Source of the DNA: a virus | IMG/VR virus record: IMGVR_UViG_3300032316_001265 | Location: 1 to 50,815 of that record | DNA length: 50,815 nucleotides | Direction: 5' to 3' (one strand) | Shown here: piece after piece, positions 1 through 50,815 of the stretch | Layout of the letters: the number at the start of each line of letters is the position of its first letter | Numbering within the stretch: position 1 is the stretch's first letter | Translations under genes and position numbers: made by a program | Notes under the pieces: model-generated | Seen by the model: the letters and a program-made list of their open reading frames with translations, nothing else | Databases searched by the model: none | Told to the model about the DNA's origin: nothing

Positions 1-1
1 A

Positions 2-1078
2 AGTGACTTTAATGATAGATCGCAAGCCGCGGCGCTATTAGGCGCGCTGTTTCCGACAGCCGTAGGCGGCGTTGCTGGTGCGCTTTCAAGCCGCAAAGGC
101 AAACGGCTCGCTGGCGCTGCTCGTGGCGCTGGAATCGGCGCGGCATACACAGTTGGGGCCGGCGCGGGGAATGCGCTTGGCGGTTTAGCGTCCGGCGGAA
201 ATTCATTAGCACGCCTTGGCGGCGGCGTAGGCGGCGGCGTTGGCAGTGCTTTACTTGCGGCTAATCTTTTACCGGAAATTGAAGAGGAGAAACAATCTAT
301 GGCTAATCCTTATACATTCGGCGCCAAGCTCGCCCAGTCAATGTGCTCGCCGTGTGACATGCCCAACGGCCCTACGAACAAGAAGCACATGACGGGCGCC
401 AGTCCCGCTGTCCTAGAAGCAGACGAAAAGTCTGAAGAGCTGGGCCGGCCCGAAAGCGAAGAAACAGAGCACAGCGAAAAGGCGATTGATATTCCGGGCA
501 AGGCTGCCGCATTTGGCGCGAAGCTTGCGGCAAATTACGGCGGTGTGTTGCAGCATCCCAATCAATTTGATTCCGCAAACAAAGATCTGCAATTAGTTAA
601 TCCCGCTACGGGTTTTTCGCAAGATGACAAGATGACGTTCCCGTATGACGGTCCCACGCCTGTGAGCGTTGCAAAAAGCGTCTTGGGTTTCCTAAATAAG
701 CAACGGTTAGCCGCGGGCAACGCAATCGGCGAAACAGTCGGCTCGTTAGCCGGCGCACCTGTGTCAGCGTGGACGGGCCCGAGTTCTCCCAAGCCGCCCC
801 GTTCGTTAAATGACATTATTGCCGGGCAGGTTTCGGAGCATTCGCCGCCGCCCAGCGAACTCGTGGCGCGCATGAACGTCGACGGCAGCAATAAGTTAAA
901 TCCCGCGCCTGCTCCCAAAGAAGGCCCGGGCATGATGTCGCAAATCCTGGGTTCGCCGTATACGCCCTATGTCGCTGGTGGTCTGGGCGCGACTGGGCTG
1001 GCGGCGCTTGCGTATCACCTTATGAATCAGAAGCCTAAGAAGAAGCGCGAAGAAGATCGCGGAGAAGATAAGGAATAA
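2..1078 (+). CDS. Glycine-rich membrane or virion protein, 5' partial
   Basis: The frame is open from the window's left edge to a TAA at 1076-1078, so this is probably the 3' part of a larger gene. The part before 299 encodes glycine-zipper segments of alternating Gly, Ala, Leu and Val. An internal ATG at 299 has a good ribosome-binding site (GAGGAG about 8 nt upstream), so a separate 259-residue protein could start there, but no stop separates the two parts. The peptide FGAKLA occurs twice (317 and 512 onward). A hydrophobic segment near the C-terminus is followed by a Lys/Glu-rich charged tail. No family recognised. The composition resembles membrane-interacting virion proteins; function is not inferred further. 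Confidence 0.7.
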   Translation, partial: SDFNDRSQAAALLGALFPTAVGGVAGALSSRKGKRLAGAARGAGIGAAYTVGAGAGNALGGLASGGNSLARLGGGVGGGVGSALLAANLLPEIEEEKQSMANPYTFGAKLAQSMCSPCDMPNGPTNKKHMTGASPAVLEADEKSEELGRPESEETEHSEKAIDIPGKAAAFGAKLAANYGGVLQHPNQFDSANKDLQLVNPATGFSQDDKMTFPYDGPTPVSVAKSVLGFLNKQRLAAGNAIGETVGSLAGAPVSAWTGPSSPKPPRSLNDIIAGQVSEHSPPPSELVARMNVDGSNKLNPAPAPKEGPGMMSQILGSPYTPYVAGGLGATGLAALAYHLMNQKPKKKREEDRGEDKE

Positions 1079-1086
1079 ACGGACAC

Positions 1087-2409
1087 ATGAGCGGCAGTAT
1101 TCCCCCGCTCTCTGTCGACCAGGCTAGCCAGATTGCTAAAAACACGCCGGGGCTAGCTGCTAATACAGAGCCGGGATTTGCAAACACGTACGGCCCCGGC
1201 ACGCATCTTCCTGGTGGCCTGCTCGAGAGCGCTATTCCCGCAGCTGGAATTGGCGCGCTTGGGTTGTTGCTGTTTTATCGCCGGCATCTGCAAGACCAGC
1301 AGGCAAAACAAAAGAACCAAAACAAACAAGCAAACAATAAACAGGCAAGCCTCGCGGATCTTCAAACGCAGCTACCTGGAATTCACGCTAAAGACATGCT
1401 TTTAGGCGGCGCATTGGGTGGCGGCGCTGGGCTGCTGTATGACTTAGCCAAAGGCGCGCCCGAAGGTAAGCGCCTCTCGAAAGCCTTGAAGCGCGTCTTA
1501 GGCGGAGCCGCAATTGGGGCGGTCGGGGCGAATGTCCTAGGCGATCGCTTTCGGCGTTATCACAGTAACGTCATGATTCCTGCTGGCTATGACGCAGGAC
1601 AAAAAGCTCGGCAATTAGTGCCAAAGTCCATGCAGCAATTTGTAGACGCCGCTATTAAAGACAAGCCTGCGTTTGATCCTAAAGATCTGGCGGAGTTTCA
1701 GGCCAAGTATCCGCACAAGGATATTGCCGATACTGTGTTGGGCGCCCGTCGAGAATTAAATCGGGTTGCGCAGGGCGTGCACTCAAAGAACCCAATTACA
1801 GACTATTGGCAGAAAAATACCAACGGCAAGAACGCGCCCTATTACTCAGTGAACGAGCAGAATCCAAACTATGGCACTAACGTCGCGCAGCTGTTTGGTC
1901 CGCAGAACAGCGAAAATCTGCAAACGCTGCTTAAAAATCCAGACGAGATTATTGCCACTGAAAATCAGAACACAGACCCAAAATATACCGGTGCGTGGCA
2001 AACCAGCGGGCTCTTCGGCGCTGATACTTTATTGGGCGGCCAGCAGGTCATAGCCACTCGTGACGGAAAGAACATCGTCGGGCGCGTATTAGACCGCTAC
2101 GACATGACGCCAAGCAAAGCTGAACTTCAGGAAGCGAGCAAAGCCGTCACGGGCCTGCAGATTTTAAATCCGTGGTGGTGGGCCAAACAGCGTGAAAAAG
2201 CGCCTGGCGACTACAACAAAGCTGATACTACCAATGCGGGTTTTATGGCGAATCTGCTCTCCCGATTAGCCTGGGACAAAGTGCTCACCGAAGAGCATCC
2301 GTGGGTCAGCCAGAACTTTAAGATCACACCGGGCCAAGAAGCCAGTTGGTTTCCGTGGCGCAAAGCCGAGGGCCCCGAGTTACAATTAAACACAGAGGCG
2401 GGGAAGTAA
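1087..2409 (+). CDS. Glycine-zipper membrane protein, unknown function
   Basis: This 440-residue protein begins 8 nt after the preceding stop. A hydrophobic segment lies near residues 47-64, followed by a Lys/Gln/Asn-rich stretch. A second glycine-zipper region (residues about 98-150, with LGGALGGGAGLL and GGAAIGAVGANVLG) could insert in or cross a membrane. The rest is soluble-looking and rich in Asn, Gln and Trp. No enzyme motif is visible. Its composition and its place next to another glycine-zipper gene suggest a virion-associated or DNA-injection-type protein, which is inference only. The coding region is certain from its length and close spacing. Confidence 0.8.
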   Translation: MSGSIPPLSVDQASQIAKNTPGLAANTEPGFANTYGPGTHLPGGLLESAIPAAGIGALGLLLFYRRHLQDQQAKQKNQNKQANNKQASLADLQTQLPGIHAKDMLLGGALGGGAGLLYDLAKGAPEGKRLSKALKRVLGGAAIGAVGANVLGDRFRRYHSNVMIPAGYDAGQKARQLVPKSMQQFVDAAIKDKPAFDPKDLAEFQAKYPHKDIADTVLGARRELNRVAQGVHSKNPITDYWQKNTNGKNAPYYSVNEQNPNYGTNVAQLFGPQNSENLQTLLKNPDEIIATENQNTDPKYTGAWQTSGLFGADTLLGGQQVIATRDGKNIVGRVLDRYDMTPSKAELQEASKAVTGLQILNPWWWAKQREKAPGDYNKADTTNAGFMANLLSRLAWDKVLTEEHPWVSQNFKITPGQEASWFPWRKAEGPELQLNTEAGK

Positions 2410-2448
2410 AAATGCGTTTATTGCGCTAACTCTTTTTAGGAGGCGATT

Positions 2449-3321
2449 ATGATGCGCCTGACCAAAATACTATTTCTAGCCGTTTTTCTATTCCTAATTT
2501 TTACCAACACAGTTTCAGCCGGAACTCGAGATCCCGACACTTCCGACAGCAAGTACGTTGAATTTGGCCGGCAGTTTCCCAATGTGATTAAATTGCGGGC
2601 GATTCGTCACCGCCGTGGCGAGCAAACAGACGAACCCGTTTATCAATATGGCTCCGCTGTAGTCATTCGACCGCACTGGGCGCTTACGGCGGCCCACGTG
2701 CTGATTAACACGACGCAGCCCGCAGCAATTAAAGACGGGAATGCGCACCCGATCACGCTAATCGTTTGCCACGCAGATTTTAAAGAAGACACGCTCGGGT
2801 ACTACGACTTGGCGATTTGTTATTCGCCGCGGGCATTTGATTTGAAGTTTTACCCGCCTCTGTATCGCGGCACTGACGAGGTCGGCAAGGCTGCGACTAT
2901 TGCGGGCTACGGTCTGCACGGAACTTTTCACACAGGCGCTACGCAGGTCGACGAGATGCGCCGGGCTGGGCACAACAAGATCGATAGCGTCGATATGGGA
3001 TGTTTAATCTGCACACCCAGCCGAGCCGGGAAATTTCCGCTAGAGTTTATGATTGCGCCGGGTGACTCTGGTGGCGGCCTATTTATCGGCAATGAATTAG
3101 CGGGTATTAACTCTTATCTGTCGGCTAGCGATAAAAAGCCCGACGGCACATATACAGACGACGCCGCCCACACGCGTATCAGTTTGTATGCCAATTGGAT
3201 AGAATCGCAAATTAAGCATCACGAGTTTGCGTTACAAGCTCGCGCGACACTCGGCCCAGAACTTGGCCCAGAACTTGGTCCAGAGATTGGCCCAGAACTT
3301 AGCCCAGCCACTGCGGAATAA
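2449..3321 (+). CDS. Secreted trypsin-like serine protease (S1 fold)
   Basis: A 290-residue protein with a classical N-terminal signal peptide (MMRLTK, hydrophobic core, VSAG near residue 25). The chymotrypsin-type triad is complete: His83 in WALTAAHV, Asp120 in YYDLAI and Ser207 in APGDSGGG. Two Cys near residues 185-188 could be structural. The C-terminus carries five tandem L-G-P-E units. The start is set by AGGAGG at 2438-2443, 5 nt before ATG 2449. In the host it would be exported, so a role in the envelope or after lysis is likely; the substrate is unknown. A small membrane protein follows 5 nt later. Family assignment is firm, biological role is not. Confidence 0.93.
   Translation: MMRLTKILFLAVFLFLIFTNTVSAGTRDPDTSDSKYVEFGRQFPNVIKLRAIRHRRGEQTDEPVYQYGSAVVIRPHWALTAAHVLINTTQPAAIKDGNAHPITLIVCHADFKEDTLGYYDLAICYSPRAFDLKFYPPLYRGTDEVGKAATIAGYGLHGTFHTGATQVDEMRRAGHNKIDSVDMGCLICTPSRAGKFPLEFMIAPGDSGGGLFIGNELAGINSYLSASDKKPDGTYTDDAAHTRISLYANWIESQIKHHEFALQARATLGPELGPELGPEIGPELSPATAE
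3250..3309 (+). repeat. Five tandem 12-nt units encoding L-G-P-E
   Basis: Five in-frame 12-nt units (type CTTGGCCCAGAA, slightly diverged) form the C-terminal tail of the serine protease. The in-frame unit length means that gain or loss of copies would keep the reading frame. The last unit is degenerate (LSPA). Confidence 0.9.
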
Positions 3322-3326
3322 CTATT

Positions 3327-3572
3327 ATGGAAAGCCTGGCGTTTTTGGTGGCGGGATTGTTTTTGCTTTTTACGGTGTCCGGCCCGGCGGCGGTACTTTT
3401 AGCGTTAAACGGCTTCTGGCCGGGCGCTGTGCTGTGCGGTTTATTAGCGTGCAGCACTGGCTTGCACTGGTTCTGGAACGTGCAGTCAAGCGTGCGCTAT
3501 GTGGGCTTAATTTCGGCGCTGCTCGGGATTGCGTCTGCGGGCGTTATTCTTAGTCGGGCGCTCGGGCGGTAA
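3327..3572 (+). CDS. Small three-segment membrane protein
   Basis: An 81-residue, highly hydrophobic protein with roughly three membrane segments (about residues 3-28, 30-46 and 57-76). It starts 5 nt after the protease stop, so translation is probably coupled. No family recognised. A role with the secreted protease (membrane partner, holin-like) is possible but nothing in the sequence proves it. Confidence 0.75.
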   Translation: MESLAFLVAGLFLLFTVSGPAAVLLALNGFWPGAVLCGLLACSTGLHWFWNVQSSVRYVGLISALLGIASAGVILSRALGR

Positions 3573-3575
3573 AAT
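3547..3575 (+). promoter_or_regulatory. Weak sigma70-like promoter candidate before the helicase
   Basis: TTCTTA (3547-3552), a 17-nt spacer and TAAAAT (3570-3575) lie about 30 nt before the helicase start. The -10 box matches TAAAAT seen at other gene-group starts in the window. The -35 is poor and the site overlaps the end of the upstream gene. Confidence 0.3.
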
Positions 3576-3605
3576 AAATACGCCGCCGCCCCAAAAGACT
3601 CCGCC

Positions 3606-3632
3606 ATGCCAGACATGCCAGACATGCCAGAC
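3606..3632 (+). repeat. Triplicated 9-nt unit ATGCCAGAC at the helicase start
   Basis: Three perfect copies of ATGCCAGAC encode Met-Pro-Asp three times. Each copy supplies an in-frame start codon, so changes in copy number would move the start without breaking the gene. No strong ribosome-binding site singles out one ATG. Confidence 0.85.
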
Positions 3633-6146
3633 ACTAATTCCAATTTCCAGCCGGACTACACCCCAGAACAGCTGGAAAGCCTGGGCGTGTACGATTCTTT
3701 ATATCGCGGCCAGGGGCCCAGATTAGCCAGCCTAGGCGAGTGGAAACCAGAATGGATATCTGAGCATGATCCAAAAGGCTGGGCGCAATGGTATAAAAGG
3801 TACTCATCTGGGCGCAGAATTCCAGACGAAGACAACCGGCAGATTAAACGCTGGCTGAGCTTCAAGGCGCGCCATGGCGGTCCGTTCAGCAAGAACCCCA
3901 CGCCCCGTAGAGGCTGGGCGCTGCGAAATTGGGGTATCGAGCCGTCTAAATTAGTGGCGGCAGAAAACCAAGATAAAGTCAAAGAAATGCTGGACGCCTA
4001 CAAGACACGCAAGATGCAGAAATACGTGCAAGAGCGCGTCCAGCAAGAAAAAACTGCGCAGGCACAGCTAGGGGATGTTTTTCCGGTTTCCTGTCACGAA
4101 CGCACAGCCGAAGCGGAACCGGGCCAGGCTGCGCGGGTTGTGCCTGCGCTTTTTAAAGAAGCCGATCTCAAGCCCGAAGTGAATCTCCAGCCGCATCAAG
4201 AGCGTATTCAAGAGACAGTCACTGAAGACAGTCCGCGCGTACTGGTCTATCACGGCTTAGGATCTGGCAAATCTCTGTCTGCCATTGCCGCTGCCGAGGC
4301 CGCTAAAAAGAAATATCAAGAAGACTACGGCATTGTGGCCCCGGCGAGTCTGCGGCAGAACTTCCAGAAAGAAGTCGAGAAATTCACGCAGAACTCCAAG
4401 CCCGAGATTCTTTCGTATACGGGCTTAGGCCTGGGCAAGAAGTTCACGAAGGTGCCTGAAACGCTAATCATGGACGAGGCGCACAGACTCCGGAATCCCG
4501 GCGGATCTGCGGCTCAAGCTGCCGCCGACGTCGCGAATCAAGCTAAGCGCGTGCTGCTTCTGACCGGCAGCCCGATTACGAATTCTCCGAGCGATCTGGC
4601 GAACTTGATCTCCATCGTAGCCAGGAAGAATATCTCGCCGCAGGAATTTGAAAAGAAATACGTTGGCTACAAAAAAGTCTATCCCGGGTTATTTAATTAC
4701 TTCGCTGGCATTAAGCCCGGCGACAAGGCTGTGATTAAAAACGAATCTGAGCTGAAAGAGCTGCTCAAGGGCCGCGTGGATTATCAGCCCAGCAAGACTC
4801 CCGAAGGCGTGAACGTCAACGAAGAAAAAATCACAGTTCCGCTTACGAGCGCGCAAAGCAAAATTCAGCAAGCTTTACGCACCAAGATTCCGCCCGGATT
4901 TCTATGGAAGCTCGATCAAGAGTTTCCGCTCAGCAAAGACGAGTTGGCTAAATTAAATAGCTTCTTAACTGGCCTGCGGCAAAACTCTGTGAGCACGCGG
5001 CCGTTTCGTGTCGACAACGACGCCTTTAAATCTTTTCAGCAGTCTGGGAAACTTCAGGAAGCCTATAAACGGCTGGATGAGCTTTTAAAATCAGATCCGC
5101 GCAAGAAGGCCATTATTTACTCGAATCATATTGGCGCTGGAATTGAGCCTTACGCTGCCGCTCTGGCTAAATACAACGTTCCGCACGGGATCTTTCACGG
5201 CGGCGTGCCTACCAAACAGCGCCAGAAATCGCTGGCTGACTACAACGCCGGAAAACTACGCGCGCTCTTGATTGGCCCGGCTGGCGCTGAAGGCTTGTCG
5301 ACCAAGGGGACAAACTTAATCCAGCTTCTAGATCCGCATTGGCACGAGAGCAGGACTCAACAAGCTCGTGGCCGTGGTTTGAGATTCGACAGCCACGACG
5401 ATCTGCCCGAAGAGCTCAAGAACGTCCACGTGCAGAGATTTATCTCTAAATCGGAAGAGCCCAGCTTTTTAGGCAAACTCATGGGCTATCGGCGCGAACG
5501 TACGGGAGATGAAATCTTGGAACGCCTATCCAACGAAAAAGAAAAGTTAAATGAGCGGTTCCGGGAACTCCTGCGAGAGCTGGGCACGCAAAATGCGCAA
5601 AAAACAGCGGCGCATGCGTTTGGCGAAAAGTTGGCTAGTTCAAACGCGTACGCCGATTACGAAGCCCAAATGGCAAAACAGCACGGCTCTCCGGCGCACA
5701 GTTTATGGCTCGCTCTTACTGGGCAATACGAAGACGACGCAGAAGCCGGCACGCACGACTTTAACGACGTGAACGCACAGGCGGCACTCATCGCAAAACA
5801 TAAAGCTATGATAGCGGCGCATGCGTTTGGCGAAAAGCAAGCCAGCTTTCGTTGGTACAAGCGGTTCCCCGTCAATGAAAACCTGGCATTAAATCTGTCA
5901 TTTGGCGGGCCCAGTCTCACCGTGCGTAAGATCATTCCGGGCACAAGTATGACGTTCGGCAATCGGGCGCCTCGGCTTTATGTCGGCACGCCAATTCCAG
6001 GCGTGGCGTATCAACAATATCTCAGTCCCAAGAAGCACAAGATTAAAGCCGAGAAGGAATTTAAAGACAACCCAGAAGATCAACGCTCGACCTGGGAGAA
6101 GATAAAAGACTTCCTTTTTGGCTCTGACTATAAAGACGCAGACTAA
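3606..6146 (+). CDS. SNF2/DEAH-like superfamily 2 helicase with DUF4236-like C-terminal domain
   Basis: 846 residues. The N-terminal 50-115 region is rich in Trp, Arg and Lys (WYKRYSSGRR, then NPTPRRGWALRNW) and may bind nucleic acid. The helicase core has Walker A GLGSGKS (217-223), DEAH (290-293), TGS (320-322) and a motif V/VI region with GAEGLSTK and QQARGRGLR. This order and the Gln-Ala-Arg-Gly-Arg motif fit SNF2-like ATP-dependent translocases. The tail after about residue 660 is unusual: FGEKLA (672-677), a linker, FGEKQA (741-746), then a segment (about 748-805) resembling DUF4236. Three tandem ATG codons at the 5' end make the exact start uncertain. It probably remodels DNA or transcription complexes during infection. 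Confidence 0.9.
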   Translation: MPDMPDMPDTNSNFQPDYTPEQLESLGVYDSLYRGQGPRLASLGEWKPEWISEHDPKGWAQWYKRYSSGRRIPDEDNRQIKRWLSFKARHGGPFSKNPTPRRGWALRNWGIEPSKLVAAENQDKVKEMLDAYKTRKMQKYVQERVQQEKTAQAQLGDVFPVSCHERTAEAEPGQAARVVPALFKEADLKPEVNLQPHQERIQETVTEDSPRVLVYHGLGSGKSLSAIAAAEAAKKKYQEDYGIVAPASLRQNFQKEVEKFTQNSKPEILSYTGLGLGKKFTKVPETLIMDEAHRLRNPGGSAAQAAADVANQAKRVLLLTGSPITNSPSDLANLISIVARKNISPQEFEKKYVGYKKVYPGLFNYFAGIKPGDKAVIKNESELKELLKGRVDYQPSKTPEGVNVNEEKITVPLTSAQSKIQQALRTKIPPGFLWKLDQEFPLSKDELAKLNSFLTGLRQNSVSTRPFRVDNDAFKSFQQSGKLQEAYKRLDELLKSDPRKKAIIYSNHIGAGIEPYAAALAKYNVPHGIFHGGVPTKQRQKSLADYNAGKLRALLIGPAGAEGLSTKGTNLIQLLDPHWHESRTQQARGRGLRFDSHDDLPEELKNVHVQRFISKSEEPSFLGKLMGYRRERTGDEILERLSNEKEKLNERFRELLRELGTQNAQKTAAHAFGEKLASSNAYADYEAQMAKQHGSPAHSLWLALTGQYEDDAEAGTHDFNDVNAQAALIAKHKAMIAAHAFGEKQASFRWYKRFPVNENLALNLSFGGPSLTVRKIIPGTSMTFGNRAPRLYVGTPIPGVAYQQYLSPKKHKIKAEKEFKDNPEDQRSTWEKIKDFLFGSDYKDAD
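5606..5837 (+). repeat. 25-nt exact direct repeat encoding AAHAFGEK
   Basis: The 25 bases at 5606-5630 recur exactly at 5813-5837, in the same frame, in the helicase tail. Both encode Ala-Ala-His-Ala-Phe-Gly-Glu-Lys. Identity at the DNA level suggests recent duplication or recombination rather than convergence. The repeats bracket a linker and precede the DUF4236-like domain. Confidence 0.85.
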
Positions 6147-6194
6147 AGCCAAAGACTAAAAATTGCGCTCTGCGATAATATTGCGCAAACTCAG

Positions 6195-6238
6195 CCCGCG
6201 GGTACTATATTCCTAGTCCCGCGGGTTTCTTTTTTTTT
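6195..6238 (+). terminator. Rho-independent terminator
   Basis: CCCGCGGG at 6195-6202 and again at 6218-6225 (self-complementary) form an 8-bp GC stem with a 15-nt loop, followed by TTTCTTTTTTTTT (6226-6238). This is the strongest terminator in the window and separates the helicase group from the sugar genes. The next start codon is only 10 nt away, so the sugar operon's promoter must overlap it or lie upstream. Confidence 0.88.
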
Positions 6239-6248
6239 ACGTGAGCAT

Positions 6249-7499
6249 ATGAATAACAAAGCAAAAGTGTTCGTGCAGCTGGCCTCGTATCGCGATCCGC
6301 AGCTGCCCATTACCATCGCAGACATGCTTGAAAAAGCCGACAATCCCAGTCTGCTGAACTTTGGCATCTGCTGGCAATACGACGAGACTGAAGATATCAC
6401 GCAGTATGACAATCTGCCCAACTTTCGCGTCTCCAAACATCCTTATGCAGAAAGCCAAGGACTGGGCTGGGCGCGGAACATCACGAACCAGCTCTATGCC
6501 GGCGAAGGCCTGACGCTGCAACTCGACAGCCATCATAGATTTTTAAAGGGCTGGGACACGATGATGTACGAGGATTACTACGCCGCCCGGGAACTCTGCG
6601 CCAAGCCCGTGCTCAGTACTTATCTCACGCCGTTCGAGCCGCAGCAGACAACGTATGAAAAAATTCCATGTTTAATGAGCCAGTACGAGTTTAGCTCTGA
6701 CAAGCTGCTCATGAGCCGGCCGTATCACATCATGGATTATCTAACGCGCACAAAGCCTATTCGCGCACGCACAATCAGCGGGCACTTTTTATTAGCCGCG
6801 GGGAAATTCATCGAGGAAGTTCCCTACGATCCAGATATTTACTTTGGCGGCTACACCGAAGAGACCACGATGAGCGTGCGGGCGTTCACTCACGGTTGGG
6901 ATTTCTACAGTCCGTACCGGCAATACATCTGGCACGAGTACACGCGCAACGGCCGGCCAAAGCACTGGGAAGATCACGGCCGGGAATCGCAGACGAAGCA
7001 AACCAGCGGCGAGCGTGATATTTACGCCAGAAATAAGACACGGCAGATATTTGGTCAGGAAGCGCACGGTATTGAGATGGGCAAATACGGCTTGGGCACT
7101 GTCAGAACGCTGCGCGACTACGAGCTATTTGGTGGCTTTGATTTCAAAAAATGCCGGCTGCAGGACTACACGTTACAAGTCAAAGAGCCGCCGAATCCTG
7201 AGAATTGGGAAGAGCAGTTTGTTTCCCGCAAACACGATGTACTGTGCAACTGGGATCTTGAGTTCTTTAAAAAGCTAAAGTTCCAGAAACCCAAATTTTT
7301 AACGCTTGGCGTCCAGACTGAAGGCGGCGCTGAGCTCTACCGCAAAGACTTCACGCTAGAGCAGGACTCGGAGCACGTAAATCTTCTTATAAACTCGCAT
7401 CACGCGGCATTTTATACAGAGTTGCAGCCGGCTAAAATTGTGATGTACCTGTTTGACGAAGAAAAAGAGTGGAGCCCCGTCTACGAGAAAAAACTTTAA
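6249..7499 (+). CDS. Glycosyltransferase of the GlcNAc-transferase (PF11397-like) type
   Basis: 416 residues. The N-terminus (VFVQLASYRDPQLPITI) and the segment LQLDSHHRFLKGWD with D93-S-H95 match the pattern of the GlcNAc-transferase family known from protist cytoplasmic glycosylation, where an Asp-x-His/Asp binds the metal and nucleotide sugar. It is predicted to move a sugar, probably GlcNAc, from UDP to an acceptor; the acceptor is unknown. It leads a run of four sugar-related genes and its stop overlaps the next start. These genes probably decorate phage or host surface polymers. Confidence 0.82.
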   Translation: MNNKAKVFVQLASYRDPQLPITIADMLEKADNPSLLNFGICWQYDETEDITQYDNLPNFRVSKHPYAESQGLGWARNITNQLYAGEGLTLQLDSHHRFLKGWDTMMYEDYYAARELCAKPVLSTYLTPFEPQQTTYEKIPCLMSQYEFSSDKLLMSRPYHIMDYLTRTKPIRARTISGHFLLAAGKFIEEVPYDPDIYFGGYTEETTMSVRAFTHGWDFYSPYRQYIWHEYTRNGRPKHWEDHGRESQTKQTSGERDIYARNKTRQIFGQEAHGIEMGKYGLGTVRTLRDYELFGGFDFKKCRLQDYTLQVKEPPNPENWEEQFVSRKHDVLCNWDLEFFKKLKFQKPKFLTLGVQTEGGAELYRKDFTLEQDSEHVNLLINSHHAAFYTELQPAKIVMYLFDEEKEWSPVYEKKL

Positions 7500-8683
7500 T
7501 GCGCGTCGTTTTTACACTAATTGGCAATTCCCGGCGCAGCGGCTATCTAGACGGCCATTCGCTGCGCTATGGCGGCGTCGGGGGCTCGGGCACAGACACC
7601 AGCACGCTCCTGGTCGCTGAGTATTTAGCCGCGCAGGGCCACGAGGTTGTAGTGGCGCTCGATAGGCTGGAGCCGCATTTAGAAAAACAGCACGCAGAAC
7701 TCGGCCGGCATTTTGACTCCGGCAGAATTGTAAACGGAGTGCAGTACTGCGATCTTGATTTCGCCAACGTCGAGAACAAAACATTTGACGTCTTGATTAA
7801 TAGTCTGTGGCTGCACAATTACGACGAATTGCCGATCACAGTCACGCGGGCGGTGATTTACTGGTGCCACATGCAGTGGATCTACGGCATTGATGAAGTG
7901 GCGGCGTTTGCCAAAAAACATAATCTTGCGCTGGGTTTTGTGCATATTTCTAATTGGGAAAAAAGCATGAACGCGCCGTGCGTAGCTCGAGCTGCGGCTA
8001 TCACGCCCACGCAGACGGCGCTTATTCCCAATCCGGAGCCGGACGACGTAATTCAGCAAGTCTTGGCTGAGAACATTCCGCGCAAACCGCACAAATTTGT
8101 CTTTCACGCCGCGTGGCCGAGAGGCGGCGATGTAGCCATTGCGGCAATTCGTCAGTTGCCGTGGCCCGACAAAGAGCTCCACGCATTTGATTATTTAATG
8201 GTGATTCACGCGCACGAAGATGCGTTTTTTCATATGCATAACGGCGTGGACAAATTCACGCTGTACAGGCACTTAGCCGAAGCCGAGTACTTCGTCTATC
8301 CGCTATACACGCCGTATCAAGACGTGCACAAAGACACGTTTTCTTGTGTAGTAGCCGACGCCATTGCGCTGGGCTGCACGCCAATCACTTATCCGCTGGG
8401 CGCTCTGCCGGAAAACTTCGACGGCTACTGCCACTGGCTGCCGTTTCCAGCCGGCATTGATTCAGCAGAGCTGCAGGCACAGGCGCTCACTAAAGATATT
8501 GTCGGCGATTTTAAAAGCCCGGCCGTCGTGCAAAATATCGTCAACGCCATTATGCATCTCGAGCAGCAGCCGGCGCTCAAAGACAAAGTAAAACAAACAG
8601 GCGCGCAGTTTATTCTCGATAGGCTTAATACTGCCGCGGTTGGCAAGCAGTGGATGGATTTTATTGACAAACTTACAGCGTAA
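7499..8683 (+). CDS. Glycosyltransferase, GT-B fold, GT4-like
   Basis: 394 residues from ATG 7499, which overlaps the previous stop (TAATG); an earlier in-frame ATG at 7469 would lie inside the upstream gene and is less likely. The N-terminus has a glycine-rich loop (GGVGGSGTDTS) followed by AEYLAAQGHEVVV, typical of the N-terminal Rossmann domain of GT4 enzymes. The C-terminal half has a YPLYTPYQDVHKDTF and DAIALGCTPI pattern, resembling the donor-binding end of GT-B enzymes. Donor and acceptor are unknown. Confidence 0.82.
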   Translation: MRVVFTLIGNSRRSGYLDGHSLRYGGVGGSGTDTSTLLVAEYLAAQGHEVVVALDRLEPHLEKQHAELGRHFDSGRIVNGVQYCDLDFANVENKTFDVLINSLWLHNYDELPITVTRAVIYWCHMQWIYGIDEVAAFAKKHNLALGFVHISNWEKSMNAPCVARAAAITPTQTALIPNPEPDDVIQQVLAENIPRKPHKFVFHAAWPRGGDVAIAAIRQLPWPDKELHAFDYLMVIHAHEDAFFHMHNGVDKFTLYRHLAEAEYFVYPLYTPYQDVHKDTFSCVVADAIALGCTPITYPLGALPENFDGYCHWLPFPAGIDSAELQAQALTKDIVGDFKSPAVVQNIVNAIMHLEQQPALKDKVKQTGAQFILDRLNTAAVGKQWMDFIDKLTA

Positions 8684-8689
8684 ATTCGC

Positions 8690-9394
8690 ATGCCGTACGA
8701 TCAAGACGACCTGACGCAATACTACACGCGGTTTCACGACGACACCAATATTCCCGAGCAGCACATCGCATATCTGCGGGCGTTGCGGGATGAGTTGGGT
8801 ATTTATCCAAAGGTGATTTACGATATCGGCGCTGCGGTCCTGCACTGGTACAAAAACGCCCGCGAAATTTGGCCCGAGGCGCAGATTTTCGTTTTTGACG
8901 CTGTGCGAGAATTGGCGCCGTTTTATGCGGCTAAGAATGTACCGCACAGCATTGACGTGTTCAGCGACACGGTTGGGCGAGAGTTGACATTTTATTGCCA
9001 CCCTATTTATTTGGGCGGCAACTCGTACTACAAAGAGAGCGAAGAGTATTCAGCAGCCGCGGCGAATATCTACACGCCCGAGACGGCTGAGACTCGGATT
9101 ACCAACACAATCGACAACGTTGTGGCGCAGAATCAGTGGCCCGCGCCGGATTTTGTCAAACTGGACGTGCAGGGCGCAGAGCTGGATATTCTCCACGGCA
9201 TGCCTACGGCGCTCCAGACAGTCCAGCATCTCATCGTGGAACTGCAGCACGTGCAATACAATCTAGGCGCCAAGCTAGTAGACGACGCGCTTCCTGTTAT
9301 TGGGCAGCTGGGTTTTACATTGGTGCAGCGGGGCGTGAATCCGTATTTATGCGGCAACGGCCCCGACGCCGATTACCATTTTTCCAGAACATAA
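8690..9394 (+). CDS. FkbM-family SAM-dependent methyltransferase
   Basis: 234 residues. The SAM-binding start is IYDIGAAVLHWY (about 43-54), with an acidic strand end FVFDA (67-71). The family signature K-L-D-V-Q-G-A-E-L-D-I-L is at about residues 157-168 and is followed by the usual hydrophobic strand VQHLIVELQ. FkbM enzymes methylate hydroxyls, often of sugars. Inside a glycosyltransferase run, O-methylation of a glycan is the natural inference. The preceding stop is 6 nt upstream. Confidence 0.88.
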   Translation: MPYDQDDLTQYYTRFHDDTNIPEQHIAYLRALRDELGIYPKVIYDIGAAVLHWYKNAREIWPEAQIFVFDAVRELAPFYAAKNVPHSIDVFSDTVGRELTFYCHPIYLGGNSYYKESEEYSAAAANIYTPETAETRITNTIDNVVAQNQWPAPDFVKLDVQGAELDILHGMPTALQTVQHLIVELQHVQYNLGAKLVDDALPVIGQLGFTLVQRGVNPYLCGNGPDADYHFSRT

Positions 9395-9412
9395 TTCTCG
9401 GGATGCGGGATT

Positions 9413-10090
9413 ATGAAATTGCTCGATTTTGTCGACGCAATTTTTTACATCAATCTGCCGGCGCGCACAGACAAGGCCGCCGCTATGGTGCAGCATCTCG
9501 ACGCGCTCGGGCTGCTCTCAAAAACGATTTGCGTGCCAGGGCGTACGCCAGCTGAGTTAGGCTTTACGCCAAAAGACGACGGCACCTATGACCACATTGC
9601 ATACAGCGCCGGAAACGCGGCAGCGCATTTAGATATTGTGCAGCGGGCCTATGCCGCCAACATGGAAAACATTTTGGTGCTGGAAGACGACGGCCGTATT
9701 TATGCAGAAACTGGCCATCCGCTCTGGCCTGTGGAAACGGCCCTAGACCAGCTCGCGCAGATCCCCGATTGGGAGATTCTGTTTTTAGGGGCTACGATTG
9801 GCGACGAGCGGCTGCAGCTGGTGGCGCCCAATCTCGTCAAGGTTGCTGTGACTGTTTGCTCGCACGCGTTTATTATGAATCGCCGGATATTTGCGCCTAT
9901 TCTGGGCGAAAAATGGGGCCACTCGTACGACTGCTGCCTGTCTAATTCTTTTCGACAAAAATACGTCGTGTATCCGCTGGGCGCTATTCAGGTATTTATT
10001 AATAGCACGGATATTGGCAACGGCCACACGCCCGGCGTTTCTTTCTGGGCTGCGCAGCTCGACCGCCCGATTGACCGGCTTTACGAATAA
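9413..10090 (+). CDS. Glycosyltransferase family 25 (LPS-type)
   Basis: 225 residues. The N-terminus FYINLPARTDKAAAM is the GT25 pattern (YVINLxxRxDR). NILVLEDDGRIY with E91-D92-D93 is the family's acidic metal-binding motif, and the preceding AHLDIVQRAY matches the conserved SHxxxxxxA segment in spirit. GT25 enzymes add galactose or related sugars to lipooligosaccharide or proteins. A hairpin ends the operon right after it. Confidence 0.87.
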   Translation: MKLLDFVDAIFYINLPARTDKAAAMVQHLDALGLLSKTICVPGRTPAELGFTPKDDGTYDHIAYSAGNAAAHLDIVQRAYAANMENILVLEDDGRIYAETGHPLWPVETALDQLAQIPDWEILFLGATIGDERLQLVAPNLVKVAVTVCSHAFIMNRRIFAPILGEKWGHSYDCCLSNSFRQKYVVYPLGAIQVFINSTDIGNGHTPGVSFWAAQLDRPIDRLYE

Positions 10091-10101
10091 AAAACGCAAT
10101 A

Positions 10102-10132
10102 AAACAGCCAAAATTGCGGCTGTTTACGTTTT
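10102..10132 (+). terminator. Probable intrinsic terminator after the first sugar operon
   Basis: AAACAGCC (10102-10109) pairs with GGCTGTTT (10117-10124) across a 7-nt loop, followed by a short T-rich tail (ACGTTTTA). The tail is weaker than usual, but the position directly behind the last sugar gene supports it. Confidence 0.6.
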
Positions 10133-10156
10133 AACGAGGCGCGACCCGGTTAAATT

Positions 10157-10165
10157 TGGTATTAT
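10157..10165 (+). promoter_or_regulatory. Extended -10 promoter candidate
   Basis: TGGTATTAT (TG-n-TATTAT) lies between the terminator and the next gene, about 45 nt upstream of ATG 10210. No good -35 is seen, which extended -10 promoters can do without. Confidence 0.4.
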
Positions 10166-10209
10166 GCGTGTAAGATGATTTTGGCGTCATACCCGCCGAG
10201 GAGCCAAGG

Positions 10210-10560
10210 ATGGCAAGCTCGTTCAAGAGTTACAAGGCGGTCGTAAAGGCGCTCCGCCAGCACGTCGCCGCTGCGTATCCGATTTCTGTGCAGCGGGTAA
10301 AACTCAGCAGCAAGCTCGAGGGGCGGTGCTGGAAACACGGCAAAAAGTTCTTTATCCAGATTGATAAAAATCTGGACGAGGCCCGCGCCATTGACGTGCT
10401 GCTGCATGAGTGGGCGCACGCCAAGGCTTGGAATCACATGTTGGACACGGCCGCGACAGACGCCGCGTTTAACAAGCTTGCGCACGATCCGGCGTGGGGC
10501 GTGGCGTATAGCGAGGTGTACTCAGCCTACGAGCGCAACTTTACGCACCAGGTGCTGTGA
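10210..10560 (+). CDS. HExxH zinc metallopeptidase-like protein
   Basis: 116 residues with LLHEWAHAKAW, an HExxH zinc motif (H66, E67, H70). A possible third ligand is E102 in AYSEVYSAYE. The small size and layout recall SprT-like or ImmA/IrrE-like zincins, but no family can be fixed by eye. GAGGAG lies 6 nt before the start. The gene overlaps the next one (TGATG). SprT-like enzymes act on DNA-protein crosslinks and ImmA-like ones on repressors; which applies here is unknown. Confidence 0.75.
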   Translation: MASSFKSYKAVVKALRQHVAAAYPISVQRVKLSSKLEGRCWKHGKKFFIQIDKNLDEARAIDVLLHEWAHAKAWNHMLDTAATDAAFNKLAHDPAWGVAYSEVYSAYERNFTHQVL

Positions 10561-10808
10561 TGGGAGATTTTAATCTCGGCACTGCGGGAGTTGTGTTCGT
10601 CACATATTTTCTGATCGATATTTTGTACGCGTTCTATGTGATTTACGTCGGCAAACGGGACGCTGTTCGGTCGGCGCTGGCCAGTTCGGCGCTGTACAGC
10701 TTAGCCGCATATGGCGTCATCACGTATTCGCGAAATATTGCCTACGTCGTGCCATTAGCGCTGGGCGCGTTTTTGGGCACATACGTCATCGTCAAACTTA
10801 AAAAGTGA
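10560..10808 (+). CDS. Small three-segment membrane protein
   Basis: 82 residues from ATG 10560, overlapping the upstream stop; an alternative GTG at 10557 adds one residue. Three hydrophobic segments (about 8-26, 35-53 and 56-76) with a Lys-rich C-terminal end (KLKK). No family recognised. It is translationally coupled to the HEWAH protein. Confidence 0.7.
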   Translation: MGDFNLGTAGVVFVTYFLIDILYAFYVIYVGKRDAVRSALASSALYSLAAYGVITYSRNIAYVVPLALGAFLGTYVIVKLKK

Positions 10809-10811
10809 GCT

Positions 10812-10928
10812 ATGACCAAACCGCTCTCGCGCGAGTTTTTACTCAGCCAGAAGAAATGCTGCGGGCGTAAATGTAAAAATTGCCCATATGTTCCCAAGCA
10901 CACAAGAAACAGCACTAAAACTAAATGA
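10812..10928 (+). CDS. 38-residue DUF5522-like cysteine protein
   Basis: A very short gene starting 3 nt after the previous stop. The protein reads LSREFLLSQKKCCGRKCKNCPY followed in the genome by a basic tail; the CCGxxCxNCPY core is the signature of the small bacterial DUF5522 family, whose function is unknown. Four Cys at fixed spacing suggest metal binding. The motif is specific enough that a real gene is likely despite its size. Confidence 0.75.
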   Translation: MTKPLSREFLLSQKKCCGRKCKNCPYVPKHTRNSTKTK

Positions 10929-10937
10929 GCGTCAGGT

Positions 10938-11486
10938 ATGCAGCAAATTATTACAGGTCACGAAGACATCGGGCTGCAGCTTTTTGCGGACTTCCTAGAC
11001 GAAGCGGAAGAACGCCGGCTGCTTGAAAAAATCGACAACACTGCTGTTGCGCGGGCCAGACGAGGCAAGAGCCGCGAGAGCGTTCGTCGGTATGGCTCTG
11101 CCGTGCCGTATAACTCGTATATACAGTCCAAGATGATTCCGGACTATCTGCTGCTATTCGCTGAAAGACTGGTAGAGGCGCAGCTGACCCCCAAGCTTGC
11201 CGACTCGGTGTCTATTAATGAGTATTTAACCGGCCAGATTATTGAGCCGCACGTGGACAGTAAGAGCAGCGGCAAAATCATCACAGTAATGAGCTTAAAA
11301 AGCCCGGCAACGATGCTGTTTTCAAATTTAGCCAATTCCCGCCAGAGTTTTTCTGTAGAGCTGCCGCCCCGAAGTCTCGTCCAGCTGCGGGGCGATATTC
11401 GGTATCTCTGGCAGCACTCAATTTTGCCAGTCCCGGGGCATAGATATTCTGTAGTATTTCGCTGTAGCGCCGATTGCGACGTATAA
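10938..11486 (+). CDS. AlkB-like 2-oxoglutarate/Fe(II) dioxygenase
   Basis: 182 residues with the full dioxygenase set: VSINEYLTGQIIEPHVD gives iron ligands H105 and D107, WQH gives H160, and R169/R175 in RYSVVFR fit the 2-oxoglutarate-binding arginines. This arrangement is that of AlkB proteins, which remove alkyl groups from nucleic acid bases. In phages such enzymes are thought to repair or demethylate viral nucleic acid. It lies 9 nt behind the DUF5522-like gene. Confidence 0.9.
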   Translation: MQQIITGHEDIGLQLFADFLDEAEERRLLEKIDNTAVARARRGKSRESVRRYGSAVPYNSYIQSKMIPDYLLLFAERLVEAQLTPKLADSVSINEYLTGQIIEPHVDSKSSGKIITVMSLKSPATMLFSNLANSRQSFSVELPPRSLVQLRGDIRYLWQHSILPVPGHRYSVVFRCSADCDV

Positions 11487-11504
11487 TGGTCAAAAGTCGC
11501 CTAA

Positions 11505-11533
11505 TTGCTTGCGCCAATTTGATTTACTAAAAT
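11505..11533 (+). promoter_or_regulatory. Sigma70-like promoter
   Basis: TTGCTT (11505-11510), an exact 17-nt spacer and TAAAAT (11528-11533), in the gap between the AlkB gene and the next gene, about 40 nt upstream of its ATG. This is the best promoter match in the window. Confidence 0.6.
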
Positions 11534-11572
11534 AAGGGCGCATTTTCGTACACTTTATTTGGAGCGCGGTTC

Positions 11573-12118
11573 ATGAGCTATTTAGACGTGCAGGTTTTGC
11601 GGCGGTTTACCTATAAACTGGCTAGCACACAAGTTGTTGACGATCCGGCTAAGATTCGTGAGCAATTTGCCGGCGGCGGCGCTCCGAAGCCTGATCTTCA
11701 AGACGAAGCCATGATGACGGTAAATAATCCGTCCCGCGTTGGCCCCATAGCGGCCGACGCCGCAAAAGCCGTTGGTCAAAAAGCGATGGGCGGCGTAAAC
11801 GCGGCAGCGCAATATCTGCCCGACCTGAAGACGTTGGGCTACGGAGCAGGCGGCGCGCTTCTCGGCGGCGCCGGCGCCATGGGCTTAGCTAATTTGCTGC
11901 GCTCTGAAGAAGAGAAGAAGAAGGGCCCGTCGCTGCTAGCTGGCGCTGGTGGCGCATTGGCCGGCGGTATTGGCTTACCGCTGTTGCTGCAGTATCTGAC
12001 TGGTGCCCAGTCGGCGGGCCCTGCGCTTGCGGCCAATGACATGTCTATCGGCAGCCCGGGCGCTGAAATTCCAGGGCTGCAAAACACGCGACCCACGGAC
12101 ACCGCCGGATTAGTGTAA
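11573..12118 (+). CDS. Glycine-zipper membrane protein, unknown function
   Basis: 181 residues. The N-terminal 60 residues are polar (FTYKLASTQV); two Gly/Ala/Leu-rich segments at about 88-108 and 119-140 are separated by an EEEKKKGP turn, giving a helical hairpin. Its own promoter and a terminator right after it make it a single-gene unit. No family recognised; a virion or membrane-insertion role is possible. Confidence 0.75.
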   Translation: MSYLDVQVLRRFTYKLASTQVVDDPAKIREQFAGGGAPKPDLQDEAMMTVNNPSRVGPIAADAAKAVGQKAMGGVNAAAQYLPDLKTLGYGAGGALLGGAGAMGLANLLRSEEEKKKGPSLLAGAGGALAGGIGLPLLLQYLTGAQSAGPALAANDMSIGSPGAEIPGLQNTRPTDTAGLV

Positions 12119-12150
12119 GTTTGTTTTAAACCGGCAACACAAAATAAAAC

Positions 12151-12188
12151 AAAAGCCGTCAGAGAAATCTGGCGGCTTTTCTCTTTTC
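12151..12188 (+). terminator. Rho-independent terminator
   Basis: AAAAGCCGTCAGA pairs with TCTGGCGGCTTTT (13 bp with one G-U) around a GAAA tetraloop (12164-12167), followed by CTCTTTT. It closes the single-gene unit 11573-12118 and could work in both directions because of the A-tract on the left arm. Confidence 0.85.
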
Positions 12189-12234
12189 ATGGCGCGCATT
12201 TCATGCTGTAATGCGCCATACTGGTCGAGTTTTG

Positions 12235-12240
12235 TATACT
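12235..12240 (+). promoter_or_regulatory. -10-like box before the cupin gene
   Basis: TATACT preceded by TTTTG lies between the terminator and the cupin start 24 nt downstream. A new promoter is expected here because of the terminator, but no convincing -35 is present. Confidence 0.35.
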
Positions 12241-12263
12241 TAATCTGTGCAGGAGAACTTATT

Positions 12264-12695
12264 GTGGGCGCCAATCCAAAACGGTTTGTGGTCAATGCCG
12301 AGCAGCGCGTGTATGTCGATAAAACCTGGGGCTACGAGGACTGGATCTGGAACGGGCGCTACTGCGGAAAAAAGCTGGTTTTAAACAAAGGCAAAGAGTG
12401 CAGCTTTCACTATCACAAAGTCAAAGACGAGGTCATTTACTTAGCTAGCGGAAAAGTGCTGCTGCTTTACGGCTGGGACGAAGACATCAGCACCGCGGCC
12501 GAGCTTACACTAACGCCCGACATGGCGTTTCACATTCCGCCCGGCATGTACCACAAGTTTAAAGGGCTGGAAGAGTCGGTAATGTTTGAATTCAGCACGC
12601 ACCACAGCGACAAGGACGTCGTGCGGGCGGGTGACCCCAGTCATAGCAAGGACGCTACGGATGACGAAGAAGACGATAGCGACGCAGATTCTTGA
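12264..12695 (+). CDS. Cupin-domain protein
   Basis: 143 residues from GTG 12264, chosen because AGGAG (12251-12255) lies 8 nt upstream; the in-frame ATG at 12189 falls at the terminator tail and has no ribosome-binding site. Cupin motif 1 is FHYHKVKDEVIYLASG (H49, H51, E56) and motif 2 is IPPGMYHKF (H97), so the metal site looks complete. The fold resembles mannose-6-phosphate isomerase type cupins that bind sugars, but the substrate is unknown. The C-terminus is a highly acidic Asp/Glu/Ser tail encoded in the overlap with the next gene. Confidence 0.82.
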   Translation: MGANPKRFVVNAEQRVYVDKTWGYEDWIWNGRYCGKKLVLNKGKECSFHYHKVKDEVIYLASGKVLLLYGWDEDISTAAELTLTPDMAFHIPPGMYHKFKGLEESVMFEFSTHHSDKDVVRAGDPSHSKDATDDEEDDSDADS

Positions 12696-15219
12696 GCGTA
12701 AGTTTCAAAAGCAGGCCAATCCATTTGGCAGCATGAATTTGTTTTCAGGCGATAGTGTGGCCGGCGGCGCCAAGCCGGCTGCAATTAAATCCGCGCCGGT
12801 TACTGCGCCGCCAGTGCCGGGCCCAAAGCCCGCCTTACAGCCGCAGGGTTTGGGTAACGCACTTCAGCAGGCGCAGACGCAGGCAAATCAGCTGTCATTT
12901 AAAGACTGGCACAAGAATCCAGGAAATCTCCCACCGCCGACATTTAACGCCGCAAATTATCCTAAAGATACGTTAACGCAACGCGCCTTCGGCGGCCTGA
13001 CCGGTTATCCAACGACGGAGGCGCAGCAGCACCAACAGGCGGTCAACAAACATTACGGAGATTTGCTCAGTACTGTGAGTTCGCAAAATCCGTCATGGCT
13101 TGGCCGCATGATGGGTTATGAAAACAATGCGCATCCGCAAGATGTAGAAGAAGCGAGCAAATTTATTCACTCTGTCGCCCCGGACACGGGGATCGTCAAA
13201 GGTACGCCCGGCGGTATTTTTGGCGGATTTACGCAACCGGGCGCCGGTATGGCCGCCGCGCAGTTTGCGCGTTCGCCGGCTGGGCTGAATATTGCACAAC
13301 AAATTGCGCAGACTGGCAGTCGTGTCGTGAACACGCCAAGCGGCGCCACGGCGATTCTTGGCGGAGCCGCTGCCGCGCCGGCTGTCGCGGCGGTTACCGC
13401 TGGTTTGCCGCAAGCTGCTGCGCCGGCTGCACAGGCCGGCTCGGCTGTCGGCCAGTTGGCGCGCGCTGCTGTACCAGTAGCCGGTGTTGTCGGGGGCTCG
13501 GCGGCCCTAAATGCAGCAGGCGTTACAGGCGAAAATATTGCAGATAGCGCCCTGCCCGCTGCTCAGCAACCGGTCGCGACTCAAGCCCCGCCCCAAGCCG
13601 CGCCACAAGACGGAACTCAGGCCGCACAAGCACAGGCGCAACAGCCAGCCGAAAGCAAGCCGATATTTGATCCGCAGCGGTCACCGTCTGCGCAAATTGC
13701 CAAAAACGACCAGGCAGCGAGCCAGCCCGCACCGGCGTTTGATGCCGAGGCCGCGTCAAAGCAGTATCAGGCGGCCAAAACACCTGAAGAACGTAACGCC
13801 GCGATTCAAGGAATGGCCAAGCAGCTGCAGACCGGGCTTTCGGGTGCCGACGCGACTGGCGCGCAGCACGTAATGGCCGGCGATTTTAATACGCCTGAAG
13901 CCAAAACGTTTATTGACAACAAACTTGGGCCAGCGGGCGACGAATTTTTGAAACAAATGACGGCCGGCAATCCTCAAGATCCAAATTTGTGGGGGCAAGC
14001 CGCAGGAATGTGGGAGTCGCTAGGAACAGCCGGGCAGATTGCTTTTTCAATTGGCGTGCCCATGGCATTATTGGGCATGATTGGCGGCAGCGGTATTACA
14101 ACGCTACTCGGCGCTCTGGGCATTGGCGCGGCTGGTTTGATGGGCGCGTCTGGCGGCTTATTTGGCCAAGACGCGCAGAATTCTGTTAACAGCGCTATCG
14201 GCGGCCTTGGCAAATCTTTAGCGCCTATGCTGGGCATTAATTTGCCGAATGAAACTGATATCAAAACTCGGTTAACTGCAGCGGCGGAGCAAAGCCCCGA
14301 ACAAGCGCAGGCGGAGCTGGCAAAAGTGCGGGCAGAAGTAGAACCATACGCCCGCTTTAGTCCCGAGGCGCAAAAATTTTTAACCGACTCGGCCGACCCG
14401 AACTACATGTACAACCAAGCAAAAAACTACGCAACCGAAAATTTTGCGCAGTTAGCCGACGAACGGATGGCAAATCCGGAAGGCCGGACTTGGACGCAAT
14501 ACGCGGGAAAGCTTTTAGGACTTAAAGGCGAAGATGCAAACAAACCAGGAACATGGAGTTCATATCTTATGGGCGCACCTGACACAGCTACACGCGCGCA
14601 AAACGTTGAAGAATCGTTAGCACAAAAAGGTTGGAAACGTGCCGCGCTGCAAGTCATGCATAAAGCCGCGCGGTGCTGGGCTGGCTATGAACCAGTGCCG
14701 GGCAAGAAGCCGTATAGCAACGACTCGTGCCGGCCGATTGGCGGCAAAAAGAAAAAGAAGAAGACAGAGAAAAAAGCTGTAGACGGTTACACTGGCGCAT
14801 ACAGCAACCGGCCGTTTGATGTTGAGCACGCCGCAAAGATGTTTAAAATGCCGGCAAAAAATCCGCAGCTTGTTTACAACCGGATGATGAACACTTGGAA
14901 ACAAAATAAATTTTCTCCAGCGCAGTTTTCCGAAATGCGCCAAAAATACGACGGCCTGCCGCCCGCGTTTAACACAACCGGGCAGCCTCCCGTGGCGGCG
15001 CAGCCTGCTCCAACACCGCCGCAGCAGGCTGTTAAGCCCGCGGCGCCCACAGCTTCTCCGTCGGCTACGCCTGTGGCGCCGCCGTCTCTCGCAACAGCGC
15101 CAAAACCTGCGCCGCAAAATCGGCCCACTATGACGCAGATGCCTCCGCAAACCGGCCCAATGCCGCCATCATCCGGCGCAACTGCATACATAAAGAGTGT
15201 GCGGGGTGGGCGTCGTTAA
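12661..15219 (+). CDS. Large Ala/Pro/Gln-rich protein with glycine-zipper core
   Basis: 852 residues from ATG 12661, which overlaps the cupin gene by 35 nt; an upstream ATG at 12586 would overlap it far more. The start reads MTKKTIATQILERKFQKQAN. Ala/Pro/Gln-rich low-complexity blocks lie around residues 230-345 and 780-840. A long hydrophobic glycine zipper is at about residues 460-500 (GQIAFSIGVPMALLGMIGG, then AGLMGASGGLFG). A Lys-rich stretch (about 695-708) precedes the C-terminal part. No enzyme motif. Size and composition suit an internal or tail-channel virion protein, which is inference only. Confidence 0.78.
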   Translation: MTKKTIATQILERKFQKQANPFGSMNLFSGDSVAGGAKPAAIKSAPVTAPPVPGPKPALQPQGLGNALQQAQTQANQLSFKDWHKNPGNLPPPTFNAANYPKDTLTQRAFGGLTGYPTTEAQQHQQAVNKHYGDLLSTVSSQNPSWLGRMMGYENNAHPQDVEEASKFIHSVAPDTGIVKGTPGGIFGGFTQPGAGMAAAQFARSPAGLNIAQQIAQTGSRVVNTPSGATAILGGAAAAPAVAAVTAGLPQAAAPAAQAGSAVGQLARAAVPVAGVVGGSAALNAAGVTGENIADSALPAAQQPVATQAPPQAAPQDGTQAAQAQAQQPAESKPIFDPQRSPSAQIAKNDQAASQPAPAFDAEAASKQYQAAKTPEERNAAIQGMAKQLQTGLSGADATGAQHVMAGDFNTPEAKTFIDNKLGPAGDEFLKQMTAGNPQDPNLWGQAAGMWESLGTAGQIAFSIGVPMALLGMIGGSGITTLLGALGIGAAGLMGASGGLFGQDAQNSVNSAIGGLGKSLAPMLGINLPNETDIKTRLTAAAEQSPEQAQAELAKVRAEVEPYARFSPEAQKFLTDSADPNYMYNQAKNYATENFAQLADERMANPEGRTWTQYAGKLLGLKGEDANKPGTWSSYLMGAPDTATRAQNVEESLAQKGWKRAALQVMHKAARCWAGYEPVPGKKPYSNDSCRPIGGKKKKKKTEKKAVDGYTGAYSNRPFDVEHAAKMFKMPAKNPQLVYNRMMNTWKQNKFSPAQFSEMRQKYDGLPPAFNTTGQPPVAAQPAPTPPQQAVKPAAPTASPSATPVAPPSLATAPKPAPQNRPTMTQMPPQTGPMPPSSGATAYIKSVRGGRR

Positions 15220-15246
15220 TAAATTACCGCGGTTTAGGAAAAATTT

Positions 15247-15975
15247 ATGCGCAAAAAAAGCAGCAAGCCCAAACGAGAATACAAAGCAGCCCGCCGCGCC
15301 CAGCGAAAACGCGTAAAACAGGAAAAACGAGAAAAAGCGGTTATTGCGGATATTTCGCCCGTCGAGATTAAACCGCGCACAAAAGCGCAGCACAAAGCGC
15401 TGCAACTAATTGCCAACAATCATATCTCGTTCTTGCTCGGTTCCGCTGGCTCTGGCAAGACGTTTTTGGCTATGGCTTATGCTATTAACGAAGTATTGAG
15501 TCAGCGCCGTAGCCAGATTGTGCTCACGCGCCCAATCGTAGAGGCCGGCGAAAAGCTGGGATTTCTGCCCGGCACGTTTGGCGACAAGGTGAATCCGTAT
15601 ATGCAGCCGCTGTACGACACAATGGATTTATTACTCGGCAAGCAGAGCCCGCGCCGCGAAATTATTAACAAATCTGTTGTGCTGGCGCCGCTTTGCTACA
15701 TGCGCGGCAGAACGTTCCACGACGCGGTCTGTATTTTTGACGAGGCGCAGAACGCCACCTACGCGCAGCTCAAATTATTTTTGACGCGGTTTGGTGAAAA
15801 TACGCAAGTTATTGTGACTGGTGATCCGCAGCAGAGCGACCTAAACGAAAAAACAGTAGCGCTGGTCGAAGTTACCGCACGGCTAAAAGATATCGCCGGA
15901 ATCGGTATTACAGAATTTGCTGCAAGTGACGTTGTTCGGCATCCATTGATCAGCAAAATTTTGACGCGGCTGTAA
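15247..15975 (+). CDS. phoH: PhoH-like P-loop ATPase
   Basis: 242 residues. Basic N-terminus (Lys/Arg-rich, residues 1-30), Walker A GSAGSGKT (65-72), Walker B CIFDEAQN (D165, E166) and TGDPQQSDL as sensor segment: the standard PhoH arrangement. It probably acts as an RNA helicase or nucleotide-driven RNA-binding ATPase. PhoH is frequent in phages of aquatic bacteria, where its role is unsettled. AGGA about 9 nt upstream supports the start. Confidence 0.93.
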   Translation: MRKKSSKPKREYKAARRAQRKRVKQEKREKAVIADISPVEIKPRTKAQHKALQLIANNHISFLLGSAGSGKTFLAMAYAINEVLSQRRSQIVLTRPIVEAGEKLGFLPGTFGDKVNPYMQPLYDTMDLLLGKQSPRREIINKSVVLAPLCYMRGRTFHDAVCIFDEAQNATYAQLKLFLTRFGENTQVIVTGDPQQSDLNEKTVALVEVTARLKDIAGIGITEFAASDVVRHPLISKILTRL

Positions 15976-15982
15976 ATCTGTA

Positions 15983-16011
15983 TTGCCAGATATTTTGACC
16001 GCTATTACACT
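15983..16011 (+). promoter_or_regulatory. Sigma70-like promoter candidate before the ferritin-like gene
   Basis: TTGCCA (15983-15988), a 17-nt spacer and TACACT (16006-16011), ending about 29 nt before ATG 16041, in a 65-nt gap between PhoH and the ferritin-like gene. Confidence 0.45.
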
Positions 16012-16040
16012 GAGCGCTTGTCTCGTACTCAGAGGTCAAG

Positions 16041-16478
16041 ATGTTAAAACCGTTGTCTGAAATGGTCGCGCTGTTAAATAACGACCTAAAAAACGAGTGG
16101 AAGCACCTAAAGTTCTATTTGTATCACGCCAGCGCCATTACTGGGTTTCACGCGCACGAGTACAAAGAGTTCTTACTCGAGCAGGCCGCCAGCGAACTAA
16201 ACCACGTCAGCCAGTTCTGCGATTTGATTATTGGCTTGGGCGGTATTCCCACGAACGACAGCAATTATTTTCCGCTGCTGACGCATCCGCAACACATTAT
16301 TGACTACGCCTGCAAGATGGAGGCGGAAGTCGTAGAAAACTACACGCACCGCATTGCGTCGTTGGCCGGGTTTACGCCGAGCGCCGACACTAAATGGATC
16401 GAGATTTTTCTGGAAAAACAAATTGAAGACAGCCGTACAGATTTAGACCATCTGCGGCAGATTTTAAAAGGAGCCTAA
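16041..16478 (+). CDS. Ferritin-like (bacterioferritin-type) diiron protein
   Basis: 145 residues, four-helix pattern. Likely metal ligands are E19, E52 with H55 (SELNH), E99 and the E129 to H137 stretch (EKQIEDSRTDLDHL), which strongly recalls the last helix of bacterioferritins and ferritin-like oxidoreductases. It may store or oxidise iron, or protect DNA from oxidative damage. Ferritin-like proteins are not common in phages. AGAGG precedes the start by 5 nt. A structured non-coding region follows directly. Confidence 0.82.
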   Translation: MLKPLSEMVALLNNDLKNEWKHLKFYLYHASAITGFHAHEYKEFLLEQAASELNHVSQFCDLIIGLGGIPTNDSNYFPLLTHPQHIIDYACKMEAEVVENYTHRIASLAGFTPSADTKWIEIFLEKQIEDSRTDLDHLRQILKGA

Positions 16479-16481
16479 TCT

Positions 16482-16718
16482 GCAGGAGAGGCGCGGAGAT
16501 GGCGCACGACGCGACACTGATTTCTCGTCTCGGTGGCGCGATTAGCTGGTCTCTGCGGTGCGCGTTCGTAACCCGAAATGCGCATGCACGGCTTCGGACA
16601 AGCCGCCGTGCCGGACGTTGGTTGCTGGGTTCTAACGGTGTCCGACCGCCCCTTTCGCCCCCACGTAATACGAGCACAAGCGGGATACGAGCGGTCCTGC
16701 TGCCAACGTCCAGCCTGC
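16482..16718 (+). ncRNA. Candidate structured RNA in a 349-nt gene-free stretch
   Basis: The gap 16479-16827 holds no convincing gene, but its first 240 nt contain several exact complements: GCAGG 16482-16486 with CCTGC 16714-16718; GGACGTTGG 16613-16621 with CCAACGTCC 16703-16711; GACCGC 16644-16649 with GCGGTC 16691-16696, nested in the former; GCACGG 16586-16591 with CCGTGC 16606-16611; TGCGC/TTCG 16559-16568 with CGAA/GCGCA 16574-16584. TCGGACA 16594-16600, partly in a hairpin loop, also matches TGTCCGA 16639-16645, a possible pseudoknot. No known RNA family is recognised. It would have to be transcribed from the ferritin promoter or an unseen one. Inference from hand-found pairings only. 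Confidence 0.45.
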
Positions 16719-16723
16719 TTTCA

Positions 16724-16758
16724 TTTTGTAAGAAAAAAAACGCGTTTTTCTTACAAAA
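16724..16758. terminator. AT-rich 14-bp hairpin, possible bidirectional terminator
   Basis: TTTTGTAAGAAAAA (16724-16737) pairs perfectly with TTTTTCTTACAAAA (16745-16758) around a 7-nt loop AAACGCG. No long T-run follows the stem, so it is not a textbook terminator, but it sits exactly between the structured region and the next promoter. Confidence 0.5.
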
Positions 16759-16764
16759 CGTGCC

Positions 16765-16794
16765 TTGCCGTATTTACCGATTTTTAGTTATGCT
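16765..16794 (+). promoter_or_regulatory. Sigma70-like promoter candidate
   Basis: TTGCCG (16765-16770), an 18-nt spacer and TATGCT (16789-16794), just after the AT-rich hairpin and about 34 nt before ATG 16828. Confidence 0.4.
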
Positions 16795-16827
16795 ACCGTT
16801 AGTCTTTTTACAAGGAGTTTATCTGAA

Positions 16828-17163
16828 ATGCCAATGGATTATATCTCGAGCCTGACGACGCTTTTTGGCGCCGACGCGACGATTACTGGTACCGGGACGA
16901 ACGCCGTGTTGTCGTTCAAGCCGTCGCAAACCGGCGTTGATAGTAATTTTGGAACGCCGCAGACAGCCCGCCCCGAAGCTATTGTGCTGGCGCTGCTGCA
17001 GAAGGTTTTTGCGGCGCAGGGCGTGACGGCCAATCGCGCTATGGAAGTGACAAAGACGTCGGTACTGGGCACAAAAGACAACGTTCAGGTCAGCGGCGAA
17101 CAGTACATAATTCGCATCTTTTCGGCGTCGGCGCTTTCCGGGCTGGACCCCGACACGCTCTAA
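16828..17163 (+). CDS. Unknown 111-residue protein with strong translation signal
   Basis: Starts at ATG 16828 with AAGGAG (16812-16817) 10 nt upstream; a second ATG lies at 16834. The protein is rich in Thr, Ala and Val and looks alpha/beta, with a Q/T-rich N-terminal third. No family recognised. Its own promoter candidate and strong ribosome-binding site suggest good expression. It sits 3 nt before the UDP-galactopyranose mutase gene. Confidence 0.75.
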   Translation: MPMDYISSLTTLFGADATITGTGTNAVLSFKPSQTGVDSNFGTPQTARPEAIVLALLQKVFAAQGVTANRAMEVTKTSVLGTKDNVQVSGEQYIIRIFSASALSGLDPDTL

Positions 17164-17166
17164 AAC

Positions 17167-18264
17167 ATGTACGACTATTTGGTCGTCGGCGCTGGATTAT
17201 TTGGCGCCGTATTCACCGAGCAAGCAACGTCTCGCGGTAAAAAGGTCTTAGTGATAGACCGCCGCGAGCACATTGCCGGCAATTGCTATACAGAGCAGCG
17301 GTACGGCGTTGAAGCGCACGTCTACGGCCCGCACATTTTTCACACCAACAGTGAAAAGATCTGGAATTACGTCAGGCAGTTTGGCGAGTTTAATAATTTT
17401 GTAAATCGTCCCAAAGTAAAGTACGGCGACAAGCTGTACTCATTTCCAATTAATCTGTTTACGCTGTATCAGATTTGGGGCGTACAGACTCCGGAAGAAG
17501 CGCGGCGCAAACTGGAAGAAGCGCGCGTTAAGATCGAGAATCCCGCCAATCTTGAGGAGTGGGCGCTCTCTCAAATTGGCCCGGAGCTGTATTACACGTT
17601 TATTCACGGTTATACGACCAAGCAGTGGGGGCGAGATCCGAAAGAGTTGCCCCATGGGATAATAAAGCGGCTTCCTATACGGCTCACGTTTGATGACAAC
17701 TACTTCTACGACAAGTACCAAGGTATTCCCGTTAACGGTTATACGGCGCTAATCAGTAATATGCTGGCAGGTGCAGACGTCATGCTTAATCATGACTACC
17801 TGGCCAAGCGCGACAGTTTTGACGCTATGGCTACGCAAGTTGTATTTACCGGTTGTCTCGACGAGTTCTATGAGTACAAGTTTGGCCGGTTAGACTACCG
17901 CACATTGCGCTTTGAGTCCGCGCAAATACTCACGCCTGATTTTCAAGGCAACGCAATTGTGAACTATACGGAAGCCGGCGTGCCGTATACGCGTATTGTC
18001 GAGCACAAGCACTTTACAGGGGCGCAGCTAGATCACACGTACATTACGCGCGAGTATCCGACCGCGTGGCATGAAAACGCTACGCCGTACTATCCGATTG
18101 CGGATGCGCTAAATACAGCCAGATACTCACAGTATGCAGAGCTAGCCAAAGCAGATAAAAAATATCTGTTTGGCGGCCGGCTAGCAGAGTATAAGTATTA
18201 CGACATGCATCAAGTGATTGGAAGCGCACTTGCCGCAGCAGAACGCCGCTTGGAGCCGACATGA
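17167..18264 (+). CDS. glf: UDP-galactopyranose mutase
   Basis: 365 residues, typical length. The FAD-binding loop VGAGLFG (7-13) opens the protein, followed by KVLVIDRREHIAGNCYTE and YGPHIFHT, which are hallmark Glf segments; YTTKQWG and the C-terminal FGGRLAEYKYYDMHQVIGSAL also match. The enzyme interconverts UDP-galactopyranose and UDP-galactofuranose, the precursor of galactofuranose in bacterial glycans. Its presence implies that the phage helps to make galactofuranose polymers, or secures their supply. The ATGA overlap with the next gene indicates an operon. Confidence 0.95.
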   Translation: MYDYLVVGAGLFGAVFTEQATSRGKKVLVIDRREHIAGNCYTEQRYGVEAHVYGPHIFHTNSEKIWNYVRQFGEFNNFVNRPKVKYGDKLYSFPINLFTLYQIWGVQTPEEARRKLEEARVKIENPANLEEWALSQIGPELYYTFIHGYTTKQWGRDPKELPHGIIKRLPIRLTFDDNYFYDKYQGIPVNGYTALISNMLAGADVMLNHDYLAKRDSFDAMATQVVFTGCLDEFYEYKFGRLDYRTLRFESAQILTPDFQGNAIVNYTEAGVPYTRIVEHKHFTGAQLDHTYITREYPTAWHENATPYYPIADALNTARYSQYAELAKADKKYLFGGRLAEYKYYDMHQVIGSALAAAERRLEPT

Positions 18265-19688
18265 TGCAGTCTGTGGAACAAATTCGCGAAGCTATTTTGG
18301 CCGGCGGACTGTATGACGACGGCCGCCCTGTATACGCAGAAAAATATCGGCCGTATTTTTCTGCTACGGGTTTATGGCAGCAGCCCGACGAACTGGCCGA
18401 GCTTTTACACTATTTGCAGCAGCAGCATATTCGGTCTTTTTTGAACATTGGCACGTTTAACGGGCGCACGTTCAAATTTATTGCCAATTTCCTGACCGCG
18501 CAAAATCCTAATCTTGTTTGCGTGACTGTGGATATCGAGCAGCATCCGACGCTGGTTCAAGCCCCCGAGTACCAGTATGTTATTGGCACGTCTGAAAATT
18601 TTGCGCACCAGCGTTTTGACCTCGTGTTTATCGACGGCGACCACGAATACGCTGCCGCCATGCGCGACTTTAACCTGGTGGGGCAGTATGCAAAATTTTG
18701 TGTATTTCATGATATTGCCGACCAATGGATTAGTGAACTTCCCGACGGCGGTTGCACGGCTGTTTGGAAAGAGTTAAAACAACAGTGCGCTAAAACGCAC
18801 GGGATTCACGAATTTGTTACAGCCGATAAACCCACGCAAACAATGGGACTTGGCGTCCTAGCCAAAAAACCAACCATGCGCCGAATTATTGTTACGCCCG
18901 CTGGCCGGGCATGTTATTTACGGTTGCTGTCTCGGCATCTCGCCGCACAAAAAACCCACTTTGATGAATGGCGCGTGTGGGTAAACACGGATACGCCAGA
19001 GGATTTGCAGTATCTGCAGGAATTATCTGAAAAGTATGATTGGGTCAAATTAATTCCACTTTGTGTGCCGTTCAATCGAAACATGACAATCTATTCGTTC
19101 TACAAAGATTGTCTGGACAGCGACGCGGTTTATCTCAGACTAGATGACGACGTTATCTGGCTAGAGGCAAACTTTGTTTCAAAAATGTTTACATTTCGCG
19201 AACAGCGAAAAGAGTTTGGTCTTGTGTTTGCAAACATTGTGAACAACGCCATAATATCGCATATCTATCAACGATCTGGTCTGCTAGATTGCCGACACGG
19301 TAAATGCGTTTACAACTGCACCGACCATGTTGGTTGGCATAGCGCAGAATTTGCAATGTATCTGCACGAACAGTTTTTGCAGGATCTGCGCCGTGGAGAG
19401 ATTTCTCGCTGGCGTTGTTTTCCCGAATGGCACTTGCACGATTTTGAGCGTGTGTCAATTAACTCTATCTCATTTTTTGGCGCAGACATGGTCAAATTTG
19501 ATGGTGAAGTTTTGCCGGACGAAGAGCCGTGGATGGCGTGCTATTTGCCGCAACAGTTGAACAAAATAGCGGCAATCAACGGTAACGCATTGTGCGTTCA
19601 TTTTGCGTTTGGGCCGCAGCGTGTTGCGCCCGAGTTTGATGAGGCGGCGTTATTGGCGCAGTACGAAAAATTTGCTCCGGTGGTGTGA
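18261..19688 (+). CDS. Fusion: class I methyltransferase plus glycosyltransferase
   Basis: 475 residues, two domains. Residues about 55-200 are a class I SAM methyltransferase (FLNIGTFNGRTF near 60-71, VTVDIE, FDLVFIDGDHEY near 119-130, VFHDI). Residues about 207-475 look like a rhamnosyltransferase-like GT-A enzyme (MRRIIVTPAGRACYLRLL, then YLRLDDDVIWL with D295-D296-D297). Joining a methyltransferase and a sugar transferase in one chain suggests successive modification of one glycan. The start overlaps the glf stop. Confidence 0.82.
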   Translation: MMQSVEQIREAILAGGLYDDGRPVYAEKYRPYFSATGLWQQPDELAELLHYLQQQHIRSFLNIGTFNGRTFKFIANFLTAQNPNLVCVTVDIEQHPTLVQAPEYQYVIGTSENFAHQRFDLVFIDGDHEYAAAMRDFNLVGQYAKFCVFHDIADQWISELPDGGCTAVWKELKQQCAKTHGIHEFVTADKPTQTMGLGVLAKKPTMRRIIVTPAGRACYLRLLSRHLAAQKTHFDEWRVWVNTDTPEDLQYLQELSEKYDWVKLIPLCVPFNRNMTIYSFYKDCLDSDAVYLRLDDDVIWLEANFVSKMFTFREQRKEFGLVFANIVNNAIISHIYQRSGLLDCRHGKCVYNCTDHVGWHSAEFAMYLHEQFLQDLRRGEISRWRCFPEWHLHDFERVSINSISFFGADMVKFDGEVLPDEEPWMACYLPQQLNKIAAINGNALCVHFAFGPQRVAPEFDEAALLAQYEKFAPVV

Positions 19689-19697
19689 GGCATTGTT

Positions 19698-21095
19698 GTG
19701 TTACCAGCTACGGCGCAGCAGCAAATAATTGCAATTCCAGATGTGGCGTTTTCGCCGTACGTTGTTTCCGGGAACTCTCGGCAGCACGTGTATTTAGATT
19801 TTTACCCAAATCGAAAATATGCGCACACAATTGTTATTGCGCCGCACCACCACGAAGCGTGGTTAAATATTCATTTGTTCAAAATTGCGCTGTTTTGCCG
19901 CGCGCACAATATTAAACTTGTGTCAGTTGGTCATGAAAATCAACTGCCATTTTTTGGCATGTTTTCTGACGCAGTTATTTTGCAAAAAGGCAATCTTGAC
20001 GCGTTGTTTGGCTGGTATTCAACATTCTCAACCGACACAACCGGCTTTGACGAACTGCCAGGCTGGCTCGACGTTTACAAACACGACAATTTACCGTGGG
20101 AAACTTTTCCAGTAAATATTGAGCAACTGATACCTGACGCGCGTAAGAAGTACACGTCGCCATGGCGCGCTATATACGCGCACTACGGCGCAGAACACGT
20201 AATAGGCGTCTTTAGCGACTGCCGGATTTTTATACAGCAGCGCAGCAAATTTGTGTTTGACGAATTAAACAATGCCGGAAAATTGCCGATAAACGCCATC
20301 TGGTGCGAAGTCAAAGAAAAATACGGCAAACTGAATCCGCGGCTGCAAAATTTACGCGACGCCGGTGTGCCGCTCGTTGGATTAGATAAGAGCATGCAGC
20401 GCGAACTCGTCAGCGCTTATCCTGCTGATTTTATGACATTGCAGATACTGTGCTCGCTTCGCAATAACTGCAAAATGCTGCTTGGTGCCGGCAGCGCGCA
20501 TGTTTTTGCAGTTACGCCGGCAAATATAGCAATGGCGATCGCCCCCGCCGACCGTTTTTATGCGGCAGAAACAGAGCATGTGGTTCGTAAATTTAATCAA
20601 CATCGTTTTGGTAGCGTGCCCTACATCGAAGAGGCGACGCTGACGTGGCTTTGCACAGAAGATCCGCGACAATACTCTACGGCGCCTGAAGATGAGCAGA
20701 TTGCGCATTGGCAGGTTGATTACTTTTTGGACGAGGCGGCTCTGCGGGCTCATTTGACATGCGCACTATCGCTACAGCCGCGCACAAATATAACTGAAAT
20801 TACATGGGAGCAATTTTTAGCAGACCGGCGGTTTGACGCGTTTACTGCTGGTTCCGCTGTACGCTTTCAGCGCGCCTGTGGTCACCACTTGTCTGATGCG
20901 CGGTTAAATTCTGACGGCACCATTACTCCAGCCTCTGGCAACGAAACATATTGGAATTGCACCGGCGACACGTTGACGTTTAAAACACACCTTGGGCAGA
21001 CGTCAACCGTTTTTAAACCAATTAATGACCTTACGCTGAGCGGGCCGTTTATTTACAACCAAGAGATTGAACATCAACTTGTTTTGATTAATTGA
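19698..21095 (+). CDS. Unknown large protein in the sugar operon
   Basis: 465 residues from GTG 19698, with GAGG 7 nt upstream. No domain is recognised with confidence. The first half (residues about 45-330) has alternating hydrophobic strands, including HTIVIAPHHHEAWLNIHLF and IFIQQRSKFVFDELNNAG, which would suit a GT-B-like or ADP-heptose-like fold, and the C-terminal 100 residues look beta-rich. Its place between a glycosyltransferase fusion and a GT9-like gene argues for a glycan-related role. The neighbouring bases are more AT-rich than elsewhere in the cluster. Confidence 0.75.
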   Translation: MLPATAQQQIIAIPDVAFSPYVVSGNSRQHVYLDFYPNRKYAHTIVIAPHHHEAWLNIHLFKIALFCRAHNIKLVSVGHENQLPFFGMFSDAVILQKGNLDALFGWYSTFSTDTTGFDELPGWLDVYKHDNLPWETFPVNIEQLIPDARKKYTSPWRAIYAHYGAEHVIGVFSDCRIFIQQRSKFVFDELNNAGKLPINAIWCEVKEKYGKLNPRLQNLRDAGVPLVGLDKSMQRELVSAYPADFMTLQILCSLRNNCKMLLGAGSAHVFAVTPANIAMAIAPADRFYAAETEHVVRKFNQHRFGSVPYIEEATLTWLCTEDPRQYSTAPEDEQIAHWQVDYFLDEAALRAHLTCALSLQPRTNITEITWEQFLADRRFDAFTAGSAVRFQRACGHHLSDARLNSDGTITPASGNETYWNCTGDTLTFKTHLGQTSTVFKPINDLTLSGPFIYNQEIEHQLVLIN

Positions 21096-21115
21096 TCGCT
21101 TTAGTCGCGTGTGGC

Positions 21116-22093
21116 ATGGTCAAAAAACTCATCCTCAGTAATCACCAAAGCCCGGGCGATCTGGTAATGTTGCTTTACGCAATTACCAGCCTGCACGAAA
21201 CATATCCGGGCGAGTATCTCACAGACGTGCGGGTGTCTGTGCCGGCTATTTTTAATCACAATCCGCTGATTACAAAAATAGACGACGCAGACGCCGAGGC
21301 CACGCGGATTGAAATGGAATATCCGCAGATCCACTCAAGCAACGCCAAACCTTACCGATTTACTACAGCCTTTACAGACTTCCTATCCGATAAGCTCCGC
21401 AGACCAATTAAACCGACGAATTTTTCTGGCGTGTTACCTATTGCCGAAGAAGAAAAAACTTGGTATTCAGGCGTGCACGAGAAACTTGGGCGCGATGTTC
21501 CATATTGGGTTTTAAACGCTGGACACAAATACGACTTCACAGCAAAGACGTGGTCGTTCAAGCGGTATCAAGAACTTGTGGAGGCGTGCCCAGATGTCTG
21601 TTTTGTGCAGATCGGATCTAAAGAACACAATCACCCAGAACTATACGGCGACAATTTAATTCGCATGGTTGGCGAGACGGACGCGCGACAGCTTATTCGT
21701 TTGGTCTACAACTCATTTGGCGTAATTAGCCCGGTGAGTCTCGCTGCGCATTTATCGTACGCTGTGCCGGCGCATCCAAGATTTAACCGCGCAAGTAGGG
21801 CAAGTATTGTGCTAGCTGGTGGGCGTGAAGGCGCGCACTGGGAGCAGGGCCCGAACCAGCAGTTTTTACACACATGCGGAATGCTGTCGTGCTGTTCTGG
21901 GGGCGGGTGCTGGAAAAGCCGCGTCGTGCCAATCAGTGACGGTGATAGCAAAGATAACGAGCTTTGCGTAGCGCCTGTGATGATGGAAGACGGGCAGTGG
22001 ATCGCCAGCTGCATGTCCATGATCGAAGTTGACGACGTAGCGCGCATTGTTCGGCGTTACATGCGCAATCTGGACTACGAGCCTAAAAACTGA
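21116..22093 (+). CDS. Glycosyltransferase family 9-like (heptosyltransferase-type)
   Basis: 325 residues from ATG 21116; a TTG at 21092 is a less likely start. The opening KKLILSNHQSPGDLVMLLYAI is the GT9 pattern (GxxGDxxxxxP-like), and the second half has VCFVQIGSKEHNHPELYG and LVYNSFGVISPVSLAAHLSYAV, matching the donor-binding half of heptosyltransferases. A Cys-rich loop (CGMLSCCSGGGCW, near residue 265) is unusual and could bind metal or form disulfides. Likely role: sugar transfer on a surface glycan. Confidence 0.8.
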   Translation: MVKKLILSNHQSPGDLVMLLYAITSLHETYPGEYLTDVRVSVPAIFNHNPLITKIDDADAEATRIEMEYPQIHSSNAKPYRFTTAFTDFLSDKLRRPIKPTNFSGVLPIAEEEKTWYSGVHEKLGRDVPYWVLNAGHKYDFTAKTWSFKRYQELVEACPDVCFVQIGSKEHNHPELYGDNLIRMVGETDARQLIRLVYNSFGVISPVSLAAHLSYAVPAHPRFNRASRASIVLAGGREGAHWEQGPNQQFLHTCGMLSCCSGGGCWKSRVVPISDGDSKDNELCVAPVMMEDGQWIASCMSMIEVDDVARIVRRYMRNLDYEPKN

Positions 22094-22128
22094 CCACGTA
22101 CCGCTGTGAAAGCAGGGCTGTTTTCGCA

Positions 22129-22587
22129 ATGACGCCGCGCCGCAATACCGCCATTGCACTGGACTTTGACCGAACGTTCACCAGCGATATTGAGTTCTGG
22201 CGGTTGTTTGTGCGTTGCGCCGTCATGCGCGGGCATCGTGTGTTTTGCGTCACGGGCCGCACAGAGTCGCCTAAAAACTGGCTCGAGCTGGCTGAGCTGT
22301 TTGGCCCGACTGTGCTTAAGCTTCTGAGTGATTGCGTGTTCTGCAACCATTCTTCAAAACGCGCGCGAATGCAAAGCCTGGGCTATAAGATCGACATTTG
22401 GATTGATGACATGCCGGAAGGCATCGGCACAGCAGTCGACAGCAGCGCGTTTAAAAAACTTGAAGACCAGTTTGACGTCTGCGAAACGTTGCCTATTTTT
22501 ACAAAACGCGCTGTAAATCCGGCGGCGATTTGGCGGCCAGCCAGCAAAGAGTTATTTACGGATCCGCCGCCGTCTAGTTTAAACTAG
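22129..22587 (+). CDS. HAD-superfamily phosphatase-like protein
   Basis: 152 residues. HAD motif I is LDFDRTFT (D12, D14, T16), motif II TGR (42-44), and motif IV WIDDMPEG (D93, D94), so the catalytic set is complete. It is short, with a minimal cap, like phage and giant-virus HAD hydrolases. The substrate is unknown; a sugar phosphate is plausible next to the glycan genes. A 16-nt palindrome spans its stop codon. Confidence 0.82.
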   Translation: MTPRRNTAIALDFDRTFTSDIEFWRLFVRCAVMRGHRVFCVTGRTESPKNWLELAELFGPTVLKLLSDCVFCNHSSKRARMQSLGYKIDIWIDDMPEGIGTAVDSSAFKKLEDQFDVCETLPIFTKRAVNPAAIWRPASKELFTDPPPSSLN

Positions 22588-22588
22588 A
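22573..22588. repeat. 16-nt perfect palindrome at the HAD stop codon
   Basis: TCTAGTTTAAACTAGA reads the same on both strands and includes the stop codon TAG. It lies about 50 nt upstream of a homing-nuclease-like gene. Confidence 0.8.
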
Positions 22589-22619
22589 TTTTGCACGCTA
22601 AAAAGCCCGTGCGCCCGCC

Positions 22620-22639
22620 ACACCGAATGGATTTGGTGT
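22620..22639 (+). promoter_or_regulatory. Hairpin directly in front of a start codon
   Basis: ACACCGAA (22620-22627) pairs with TTTGGTGT (22632-22639), with one G-U, around a TGGA loop, ending at the base before ATG 22640. It could hide the start from ribosomes. Translation control by upstream hairpins is known for homing nuclease genes in T4-like phages. Confidence 0.5.
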
Positions 22640-23335
22640 ATGCAAAAACGCTGGCATTATCTGTATGTAATTGTGTACCCGGCGCTCGGGTATAAGTTCT
22701 ATTATGGCTCACGAATAACCGACCGCATTCCAGATGACGACGTCTCGTATTTTGGGTCGTCGGTGACTTTTGCGCACTACAACGATCCGGCAAATACAGA
22801 GTACCAGGCAGACGCGTTAAAGATAATCTTGTGGGCGCGCCACTGGACGCATAACAAGAGAAACACAAACGCGTTAAACCGCAAAGAAGCAGAACTTATT
22901 CGCAGCGCCCTGTACGACAATGAACACCTCGGTCCTGACATCTGTTTGAATAGAAATCACGGAAAGCAGATTTTTATGACGCCCGAAGAGCGCCAAGCAG
23001 CTCTTGCGCGGTCAATCGCAGGCGGCGGCGGCTTTTTAAACATGTCGGCAGCAAAACTCAAAAAGTTTGCGGCAAAAGGCGGCGCCACAGCGCGAGAATT
23101 AGGCGTCGGTATTTACGCGCTGTCTGAGGCGCAGTTGCGGGCAGCTCGTGCGCGCGGAAACGCTGTAATTGCTGAAAAATATGCTAAAACGTACGAGCTC
23201 TTGAATCCGCAAAACAAGAAGATCAAATTTAAAAACATGCGCGCTTTTTGCCGCGAACACAATCTTGCGCCCGGGCATTTGCGCCGCGTACACTCTGGAA
23301 AATTGAAATCTTACAAAGGCTGGCGAAAACCATGA
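22640..23335 (+). CDS. GIY-YIG-like homing endonuclease with C-terminal DNA-binding repeat
   Basis: 231 residues. The N-terminus YLYVIVYPALGYKFYYGSR keeps the GIY-YIG spacing, with YVI (9-11) and YYG (21-23) in place of GIY and YIG, followed by R25 and later NRKEAEL with a candidate catalytic Glu. The C-terminal 40 residues (FKNMRAFCREHNLAPGHLRRV, then KSYKGWRK) match the NUMOD/HTH type of DNA-binding motif seen in phage homing nucleases. It is free-standing, has no visible ribosome-binding site, and carries a start-site hairpin. Probably a selfish element. Confidence 0.75.
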   Translation: MQKRWHYLYVIVYPALGYKFYYGSRITDRIPDDDVSYFGSSVTFAHYNDPANTEYQADALKIILWARHWTHNKRNTNALNRKEAELIRSALYDNEHLGPDICLNRNHGKQIFMTPEERQAALARSIAGGGGFLNMSAAKLKKFAAKGGATARELGVGIYALSEAQLRAARARGNAVIAEKYAKTYELLNPQNKKIKFKNMRAFCREHNLAPGHLRRVHSGKLKSYKGWRKP

Positions 23336-23658
23336 GTATGCTCAATCAATTGTCACTTATTTTTGGTGTGTTGCTTTTTGGCATTGTCGCTGGCTATATC
23401 GCCGGGCGGGTTGATCTCATAATTTGCAAATTAGCGCAAAGTCCCGGCAGCTCCGGCGGCTTTAATTTTAACCGCAAAACAGACAGCAGCGCTAAAGTTA
23501 AAACAGAGGTAGCCATCGACGATAGTAAATTCGTCACTGCAATCGATACCGCCGGATTTTCCAAGACATCTGAGACTGCTCTTGGCAAAGTAACCGAAAA
23601 ATCCGATGATATCCAGGCTTCTGTTTCAAGGCTCGCGCAGTTGAAAGGAAAAGCATGA
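23332..23658 (+). CDS. Single-pass membrane protein
   Basis: 108 residues from ATG 23332, overlapping the upstream stop (ATGA). One N-terminal membrane helix (LIFGVLLFGIVAGYIAG) is followed by a polar, Ser/Lys/Thr-rich, probably helical domain. No family recognised. It is coupled to the next small gene by another ATGA overlap. Confidence 0.65.
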   Translation: MSMLNQLSLIFGVLLFGIVAGYIAGRVDLIICKLAQSPGSSGGFNFNRKTDSSAKVKTEVAIDDSKFVTAIDTAGFSKTSETALGKVTEKSDDIQASVSRLAQLKGKA

Positions 23659-23798
23659 CCGCGCCGTTATTGGCTGTTGTGAGTATAATTTACGCTTATG
23701 TGTCCCTTGATCAGTGCTTTAAGGGCAACGGCGCCATGGCGGTGTTGTGGATGAGTTATGCCTGCGCCAACTGCGCGCTTATGTTTGGAAATAAATAG
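23655..23798 (+). CDS. 47-residue small membrane protein
   Basis: Starts in the ATGA overlap with the previous stop and ends TAG 23796-23798, 9 nt before the actin-like gene. The protein has two hydrophobic stretches (about 4-17 and 28-44). The ATGA coupling supports a real gene. Unknown function. Confidence 0.55.
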   Translation: MTAPLLAVVSIIYAYVSLDQCFKGNGAMAVLWMSYACANCALMFGNK

Positions 23799-23807
23799 GA
23801 GATAATC

Positions 23808-24809
23808 ATGCCCAAAGGCTTAGACGTCGGTACTTCGTTTATCGTGCTGGCAGAAGACACCGCGGACGGAAATGTCGTATACAAAGACTTTCGCGACGCG
23901 TTTTACGCCATCAAGCCGACTACGCCCGTCGCGACCAAAATGATCGAGAAGGGCCTGGCCGATAAGGTATTCGTAAAAGACGAGGACAATACGTTTATTC
24001 TGCTTGGCCAGGACGCCATTGAAAAAGCAGTTGAGCGTAATGATTCGGCAAAGCGACCGATGTACCGCGGCGTCGTATCGCCCAAAGAAAAAGACGCCAA
24101 ACGTATTCTGGCGTACATTCTTAAAGAAGTAGTCGGCAAAGGGCTGCCCGGCGAAAAAATTGTATTTTGCGTGCCTGCCCAGCCGGTTGACCAGCCCGAC
24201 GACGACTTTGACGTCGGTTATCACGAGGACGTTGTGAAGGCGATTTTAGCTGAGCGTAACTACGACGCTCGCGCAATTCACGAGGCCGAGGCGCTGTGCT
24301 ATTCAGAATTTGAAAACGACGACTACACCGGTATTGGCTTGTCATTTGGTGCCGGCATGGTAAACGTCTGCATCATGCTCAATGGCGAGCCGACGGTGCA
24401 ATTTTCCACGACGCGCTCTGGCGACTGGGTTGACCGGATGTCGGCGGTGGCAACATCCGAGCCAGACTCGGTAGTTCAAGCCGAAAAGGAACACGGCAAA
24501 TTTGTCATTGGCGAACCCAACGACAATCCCATTCTGGCCGCTGTGGCCGCGTATTACGATCGCCTGATTGACTACACCACAAAACAGCTCACTGCGGCGC
24601 TTACAGGCCACAAAGCGCTACCCAAGTTTAAAAACCCAATTCCAGTTGCAATCGCCGGCGGGACATCCAAGGCCGCTGGTTTCGTAGATATGTTCGCCAA
24701 AAAATTGCAAGAAAATGAATTCCCGCTCGTTGTCAAAGAAGTAAGGCACGCCAATGATCCGCTTCACGCAGTTGCGCGCGGATGTTTAATTGCCGCTAAG
24801 ATTCTTTAA
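23808..24809 (+). CDS. Actin-like ATPase (ParM/MreB superfamily)
   Basis: 333 residues. Phosphate loop 1 is GLDVGTSFIVLA (4-15), loop 2 is LSFGAGMVNV (about 178-188), and the adenosine motif is IAGGTSKAAGF (about 281-291): the actin/Hsp70 fold. The length fits plasmid ParM-type or phage actin-like proteins that form filaments for DNA segregation or positioning. A strong AGGAG 7 nt upstream and no neighbouring DNA-binding adaptor of the ParR type are noted. Filament formation is inferred from the family. Confidence 0.87.
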   Translation: MPKGLDVGTSFIVLAEDTADGNVVYKDFRDAFYAIKPTTPVATKMIEKGLADKVFVKDEDNTFILLGQDAIEKAVERNDSAKRPMYRGVVSPKEKDAKRILAYILKEVVGKGLPGEKIVFCVPAQPVDQPDDDFDVGYHEDVVKAILAERNYDARAIHEAEALCYSEFENDDYTGIGLSFGAGMVNVCIMLNGEPTVQFSTTRSGDWVDRMSAVATSEPDSVVQAEKEHGKFVIGEPNDNPILAAVAAYYDRLIDYTTKQLTAALTGHKALPKFKNPIPVAIAGGTSKAAGFVDMFAKKLQENEFPLVVKEVRHANDPLHAVARGCLIAAKIL

Positions 24810-24839
24810 TGTTGCGCAGTTCGTAAACCACTTACACAC

Positions 24840-24848
24840 TGATAAAAT
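24840..24848 (+). promoter_or_regulatory. Extended -10 promoter before the structured RNA
   Basis: TGATAAAAT (TG-n-TAAAAT) ends 5 nt before the 5' end of the predicted terminal stem of the structured RNA. A weak -35 (TTCGTA, 24820-24825) lies 17 nt upstream. The same nonamer recurs at 30111-30119. Confidence 0.55.
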
Positions 24849-24853
24849 ATGAG

Positions 24854-25076
24854 TTGTCGTAAGTTAGTCGTGGTGGCCGGCTGGTTAGGGAAGCAGGGCG
24901 CCGAGCAGGGATGTGACGCGTCCTGACAGGAAACCGTGGTCAGGTTAAAGCCGCGTTCACGGTAGGTGGAGCAATGAATGCCGCACGAGGTTGAGTTTAC
25001 GCCTTAGAAAGTCATTGCGTAGCCCCGGTTTGCCGGGGTCCGGGCCTGTGGAGGGGATCACAGGAGCTTACGACAA
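24854..25076 (+). ncRNA. Structured non-coding RNA with terminal stem and pseudoknot
   Basis: This 223-nt region between the actin-like and holin-like genes has no credible protein. TTGTCGTAAG (24854-24863) pairs exactly with CTTACGACAA (25067-25076), closing the whole element. Inside: CCTGAC 24922-24927 with GTCAGG 24939-24944; ACCGTG 24933-24938 in that hairpin's loop with CACGGT 24958-24963, an H-type pseudoknot; GCAATGA 24971-24977 with TCATTGC 25012-25018; CCCCGG 25023-25028 with CCGGGG 25033-25038 (TTTG loop); CCTGTG 25045-25050 with CACAGG 25059-25064. A promoter lies directly upstream. It does not show RNase P, tmRNA, SRP or group I intron core sequences. Family unknown. Confidence 0.72.
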
Positions 25077-25103
25077 ATTTCATGTAACTTATTAGGTGGC
25101 AAC

Positions 25104-25463
25104 ATGCTTGACGAATATTTGCATTCGTTATCTGTGTTTGCCAGCGCTTTTGGCGTGTCGGCTTTTGCCGTCCTCGCTACCTTTTTACGGTTTGCCAAAA
25201 AACTCTCTCAAATAGGTGTAATTAGCGCAATGCTTAACGCCGGGTTTCTCGGCCTGGCAATCGCGCTTACCTGGTATCAAAACTACTTAAAATCTGAAAA
25301 TGTGTACGGTCTGCTGGGAATTTGCGTTTTGGCCGGCATGGGTGGTTCTACACTGACCGATTTGTTAATATCGTTGTTGTCGGGAGCAGGCATTAAAGTC
25401 ACTATAACCCACGAGCGAGACCGCGATGGAGGCGACGAGCATGACAGAACCGATGCGGAGTAA
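25104..25463 (+). CDS. Holin-like membrane protein
   Basis: 119 residues with about three membrane helices (roughly 7-28, 38-57 and 70-90) and a strongly charged C-terminal tail (HERDRDGGDEHDRTDAE). The size, topology and charged end are those of phage holins, which form membrane lesions at lysis, but no family is certain. AGGTGG precedes the start by 6 nt. A second small membrane gene begins inside its 3' end. Confidence 0.6.
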   Translation: MLDEYLHSLSVFASAFGVSAFAVLATFLRFAKKLSQIGVISAMLNAGFLGLAIALTWYQNYLKSENVYGLLGICVLAGMGGSTLTDLLISLLSGAGIKVTITHERDRDGGDEHDRTDAE

Positions 25464-25590
25464 ACTCAGCGTTGCGGCCTTGTTTGGCTTTTTGATTTGC
25501 GGTTTTTTGCTGCTGGTTTCCGGCTTTGCCGCCGCAAATCACGCAGCGCACGCCGCCGCGGCTCAGGAAACAAGCACAGCGCGTCAGTGA
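25441..25590 (+). CDS. 49-residue single-pass membrane protein overlapping the holin-like gene
   Basis: Begins inside the holin-like gene in another frame (23-nt overlap) and ends at TGA 25588-25590. One hydrophobic helix (about residues 11-31, VAALFGFLICGFLLLVSGF) follows a short basic start, and the tail is Ala-rich. The arrangement recalls overlapping lysis genes such as spanins, but no clear lipobox is present. Confidence 0.5.
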   Translation: MTEPMRSKLSVAALFGFLICGFLLLVSGFAAANHAAHAAAAQETSTARQ

Positions 25591-25596
25591 CTTTAT

Positions 25597-25668
25597 TGCT
25601 TGATAGCTCAACGGTAGAGCAGCCGGCTGTTAACCGGCAGGTTCTAGGTTCGAATCCTAGTCAAGCAG
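25597..25668 (+). tRNA. trnN: tRNA-Asn (anticodon GTT)
   Basis: A 72-nt cloverleaf: acceptor arms TGCTTGA (25597-25603) and TCAAGCA (25661-25667) with discriminator G25668, D-arm region AGCTCAACGGTAGAGC, anticodon stem GCCGG/CCGGC with loop CTGTTAA (anticodon GTT), and T-arm AGGTTCGAATCCT. No CCA is encoded. It lies 6 nt behind the small membrane gene. Confidence 0.97.
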
Positions 25669-25682
25669 TTTGAGGGTTGCCC

Positions 25683-27116
25683 ATGGATGGTCTAACTGCT
25701 TTACACGCTTTCTCGCCTGTATTTAACGCAAAACTTTATACGCAGGGCAACGCGTTCGGCTGGCTGGCAAAAGGCGGAAAAACAGCCAGCGCCGAATATC
25801 AGCTATCTGGCCGGCTGTACGCCGCCAAAAGCGGCTGGCTGCTGCTTTCCGTACCAAACGCGCTTGTGCGCGGCGTATTTGACGCCATCACCGCTCCCGG
25901 CGTCGAACTTCCGCTGGCTGGCGCAATGAACGTCCCGAATGTGGACAAAGACCTGCTTAACGCCCATATCTCGGTCATGACAGCCGCCGAAGTTGAAAAG
26001 ATCGGCGCCGACAATATTACAGAGCGCGGGCAGTCGTTTTCTTATACGCTCGGTAGTGTCAGAGAGGTTTCCGCCAAGAATATCGACGGCGTGAGCAAAC
26101 TTTGGCTGATCGAGGTGGCTAGTCCTGGTTTATCGGCGCTGCGCAAAAGCTATGGCCTGTCTGCGCTGCCTAAAGATCAGCCTTTTCACATTACTGTAGC
26201 TATTCGCCGCACCAAAGTGCTTGGCAACAATAGCGTCAGCAAAGGTTACGAAACCTATGCCGAACCGACGGACGGGCATAGCTTTCGTAACCCCCTGAGC
26301 AGGGGCGAGTTAAAAGCTGCCAGCTCTGACACAACCACATATGACTGCTGCTGCTCTGGCCCGTGCATGTGCCCAGATACATGCGTGTGCCGCAAACACG
26401 GTGCTTGCCACAGTGTTAAAGCCGCAAGCCGTATACCCGTTCGGGAAATTTCTCAAACCGCGTTAGCCGAAGGAGCTAAACATGAGCACGAACACACAAG
26501 CAATGATCAAATCGCCCGCAAAGTTGCCAAAGATCATTTGCAAGAAGACGCCGCCGACTACAAAAAAATCGAAAAAATAGAGAAGGCCGCCGCGCCAGAA
26601 GTTCCATCAATTATTCTTAGGCTGCGCGAAGCTAAAGCGCATTCTGACAACAAGCGCTATGACCGAAAAAACGCAATTCTGCAGATGCTGATGTCGGAGC
26701 ACCCTGCGGATTGGTATGTCGACGACCCGCTGCCGAAACACATGGGCGTCACGCATGCGCCGACTAATTTCCGTTTTCACGCAGATCCAGCCATTATTCC
26801 CGTCGGGGTTAAGGTTCGCGCAAAAGCTGCCAAAACTAATCCGTACGCCGCCCAGTTAGCCGCAACACCCGTGCAAATTAATCGCAACGACGGCCTGTGG
26901 CAAAACTTTATGCATCATTTGCGCAAGGTTAAACAACGCGGTGATTGGCAATTACAAGCTGAGCAGAACTCGCAAGGACTGCTCGCCGAACTTAATCCTG
27001 CGTACAAGCAGCAGCTGCAGACGGCGTTAGCGCGCGGACAATATCCGCAGCATAGTACAACGACACAGGTTATCCAGCGCCACGGCGATAACATACTCAG
27101 CTATTTAGGCAAATAA
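25683..27116 (+). CDS. 2H phosphoesterase-like protein with Cys-rich and DUF5661-like parts
   Basis: 477 residues from ATG 25683 (TTG 25677 possible). Two H-x-[ST]-x motifs, HISV (H95) and HITV (H169), 74 residues apart, define the 2H/LigT superfamily, which hydrolyses cyclic or 2'-5' phosphodiesters. Next comes a Cys-rich stretch (about 222-242, with CCC, CMC and CVC), perhaps a metal site. Residues about 260-300 (SNDQIARKVAKDHLQED) resemble DUF5661, and the region around WYVDDPLPKHMGVTH is a phage-type domain of unknown role. The 2H domain could act on RNA or on cyclic nucleotide signals of host defence. Confidence 0.75.
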   Translation: MDGLTALHAFSPVFNAKLYTQGNAFGWLAKGGKTASAEYQLSGRLYAAKSGWLLLSVPNALVRGVFDAITAPGVELPLAGAMNVPNVDKDLLNAHISVMTAAEVEKIGADNITERGQSFSYTLGSVREVSAKNIDGVSKLWLIEVASPGLSALRKSYGLSALPKDQPFHITVAIRRTKVLGNNSVSKGYETYAEPTDGHSFRNPLSRGELKAASSDTTTYDCCCSGPCMCPDTCVCRKHGACHSVKAASRIPVREISQTALAEGAKHEHEHTSNDQIARKVAKDHLQEDAADYKKIEKIEKAAAPEVPSIILRLREAKAHSDNKRYDRKNAILQMLMSEHPADWYVDDPLPKHMGVTHAPTNFRFHADPAIIPVGVKVRAKAAKTNPYAAQLAATPVQINRNDGLWQNFMHHLRKVKQRGDWQLQAEQNSQGLLAELNPAYKQQLQTALARGQYPQHSTTTQVIQRHGDNILSYLGK

Positions 27117-27117
27117 C

Positions 27118-27381
27118 ATGAACCCGTTAAATTGGCTTAATCGCAAAAAACCGGAAAAACCAAAAGACCCGCCGGACGTGCCGCTAGTTAAACCCAGCCC
27201 TGTCCAGGCTGTAAACTATGTGAGGGCGCTGCTGATTCTGAAAAACATTCCGTTTAAAGAACTCATGCAGGAGCTGCGAAAGCTACCGTGGTTTAAAATA
27301 ACGTACTGCGCGGGCGTCATTATCTGGCTTTACATGACTGGCTTGTTTTTAAACTATTTAGCGCGCGCAATTTTGCCGTAA
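27118..27381 (+). CDS. Small single-pass membrane protein
   Basis: 87 residues starting 1 nt after the previous stop. The N-terminal half is basic and Pro-rich (KKPEKPKDPPDVP), and one membrane helix lies near residues 62-81 (ITYCAGVIIWLYMTGLFL). No family recognised. Confidence 0.65.
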   Translation: MNPLNWLNRKKPEKPKDPPDVPLVKPSPVQAVNYVRALLILKNIPFKELMQELRKLPWFKITYCAGVIIWLYMTGLFLNYLARAILP

Positions 27382-27388
27382 TTCACAC

Positions 27389-28417
27389 ATGACATTAGAC
27401 GACTTAGTTTCGTGGCAAACTGTACCGGAGCGCGTCAAAACGCTGCTTCCCGCCGCGCACGCGTTACAGCTAAAGCACGACAAAGCGGCAGCCGATACTG
27501 GTTTATTGGCAATAGCGTCGTTGCGCTGGCTTCCAGAACAGCAGCAAATCGCGGTACACACGCCCGCACCCATTTCAGATCGACTTAAGACCGCTTATGT
27601 GAACGAACTCAGTCCGGGTTGCGCGGTTGTATTCACAAACACGGCGCCGGTTGAAGCCGGCATACTCGTCAAGCTGGCGTCTTTTGCGCACAATATCGGC
27701 GACGCATGGCGGCTTTCAAACAAAGCTCTCGGCGGCCCAACGCCGTTATCAAACGCAATTGTGTCTGGGCTGCTGCTTGGCGGATTGGGTTACGGCGCAG
27801 GCACAGTAGCCGAGCAGCTTTTTCCCGACACGTATGTCGAGCGCGGCCGTTTTCGCCAACCGCTGGCTATTGCTGGGTTACTGGGCGGGCTAGGAATTGG
27901 CGGCATGAACGCTGGTGAAACTTACCGGCAGTTGAACAAAATAAATCCAAATCATGGTTATTGGCAGTCATGGATTACGAGCAACACTACGCCAATTACG
28001 CCGGCAGAGCAGCAAAAGCAATCAAACTTTGGATTTACGCCAATGCGGTCAGATACAGGACTGCGCGCTCCAACAATTAAAGTAGACGCTTTTAACCGGG
28101 CTGTGTGGGCAGACGCGAGCACCGGATATAATCAAACAGGTTTTGTTGACGGCTACACGTCTCCGTCGATCGCCGCGGCAACGACAGGTATTGTCAGCGG
28201 CATTGCGGCGCAGGCTCGTTCGCCAATTATTAGCCCCGCGACTGTAATTAACGGTTTGGCGTCTGCGGGCGTCGGCCTCGCCACGGCGAACATTGCTGGC
28301 CGCACGTTGGGCGCATTGGCTGGTTTAACGCCGGCCGCGCAGGCAAAGATACAAGACACCGGCATGTGGGCGGGAATGCTGCACGCAGTTATTCCGCCGT
28401 TGTTTGGCGCGCAATAA
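27389..28417 (+). CDS. Glycine-zipper membrane or virion protein
   Basis: 342 residues. A soluble N-terminal region (1-90) is followed by three to four Gly/Ala-rich hydrophobic segments (near 123-140, 154-172, 260-275 and 285-315). KLASF near residue 97 recalls the KLAS peptides of other proteins here. No family recognised. The pattern is similar to 1087-2409 and 34046-34897, suggesting a group of membrane-active virion proteins. Confidence 0.7.
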   Translation: MTLDDLVSWQTVPERVKTLLPAAHALQLKHDKAAADTGLLAIASLRWLPEQQQIAVHTPAPISDRLKTAYVNELSPGCAVVFTNTAPVEAGILVKLASFAHNIGDAWRLSNKALGGPTPLSNAIVSGLLLGGLGYGAGTVAEQLFPDTYVERGRFRQPLAIAGLLGGLGIGGMNAGETYRQLNKINPNHGYWQSWITSNTTPITPAEQQKQSNFGFTPMRSDTGLRAPTIKVDAFNRAVWADASTGYNQTGFVDGYTSPSIAAATTGIVSGIAAQARSPIISPATVINGLASAGVGLATANIAGRTLGALAGLTPAAQAKIQDTGMWAGMLHAVIPPLFGAQ

Positions 28418-28433
28418 ATTTTAAAGCGCAGAC

Positions 28434-28462
28434 TTGCTTAAAACTTTGCGTTAGAGCACAAT
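28434..28462 (+). promoter_or_regulatory. Weak sigma70-like promoter candidate
   Basis: TTGCTT (28434-28439), a 17-nt spacer and CACAAT (28457-28462) in the 72-nt gap before the next gene. The -35 equals that of the promoter at 11505. Confidence 0.35.
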
Positions 28463-28489
28463 AAGTAAATAACACTTAAGGAGTACGCT

Positions 28490-28879
28490 ATGACAAAGAA
28501 AATTTTGCCAACGGTTAAAACCCCCGTTGATACAGACGTTGTGCGCGAAGAGCTGCGCGTTCTACAGAGCGCGGTAGCTGAAACCGACACGCCGGCAAAC
28601 TGGATTACGCCTGAATTTGTGGCGATGGTGTCGTCGGTTGCTGTGAATCTTGTAACAGCCGCCACTGTGCTCGGCTGGATCGACGCCGGGGCTGCACAAG
28701 AAATTACAAAAGCAACTACAGCTGTTATCGCGGCCGTCGGCACGATCAGTGTAAACGGTTTAATTGTTTGGCGGTATCTAGCCGGCCGCGAGACTGTAAA
28801 ACGTGAAGCTATTCAGGCCAAATACCGTTACGCCAGTGATGTGGCTGTTGAACGGTTGCGCGCCAGTAATGGTTGGTAA
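28490..28879 (+). CDS. Holin-like two-segment membrane protein
   Basis: 129 residues. A polar start is followed by two membrane helices (about 45-63, FVAMVSSVAVNLVTAATVL, and 76-98) and a helical charged end. This two-helix hairpin topology with both ends on the same side is found in several phage holin families. AAGGAG precedes the start by 7 nt. It opens a block of membrane and protease genes. Confidence 0.6.
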   Translation: MTKKILPTVKTPVDTDVVREELRVLQSAVAETDTPANWITPEFVAMVSSVAVNLVTAATVLGWIDAGAAQEITKATTAVIAAVGTISVNGLIVWRYLAGRETVKREAIQAKYRYASDVAVERLRASNGW

Positions 28880-29289
28880 TGAGTACCGACCCGCTTATAG
28901 CTAGGATTGAATCGAGCGCGGCGCTACGGCGAGCAAGAGAGACCTTGTTAGACGAGGTCGCTTTTCGCGCTGACCCGTCCGCTCGGTTCAGTCCTATGCT
29001 GATTTTAATGGCAATTTCAATCATCGTGCAGATGATTGCAATTTGTAAAGAACGCAATACCGAAGAGCGTATTGTTAATTGGATTAAGAACGCCCGTACG
29101 TTGCCGCGCTTTCGCACAAAATTATTACGCCGCCGCCTCGTCGCCCTTTGGGAAACACAGTGCGGCGACAGCCCGGAAGGCCACGAAAATAACGCGCTAT
29201 TTGATGCAGTGCTAGATCTCGGCGAAACGGCTACAGACGCAGAAATTAAAGAAATCATGACCATGGCGAGCGAGGCAGCCGCCGACTAA
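28879..29289 (+). CDS. Unknown protein with one membrane segment
   Basis: 136 residues from ATG 28879 (TAATG overlap with the previous gene). One hydrophobic stretch (about 39-55, PMLILMAISIIVQMIAI) is followed by an Arg-rich segment (RTKLLRRRLVALW). The C-terminal 30 residues are acidic. No family recognised; coupling suggests a partner of the preceding membrane protein. Confidence 0.65.
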   Translation: MSTDPLIARIESSAALRRARETLLDEVAFRADPSARFSPMLILMAISIIVQMIAICKERNTEERIVNWIKNARTLPRFRTKLLRRRLVALWETQCGDSPEGHENNALFDAVLDLGETATDAEIKEIMTMASEAAAD

Positions 29290-29309
29290 ACATTTGCAAG
29301 GAGGCAATA

Positions 29310-30113
29310 ATGGCTAAACCGACGCACGTCATTCCCGTTAATGAAATTCTAAAACGCCTGCAGCAGCTTGGTTATTTTGGCGCTCAGTCGTGGGCGCAGG
29401 TTAAGAAAACCAGCGGCAAAGCCCTGGACGCTGCTATTCAAGAGTATCAGCGGTTCAACGGCCTTGAGCCGACCGGCATTGTCGGCGCCAAAACTGCTCA
29501 CGTCATGGCCCGCCGGCGCTGCGGTTTGCCTGATTTTAACATCTCCGCCCGCAGCGGGCCGTGCAAGTGGCCTATGCACAAGATTACGTATTTCACCACG
29601 CTAAAAATGCCGGGCATTACTGATGAGGAAGCGCAGCGGGCGTATGACGTCGCGATCAGCCAGTGGGCCGAGGTTTGCGATATCGCGCCAGTACGAGTAG
29701 ACGATCCGAACCTTGCCAATATTTATGCAAAGTCTGGCGCCGGTAAAGCCGCCGGCCTCGATGACCGCGGCGGTACTTTAGCGTGGAGCGAGCTGCCGTG
29801 CGACGTTACTGAAAATATGCAACTTGACCAAATGTTTGACGAAGCTGAGGCGTGGTCGTTTGATATGGCCGTAGCTGTGACCTGCCATGAAATTGGTCAC
29901 GCTCTTGGGCTGGCGCATTTAGGTAACGGCAATTTAATGGCCCCGTATTACGATCCAGCTGTTACAGCGCCGCAAAAAGGCGATATAGCCGAAATGGTCG
30001 CACTTTACGGCAAACGTAAAAAAGCGAAACAAAAGGCCGAAAAAACACAAACGCAAGTACACGGGACTATCATGATCAATGGTCGTCCGTATATGCTTGT
30101 TCCGCAATTCTGA
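29310..30113 (+). CDS. Matrix-metalloprotease-like zymogen (matrixin) with PGBD-type prodomain
   Basis: 267 residues. Residues about 8-66 form a peptidoglycan-binding-like domain (the same fold as MMP propeptides). RRCGLPDF (69-76, Cys71) matches the MMP cysteine switch PRCGxPD, whose Cys holds the catalytic zinc in the inactive form. HEIGHALGLAH supplies ligands H193, H197 and H203 and catalytic E194, and NLM (Met210) supplies the Met-turn. The C-terminal 40 residues after KKAKQK are a short extra segment. No signal peptide is seen, so release by lysis or a carrier would be needed. AAGGAGG precedes the start by 6 nt. Confidence 0.92.
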   Translation: MAKPTHVIPVNEILKRLQQLGYFGAQSWAQVKKTSGKALDAAIQEYQRFNGLEPTGIVGAKTAHVMARRRCGLPDFNISARSGPCKWPMHKITYFTTLKMPGITDEEAQRAYDVAISQWAEVCDIAPVRVDDPNLANIYAKSGAGKAAGLDDRGGTLAWSELPCDVTENMQLDQMFDEAEAWSFDMAVAVTCHEIGHALGLAHLGNGNLMAPYYDPAVTAPQKGDIAEMVALYGKRKKAKQKAEKTQTQVHGTIMINGRPYMLVPQF

Positions 30114-30119
30114 TAAAAT
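30111..30119 (+). promoter_or_regulatory. Extended -10 promoter candidate
   Basis: TGATAAAAT overlaps the stop codon of the metalloprotease gene and precedes ATG 30152 by about 33 nt. It is the same nonamer as in front of the structured RNA. No -35 is visible. Confidence 0.45.
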
Positions 30120-30151
30120 AGACAAGTCACAGTTTAGTTATAGGAGTGATT

Positions 30152-30430
30152 ATGACTACGTTTCAAATCGTTGCCGGTGTTTTATTCGTATTGACGCTCG
30201 CCGCCGCATATGGCAAACAGTTGGCAAGTTTTGTGCCGAAGTTTGCTGCAAAGGCTAGCGGCGTAGAAGTGAAGCAATCGATCGCTATTCCGCTTGTAAA
30301 TGATATTCTAGCGGTCACGGAGCTACGCGATCGTCTGTCGGCAGAGGGTTGCGAAGATGGTGTTGAAGCCTGCACGACGTTGCTGCGGGTGATCGTAGAG
30401 TACAAGCAACCGACAAAGGGCGTTGTATGA
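30152..30430 (+). CDS. Small membrane-anchored protein
   Basis: 92 residues from ATG 30152 (TAGGAG at 30141-30146; GTG 30146 is a weaker alternative). One N-terminal hydrophobic helix (about 4-20) precedes a soluble domain with two Cys (CEDGVEAC) that could pair. The stop overlaps the next start (ATGA). Unknown family. Confidence 0.65.
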   Translation: MTTFQIVAGVLFVLTLAAAYGKQLASFVPKFAAKASGVEVKQSIAIPLVNDILAVTELRDRLSAEGCEDGVEACTTLLRVIVEYKQPTKGVV

Positions 30431-30885
30431 AAAAGTTTGCTGCTTGGTTTGCTGGTTTATTGCTCCTGTGGGCGATTGTTTTTCCAAACGGGCTGCCGAC
30501 TAAGCCTGTTACGCCTGTTACTCCCGTTACTCCCGTTACACCGGCCGGCGAAACGGATGGAAAAATTGTTGAGCTGCTCACAGGTAGCGCCGCGGCGGAT
30601 CGCGCACGGATTCGGGACGTGTACTTGGCGCTAAAGACTATTCTGCAGCGCCCGTCCGCCCCGACGCTGATTTCTACAACAGAAAAATGGGAAGAACTTC
30701 ACGCGCGTACGCTCGAGCTTGCAATTGAAGAAGTCGGCAAGTACCCGACACTTGATCAGGCTATCGAGCAGGTTTTTCTAACCACAGTCGGAACTGACGA
30801 CGTGCTGCCGGGCAATCCCGACACGCTTAAAAAATTAACGGAGGCTTGCGAGATCGTCGCAAATTCGGCCTCTGCGGCAAAATAA
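30427..30885 (+). CDS. Membrane-anchored or secreted protein with Pro-Val-Thr linker
   Basis: 152 residues. The N-terminus is a signal peptide or signal anchor (KKFAAWFAGLLLLWAIVF), then four P-V-T units as a rigid linker (residues about 27-38), then a helical domain of about 110 residues. No enzyme motif is visible. It sits between the metalloprotease and papain-like genes, so an envelope role is plausible. Confidence 0.7.
   Translation: MKKFAAWFAGLLLLWAIVFPNGLPTKPVTPVTPVTPVTPAGETDGKIVELLTGSAAADRARIRDVYLALKTILQRPSAPTLISTTEKWEELHARTLELAIEEVGKYPTLDQAIEQVFLTTVGTDDVLPGNPDTLKKLTEACEIVANSASAAK
30505..30540 (+). repeat. Four tandem 9-nt units encoding P-V-T
   Basis: Four in-frame units (CCTGTTACG and near copies) encode the linker behind the membrane anchor of the preceding entry. 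Confidence 0.85.
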
Positions 30886-30886
30886 C

Positions 30887-31342
30887 ATGAGTGTGATAGT
30901 TGGTGGGTTTTTGTTGTTTTTAGTGGTGTGGTTACTGGCGGCCCTGGCGTTTTTTCAAATTACGCCAGACCAGCCAGTCGGTTTGGGTGTTCTACAAATT
31001 AGGAGCGAACTAAATATGGCTGATATTTTGACCTATGCCGTTTCTGTGAATCCCGTAGTGGATGCTGACGTTGTTTCGCGTGAGCTTTCGGTGTACGTAG
31101 ACGGTTCGGAAGCTGCGCGGGAAGTGCGGTCTTATCCGTCGGACGCAGCTGGACTCGGCACCGTGAGCGTGCCGCAGAACTCGGCTGTTGTTCTGCAGCT
31201 TGTCGATATTGACGACGCCGGTAATCGTTCGGAGCCGGCGGTGCTTGAATTTACCGCGACTGACACGATTGCCCCGGCGGTTCCGGGTAATCTTGGCGTC
31301 ACACTGGTAGACGAGACGTCCGACGGCGAGCCGACGACCTGA
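30887..31342 (+). CDS. Ig/FnIII-like beta protein with optional membrane anchor
   Basis: From ATG 30887 the product has 151 residues: a membrane helix (about 4-25) then a beta-rich domain (VSVNPVVDADVVSRELSVYV, ending in AVPGNLGVTLV) like an Ig or fibronectin fold. A second in-frame ATG at 31016 has AGGAG (31001-31005) 10 nt upstream and would yield a soluble 108-residue form. The second start has the better ribosome-binding site, so both an anchored and a soluble product may be made. Confidence 0.65.
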   Translation: MSVIVGGFLLFLVVWLLAALAFFQITPDQPVGLGVLQIRSELNMADILTYAVSVNPVVDADVVSRELSVYVDGSEAAREVRSYPSDAAGLGTVSVPQNSAVVLQLVDIDDAGNRSEPAVLEFTATDTIAPAVPGNLGVTLVDETSDGEPTT

Positions 31343-31360
31343 TTAATTAGGAGTTACGCC

Positions 31361-32389
31361 ATGGCGAGTACGGAACAATTTTTTGATCACGTATACGACG
31401 TCGTTTCCGCATATGAAACCGGATTTGTTGGCGCGTACAGCAATCCGGAGGCGGCCGAAGCGTTGCGCGATCAGATTAAAGCTGCCGGCGGCGTTCCGGA
31501 CGGCGCCATGGCGTGCGCTGAGTATAAGCTCGAAGAAACGGGCGCGGGCAAACTAAGTTTGCCTTTTCTTGAGATTTTAAAGCTCTACCCTGATGCGCTG
31601 CCGGGCGGCGCTCAGGGTCGGGGCGATTGTGTTAGCTGGTCGACGCGAAACGCGTGTCTTGGCACTATGTGCTGTGAAATTACAAGCGGCGCCCCGGACC
31701 CGAAAAGCAACCGGCTTGAGGGCGCGCCCGAAGTTAGTGATATCGCGCGGCTGGCGGGTGTGTTGAGCACTGAAGCATTTTATAATTGGCGCCGCCACGG
31801 CGGCGACGGCTGGAGCTGCGCTGAAGCGGCGCAGGTTGCCCTAAACGACTCCGGCCTCTGGCTGCGCAAAAAATACGATGAAATTGACGTAGATTTTACG
31901 CAATACAGCGCGCGCAATGCCGGCATATACGGCTCGCGCACGCCGCCGGAATCATGGCGCAAAATCGGCGAAAATCATCGCGTGCAGACGATCACAGAAG
32001 TTGAGACCTACGAGGCGCTGCGCGATCTTTTAGCTAATGGTTATTGCATTAGCAGTTGCGGCGGCGAGTCGTGGGACAGTGCTCGGGATACGAACGGTGT
32101 GTCCAAGCGAACCTCTCGCGGATGGGCGCACGCGCTTGCGTATCTCGGCGTAGACGACCGCAAAGAAATTATTAAACTATACGGCGAACCGCTTGTATTG
32201 GTTCAAAATAGCTGGGGTGCTTGGAATGGTGGAGGCCGCCGTGTTTTTGGGACTGTCGTTGACATTCCTGTTGGTTCTTTCTGGTCTAAATGGTCTGATC
32301 TCAAAAATCGGTACATGGTTGCGATCTCGGGCGTGAACGGCTGGCCGCCGAAGAAGCTGCGAAGCTATGGCGCCCGCGGTAACATATAA
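31361..32389 (+). CDS. Papain-like cysteine protease (C1 fold)
   Basis: 342 residues. The catalytic set is visible: Q85 and C90 in AQGRGDCVSW, H257 in GWAHALAYLG and N283 in VQNSWGAWNGGG, the spacing and order of papain-type peptidases. An N-terminal 75-residue region could be a prosegment or targeting part; no signal peptide. Extra Cys residues (CCEI, CISSC) may form disulfides. AGGAG stands 8 nt before the start. With the metalloprotease upstream it forms a second peptidase class in the same gene block. Confidence 0.87.
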   Translation: MASTEQFFDHVYDVVSAYETGFVGAYSNPEAAEALRDQIKAAGGVPDGAMACAEYKLEETGAGKLSLPFLEILKLYPDALPGGAQGRGDCVSWSTRNACLGTMCCEITSGAPDPKSNRLEGAPEVSDIARLAGVLSTEAFYNWRRHGGDGWSCAEAAQVALNDSGLWLRKKYDEIDVDFTQYSARNAGIYGSRTPPESWRKIGENHRVQTITEVETYEALRDLLANGYCISSCGGESWDSARDTNGVSKRTSRGWAHALAYLGVDDRKEIIKLYGEPLVLVQNSWGAWNGGGRRVFGTVVDIPVGSFWSKWSDLKNRYMVAISGVNGWPPKKLRSYGARGNI

Positions 32390-32425
32390 GCAAAACGTGT
32401 TACCAAAACTGTAAAAGGACAACAC

Positions 32426-32779
32426 ATGTTTGAATGGATTTTATTGGCCGCTCCGGTGATTTATGCCACGCCGCCCCAAAAAGATTATGTCGGCGTGGTC
32501 GCTGCAGAGGCTGCTTACGCTTCTTTGCTTCCTAATACGCCGGTGATCAAACCGCTTGTCGATACAAAAGACTGCAAACGCTGCAATGGCGAGGGGCGCA
32601 TCCGTACAGGTGACGGCCATGCCTGGACAGACTGCCCCGACTGTGAGCCAAAAGACGGCACGCTTAAAAATACGACAAAAGAAGCGCCGTTGGCCCCGTC
32701 CATGAAACTGCAGGTCAAACCGCTTCCGCCGGTAAAGACAGGCGACTGCCCGACGGGTACGTGCCCGCTGCGGTCGTAG
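32426..32779 (+). CDS. Zinc-ribbon protein with DnaJ-type CxxCxGxG motif
   Basis: 117 residues. A hydrophobic start (FEWILLAAPVIYA) may be a signal sequence. CKRCNGEGRIRTG and later DCPDC form a four-Cys zinc site like the Cys-rich repeat of DnaJ. A Pro/Lys-rich tail ends with CPTGTCPL. Function unknown; small zinc-finger proteins of this type often act as adaptors. AAGGA precedes the start. Confidence 0.7.
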   Translation: MFEWILLAAPVIYATPPQKDYVGVVAAEAAYASLLPNTPVIKPLVDTKDCKRCNGEGRIRTGDGHAWTDCPDCEPKDGTLKNTTKEAPLAPSMKLQVKPLPPVKTGDCPTGTCPLRS

Positions 32780-32809
32780 TCGCTCATATATCAGACGCAA
32801 AGGCGCCCC

Positions 32810-33310
32810 ATGTCCGACAGAAAAGACGTTATTGGTAAATGCTACACATACCGCGGGCTCAAGTTTTACGCCCAAAACGGCTTCGTGTGTCTGCACGACG
32901 AGCAAACAGGTGAGTTTTTCGTACTGACGCGGCGAGAGTTTCTTGAGCGGGCTGCGGCCCTGAGCCAAGAGGTTAAACAGCTGCGGCACATGATGACAGT
33001 AAATCCCAGCAAAAAATGGCTGGCCGCGGACCGGGCTGATTTACAGCAGGGCATCGACACGATGATCGCTGCGGCAAAAGAAGCCAAAGAGCAGGGCGAC
33101 CGCACTGATCCAGAAGTCGACGCCTGGTTTATGCGGCATCGACCTAACCGTAAAAGCCGCGTATCTCTCGCATCTGCGGCAAATTTTTCTGGCGCTCTTC
33201 CCGGCCCGTTACCACTGGGCAACGACACAGGCCGGCACGTATCGCCCGACTTTTCAGTTTCTCCGGGGCAATCTGGTAAAAAGAAGCTTATTCTCCCTGG
33301 AGAGTTTTAA
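32810..33310 (+). CDS. Unknown protein, 166 residues
   Basis: A compact N-terminal part (GKCYTYRGLKFYAQNGFVCLHDEQTGEF begins a small beta domain), then a helical region (LERAAALSQEVKQLRHMM) and a disordered Pro/Ser/Gly C-terminus. No family recognised. Its stop overlaps the next start (TAATG), placing it in the operon leading to the RNA polymerase genes. Confidence 0.68.
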   Translation: MSDRKDVIGKCYTYRGLKFYAQNGFVCLHDEQTGEFFVLTRREFLERAAALSQEVKQLRHMMTVNPSKKWLAADRADLQQGIDTMIAAAKEAKEQGDRTDPEVDAWFMRHRPNRKSRVSLASAANFSGALPGPLPLGNDTGRHVSPDFSVSPGQSGKKKLILPGEF

Positions 33311-33699
33311 TGGACATTACAGAAAAAGAAGCGTTTCGGCTGGGGTTTTTAGCCCGTTGCGCCGAAGAAAAGCTTTCCGGCGCCGCTTTAGACGCTCGGC
33401 TGGAAAAGGCTGCCGAAAGTCCTGTTAAATTCAGCCCGGTAGATATTGGCGGCAGCACGCTTGCGGCCGGCGGTAAAAGTCTTTTGGACTCTGCTTGGGG
33501 GATGCTCGGCCTGCCTTTTGGTATGTCGATTTTGGCCGGCGGCGGGTTAGGTTACGGCACCGCTAAAATGCTTGAGCCGCGCGTGGACGAAGACGAAGTT
33601 AAAGCGCAAGAACTAATGAACACCTACAAACTGTATGCCGATAAGGCAAAAGCAAGGAAAAAAGTCCGGCAATATCGCACGGGGCGCAATGAGCTGTGA
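33310..33699 (+). CDS. Small protein with FxxGFLxxCAEE motif and glycine zipper
   Basis: 129 residues. The N-terminus FRLGFLARCAEE is a pattern common at the ends of phage virion proteins of this type and resembles the FGxKLA peptides. A Gly-rich hydrophobic stretch (about 60-82, GLPFGMSILAGGGLGYG) follows and the C-terminus is basic. No function assigned. Confidence 0.68.
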   Translation: MDITEKEAFRLGFLARCAEEKLSGAALDARLEKAAESPVKFSPVDIGGSTLAAGGKSLLDSAWGMLGLPFGMSILAGGGLGYGTAKMLEPRVDEDEVKAQELMNTYKLYADKAKARKKVRQYRTGRNEL

Positions 33700-34049
33700 G
33701 CATTAAAAAATACTTTGGCGAGATTGGCGGCCCTGCTCACGGCAACGATCGGCTGCACTGGCCCGGCACTCTCGACGGCTACCCGGTGCGCGGAAATTCG
33801 ACAGCTGCGGATTTAAAAAAAGAAGAACTCGACAACATAGACTTACGGCTCGACTTCAAAAGCAAAATGTTTGAGCTGTGGGATCCAGACCAAAAAACAG
33901 AGTTTGACGACATAAACGATAAAATAGTCAACGGATGGTACTTACTACAGCGCCGAAACGATCACTGGGACGAAGAAAAAAAACACTTTCGCGTATGGCT
34001 TGAGTGGGCCCAGGTTTACGGCATGCTTCCGCCAAAGGGGCACGTATGA
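33696..34049 (+). CDS. Unknown 117-residue protein
   Basis: GTG start at 33696 in a GTGA overlap with the previous stop. The protein is charged and Trp/Asp-rich, with no membrane segment. The N-terminal GGPAHGNDRLHWPG loop is notable but unassigned. Its stop overlaps the next start (ATGA). Confidence 0.65.
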   Translation: MSIKKYFGEIGGPAHGNDRLHWPGTLDGYPVRGNSTAADLKKEELDNIDLRLDFKSKMFELWDPDQKTEFDDINDKIVNGWYLLQRRNDHWDEEKKHFRVWLEWAQVYGMLPPKGHV

Positions 34050-34897
34050 CGCAAGATAAAACAACAACGACAAAAACCAGCGCAGACGAAGCTGCCCGTG
34101 CCGCCGCCGCTAAACTCTGGGGCGAGCATTTTTTAAAGTACACGCTCGCTGGGCTTGGAACCGGTATTTCTGGCGCAAATTTGTACAAACTAATTAGCTC
34201 TGTAAATAAGGCGCCAGCAAAGTACACAAAATTTGGCCCCGGCGCTAAAACCGTAGACGAAGACGAAAAACTCGCGTCGTTGCAGGGTATTTACGACGCA
34301 GCAGTAAGCGCACCGGGCAAATTACTTCAATCGCTGCCAGTAGATACTCCAACTAAAGACGCGCTTGGCGTTTCGGCCGTTTTGGGTGGTACAGGCCTCG
34401 GGCTTTACGGCGGCGTGAAGCTCGTCAACGCGCTCGCCGAAAAGAGACGCAAAGAAGAACTACAAGAACAAGTTGATGACGCCAAGGCGCAATATCAAAA
34501 AGCGCTGACTGGTAAAAAACACGCGGAAGCACTAGATCGCGCTTTTGATATGTACAAGGCGGCAGACGGCTCTGGCTACGGTATTCGTAACGCGCTCGCC
34601 GCCGCACTTAACACTGGCGGTAAGCTACTGCGCGGCGACGTAGCCGGTACCGCCCTCGACGCGGCAGCGCTACCGTTCAAAATTTTACAGCAATCTCCGG
34701 CGGCATATAACGCTTACGTCGCATCTGTGCTCGGGACTGGCGCACTTGCCAGCAAAATGACTTACGACTGGACGCGGGCCCGCAGCAAAGATAAAGCCAT
34801 CGAGAACGCGCAAAAGGTTCGCGCTCGGCTGTCGGGCACGGCCCCGATCTACGTAGATCCGGACCAACTGGCGGCAATTAAAAGCGTAGCAAGCTAA
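34046..34897 (+). CDS. Membrane or virion-type protein with coiled coil
   Basis: 283 residues from ATG 34046 (ATGA overlap). Ala-rich helical start, glycine-zipper segments (near 30-50, 112-132 and 240-255) and a charged coiled coil (EKRRKEELQEQVDDAKAQY). No family recognised. It directly precedes the RNA polymerase gene by 19 nt. Confidence 0.68.
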   Translation: MTQDKTTTTKTSADEAARAAAAKLWGEHFLKYTLAGLGTGISGANLYKLISSVNKAPAKYTKFGPGAKTVDEDEKLASLQGIYDAAVSAPGKLLQSLPVDTPTKDALGVSAVLGGTGLGLYGGVKLVNALAEKRRKEELQEQVDDAKAQYQKALTGKKHAEALDRAFDMYKAADGSGYGIRNALAAALNTGGKLLRGDVAGTALDAAALPFKILQQSPAAYNAYVASVLGTGALASKMTYDWTRARSKDKAIENAQKVRARLSGTAPIYVDPDQLAAIKSVAS

Positions 34898-34916
34898 CGG
34901 GGAGTGCGCTGCCATC

Positions 34917-37900
34917 ATGCCACTTCCCGAGCCATCCAACTCGATTCTTGGCCCGCCACCGCGCTCTTTTGGTGATATCCCGGCGCTACGGGAAAACATC
35001 TTTCAGCAGTCGCAGCAGTCGGCGGTAAACGTTGCGCCATTTGACCCCAAGGTCACGCGCAAGGGTATTTTTGATACCGTGGCTAACCAAGCTGCAGGTA
35101 TTAAACCCATTCAGAACGATTTATACACGCTAAGCATTGCCGACGTTGGCTACGAGGGGCCCGAAGCGTATACAAAGAAGCAGCACAAAGAAGCTGTGCT
35201 TTCGCATGGCTCGCTCGCCCGAAAGCTCCGCGGCACCTGGAATCTGACTGACAATAAGACAGGCGCCGTTATCGCACAAAAGCGCGCAACGCTGGCTAAC
35301 GTGCCGTATATGACCGATTCCGGTACGTTTGTGCATAACGGCGTCGAGTACACGCTCGCGCACCAGATGCGGCTGCGGCCAGGCGTATATACCCGCGAAA
35401 AAGACAACGGCGAACTCGAGGCGCATGTAAACGTGCTGCCGGGTAAAGGCCGCATGCACCGCTACTTCCTCGACCCCAAAACGGGCGTATTCAAGATTAA
35501 TATCGGCCAGGCGCAGATTCCGTTGATGCCGCTTTTAAAGGCGGTCGGTGTGCCGGAGCAAGAAATTCGCAAAGCCTGGGGAAATGAGCTCACCGCTGTA
35601 AACATGGAAAAGGGCGACGCCGGCACGCTCGACAAGCTTTACAGCCGGCTCGTATACAAAGCCACGCCAGGGATCGACGCAGCCGGCAAACAAAAAGCTA
35701 TTGCTGACGAATTCTCACGCATGGAGCTGGATCCAGAGGTAACAAAGCGCACGCTAGGCGAGCCGGTCACGAATCTTACGCCGGATGTCGTGCTCAAGAT
35801 AACCAAAAAGCTAATTGCGTTAAATCGCAAAGAGGCCGACCCCGACGACCGCGACAGCATGGCTTTTCAGCACGTGCTCGGCCCAGAGGACTTGATTGGC
35901 GAGCGCTTCACGAAAGACCGCGCAATGGTGCGGCAGCTTTTATGGAAAGCTACGGCTAAAAAGAGCTTAGATCACGTACCCACCGGCGCGTTTAACAAAG
36001 CTATTACCGCTGCGTTAATTGGCTCCGGCCTGGGCAGTGCGCTTGAAGAAATCAATCCAGCAGAAATTTATGACCACCAAACGCGAGTAACCAGACTTGG
36101 CGAGGGCGGTATCGGCTCTTTAGACGCCGTGCCGCAAGAATCGCGCAGCGTTCAGCCCAGCCACTTCGGCTTTGTGGATTATCTGCGGTCGCCTGAAAGC
36201 GCAAAAGTCGGCGTTGACATGCGGTTTTCTGCTGGCGCTATGAAGGGCTCCGACGGCAAGATCTACACGCGCGTCAAGAATCTCAAGACAGGGCAGCTGG
36301 AATTAAAGTCGCCGCAAGACATCGCAGACACGCCACTCGTGTTTCCTGGCGAAGAGCAGAGCGATCTGCCAACTGTAGCGGCGATTGTAAACGGCAAGCT
36401 GAAATACATCTCCCGCGAAGACGCCCAATACGCGCTGCCGAACATGGATGCGTCTTTTTCTACGCTTTCTAACATGGTACCGCTCAAGTCCATGATGAAA
36501 GGCCACCGCGTGATCATGGGTAGCCGCATGTTTACCCAGGCGCTCCCGCTAGCCAACGCTGAGTCACCGCTGGTTCAGTCCGCCACAGCCGACGACCCAA
36601 ACAAGTCATACGAAGACGAAATGGGCAAAAAGCTCGGCGCCGTACACGCAGATGAGCTTTCGCAGGTTGTTTCAGTCAGCCCAGACGAAATCGTGCTGCG
36701 CAATAAAGACGGCGTTAAAAAAACGATTGAGCTCTATAACGATATGCCGTTTAATCGCAAGACAGCCTGGACGCAAAAACCGGCTGTTCAACCCGGCGAC
36801 ACTGTAAAACCAGGCCAGTTATTAGCCAGCTCAAATTTTACAGATCCAAAAGGCACTGCTGCGCTTGGCTTAAATCTGCGCGTCGGTTATTTGCCGTTTC
36901 GGGGCGCTGTCTACGACGACTCAGTGGCTATTTCAGAGTCTGCCGCTAAACGCCTCACCTCTGAGCACATGTATCAGCACGAGGTTGAGGCTGACGATAA
37001 CACGCATATCGATAAAAAGAAGTTTGTCAGTCTGTTTCCTGGCGAGTACGACAAAAAGCTACTCGACAAATTTGACAGTAATGGTGTAATTCGCAAGGGC
37101 TCTGTGGTGAACTATGGCGAGCCACTTATGCTCGTCAGCAAAGCCCGCGAGACAACTTACGGCCAAGTCTTCCGCGGCCGGGCTGCTAATTTTACGAATG
37201 ACTCTGTTACCTGGGACCATCATGCTCCGGGAATTGTGACAGACGTAACAAAGACCAAAAAGGGTTGGAGCGCGGTTGTTAAAGCCCAGTCTCAGATGGA
37301 AGTAGGCGATAAGCTCTCCGGCAGATTTGGCGATAAGGGCGTCGTGGCTGCTGTTATTGCTGACGACCAAATGCCAACAGACGCGCAAGGCCGCCCGCTC
37401 GAGGTGCTTGTCAGCCCGCTCGGTCTTGCTAGCCGTATTAACCCGTCTCAGATCGTAGAAGCCGCCCTCGGTAAAGTTGCAGAAAAGACAGGGCAACCGT
37501 ACAAGATCCAAGATTTCGACAGCTCTAGGGATTTAATTGAGTTCGCCAAGGCTGAATTACGTAAAAACGGGATGCAAGATTTAGACGACGTCACAGATCC
37601 CGAAACTGGGCGCAAGATCAAAGGCGTGCTGACCGGTAATCGCTTTTTCATGAAATTGCACCATACAGCTGAATCTAAAGCCCAGGGCCGCGCGACAGGT
37701 GGCTATACAGCCGAAGGTACACCGGCAAAAGGCGGAGCAGAGGGCGCAAAACGTGTCGGCATGCTCGATCTCGGCGCGTTGTTATCTCACGGCGCCGGCC
37801 AGGTTATCCGCGACGCCAAGATGGTACGCGGGCAGGCTAATCCCGAATACTGGTCGCAGGTGATGGCTGGGTATACTCCGCCGCTGCCAAAGATTCCGCA

Positions 37901-39365
37901 GGTATATACAAAATTTGTTGAGCAACTGCGCGGGGCTGGCATTAACACAGTCAGAACCGGCACTAAAACGCATATCATGGCCCTGACTGACAAAGACGTC
38001 GATCAACTCGCCGGCGACCGTGAAATAGAGAACGCCGAAACAGTCGACTGGAAAACTGGGCTAAAGCCTAAAAAGGGCGGGCTGTTTGACGAGTCATTAA
38101 CGGGCGGACATAACGGAAACCGCTGGTCAAAGATCACGCTGCACGAGCCAATGCCGAATCCCGTCATGGAAGATCCGATCCGGCGAGTGCTCGGCTTAAC
38201 CGAAAAAAAGTTCAGAGATGTGCTCGCCGGACGTGAGCAATTGGGCGACAAAACAGGGCCTGTTGCTATAAAAGACGCGCTAGCGCGCGTGAATGTGCCC
38301 AAGGCAATAGAGCAGGCCAGATTGGACATCCAATCAGGGCGAAAAACCGCAAGAGACGCCGCGGTGCGGCGTCTCGCTTTTCTTAAGACAGCAGAAAAGA
38401 CAGGCGCGCATCCAGAATCTTGGATGCTGACAAAAATGCCGGTAATTCCGCCAGCATTCCGGCCAGTCTCGACCATGGGGCAAAAAAAGCTGCCGCTCGT
38501 GGCTGACGCTAATTATCTGTACAAAGAGCTGCTCGACGCGAACGGGGCGTTAAAAGAATCGACGGGAGTTCTGGACGATACTGGCGACGAGCGTCTCGGG
38601 TTGTACGACGCAATGAAGGGCGTTACGGGTTTAGGCGACCCGCAGCAGGCAAAGAACGTCGAGCGGCGCGTGCGGGGCTTTTTATCGCAAATATTCGGGT
38701 CGTCGCCAAAGTACGGCACGGTGCAGCGCAAATTATTAAGCAGCACGGTGGATTTAGTCGGGCGCGCAGTAATCACGCCAAACGCTGACTTAGACATGGA
38801 TCACGTAGCGCTGCCGGAAGAAAAAGCCTGGGAGATTTACAAGCCATTTATTGTGCGCGGCTTAGTGCGCCGGGGCTTGCCGCGCATGGAAGCTGTCAAA
38901 GCGTTTGACGGAAAAAACAACGCGGCACGCGACGAACTAAATGCGCAAATGAATTCGCGGCCAATTATTATTAACCGCGCGCCAGTGCTGCACCGTTACG
39001 GCATGATGGCGTTTTATCCGCGGCTGACCAAGAACAAGACGATGGAAGTCAGCCCGCTTGTGACTAAGGGTTTCGGCGCGGACTTTGACGGCGACGCCAT
39101 GCAATTTCACGTACCCAGCACGGACAGCGCGGCCAAAGAAGCTGCGGAAAAAATGCTGCCCAGCAAAAACTTATTTGCTGCGGCCACTTTTAAAGCGCAT
39201 TACACGCCAACAGCTGAGCTGCAGGCTGGGCTGTATGTTGCGTCTAATCGCACAAATAAAAAAACGCAGCCGCGTGTGTTCCGGTCGTCTAAAGACGCGA
39301 TTGCTGCATATAGACGGGGTGAAATAGAGGTCGACACGCCGGTGCATATTGTAGAGAATAGTTAA
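34917..39365 (+). CDS. rpoBC: RNA polymerase beta subunit fused to N-terminal half of beta-prime
   Basis: 1482 residues. Residues about 60-1030 follow bacterial beta from start to end: MTDSGTFVHNGVE and LRPGVYTRE (beta lobe), the region around GLNLRVGYLPF, the double lysine GDKLSGRFGDKGVV (K799 and K807, equal to E. coli beta K1065 and K1073), and a beta C-terminus with GMLDLGALLSHGA. From about 1035 it continues as beta-prime: LKPKKGGLFD, LTKMPVIPPAFRP, VGRAVITPN, INRAPVLHRYG and DFDGD (D1389, D1391, D1393) that binds catalytic magnesium. The beta-prime N-terminal zinc-finger Cys are absent. It ends before the bridge helix, which is in 40317-42194. Divergent from bacterial enzymes throughout. 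Confidence 0.93.
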   Translation: MPLPEPSNSILGPPPRSFGDIPALRENIFQQSQQSAVNVAPFDPKVTRKGIFDTVANQAAGIKPIQNDLYTLSIADVGYEGPEAYTKKQHKEAVLSHGSLARKLRGTWNLTDNKTGAVIAQKRATLANVPYMTDSGTFVHNGVEYTLAHQMRLRPGVYTREKDNGELEAHVNVLPGKGRMHRYFLDPKTGVFKINIGQAQIPLMPLLKAVGVPEQEIRKAWGNELTAVNMEKGDAGTLDKLYSRLVYKATPGIDAAGKQKAIADEFSRMELDPEVTKRTLGEPVTNLTPDVVLKITKKLIALNRKEADPDDRDSMAFQHVLGPEDLIGERFTKDRAMVRQLLWKATAKKSLDHVPTGAFNKAITAALIGSGLGSALEEINPAEIYDHQTRVTRLGEGGIGSLDAVPQESRSVQPSHFGFVDYLRSPESAKVGVDMRFSAGAMKGSDGKIYTRVKNLKTGQLELKSPQDIADTPLVFPGEEQSDLPTVAAIVNGKLKYISREDAQYALPNMDASFSTLSNMVPLKSMMKGHRVIMGSRMFTQALPLANAESPLVQSATADDPNKSYEDEMGKKLGAVHADELSQVVSVSPDEIVLRNKDGVKKTIELYNDMPFNRKTAWTQKPAVQPGDTVKPGQLLASSNFTDPKGTAALGLNLRVGYLPFRGAVYDDSVAISESAAKRLTSEHMYQHEVEADDNTHIDKKKFVSLFPGEYDKKLLDKFDSNGVIRKGSVVNYGEPLMLVSKARETTYGQVFRGRAANFTNDSVTWDHHAPGIVTDVTKTKKGWSAVVKAQSQMEVGDKLSGRFGDKGVVAAVIADDQMPTDAQGRPLEVLVSPLGLASRINPSQIVEAALGKVAEKTGQPYKIQDFDSSRDLIEFAKAELRKNGMQDLDDVTDPETGRKIKGVLTGNRFFMKLHHTAESKAQGRATGGYTAEGTPAKGGAEGAKRVGMLDLGALLSHGAGQVIRDAKMVRGQANPEYWSQVMAGYTPPLPKIPQVYTKFVEQLRGAGINTVRTGTKTHIMALTDKDVDQLAGDREIENAETVDWKTGLKPKKGGLFDESLTGGHNGNRWSKITLHEPMPNPVMEDPIRRVLGLTEKKFRDVLAGREQLGDKTGPVAIKDALARVNVPKAIEQARLDIQSGRKTARDAAVRRLAFLKTAEKTGAHPESWMLTKMPVIPPAFRPVSTMGQKKLPLVADANYLYKELLDANGALKESTGVLDDTGDERLGLYDAMKGVTGLGDPQQAKNVERRVRGFLSQIFGSSPKYGTVQRKLLSSTVDLVGRAVITPNADLDMDHVALPEEKAWEIYKPFIVRGLVRRGLPRMEAVKAFDGKNNAARDELNAQMNSRPIIINRAPVLHRYGMMAFYPRLTKNKTMEVSPLVTKGFGADFDGDAMQFHVPSTDSAAKEAAEKMLPSKNLFAAATFKAHYTPTAELQAGLYVASNRTNKKTQPRVFRSSKDAIAAYRRGEIEVDTPVHIVENS

Positions 39366-39387
39366 GTTACGACTTAAGGAGTTTTTT

Positions 39388-40083
39388 ATGTCTATTGTGA
39401 ACGCTGAGCTTTTACGTCTTGCCCGCGCGCGTCTTGTAAAAGAATCTGTGGCTATGCCCGGCGCTGACCCCGCCGCCGCGCCGGTTGATCCCGCCGCTGG
39501 CGTAGACCCGGCGGCAATGGCCGCGCAGCCTGCCGCGCCAATGGACATGGGCATGGGCGCAGCTCCCGCTCCCGCTCCCGCGCCGGCACCGGCTCCAGCA
39601 CCCGCCGCACCGCAGCAACCAGCGCAGCAAAAATTAAAGCCAGAGCAGATGATGCAGATGATTGATTATCGGCTTTACAATATGCAGCAGCAGCTTACTG
39701 CGATTATGAACGCGTTGGGCGTACAGCTCCCGCCTGAAGCTATTGTGCTGCCGCCTGGTTCTACATCCGCACCGCCGGCTGAGTCTGCTTTGCCTGGCGG
39801 CGCTGGTGCGCCCACGCCGACGCCCGAACAGGGCGGAGCCGCGCCTGCCGGTTTGCCGCAAGATGTATATGCCGGCGCAGATCCGGTGCAAAACGGTGGC
39901 GCGGTTCCCCCGATCGCGCCCGCAAAGGCGGCGCAATGGTGGCAGCAAATGGAATCGCCCAAAGCGGCGTCTTACATTGGCGATCCTGTAACGCGATCAG
40001 ACGAAGAGCAGCCGATCAATTTACAACTGGCGGCTGACGCCGCGTCGGCGCTGTACAGGAGCCTCATGCGCAATGCGCGTTAA
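39388..40083 (+). CDS. Ala/Pro-rich low-complexity protein between the RNA polymerase genes
   Basis: 231 residues with AAGGAG 7 nt upstream. A basic helical start (NAELLRLARARLVKES) is followed by Pro-Ala repeats (residues about 58-75), a helix (QMMQMIDYRLYNMQQQLTA, about 86-104), more Pro/Gly/Ala and a helical end with tandem Trp. No family recognised. Its place between the two halves of the polymerase suggests either a virion protein or a polymerase-associated factor; the sequence does not decide. Confidence 0.7.
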   Translation: MSIVNAELLRLARARLVKESVAMPGADPAAAPVDPAAGVDPAAMAAQPAAPMDMGMGAAPAPAPAPAPAPAPAAPQQPAQQKLKPEQMMQMIDYRLYNMQQQLTAIMNALGVQLPPEAIVLPPGSTSAPPAESALPGGAGAPTPTPEQGGAAPAGLPQDVYAGADPVQNGGAVPPIAPAKAAQWWQQMESPKAASYIGDPVTRSDEEQPINLQLAADAASALYRSLMRNAR

Positions 40084-40315
40084 GTCGCAGTACTATTTGC
40101 AGCCTACGGTATCTGACGCACATAGCGTTATTGTTGAAGATTCGCGCGGTAACATTTTGTTTGTGGCGGTCGAAGCCGGCGGCAACAGCATTATTGCGGC
40201 CCAAGCTGGCGACAAAGACTTCAACGATATTTTAAAGGCGCTGGGCATAGACAAGGTCACGTACGTGACCGAGTTTAAACCAAAGTCTATCGAAGAAATG
40301 AAAAACCTGTTGTGA
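40073..40315 (+). CDS. Small conserved-looking 80-residue protein
   Basis: Overlaps the Ala/Pro-rich gene by 11 nt and ends 1 nt before the polymerase C-terminal gene. Compact alpha/beta protein: SDAHSVIVEDSRGNILFVAVE, GGNSIIAAQAGD and FNDILKALGIDKV. No family named. Its constant coupling with the polymerase halves makes a small accessory subunit worth testing. Confidence 0.68.
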   Translation: MRVKSQYYLQPTVSDAHSVIVEDSRGNILFVAVEAGGNSIIAAQAGDKDFNDILKALGIDKVTYVTEFKPKSIEEMKNLL

Positions 40316-40316
40316 C

Positions 40317-42194
40317 ATGCTAAAAACAACGCTCGGTCAAGTTCTGATTAATAGCGCGCTCCCGCCGGATCTGCGGGACTACAGTCGCGTTTTAAACAAA
40401 AAGAACATGATTGCGCTGGCGACTGAGCTTGCCAAAAAATATCCAGATAACTATCGCGATGTCATGAAAGAGCTTCAAGACATCGGCTCAGACGCGGCTT
40501 ACACAACGAACGGATTATCTGTCGGGCTAGACGCAATTAGACCTGCAGTATCGGCGCTTAAAAAACAGCAGGAAGTAAAGCAACGTTTGCGCTCTATTTT
40601 GGCCAACCGCGGGCTTGACGATAAAACGCGCAATTTAAAGATTCTCGAGCTGACCAGCGGCGCGCAAAAAGAAATCATCGACGCCGTCGCGGCCGAGGCC
40701 GAAGAGCAAGACAATCCGCTGTTTCATCAAGTCAGCGGCGGCATCAAAGGAAATAAGTTTCAGCTAAATAGTCTGCTCGGCGCGGACATGCAATACGTAG
40801 ATCACAAAAACGATCCGATTCCGATTCCAGTATTACGTAGCTACAGCCAGGGGCTGCGCCCAGTAGAGTATTTTGCTGGCGCGTTCGGCACGCGCAAAGG
40901 TTTGATCGATCTTAAAACAGCGACGTCTGACGCCGGGTTTTTTGCGAAGCAACTTGCGCAGATGAATCACAGGCTGCTCGTCACCGCGGACGATGACGAC
41001 GACGAACAAGCCGCAACCAACGATACACGCGGCCTACCCACTGATGTCGACGATCCGGATAACGAAGGCGCGCTTTTAGCGCGCGGTGCCGGGCCGTATA
41101 AAAGAAATACGGTGCTTACGCCAAAGATTCTCAAAGATTTAAAGACGCTCGGTGTAACAGACATACTCGTGCGCAGCCCGACTGTTGGCGGCCCCGCCGA
41201 TGGCGGCGTATTTGCACGTGACGTTGGGTATCGCGAAAAAATGCGGCTGCCGCCGATTGGTGATTATGTCGGAATCGCGGCGGCACAGGCGCTAGCTGAG
41301 CCTGTCACGCAGAGTCAGATTAGCTCCAAGCACAGCGGCGGCGTAGGCGGCGCGAGCGCTATTGCGGGCTTTGGTGCGTTAAACGCGCTGGTGCAGGTTC
41401 CAGAAAAATACCCAAACGGCGCTACGCACGCGCACATCGACGGGACTGTACAAGAAATTCGCGCGGCTCCGCAGGGTGGTAGTTACGTAGTTATAAATGG
41501 GCAAGAGCATTATGTGCCAACTGGCGTGCCGCTTAAAGTAAAAAAGGGGGACGCGCTGGAAGCCGGCGACGTAGTGTCAGACGGCATGCCCAGCCCCGGC
41601 GAAATTGTAAAGTACAAAGGCGTAGGCGAGGGCCGGCGGTATTTTATATCGGCAATGCGGCAAGTTCTTGGCAATACTGGGATAACTGGGCATCGGCGCA
41701 ACATTGAATTGCTTGCGCGCGGTTTGATTAATCACGTGCGCCTGACCGACGAGCACGGCGATTACGTCCCAGATGACGTTGTGCCGTACTCAATGCTCGA
41801 GCGGTCGTGGCAGCCTAGAACTGGAAGTGTCCGCGGCAATCCAAAAAGCTATATGGGGCATTATTTAGAGCGCCCGGTGCTGCACTATTCAATTGGCACA
41901 AAGATTGGAAAATCAGTCGTCAACAATCTAAATAAATACGGTATCAACGACATTGAAGTTCACAAAGAGCCGCCGCCGTTTGAACCAGAAATGATTCGCG
42001 GAATGGCCAGCGTCGCCACAGACCCGGACTGGATGACCCGAATGATGGGGTCATATCAGCAAAAAAGTTTATTAAATGCCACGCACCGCGCGGCCGAAAG
42101 CGACACGGCTGGCAGTAGTTTTGTGCCGACTTTAGCCCGCGGAGAGACGTTTGGCCTCGCCGGCGCCACGAGCGGCTGGAAGCCGCAGCCGTAA
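40317..42194 (+). CDS. rpoC: RNA polymerase beta-prime C-terminal half
   Basis: 625 residues that begin where the fused gene stops: TTLGQVLINSALP corresponds to the TTVGR segment of bacterial beta-prime, followed by GLSVGLDAIRP. The bridge-helix region is RSYSQGLRPVEYFAGAFGTRKG (from about residue 173). DYVGIAAAQALAEPVTQSQISSKHSGGV (from 316) is the trigger-loop base, with H339 aligned to E. coli beta-prime His936. The conserved GHRRNIELLARGL segment follows. Together with the fused gene this gives a complete catalytic core. A sequence of Asp residues (DDDDDE near 224-229) is a local insertion. Confidence 0.92.
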   Translation: MLKTTLGQVLINSALPPDLRDYSRVLNKKNMIALATELAKKYPDNYRDVMKELQDIGSDAAYTTNGLSVGLDAIRPAVSALKKQQEVKQRLRSILANRGLDDKTRNLKILELTSGAQKEIIDAVAAEAEEQDNPLFHQVSGGIKGNKFQLNSLLGADMQYVDHKNDPIPIPVLRSYSQGLRPVEYFAGAFGTRKGLIDLKTATSDAGFFAKQLAQMNHRLLVTADDDDDEQAATNDTRGLPTDVDDPDNEGALLARGAGPYKRNTVLTPKILKDLKTLGVTDILVRSPTVGGPADGGVFARDVGYREKMRLPPIGDYVGIAAAQALAEPVTQSQISSKHSGGVGGASAIAGFGALNALVQVPEKYPNGATHAHIDGTVQEIRAAPQGGSYVVINGQEHYVPTGVPLKVKKGDALEAGDVVSDGMPSPGEIVKYKGVGEGRRYFISAMRQVLGNTGITGHRRNIELLARGLINHVRLTDEHGDYVPDDVVPYSMLERSWQPRTGSVRGNPKSYMGHYLERPVLHYSIGTKIGKSVVNNLNKYGINDIEVHKEPPPFEPEMIRGMASVATDPDWMTRMMGSYQQKSLLNATHRAAESDTAGSSFVPTLARGETFGLAGATSGWKPQP

Positions 42195-42275
42195 AAGAGT
42201 GGATTAGAAAGCCAAATACGGGTAAATTATCAATACCGGTTTTAACAGCGCGTAACGTGCCGCATGGAGGTGGCT

Positions 42276-44696
42276 GTGTATAACAAGAAAAATAAGCAAC
42301 CCGCTTGGAAACAACACCTCGTCAAAATGGGGCAATACGCCCGTACAGGCGTCAAAACCGCGACACTGGGTGGAAAAGGCGACGACACGCCGTTTGAGCA
42401 GGCATTTAGCAATCTGGCCCACGCGTATCTGCAAGACAAAGCCCCAGGCCTGCTCGACCACGAAATCGGCTTTCAGTTGCTCGACCGCAACAACGAAAAC
42501 ACTAAAGCGGTCGGCGTATTTGCATTTAAAGTCGGCTCGCTCTGGCTATATGCGCCGATGTTCTTTTTAAACGGCGACCTCAAGGGCCACGAGCTGTTGT
42601 ACCTCAAAAACCAGGACATGTTTGTTCCGCTTAAGGAAAATTGGATTAACTACCTGGTAAACCGCAAGCCGAGCATTCTTGGGCAAAGCGTAGACCGTAA
42701 TTTAACACAACTTGGGCAGCGGCAGCCTGACTTTACGCAAATGAGCCGCTCGCCGTCTAAGTTTGGCTCCGCGCGGCCGTCGTTGAAAGAAATGGTCACG
42801 GCAGCTCTTCCCGCGTTTGCAAAAAGCGCGACTACGAACACAGCCAGCGCGTTTGAAGAGCTTGGCGCGACATTAAACCTGCCGGCGTTTTTGAAAGAAG
42901 CCGGGCTAGAGGTTGTTCAAAAACTTGTAGCAACTTGTCAGTATGCTCCGCAACTGGCCTCCGCCATCGAAGAGTTTCACGGCCTTGACGTCATTAAGGC
43001 CGCTGTAGAGGCGAACACGACGCGTGCGTTGCAGCCCAAAATCGCCAGTGTACTATCTGCCGCGCCGGAAAAACCCGCAGCCGCGGCAGGCCTTAAGGTC
43101 ATTACGCACGATACCACAGTGCAGACAAAACTGCCGGCTGGTTATTCGGAAGACGATCAAGAGAAATTACTACGCGACGGCGTGCTCATCCTCGATCAGC
43201 GCGACCGCGACAACGTATCTATTCCGTATCAAATTCAGGTTGAAAAAAAGCTGTTCAATCCGACTGAAAGCGGCTTGTACGACATTCTTGTAAAGCCGGG
43301 CGATATCGAGCGTTGCTATGTTGCCGTACATCCAATGGGCGCGGCAAAGCGGGCAGATTTTGTCACAGTCGTCCGAACAGACGGCACACCGGACTGGATT
43401 AACACCCGCGCGGATCATGTTTTTGCGTTAACCCGCATCGAGGGCGACGAGTTCGACAGCTGGTTTGAAAAGCTGCCGGAAGCGACCAAGCTCTCGGGCG
43501 GAATGACTCGGGCGATCCTGTTAAACAAAAAAGGCGATACGACCGTGCCGGTACGCGTTATCCGCGAATACGGCGACAGCGAATACGGCACCACCTCTTA
43601 CGAAGTACACCTCGAAGATCACAGCAAGTATCCGCCGAGAGGTTCGATTGGCGCGTGCTGCTATACCGATCCGCTGAACTACGATAAATGGCGCGACGGC
43701 GTGCGTGTGCATCTTGGCGCCAGCAAGGGCTCTAAGCTGCGGTCCAGCATGGGTGATATTTTCGTGCCGAAAGGGTTTAAGATGCTCAAGTGCGCCCCAG
43801 GCGAAGACGACGTCGCCGACGTTGAAGAAGCCGGGCAAGGTTCGTGCGGTTGCGGAGAAAGCAAAGATCCGCCGCTCATGCCTGGTAATCTTGTAGATGC
43901 GCAACTAGCGCTTATGAGCAAAACAGCGGCTCTGCGTATTTATCACAACGGCACCGAGTTTTCGATTAATCCAGAGCTCAATAAAGAAGCACGTGTGGGT
44001 CACATCAAGGCGCTTGTTACGCTTGTAGAGCATCACGGCCTGCGCGAAGACGCGGCCCGCGAAATTCTTAAGCAGGCCGCTGCTAAACGTAAGTTTGAAT
44101 GCCGCGTAAAATACGCCGCGCCGTACGGCGCCCCGATGATGATCAACGACGCGCCCACTGCGCCGACTATGCCGCCGCCGGTAATGGGCGGGGAGTATGT
44201 GCTAAACACCGATGTACCGACACAACTTGGCATCGACCAGGGCGTACCGGTTCCAGGCATGAGCGCGATGCGCACAGACCGCCAGGTTTACAACCCGAAT
44301 CCAAAATACGACAAAGGTGTGTTGGCCAGCGGCGACGACAGCGAAATTCAGCGCATTCTTGCGGCGGCGGGCTCTGGCCAAAAAGAAGTATTTGACACGG
44401 CCATGATTGGTAGCATGTTGCGGGCTGTCCGCGATGACTCCCTTGTAGACCGGTACATGGGCGAGTTGACTAAAGGCTTAGACAAGCTGGGGCGTATTCT
44501 GTTTATGTTTTACTGGCACGGCGACCGGTTTGCTGAACGCTACGGCAAATCAGATATGCCGGAGCTTGAGGATTCGTTGCGCAACGCCTTCGAAATGCTT
44601 GGCGACGTAATCCTGTTCTTGAAACAAAAGACTATCGAAGCGTATCCGACAGAAGACACAAGCGACGTCGATCTCGGCGCCGTAGCAAATTCATAA
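42276..44696 (+). CDS. Large unknown protein following the RNA polymerase genes
   Basis: 806 residues from GTG 42276, which has GGAGG 5 nt upstream; ATG 42264 adds four residues but lacks a ribosome-binding site. The N-terminal third is globular with FEQAFSNLAHAYLQDKAPGL and AFKVGSLWLYAPMFF. A middle region contains a Cys cluster (GSCGCGESKDPP, about residue 525). The C-terminus is helical, with Pro-Met stretches near 640. No family recognised. It is about the size of a major structural or large accessory protein and lies in the RNA polymerase block. Confidence 0.78.
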   Translation: MYNKKNKQPAWKQHLVKMGQYARTGVKTATLGGKGDDTPFEQAFSNLAHAYLQDKAPGLLDHEIGFQLLDRNNENTKAVGVFAFKVGSLWLYAPMFFLNGDLKGHELLYLKNQDMFVPLKENWINYLVNRKPSILGQSVDRNLTQLGQRQPDFTQMSRSPSKFGSARPSLKEMVTAALPAFAKSATTNTASAFEELGATLNLPAFLKEAGLEVVQKLVATCQYAPQLASAIEEFHGLDVIKAAVEANTTRALQPKIASVLSAAPEKPAAAAGLKVITHDTTVQTKLPAGYSEDDQEKLLRDGVLILDQRDRDNVSIPYQIQVEKKLFNPTESGLYDILVKPGDIERCYVAVHPMGAAKRADFVTVVRTDGTPDWINTRADHVFALTRIEGDEFDSWFEKLPEATKLSGGMTRAILLNKKGDTTVPVRVIREYGDSEYGTTSYEVHLEDHSKYPPRGSIGACCYTDPLNYDKWRDGVRVHLGASKGSKLRSSMGDIFVPKGFKMLKCAPGEDDVADVEEAGQGSCGCGESKDPPLMPGNLVDAQLALMSKTAALRIYHNGTEFSINPELNKEARVGHIKALVTLVEHHGLREDAAREILKQAAAKRKFECRVKYAAPYGAPMMINDAPTAPTMPPPVMGGEYVLNTDVPTQLGIDQGVPVPGMSAMRTDRQVYNPNPKYDKGVLASGDDSEIQRILAAAGSGQKEVFDTAMIGSMLRAVRDDSLVDRYMGELTKGLDKLGRILFMFYWHGDRFAERYGKSDMPELEDSLRNAFEMLGDVILFLKQKTIEAYPTEDTSDVDLGAVANS

Positions 44697-44706
44697 TAGG
44701 TGACAC

Positions 44707-45126
44707 ATGGCTAGCACGATTTGGTCTGGTACCACTACGTTTACGGCGCCAAGCGGCACTAAAACAATTGTGCCAGTAAAGATGCCCCACCGCGGTATTC
44801 TGCGCGGTTATGCGCTTGTGCAAACAAGTGGCGCCGACAACAAGTTTGACGCTGACTTGTATGCAAGTAATCAAGCGACGCAACCAAACGCGTCACTGCC
44901 GGCCGAGGCCTTCCACGTGCTGAGTCTGGCTGATTTTGCAGATGTTGTATCTGACCCGGACGTCGTGGCTATTGCTGAAAACAGCAACATTAACGTGGCG
45001 TATCTGAACCGCGACGGCACACCAACGCTACCGCAGCGGTTTTTATATCTTTGGATCAAGCCAAACGGCAGCGGCTCTAAGAATTTCGTGCTGACCGTGA
45101 CCGTCGAAACGCCGACGCTGCGCTAA
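44707..45126 (+). CDS. Small beta-rich virion-like protein
   Basis: 139 residues, Thr/Ser/Val-rich, all-beta pattern (TIWSGTTTFTAPSGTKTIV, LRGYALVQTSG). AGGTG 5 nt upstream. It opens the tail block. A structural, possibly tail-tip or decoration protein, judged by composition and context only. Confidence 0.68.
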   Translation: MASTIWSGTTTFTAPSGTKTIVPVKMPHRGILRGYALVQTSGADNKFDADLYASNQATQPNASLPAEAFHVLSLADFADVVSDPDVVAIAENSNINVAYLNRDGTPTLPQRFLYLWIKPNGSGSKNFVLTVTVETPTLR

Positions 45127-45145
45127 ATATCTACGGAGCAATACC

Positions 45146-45406
45146 ATGTCTGACACACGTGTATTCCGCGCAATACATTTTCAGAACCGCCGCCGCGAGG
45201 TTGTAAGCGACACGGACCCGACGCCGATCAACGTGCAGCCGGGCGAAATGTTGTACGACCCAGAAGAGAACAAACTGTACGCCGGACTTGACGACACGAC
45301 TGTCGCAGAGGTTGGCGCCGCCGCTACAAAAACCGTGAAACTCACGCAGGCGGAATACGATGCCCTCACGCCAGCTGCCGACACCGTTTACATGATTGTG
45401 GGCTAG
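45146..45406 (+). CDS. Small tail-module protein, copy 1 (LTQAEY type)
   Basis: 86 residues. The N-terminal half has the fibre-type segment VQPGEMLYDPEENKLYAGLDD; the C-terminus LTQAEYDALTPAADTVYMIV is a phage tail-fibre tail-piece pattern. It is paralogous to 45554-45826. The short gene at 45408 follows 1 nt after its stop. Confidence 0.72.
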   Translation: MSDTRVFRAIHFQNRRREVVSDTDPTPINVQPGEMLYDPEENKLYAGLDDTTVAEVGAAATKTVKLTQAEYDALTPAADTVYMIVG

Positions 45407-45407
45407 C

Positions 45408-45470
45408 ATGAAGTTTGGCTCACGTAACGTGACGGCAGTACGGCACGGCTCGCAAGTCGTGCGTGTTTAA
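45408..45470 (+). pseudogene. 20-residue remnant or mini-gene related to 45823
   Basis: ATG 45408 to TAA 45470 encodes KFGSRNVTAVRHGSQVV, nearly identical to the start of the protein at 45823 ([17 protein letters not shown]). It stops where the longer protein continues into its second repeat and Thr-Pro stalk. Most likely a truncated duplicate, though a functional peptide cannot be excluded. Confidence 0.55.
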
Positions 45471-45497
45471 ACGTGTAAGTTACGCGGTTTTATAATT

Positions 45498-45526
45498 TTG
45501 TGGCCTACCCGCAAAGCGGATAAAAT
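45498..45526 (+). promoter_or_regulatory. Sigma70-like promoter candidate in the tail block
   Basis: TTGTGG (45498-45503), an exact 17-nt spacer and TAAAAT (45521-45526), in the 83-nt gap between the two copies of the tail module, 27 nt before ATG 45554. Confidence 0.45.
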
Positions 45527-45553
45527 GACGCGTAACCCGCGAAAGAAATTAAA

Positions 45554-45826
45554 ATGCCAAGCCGTATTTTTCGCCTATTTAAACTGCCCAGGCGCCACCG
45601 AGAAGCTGCTGGGCCCAGTTCTCCGCCTAGCGATTTACGGCCAGGAGAGCTCGCCGTCGGCGAAAACGAAGGCGTGCTGTATTACGGCAAAGCTGACGGA
45701 AGCACGGTGACGCTAACAGGAGGCGGCGGCGGTGTCGCCAGCACAGGCAGCATTGTTGCGCTGACGCAGGCGGAATACAGCGCGCTTACGCCAACCGCAA
45801 ACACCACCTATTTGATTATCGAATGA
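45554..45826 (+). CDS. Small tail-module protein, copy 2 (LTQAEY type)
   Basis: 90 residues. Basic start, then [22 protein letters not shown], a Gly-rich hinge and the C-terminal [20 protein letters not shown], matching copy 1. Its stop overlaps the next start (ATGA). Related short domains occur at phage fibre N-termini or chaperone-like proteins. Confidence 0.7.
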
Positions 45827-46332
45827 GCATTAAGTTTGGCTCTAGCAACGTGACGGCTGTACGGTACGGCGCGCAGATCGTGTCGGCTGTGTACTACGGC
45901 ACGCAACCGGTTTGGCAACTGCCCACACCTACGCCCACACCTACGCCCACACCTACACCTACACCAACTAGAACACCTACACCTACACCAACTAGAACAC
46001 CTACGCCGACACCAACTAGAACACCTACACCTACACCTACACCAACACCTACACCAACACCTACGGCTACACCCACGCCTACGGCTACACCAACGCCAAC
46101 GGCCACACCTACACCTACACCAACACCTACACCTACACCCACGCCTACGGCTACACCCACGCCCACACCAACACCTACACCCACACCTACGGCTACACCA
46201 ACGCCAACGGCCACACTTACACCTACACCTACAGCTACACCCACGCCCACACCGACACCTACACCAGCGCCTGTCACACAGAGCCTCTGGAAAGTTGACG
46301 CCCTCTCGCCCGTGTATCACTGGAGCACTTAA
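45823..46332 (+). CDS. Thr-Pro repeat stalk protein
   Basis: 169 residues. The N-terminal 32 residues ([17 protein letters not shown], then [10 protein letters not shown]) form an attachment-like module with an internal repeat, followed by about 115 residues of Thr-Pro (with Arg, Ala or Leu variants) and a short end with [14 protein letters not shown]. Such a Pro-rich rod is extended and stiff. It probably spaces a receptor-binding part from the virion, or is itself surface-exposed. Opposite-strand frames through the repeat are artefacts. Confidence 0.72.
45922..46266 (+). repeat. Thr-Pro minisatellite
   Basis: About 345 nt of ACACCT/ACGCCC-type 6-nt units encode Thr-Pro. Higher-order units with CCAACTAGAACACCT (Pro-Thr-Arg-Thr-Pro) recur early in the array, and units with ACGGCTACA/CCAACGGCC recur later, pointing to segmental duplication. 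Copy number is likely to vary and to confuse assembly. Confidence 0.9.
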
Positions 46333-46335
46333 GCT

Positions 46336-46695
46336 ATGGCCGCGCCAAATGCCAACAGCCCGACGAAAGTTGAATTCAAGTCTGCCAGGCTCGCCGCCAC
46401 GACTTCGTCGCAGACGATCGTGTCGTGCGGTGCGGCATCGAATATGGCAATCCGCGTCGTAAGCCTCATTGCGGCGAACATCGACGGCACCAACGCCGCT
46501 GACGTTACCGTTACAACGAGCGACGGCACGAACTCGCACGCTATCGTTTCGACGGTGACGGTTCCTGCCGATGCTTCGCTCGTCATCGCCAGTCGGGAGA
46601 ATCCGATCCACCTCGCGGAAGGCTGGACGCTCGCCGGGCTTGCGAGCGCGAACGGCGACATTGTTTTCACGACCGCGCACGAGGAGATCACCTGA
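46336..46695 (+). CDS. Small beta-rich virion protein, copy 1
   Basis: 119 residues (APNANSPTKVEFKSARLA, RVVSLIAANIDGTNAADVTV). It is paralogous to 48544-48897: both share PNxNSPTxVE, a central SxxxxNxxGxxAxxVxVxV strand and a C-terminal AxExI. Its G+C content is higher than the window average. It may be a tail knob or decoration protein. The stop overlaps or abuts the next ATG. Confidence 0.7.
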   Translation: MAAPNANSPTKVEFKSARLAATTSSQTIVSCGAASNMAIRVVSLIAANIDGTNAADVTVTTSDGTNSHAIVSTVTVPADASLVIASRENPIHLAEGWTLAGLASANGDIVFTTAHEEIT

Positions 46696-47528
46696 TGAGA
46701 GGGCGAGGGGGATTCATAGGGTTCAACCGCGTCCCGGCAGCGTCGGCCATTAGTTCTGCGGCGAGCGGCGTGTGGACGGTGCGTGAGGCAGAGAGTCTGA
46801 AGCGGGAGGGTACTTGGCCGAGTGCGCCCGGCTTGACGACGGTGACAGGCGGGACAATTACAGCGCCCGGCGACGGTTACCAATATCACACGTTCACAAG
46901 TAGCGGAACTCTGGTAGTCGCTGGTGGCTCATTGATTTGCGAAGTGTTGGTTGTAGGTGCTGGAGGTAGCGGCAGCCGTTCCAGAAGCGGTGGCGGCGGT
47001 GGTGGCGGCGGCGTGTTGTATCAGTTGAATCAATCCATCGCAGTAGGCTCATACGCTGTCACGGTGGCTGGAACGGCAACGAGAACGAACTCTGGAAACG
47101 GTGCTGCCGGCGACCCATCCTCTATAGCTTCGCTTTACGTTGCCACAGGTGGCGGCGGGGGCATACGCGACGGTAATTATCGCCATAGAGGCGGTACTTC
47201 TGGGTATCCGACAACAACCTCAAATAGTGCTGGTAATACTGGTGGTACGGGAGATGAGTGCAATGAACTAGACAGCGGAGGTGGCGGAGGAGGAGCAGGC
47301 GGCGTTGGCTCTAATGCCCCGTGCAACGATAGCGCGGCTGGAGGTGCGGGCAGAACAGTGTTTGGCGTGACTTATGGCGCGGGTGGCAGGGGCGGCTCTG
47401 AAGGGCTAGGCGCTCGCGCAGACGGCACCGCTAATCGGGGCGAGGGCGGCTCGGGCGGCCAGAACTTCGGGACAAACACTGCGGGAGATGGTGGCTCTGG
47501 TGTAGTGATTGTCAGGTATTTGTTGTAA
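46695..47528 (+). CDS. Glycine-rich tail adhesin-like protein
   Basis: 277 residues. After a non-repetitive N-terminus the protein has FTSSGTLVVAGGSLICEVLVVGAGGSG, then Gly-rich loops (GGGGGGGG, GGTSGY, GGGGGGAGG) and the ending DGGSGVVIVRY. This is the pattern of Gly-rich adhesins at the tips of phage tail fibres, where hypervariable Gly loops contact the receptor. The N-terminal Arg-Gly start is unusual. It directly overlaps its neighbours in operon fashion. Confidence 0.82.
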   Translation: MRGRGGFIGFNRVPAASAISSAASGVWTVREAESLKREGTWPSAPGLTTVTGGTITAPGDGYQYHTFTSSGTLVVAGGSLICEVLVVGAGGSGSRSRSGGGGGGGGVLYQLNQSIAVGSYAVTVAGTATRTNSGNGAAGDPSSIASLYVATGGGGGIRDGNYRHRGGTSGYPTTTSNSAGNTGGTGDECNELDSGGGGGGAGGVGSNAPCNDSAAGGAGRTVFGVTYGAGGRGGSEGLGARADGTANRGEGGSGGQNFGTNTAGDGGSGVVIVRYLL

Positions 47529-48010
47529 TGAAAACGTACTACCGATTGCCAACTGGAAGGTCTTTGGCATTTGTTGCCAGAACAGGCACCACCGCCATTT
47601 TGTGCGCCGTCAGTGTCTCTTTTCCAGGCTATCAAGAAGACTGGTGCTGCGAGTCTGTTCTGCCGCCGGAATGCGTGGTTGTTGTGAGAGAGCCTGTTCG
47701 TCGTTTTCAATCGCTACTGTGGGCGATGCACACTACGGCAGACGAGGCCATCGGGCACCTTACAAACTCACCGCACTATAGATGCGGTCGCGGATATTTG
47801 TCGCATTTTCGTCCGGTGTCAACGCTGGTTCAGCCAGACAGTCGATTGTTTATTTTTGGCGACATCGCCGTATGGCCTGCTCTTGGCTTGGCGCCCTACA
47901 CCGAAGTTGTTGGGGCTACCCCAGAGTTTCCGGTTCTTTCTCAAGAGCAGGAAAACGCTGTGCGACAAATCTACGCCGACGACATCGCGCTGTGGGAGTC
48001 GCTGGCATGA
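47528..48010 (+). CDS. Sulfotransferase-like protein
   Basis: 160 residues. FVARTGTTAI (15-24) resembles the 5'-phosphosulfate loop and VVVREPVRRFQSLL (51-64) the 3'-phosphate-binding motif of PAPS sulfotransferases. The C-terminus NAVRQIYADDIALWESL is the ending common in sulfotransferase-like proteins. It is short for the family. If active it would add sulfate to a sugar or tyrosine; placement behind an adhesin suggests modification of a surface glycan. The stop overlaps the next start. Confidence 0.65.
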   Translation: MKTYYRLPTGRSLAFVARTGTTAILCAVSVSFPGYQEDWCCESVLPPECVVVVREPVRRFQSLLWAMHTTADEAIGHLTNSPHYRCGRGYLSHFRPVSTLVQPDSRLFIFGDIAVWPALGLAPYTEVVGATPEFPVLSQEQENAVRQIYADDIALWESLA

Positions 48011-48108
48011 CCCTCTACTGCGCCCTCCAAGACCAAGAAGTGATCTATCTCCTCTGCGAGTTCATGCAGACGCTTTGCCTCTGCTACCTCGTCTGGCGGT
48101 CGCCGTGA
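48007..48108 (+). CDS. 33-residue small hydrophobic protein
   Basis: ATG 48007 overlaps the previous stop (ATGA) and the stop overlaps a GTG of the next gene (GTGA). Rich in Leu, Tyr and Cys (VIYLLCEFMQTLCLCYLVW), probably one membrane segment. C-ending codons such as CTC predominate, unlike most of the window. Confidence 0.45.
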   Translation: MTLYCALQDQEVIYLLCEFMQTLCLCYLVWRSP

Positions 48109-48272
48109 GACACACCATCGAACTCCTGCTCTGCTCCACCATCGGCGGCTACTGCGTCTGGCGTTGCTACTCAGTCCTGCCGATGGCAATCGCGGAGGCT
48201 CATGCCCTCGTCGCGGCGTACCTTGGGCGGGTGCAGGAGTTGGACTCGCTGGTTGAACCTGAGGGCGAGTGA
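48105..48272 (+). CDS. 55-residue small membrane protein
   Basis: GTG start in a GTGA overlap with the previous small gene. One hydrophobic segment (about 5-28, with several Cys) and an amphipathic, acidic C-terminal helix (VQELDSLVEPEGE). The chained overlaps support a real gene. Function unknown. Confidence 0.45.
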   Translation: MRHTIELLLCSTIGGYCVWRCYSVLPMAIAEAHALVAAYLGRVQELDSLVEPEGE

Positions 48273-48543
48273 CGCTCTTCACCTTAGAGAGAGACTTTCG
48301 CGGCGTTTGAGGGCATTTCAGAAATAGACTGCTTCTGGTCTGCTTATGACAAACAATTTAGGGCGTGGATAGAGTAATTGATAGAATAAAATTCACGAGA
48401 AGAGAAAGTGAATTAATAGGATTAATTGCGGCGCCGAGCCTGCGGCGATAAACTCTACATGGCGGCTTGATTGCAGATCTTGCTGCCGCGCTGTCGATAC
48501 GAAAAGCAAAGTTCAGAGAATCTAGTTATCATTGGAGCTAGTG
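48273..48543. other. 271-nt gap without a gene
   Basis: No convincing coding frame. It is more AT-rich than its flanks. It holds a hairpin AATTCAC (48390-48396) with GTGAATT (48408-48414) and a TAAAAT box (48387-48392) without a -35. It marks the break between the operon ending at 48272 and the fibre genes from 48544. Confidence 0.6.
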
Positions 48544-48897
48544 ATGCCAACCCCAAATCTCAATAGCCCCACGCGGGTCGAAGGAAAAGTCGCGGTGCTG
48601 GTGGTCACTACGACGCCGACGAATATCGTCGCCAACGCCGCCGACAGCAATGCTACTGTGCGCATTAATACTTTGTTGGTGAGCAACGTCAATGGCGCGA
48701 CGGCCGGTTCGGTTAACATAAGCGTTTATCGCGGCGCGACAGAATACTTTTTGGCCAAGACTGTGGCAATCAACCCAGACGAAAGTTATAGTGTTTTCGA
48801 CCGTCACATGTATCTTGAACCGGGCGACAGTCTTCGAATCACGGCAGATGCCGCAGAAAAAATTCAAGCAGTTTGCGCATACGAAATCATTTCTTGA
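48544..48897 (+). CDS. Small beta-rich virion protein, copy 2
   Basis: 117 residues from ATG 48544 with GGAG 6 nt upstream. Paralogue of 46336-46695 (PNLNSPTRVEGK and INTLLVSNVNGATAGSVNISVY). The C-terminal EPGDSLRITADAAEKIQAV matches the equivalent strand. It probably has the same structural role in another fibre set. Confidence 0.72.
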   Translation: MPTPNLNSPTRVEGKVAVLVVTTTPTNIVANAADSNATVRINTLLVSNVNGATAGSVNISVYRGATEYFLAKTVAINPDESYSVFDRHMYLEPGDSLRITADAAEKIQAVCAYEIIS

Positions 48898-48905
48898 GGT
48901 GAAAA

Positions 48906-50294
48906 ATGGCTCTGATCACTTACGAAGGTTTTGAAAACTACAGTTCTCTGGCCGATGTTCGCTCTTGGTTTGGTTTTTCTTATTATCAAACTCCGAGCAT
49001 TATTTCCATTACTGACGGCACAGTCGCTCCGCGCAACAATTTGAGTTGCTTGAAAATGGTCAGCAGCCGTTCTTACGGGAGCGGTACGGAAATCAACACA
49101 GCCAGAGACTTTTACCCAAAGTTTGCGATCAGTTCGCCAACAAACGCCACATATACGACTGGCGTGGTTGGCTTTGCGTTTTATCCGCGCTTACCGAGCG
49201 GCGGCGGCTGGGGCCCGTTTACGCCGATTGCGGCTATCGTAGGCGCCGATAATAAGCCGCACTTCTATGTTTGCATGAACGCAAACTACCAGATTGAGAT
49301 TCGCCGCTGGAACACTGCGGCTACGATGTCTACGCGCAACGCAGTGTCCGCCGCAAACTATACTTGGAGCCAAGATCACGTCTCGGTTGGCTACAACGAA
49401 GGCGAATATTGCAATAGCGGGCGCACCGGTTGGGAACACCATGTTACCGCGCCGTATACGTACTCCTGCAACAGCGTTAACGCTACGTTTCCCGGCGCCG
49501 CATTGTCCAGCACCAAATTTGACTTGATAGGAACTGCAAATGGCGCAACGGCTAATGTACTTGCGGCAAATCAGTGGAACTACATCGAAATCAAGTTTGT
49601 GCTCGAAAACACCGCGTCAAACGGCGGCAGCGTGCAGGTGAAAATAAACCGCAACTCCACAGACGCCACGCTTGATTTGAATTTGACTGGCGTTAGAAAC
49701 AGCACGCAGGCAACGAACACATATCAAAAACTGATGTTTGGCATTGTCTGGGGTCACACAGCTGCCGGCACTGCGGGTGCGGCCAATCTTTCGTGGACAA
49801 CATACATTGACGATATCTACTGGTTAGATCAAAGCGGCGCAACTTTTAACAACTTTCTTGGGCGCGTGAGTTGCCAAAAAATCAACTACACAACAACTGA
49901 GAATAACACGGCCTACAATGGCGGTTTAGCGGCCGTCCAAGAAACGTTTTCCGGGTCTTCCGGTTATAATCTGCCTGCCGGCACATCCGGCGTAATAACG
50001 TTTACCGCAGCAAATCAGGATGTCACGTTTTCTACTAAAGAAGCCGCCGTTGCTCTCCAACCATTAGTTGTACAGCAATTTGTTTACGGCCACAAAGAAG
50101 GCGGCAACAATTTGTTGCGCTGTCGTGCAAGTTATCTGGGCGCCGTATCTGGCAGCACCGACCTCACGCTCAGCAACGACTTTATAAACGGCGGACTTTC
50201 GTATGTGACATACGAAACCGCGCCAGACGCAGCCGCGTGGACGGCAGAAAAACTGAAGAATACGCAATTTTCGCACACAGTGATTAAACCCTAA
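48906..50294 (+). CDS. Tail fibre or receptor-binding protein, lectin-like
   Basis: 462 residues, all-beta. The start ITYEGFENYSSLADVRSWFG and the later AANQWNYIEIKFVLENTASNGGSVQVKIN and YIDDIYWLDQSG resemble concanavalin/LamG-type jelly-roll domains in phage structural proteins. Several Cys, Asn-rich loops. GAGG stands 6 nt before the start. It probably binds host glycan or forms part of the fibre. Confidence 0.72.
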   Translation: MALITYEGFENYSSLADVRSWFGFSYYQTPSIISITDGTVAPRNNLSCLKMVSSRSYGSGTEINTARDFYPKFAISSPTNATYTTGVVGFAFYPRLPSGGGWGPFTPIAAIVGADNKPHFYVCMNANYQIEIRRWNTAATMSTRNAVSAANYTWSQDHVSVGYNEGEYCNSGRTGWEHHVTAPYTYSCNSVNATFPGAALSSTKFDLIGTANGATANVLAANQWNYIEIKFVLENTASNGGSVQVKINRNSTDATLDLNLTGVRNSTQATNTYQKLMFGIVWGHTAAGTAGAANLSWTTYIDDIYWLDQSGATFNNFLGRVSCQKINYTTTENNTAYNGGLAAVQETFSGSSGYNLPAGTSGVITFTAANQDVTFSTKEAAVALQPLVVQQFVYGHKEGGNNLLRCRASYLGAVSGSTDLTLSNDFINGGLSYVTYETAPDAAAWTAEKLKNTQFSHTVIKP

Positions 50295-50815
50295 TGCCTA
50301 TTTCGCGTAGAAACAAAAAACTTTTTACGTATCGCACGTACGATTACGCGCGCGCGTTTGCTCAAACATCTGGCGCACAGCCGTTACCGGCGGTTGGGCA
50401 ATCTGGCGCCAATGTTTTGTTTATCAAACCTGATTTAGACGCCGCCGTAACACTCGCGAGCGGCTACGCATTTAGTTTTTCGGTTTCTGTTACGGCGGTT
50501 AATAGCGCCGCACCCATTCTGTACCAATGGCAGACATCGGCTGACGGCACGACGTGGACAAACGTTGTTGGCGCAGTAGCGCGCGTATACACGCGCACCT
50601 TTACCGGAACTGATAACGGCCTGCGTGTGCGCGTTTTGATTTCTCAACTTTTGCGCACAATCGTTAGCCGAGTTTGTCAAGTAACTGTTGTACCGCCAAC
50701 GTCCCGCTTAACGCCGTTGACAGGTTACTATCCAGATTATTCAAACCTAACGACCTGCTTTTTATCTGGCCTGTTTGCGGACAATCTTGAAAACCCGCTC
50801 AGTTTATCGCGCACA
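50294..50815 (+). CDS. Fibre-like protein with Ig-type domain, 3' partial
   Basis: ATG 50294 overlaps the previous stop (TAATG). The frame stays open for 174 codons to the window edge. A basic start (PISRRNKKLF) is followed by an Ig-like domain with YQWQTSADGTTWTNVVGA, a common phage surface-domain pattern, and then a new domain beginning after PPTSRLTPLTGYYPDY. The C-terminus is outside the window. Confidence 0.75.
   Translation, partial: MPISRRNKKLFTYRTYDYARAFAQTSGAQPLPAVGQSGANVLFIKPDLDAAVTLASGYAFSFSVSVTAVNSAAPILYQWQTSADGTTWTNVVGAVARVYTRTFTGTDNGLRVRVLISQLLRTIVSRVCQVTVVPPTSRLTPLTGYYPDYSNLTTCFLSGLFADNLENPLSLSRT

What the first reader, a model, noticed from the sequence alone, without database searches (positions are those of the whole stretch)
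34917..42194. RNA polymerase with a beta to beta-prime fusion and a split beta-prime
One chain carries all of beta and the N-terminal half of beta-prime including DFDGD; the rest of beta-prime (bridge helix, trigger loop with H339) is a separate gene, with two small genes between. Beta-beta-prime fusions are known in some bacteria (Helicobacter and Wolbachia) and a split beta-prime in cyanobacteria and plastids and in phiKZ-like phages. Here the break lies just N-terminal of the TTVGR-like segment, close to but not identical with the cyanobacterial split. Fusion and split in one phage enzyme is unusual. Deeply branching beta/beta-prime enzymes have been reported from metagenomic tailed phages, and this may be a member.
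Basis: partly seen in the sequence, partly recalled or inferred. Interest (0 to 1): 0.8.

Follow-up and report, generated by a model that had tools for sequence, protein, structure and literature searches.

The report
Two-chain phage RNA polymerase, oddly divided
This large bacterial virus carries its own bacteria-like RNA-copying enzyme, in which two normally separate subunits are joined and one of them is then cut in two; more than a hundred related viruses have the same layout, and sister viruses keep the whole enzyme core as one giant protein, so its history of fusion followed by splitting can be read directly.

Summary
One 1,482-aa ORF (34917-39365) holds all of beta and beta-prime up to just past the catalytic DFDGD domain. 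A 625-aa ORF (40317-42194) holds the rest (bridge helix, trigger loop His339). Catalytic residues are intact, and only the short beta-prime zinc-binding domain is missing. It is not an assembly error: about 100 distinct IMG/VR sequences and four cultured phages (Salmonella phage Arash; Vibrio phages D69, D181, D148) share the fusion and the break at the same position, in D181 and D148 with an interruption (a group I intron in D181) inside beta.

A sister group (47 distinct sequences) encodes beta, beta-prime-N and beta-prime-C as one chain of about 2,050 aa. In the tree these are a basal grade, and all fused-plus-split enzymes form one clade (SH-aLRT 100). The order is therefore most likely fusion first, then one secondary split just before the TTVGR segment. 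No alpha gene was found in 25 large genomes; a sigma factor was found in 24. The published Arash virion proteome contains both chains and the homologous sigma. Best reading: an alpha-less, two-chain virion polymerase with its own sigma. Transcription activity, and packaging in the window's own phage, are inferred. New variant of a known kind (phage multisubunit RNAP, probably mReC).

The parts
34917..39365 (+). Fused RNAP chain, 1,482 aa: full beta followed by N-terminal beta-prime
34917..37952 (+). beta part (residues about 1-1012), with catalytic Lys799 and Lys807
   Evidence: alignment to Salmonella RpoB-RpoC; Foldseek match to bacterial beta
37953..37970 (+). beta/beta-prime junction (residues about 1013-1018): beta C-terminus runs almost seamlessly into beta-prime N-terminus
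37971..39362 (+). N-terminal beta-prime (residues about 1019-1482): N-terminal zinc domain missing, clamp-helix region and catalytic double-psi barrel retained
39081..39095 (+). Catalytic DFDGD (residues 1389-1393)
39388..40083 (+). 231-aa Pro/Ala-rich protein, poorly conserved, no family match
40073..40315 (+). 80-aa conserved orphan protein lying directly upstream of beta-prime-C in about 37 lineages; confident small beta-sheet fold, no known match
40317..42194 (+). C-terminal beta-prime, 625 aa: TTVGR-like start, bridge helix, trigger loop, through to the beta-prime C-terminus
40869..40982 (+). Bridge-helix region
   Evidence: alignment read against bacterial beta-prime
41331..41333 (+). 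Trigger-loop His339 (E. coli His936 equivalent)
42264..44696 (+). 810-aa downstream protein; distant partial match to the Arash virion protein gp218, two genes after its beta-prime-C

Best explanation
This is a phage-encoded bacterial-type RNA polymerase core made of two polypeptides: (1) beta joined head-to-tail to N-terminal beta-prime, carrying both double-psi barrels and so both halves of the active centre (Lys799/Lys807 and DFDGD); (2) C-terminal beta-prime, carrying the bridge helix and trigger loop. The covalent link between beta and beta-prime, with the separate C-terminal piece docking onto it, would replace the alpha-based assembly platform, since no alpha is encoded. A phage sigma factor would direct it to phage promoters. 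By homology with Salmonella phage Arash, the core and sigma travel in the virion and would start early transcription on entry. Evolutionary order: beta and beta-prime fused in the phage ancestor into one chain of about 2,050 aa, still seen in sister phages; then a single break in the loop between the DPBB domain and the TTVGR segment gave the two-chain form. Shown: the gene layout, its conservation, conserved catalytic residues, the tree, co-occurring sigma, no alpha match. From the literature: both chains and sigma in Arash particles. Inferred: catalytic activity, alpha-independence, packaging in the window's own phage, and that mobile elements caused the break.
For: Domains and motifs. Conservation of fusion plus split: about 100 distinct sequences and Arash, D69, D181, D148. 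Single-chain sisters: 53 loci, 47 distinct, 1,900-2,427 aa, confirmed independently by a family search placing Rpb1_5 in 2,056-2,188-aa frames versus 612-772-aa frames in split genomes and by Pfam. Tree: split forms one clade, single-chain forms a basal grade, under LG and C20-PMSF. Exact break between ...VxI and TTxGR. Sigma in 24 of 25 genomes; alpha in 0 of 25. Virion proteomics of Arash: gp206 3,516 spectra (the most of any protein), gp216 1,210, sigma gp10 467 (PMC10585845); the clade's sigma matches gp10 at 6e-13.
Against: No activity has been shown for any member. The window record is a 50.8-kb fragment, so its own sigma was not seen and a second RNAP outside the fragment cannot be excluded. 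The Arash authors themselves say the enzymes may be carry-over from the infected cell. The tree uses only five bacterial outgroup sequences and no archaea, and the single-chain groups join with weak supports (88-93), so 'single-chain first' rests on parsimony. Profile searches can miss a very divergent alpha. Proteolytic maturation of the fused chain was not tested.
Confidence: 0.75

Rival explanations
1. Split first: the ancestor had a split beta-prime, as in other phages, and the single-chain sisters re-fused it.
For: Yersinia phage YerA41, sister to the lineage in the tree, has beta-prime in two genes.
Against: The YerA41 break lies well C-terminal of TTVGR, so it is a different event. Single-chain forms are several basal branches, which would need repeated precise re-fusion. 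Bacteria and Rhizobium phage RHph_Y65 have intact beta-prime.
Confidence: 0.12
2. It is a non-virion polymerase made during infection and not packaged; its presence in Arash particles is contamination.
For: The Arash authors allow this (PMC10585845).
Against: gp206 is the most-detected protein in the particle, above the capsid protein. In Arash the portal gene lies next to beta and the sigma gene lies among virion genes. Some relatives extend beta-prime-C by long Pro/Ala-rich tails.
Confidence: 0.2
3. The break is an assembly or sequencing error, or a pseudogene.
For: None found.
Against: Same break in about 100 distinct sequences and in cultured phages; intervening DNA ranges from 0.6 to 7.4 kb, in Arash with genes on the other strand.
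Confidence: 0.01
4. The split was produced by a mobile element (intein or intron) that was later lost.
For: Relatives carry interruptions at many sites in beta and beta-prime; insertions with intein/homing-endonuclease domains include the one at DFDGD in L039. In L037 the gene is broken into two ORFs at DFDGD, the second with LAGLIDADG and intein-splicing domains. A group I intron with an HNH endonuclease interrupts beta in D181. The intron route was proposed for jumbo-phage RNAPs (PMC7598289).
Against: No intein remnant is seen at this break in any relative examined. This is a cause of, not an alternative to, the best explanation.
Confidence: 0.3

Closest known systems
RNAP of Salmonella phage Arash (gp206, gp216, sigma gp10) and Vibrio phages D69/D181/D148
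   Same: Same fusion, same split point, homologous sigma; about 32% identity in the fused chain
   Different: Arash keeps the second zinc cluster of beta-prime; the genes between differ and lie partly on the other strand; in the passages read, the Arash paper calls gp206 'beta' and gp216 'beta-prime' and does not report the fusion
mReC polymerases (Weinheimer and Aylward 2020, PMC7481178)
   Same: Tailed-phage, metagenomic, bacterial-like beta/beta-prime on a long separate branch; the single-chain relative L256 comes from metagenome 3300017989, which also gave two of their three named representatives
   Different: The main text describes beta and beta-prime subunits and mentions fusion only for crAssphage; the window has GADFDGD, not NADxDGD
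phiKZ-like jumbo phage vRNAP/nvRNAP
   Same: Phage multisubunit RNAP without alpha, beta-prime split after the DPBB
   Different: Theirs: two enzyme sets, beta split too, no fusion, no sigma, split coinciding with the cyanobacterial site (PMC7598289, PMC7824862)
Cyanobacterial and plastid RpoC1/RpoC2
   Same: beta-prime divided after the catalytic domain
   Different: Their break maps roughly 20-50 residues further C-terminal, after the TTVGR segment (position inferred from PDB 8h3v alignments); beta not fused
Helicobacter and Wolbachia RpoB-RpoC fusions (own knowledge)
   Same: Head-to-tail beta-beta-prime fusion
   Different: Whole beta-prime is fused, alpha and omega are kept; the single-chain sister phages resemble these more closely

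Membership tests
mReC (Weinheimer and Aylward 2020) | Tailed-phage contig encoding both beta and beta-prime homologues | tested here: met
   relatives of 107-205 kb
mReC (Weinheimer and Aylward 2020) | RNAP clade separate from cellular enzymes | tested here: inconclusive
mReC (Weinheimer and Aylward 2020) | NADxDGD motif | tested here: not met
   Window GADFDGD; many relatives have NADFDGD
mReC (Weinheimer and Aylward 2020) | T4-type capsid PF07068 and common terminase family | not tested
   Capsid and terminase genes were not identified in the 50.8-kb window
phiKZ-like jumbo phage RNAPs | Two RNAP sets per genome | tested here: not met
   One beta-prime-N and one beta-prime-C in each of 13 relatives
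phiKZ-like jumbo phage RNAPs | No sigma factor | tested here: not met
   Sigma found in relatives; the window fragment itself lacks it
phiKZ-like jumbo phage RNAPs | beta split into two or more chains | tested here: not met
   beta is whole in one ORF
Cyanobacterial/plastid RpoC1-RpoC2 split | Break at the same position | tested here: not met
   Break is before TTVGR; the cyanobacterial one is inferred to be after it
Bacterial RpoB-RpoC fusions | Complete beta and complete beta-prime in one chain | tested here: not met
   Not met in the window; met in 53 sister loci
Virion RNA polymerase | Polymerase present in the phage particle | not testable with these tools
   Shown by proteomics for the homologue in Arash only
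crAss-like/YonO single-chain RNAPs | Minimal two-barrel chain too divergent for sequence matches to cellular subunits | tested here: not met
   Strong, near full-length matches to bacterial beta and beta-prime

The most novel reading that the evidence does not exclude
A whole lineage of large tailed phages descends from an ancestor whose RNAP core was one polypeptide of about 2,050 residues containing complete bacterial-type beta and beta-prime. It was alpha-independent and carried in the virion with its own sigma, and in one branch it was secondarily cut into two interlocking chains.
Probability: 0.55. Interest if true: 0.78.

Novelty: new variant of a known kind. Interest (0 to 1): 0.64.

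Why it matters
Cellular multisubunit polymerases need alpha to bring beta and beta-prime together. Here is a natural series (separate subunits in bacteria, one giant chain in sister phages, two re-divided chains here) that lets alpha-independent assembly and the evolution of split polymerases be tested with close relatives. Cultured members exist (Arash, Vibrio D69), so it is directly testable. It also suggests that the metagenomic phage RNAP lineage is a fused one, which would affect how its beta and beta-prime are treated in deep phylogenies.

Tried and rejected
Assembly break or frameshift: rejected by conservation. 'Unfused phage relatives' in GenBank (OR844998, OR846602, MT836236 and others): rejected; at least these three and CAKLQH020000005 are bacterial rpoB-rpoC operons next to ribosomal-protein genes, mislabelled as phage, and PHROG 24349/25354 may stem from such records (lengths fit; not tested). 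The 80-aa protein as omega or a missing beta-prime piece: no match by sequence or fold (best E 0.4), and the two chains already cover beta and beta-prime apart from the deleted first zinc domain. A genome-collection scan for cellular carriers gave only two phage contigs in metagenome bins. AlphaFold of residues 283-1482 (mean pLDDT 74.5, pTM 0.62) matches bacterial beta but is too loose to judge the junction geometry. No tool allowed prediction of the complex. Paper searches found no description of the fusion-plus-split; this covers open-access papers only and no supplements.

Full report
Observation. Pfam domains run Rpb2_2, Rpb2_3, Rpb2_6, Rpb1_1, Rpb1_2 in the first and Rpb1_5 in the second. 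Aligned with Salmonella RpoB-RpoC, beta ends near residue 1012 and beta-prime starts within a few residues of it, so the join is almost seamless. Catalytic residues are invariant in the phages compared: beta Lys799 and Lys807, beta-prime Arg1354, Asp1389, Asp1391, Asp1393, and trigger-loop Gln332 and His339. The N-terminal zinc domain of beta-prime is missing in the whole lineage; the second zinc cluster is kept in Arash, D69 and most single-chain forms but lost in the window's subclade. The best PDB matches by sequence and by fold are bacterial beta and beta-prime.

It is conserved. Arash (gp206, gp216) and Vibrio phages D69, D181 and D148 carry the same fusion and split. Scans of IMG/VR gave 199 loci (96 distinct) with fused beta-beta-prime-N and a separate beta-prime-C, plus 10 in which the contig ends first. 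The DNA between the two pieces ranges from 615 to 7,374 bases, and in Arash holds genes on the opposite strand, so readthrough or frameshifting is excluded as a general mechanism.

A single-chain sister group. With an Arash-led alignment, 53 loci (47 distinct) appeared in which beta, beta-prime-N and beta-prime-C are one open frame, mostly 2,007-2,173 aa. An independent family search put Rpb1_5 in 2,056-2,188-aa frames in seven such genomes and in 612-772-aa frames in the five split ones. A search of the 50,697 GenBank phage records surfaced no cultured single-chain member among the best hits.

Tree. Concatenated proteins give: bacteria; YerA41; a grade of single-chain enzymes; and one clade holding all 29 fused-plus-split enzymes with SH-aLRT 100. 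Without YerA41 and under a C20 mixture model the split forms are again one clade with full support and the single-chain forms are not. Parsimony gives fusion first, one split later. The supports joining the single-chain groups are only 88-93, so the root of that grade is not firm.

Where the break is. In single-chain relatives the sequence runs ...DVVTMKGKKTTPGRVLLASALP...; in the window it is ...VHIVENS-stop and then MLKTTLGQVLINSALP.... Almost nothing is lost. YerA41, which also has a split beta-prime, breaks well after this segment. The cyanobacterial break is inferred to lie about 20-50 residues further on (from: 8h3v beta-prime residue 34 aligns with beta-prime-C residue 51; the 625-aa gamma chain aligns to its residue 557 with window residue 1477).

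How it works (inferred where stated). One chain supplies both barrels of the active site, the other the bridge helix and trigger loop. No alpha was found in 25 large genomes of the lineage, while the same search finds it in 13 of 14 control genomes. A sigma factor with region 3 was found in 24 of 25, in 22 of them above the curated cut-off (domains). It is related to Arash gp10 (6e-13), which lies among virion genes. The Arash particle contains gp206 (3,516 spectra, the most of any protein), gp216 (1,210) and sigma gp10 (467) (PMC10585845). The simplest reading is a packaged holoenzyme that starts early transcription; for the window's phage this is by homology. The gene after beta-prime-C has a distant partial match to an Arash virion protein, gp218.

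The 80-aa protein. It sits directly upstream of beta-prime-C in about 37 lineages, has a confident small beta-sheet model (pLDDT 91), and matches nothing known. Its constant position suggests a partner of the polymerase; this is a guess.

Mobile elements. Relatives show in-frame insertions at a dozen or so sites in these genes. Those checked against Pfam show intein and LAGLIDADG domains in L039, including one exactly at DFDGD, and a gene broken at DFDGD in L037 whose second ORF carries LAGLIDADG and intein-splicing domains. Vibrio D181 has a group I intron in beta with an HNH endonuclease gene. This makes an element-driven origin of the split plausible, as proposed for jumbo-phage RNAPs (PMC7598289), but no remnant marks this break.

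Novelty. Phage multisubunit RNAPs, beta-beta-prime fusions and split beta-prime are each known. The combination, the single-chain sister group and the inferred order of events were not found described in the open-access papers searched. The mReC paper probably sampled this lineage, since L256 comes from a metagenome it used, but the parts of its text that were read and searched do not mention fusion or splitting of these subunits. Supplements and subscription papers were not searched.

Noticed in passing
L024, L026, L037, L039, L121, L125, L191, L195, L199 and others (beta/beta-prime ORFs): Large in-frame insertions at about a dozen sites in phage RNAP genes; L039 has several, with intein/LAGLIDADG domains, one exactly at DFDGD. 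L199 has one at the trigger loop (not domain-checked).
   Followed up: partly
L037:7905-13247 and 13386-15122: beta-prime gene broken at DFDGD; the second ORF has LAGLIDADG and intein C-terminal splicing domains: a possible split intein or a decayed one.
   Followed up: partly
L005:2634-2841 and 6431-6711 (Vibrio phage D181): Two group I introns; the second interrupts beta and is followed by an HNH homing endonuclease gene.
   Followed up: partly
L126, L131, L132, L134, L140, L146, L147, L190 (beta-prime-C ORFs): beta-prime-C carries C-terminal extensions of roughly 250-750 residues, mostly Pro/Ala-rich.
   Followed up: no
L065, L066, L067, L208, L209: Records in the phage collection that are bacterial chromosome pieces with ribosomal-protein and rpoB-rpoC genes.
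   Followed up: yes
window 23808-24809: Actin-like protein matching Pfam Volactin at 1.5e-65.
   Followed up: no
window 3606-6146: Snf2-type helicase, a type also linked to RNAP genes in phiKZ-like phages.
   Followed up: no
window 6249-7499; 16041-16478; 25596-25669; 25677-27116: GlcNAc glycosyltransferase; ferritin-like protein; tRNA-Asn; 2H-phosphoesterase-domain protein.
   Followed up: no
L213 (VBAH01000059.1) and L212 (CALDGA010000086.1): Phage contigs of this lineage binned into Alphaproteobacteria and Flavobacteriales metagenome bins.
   Followed up: no
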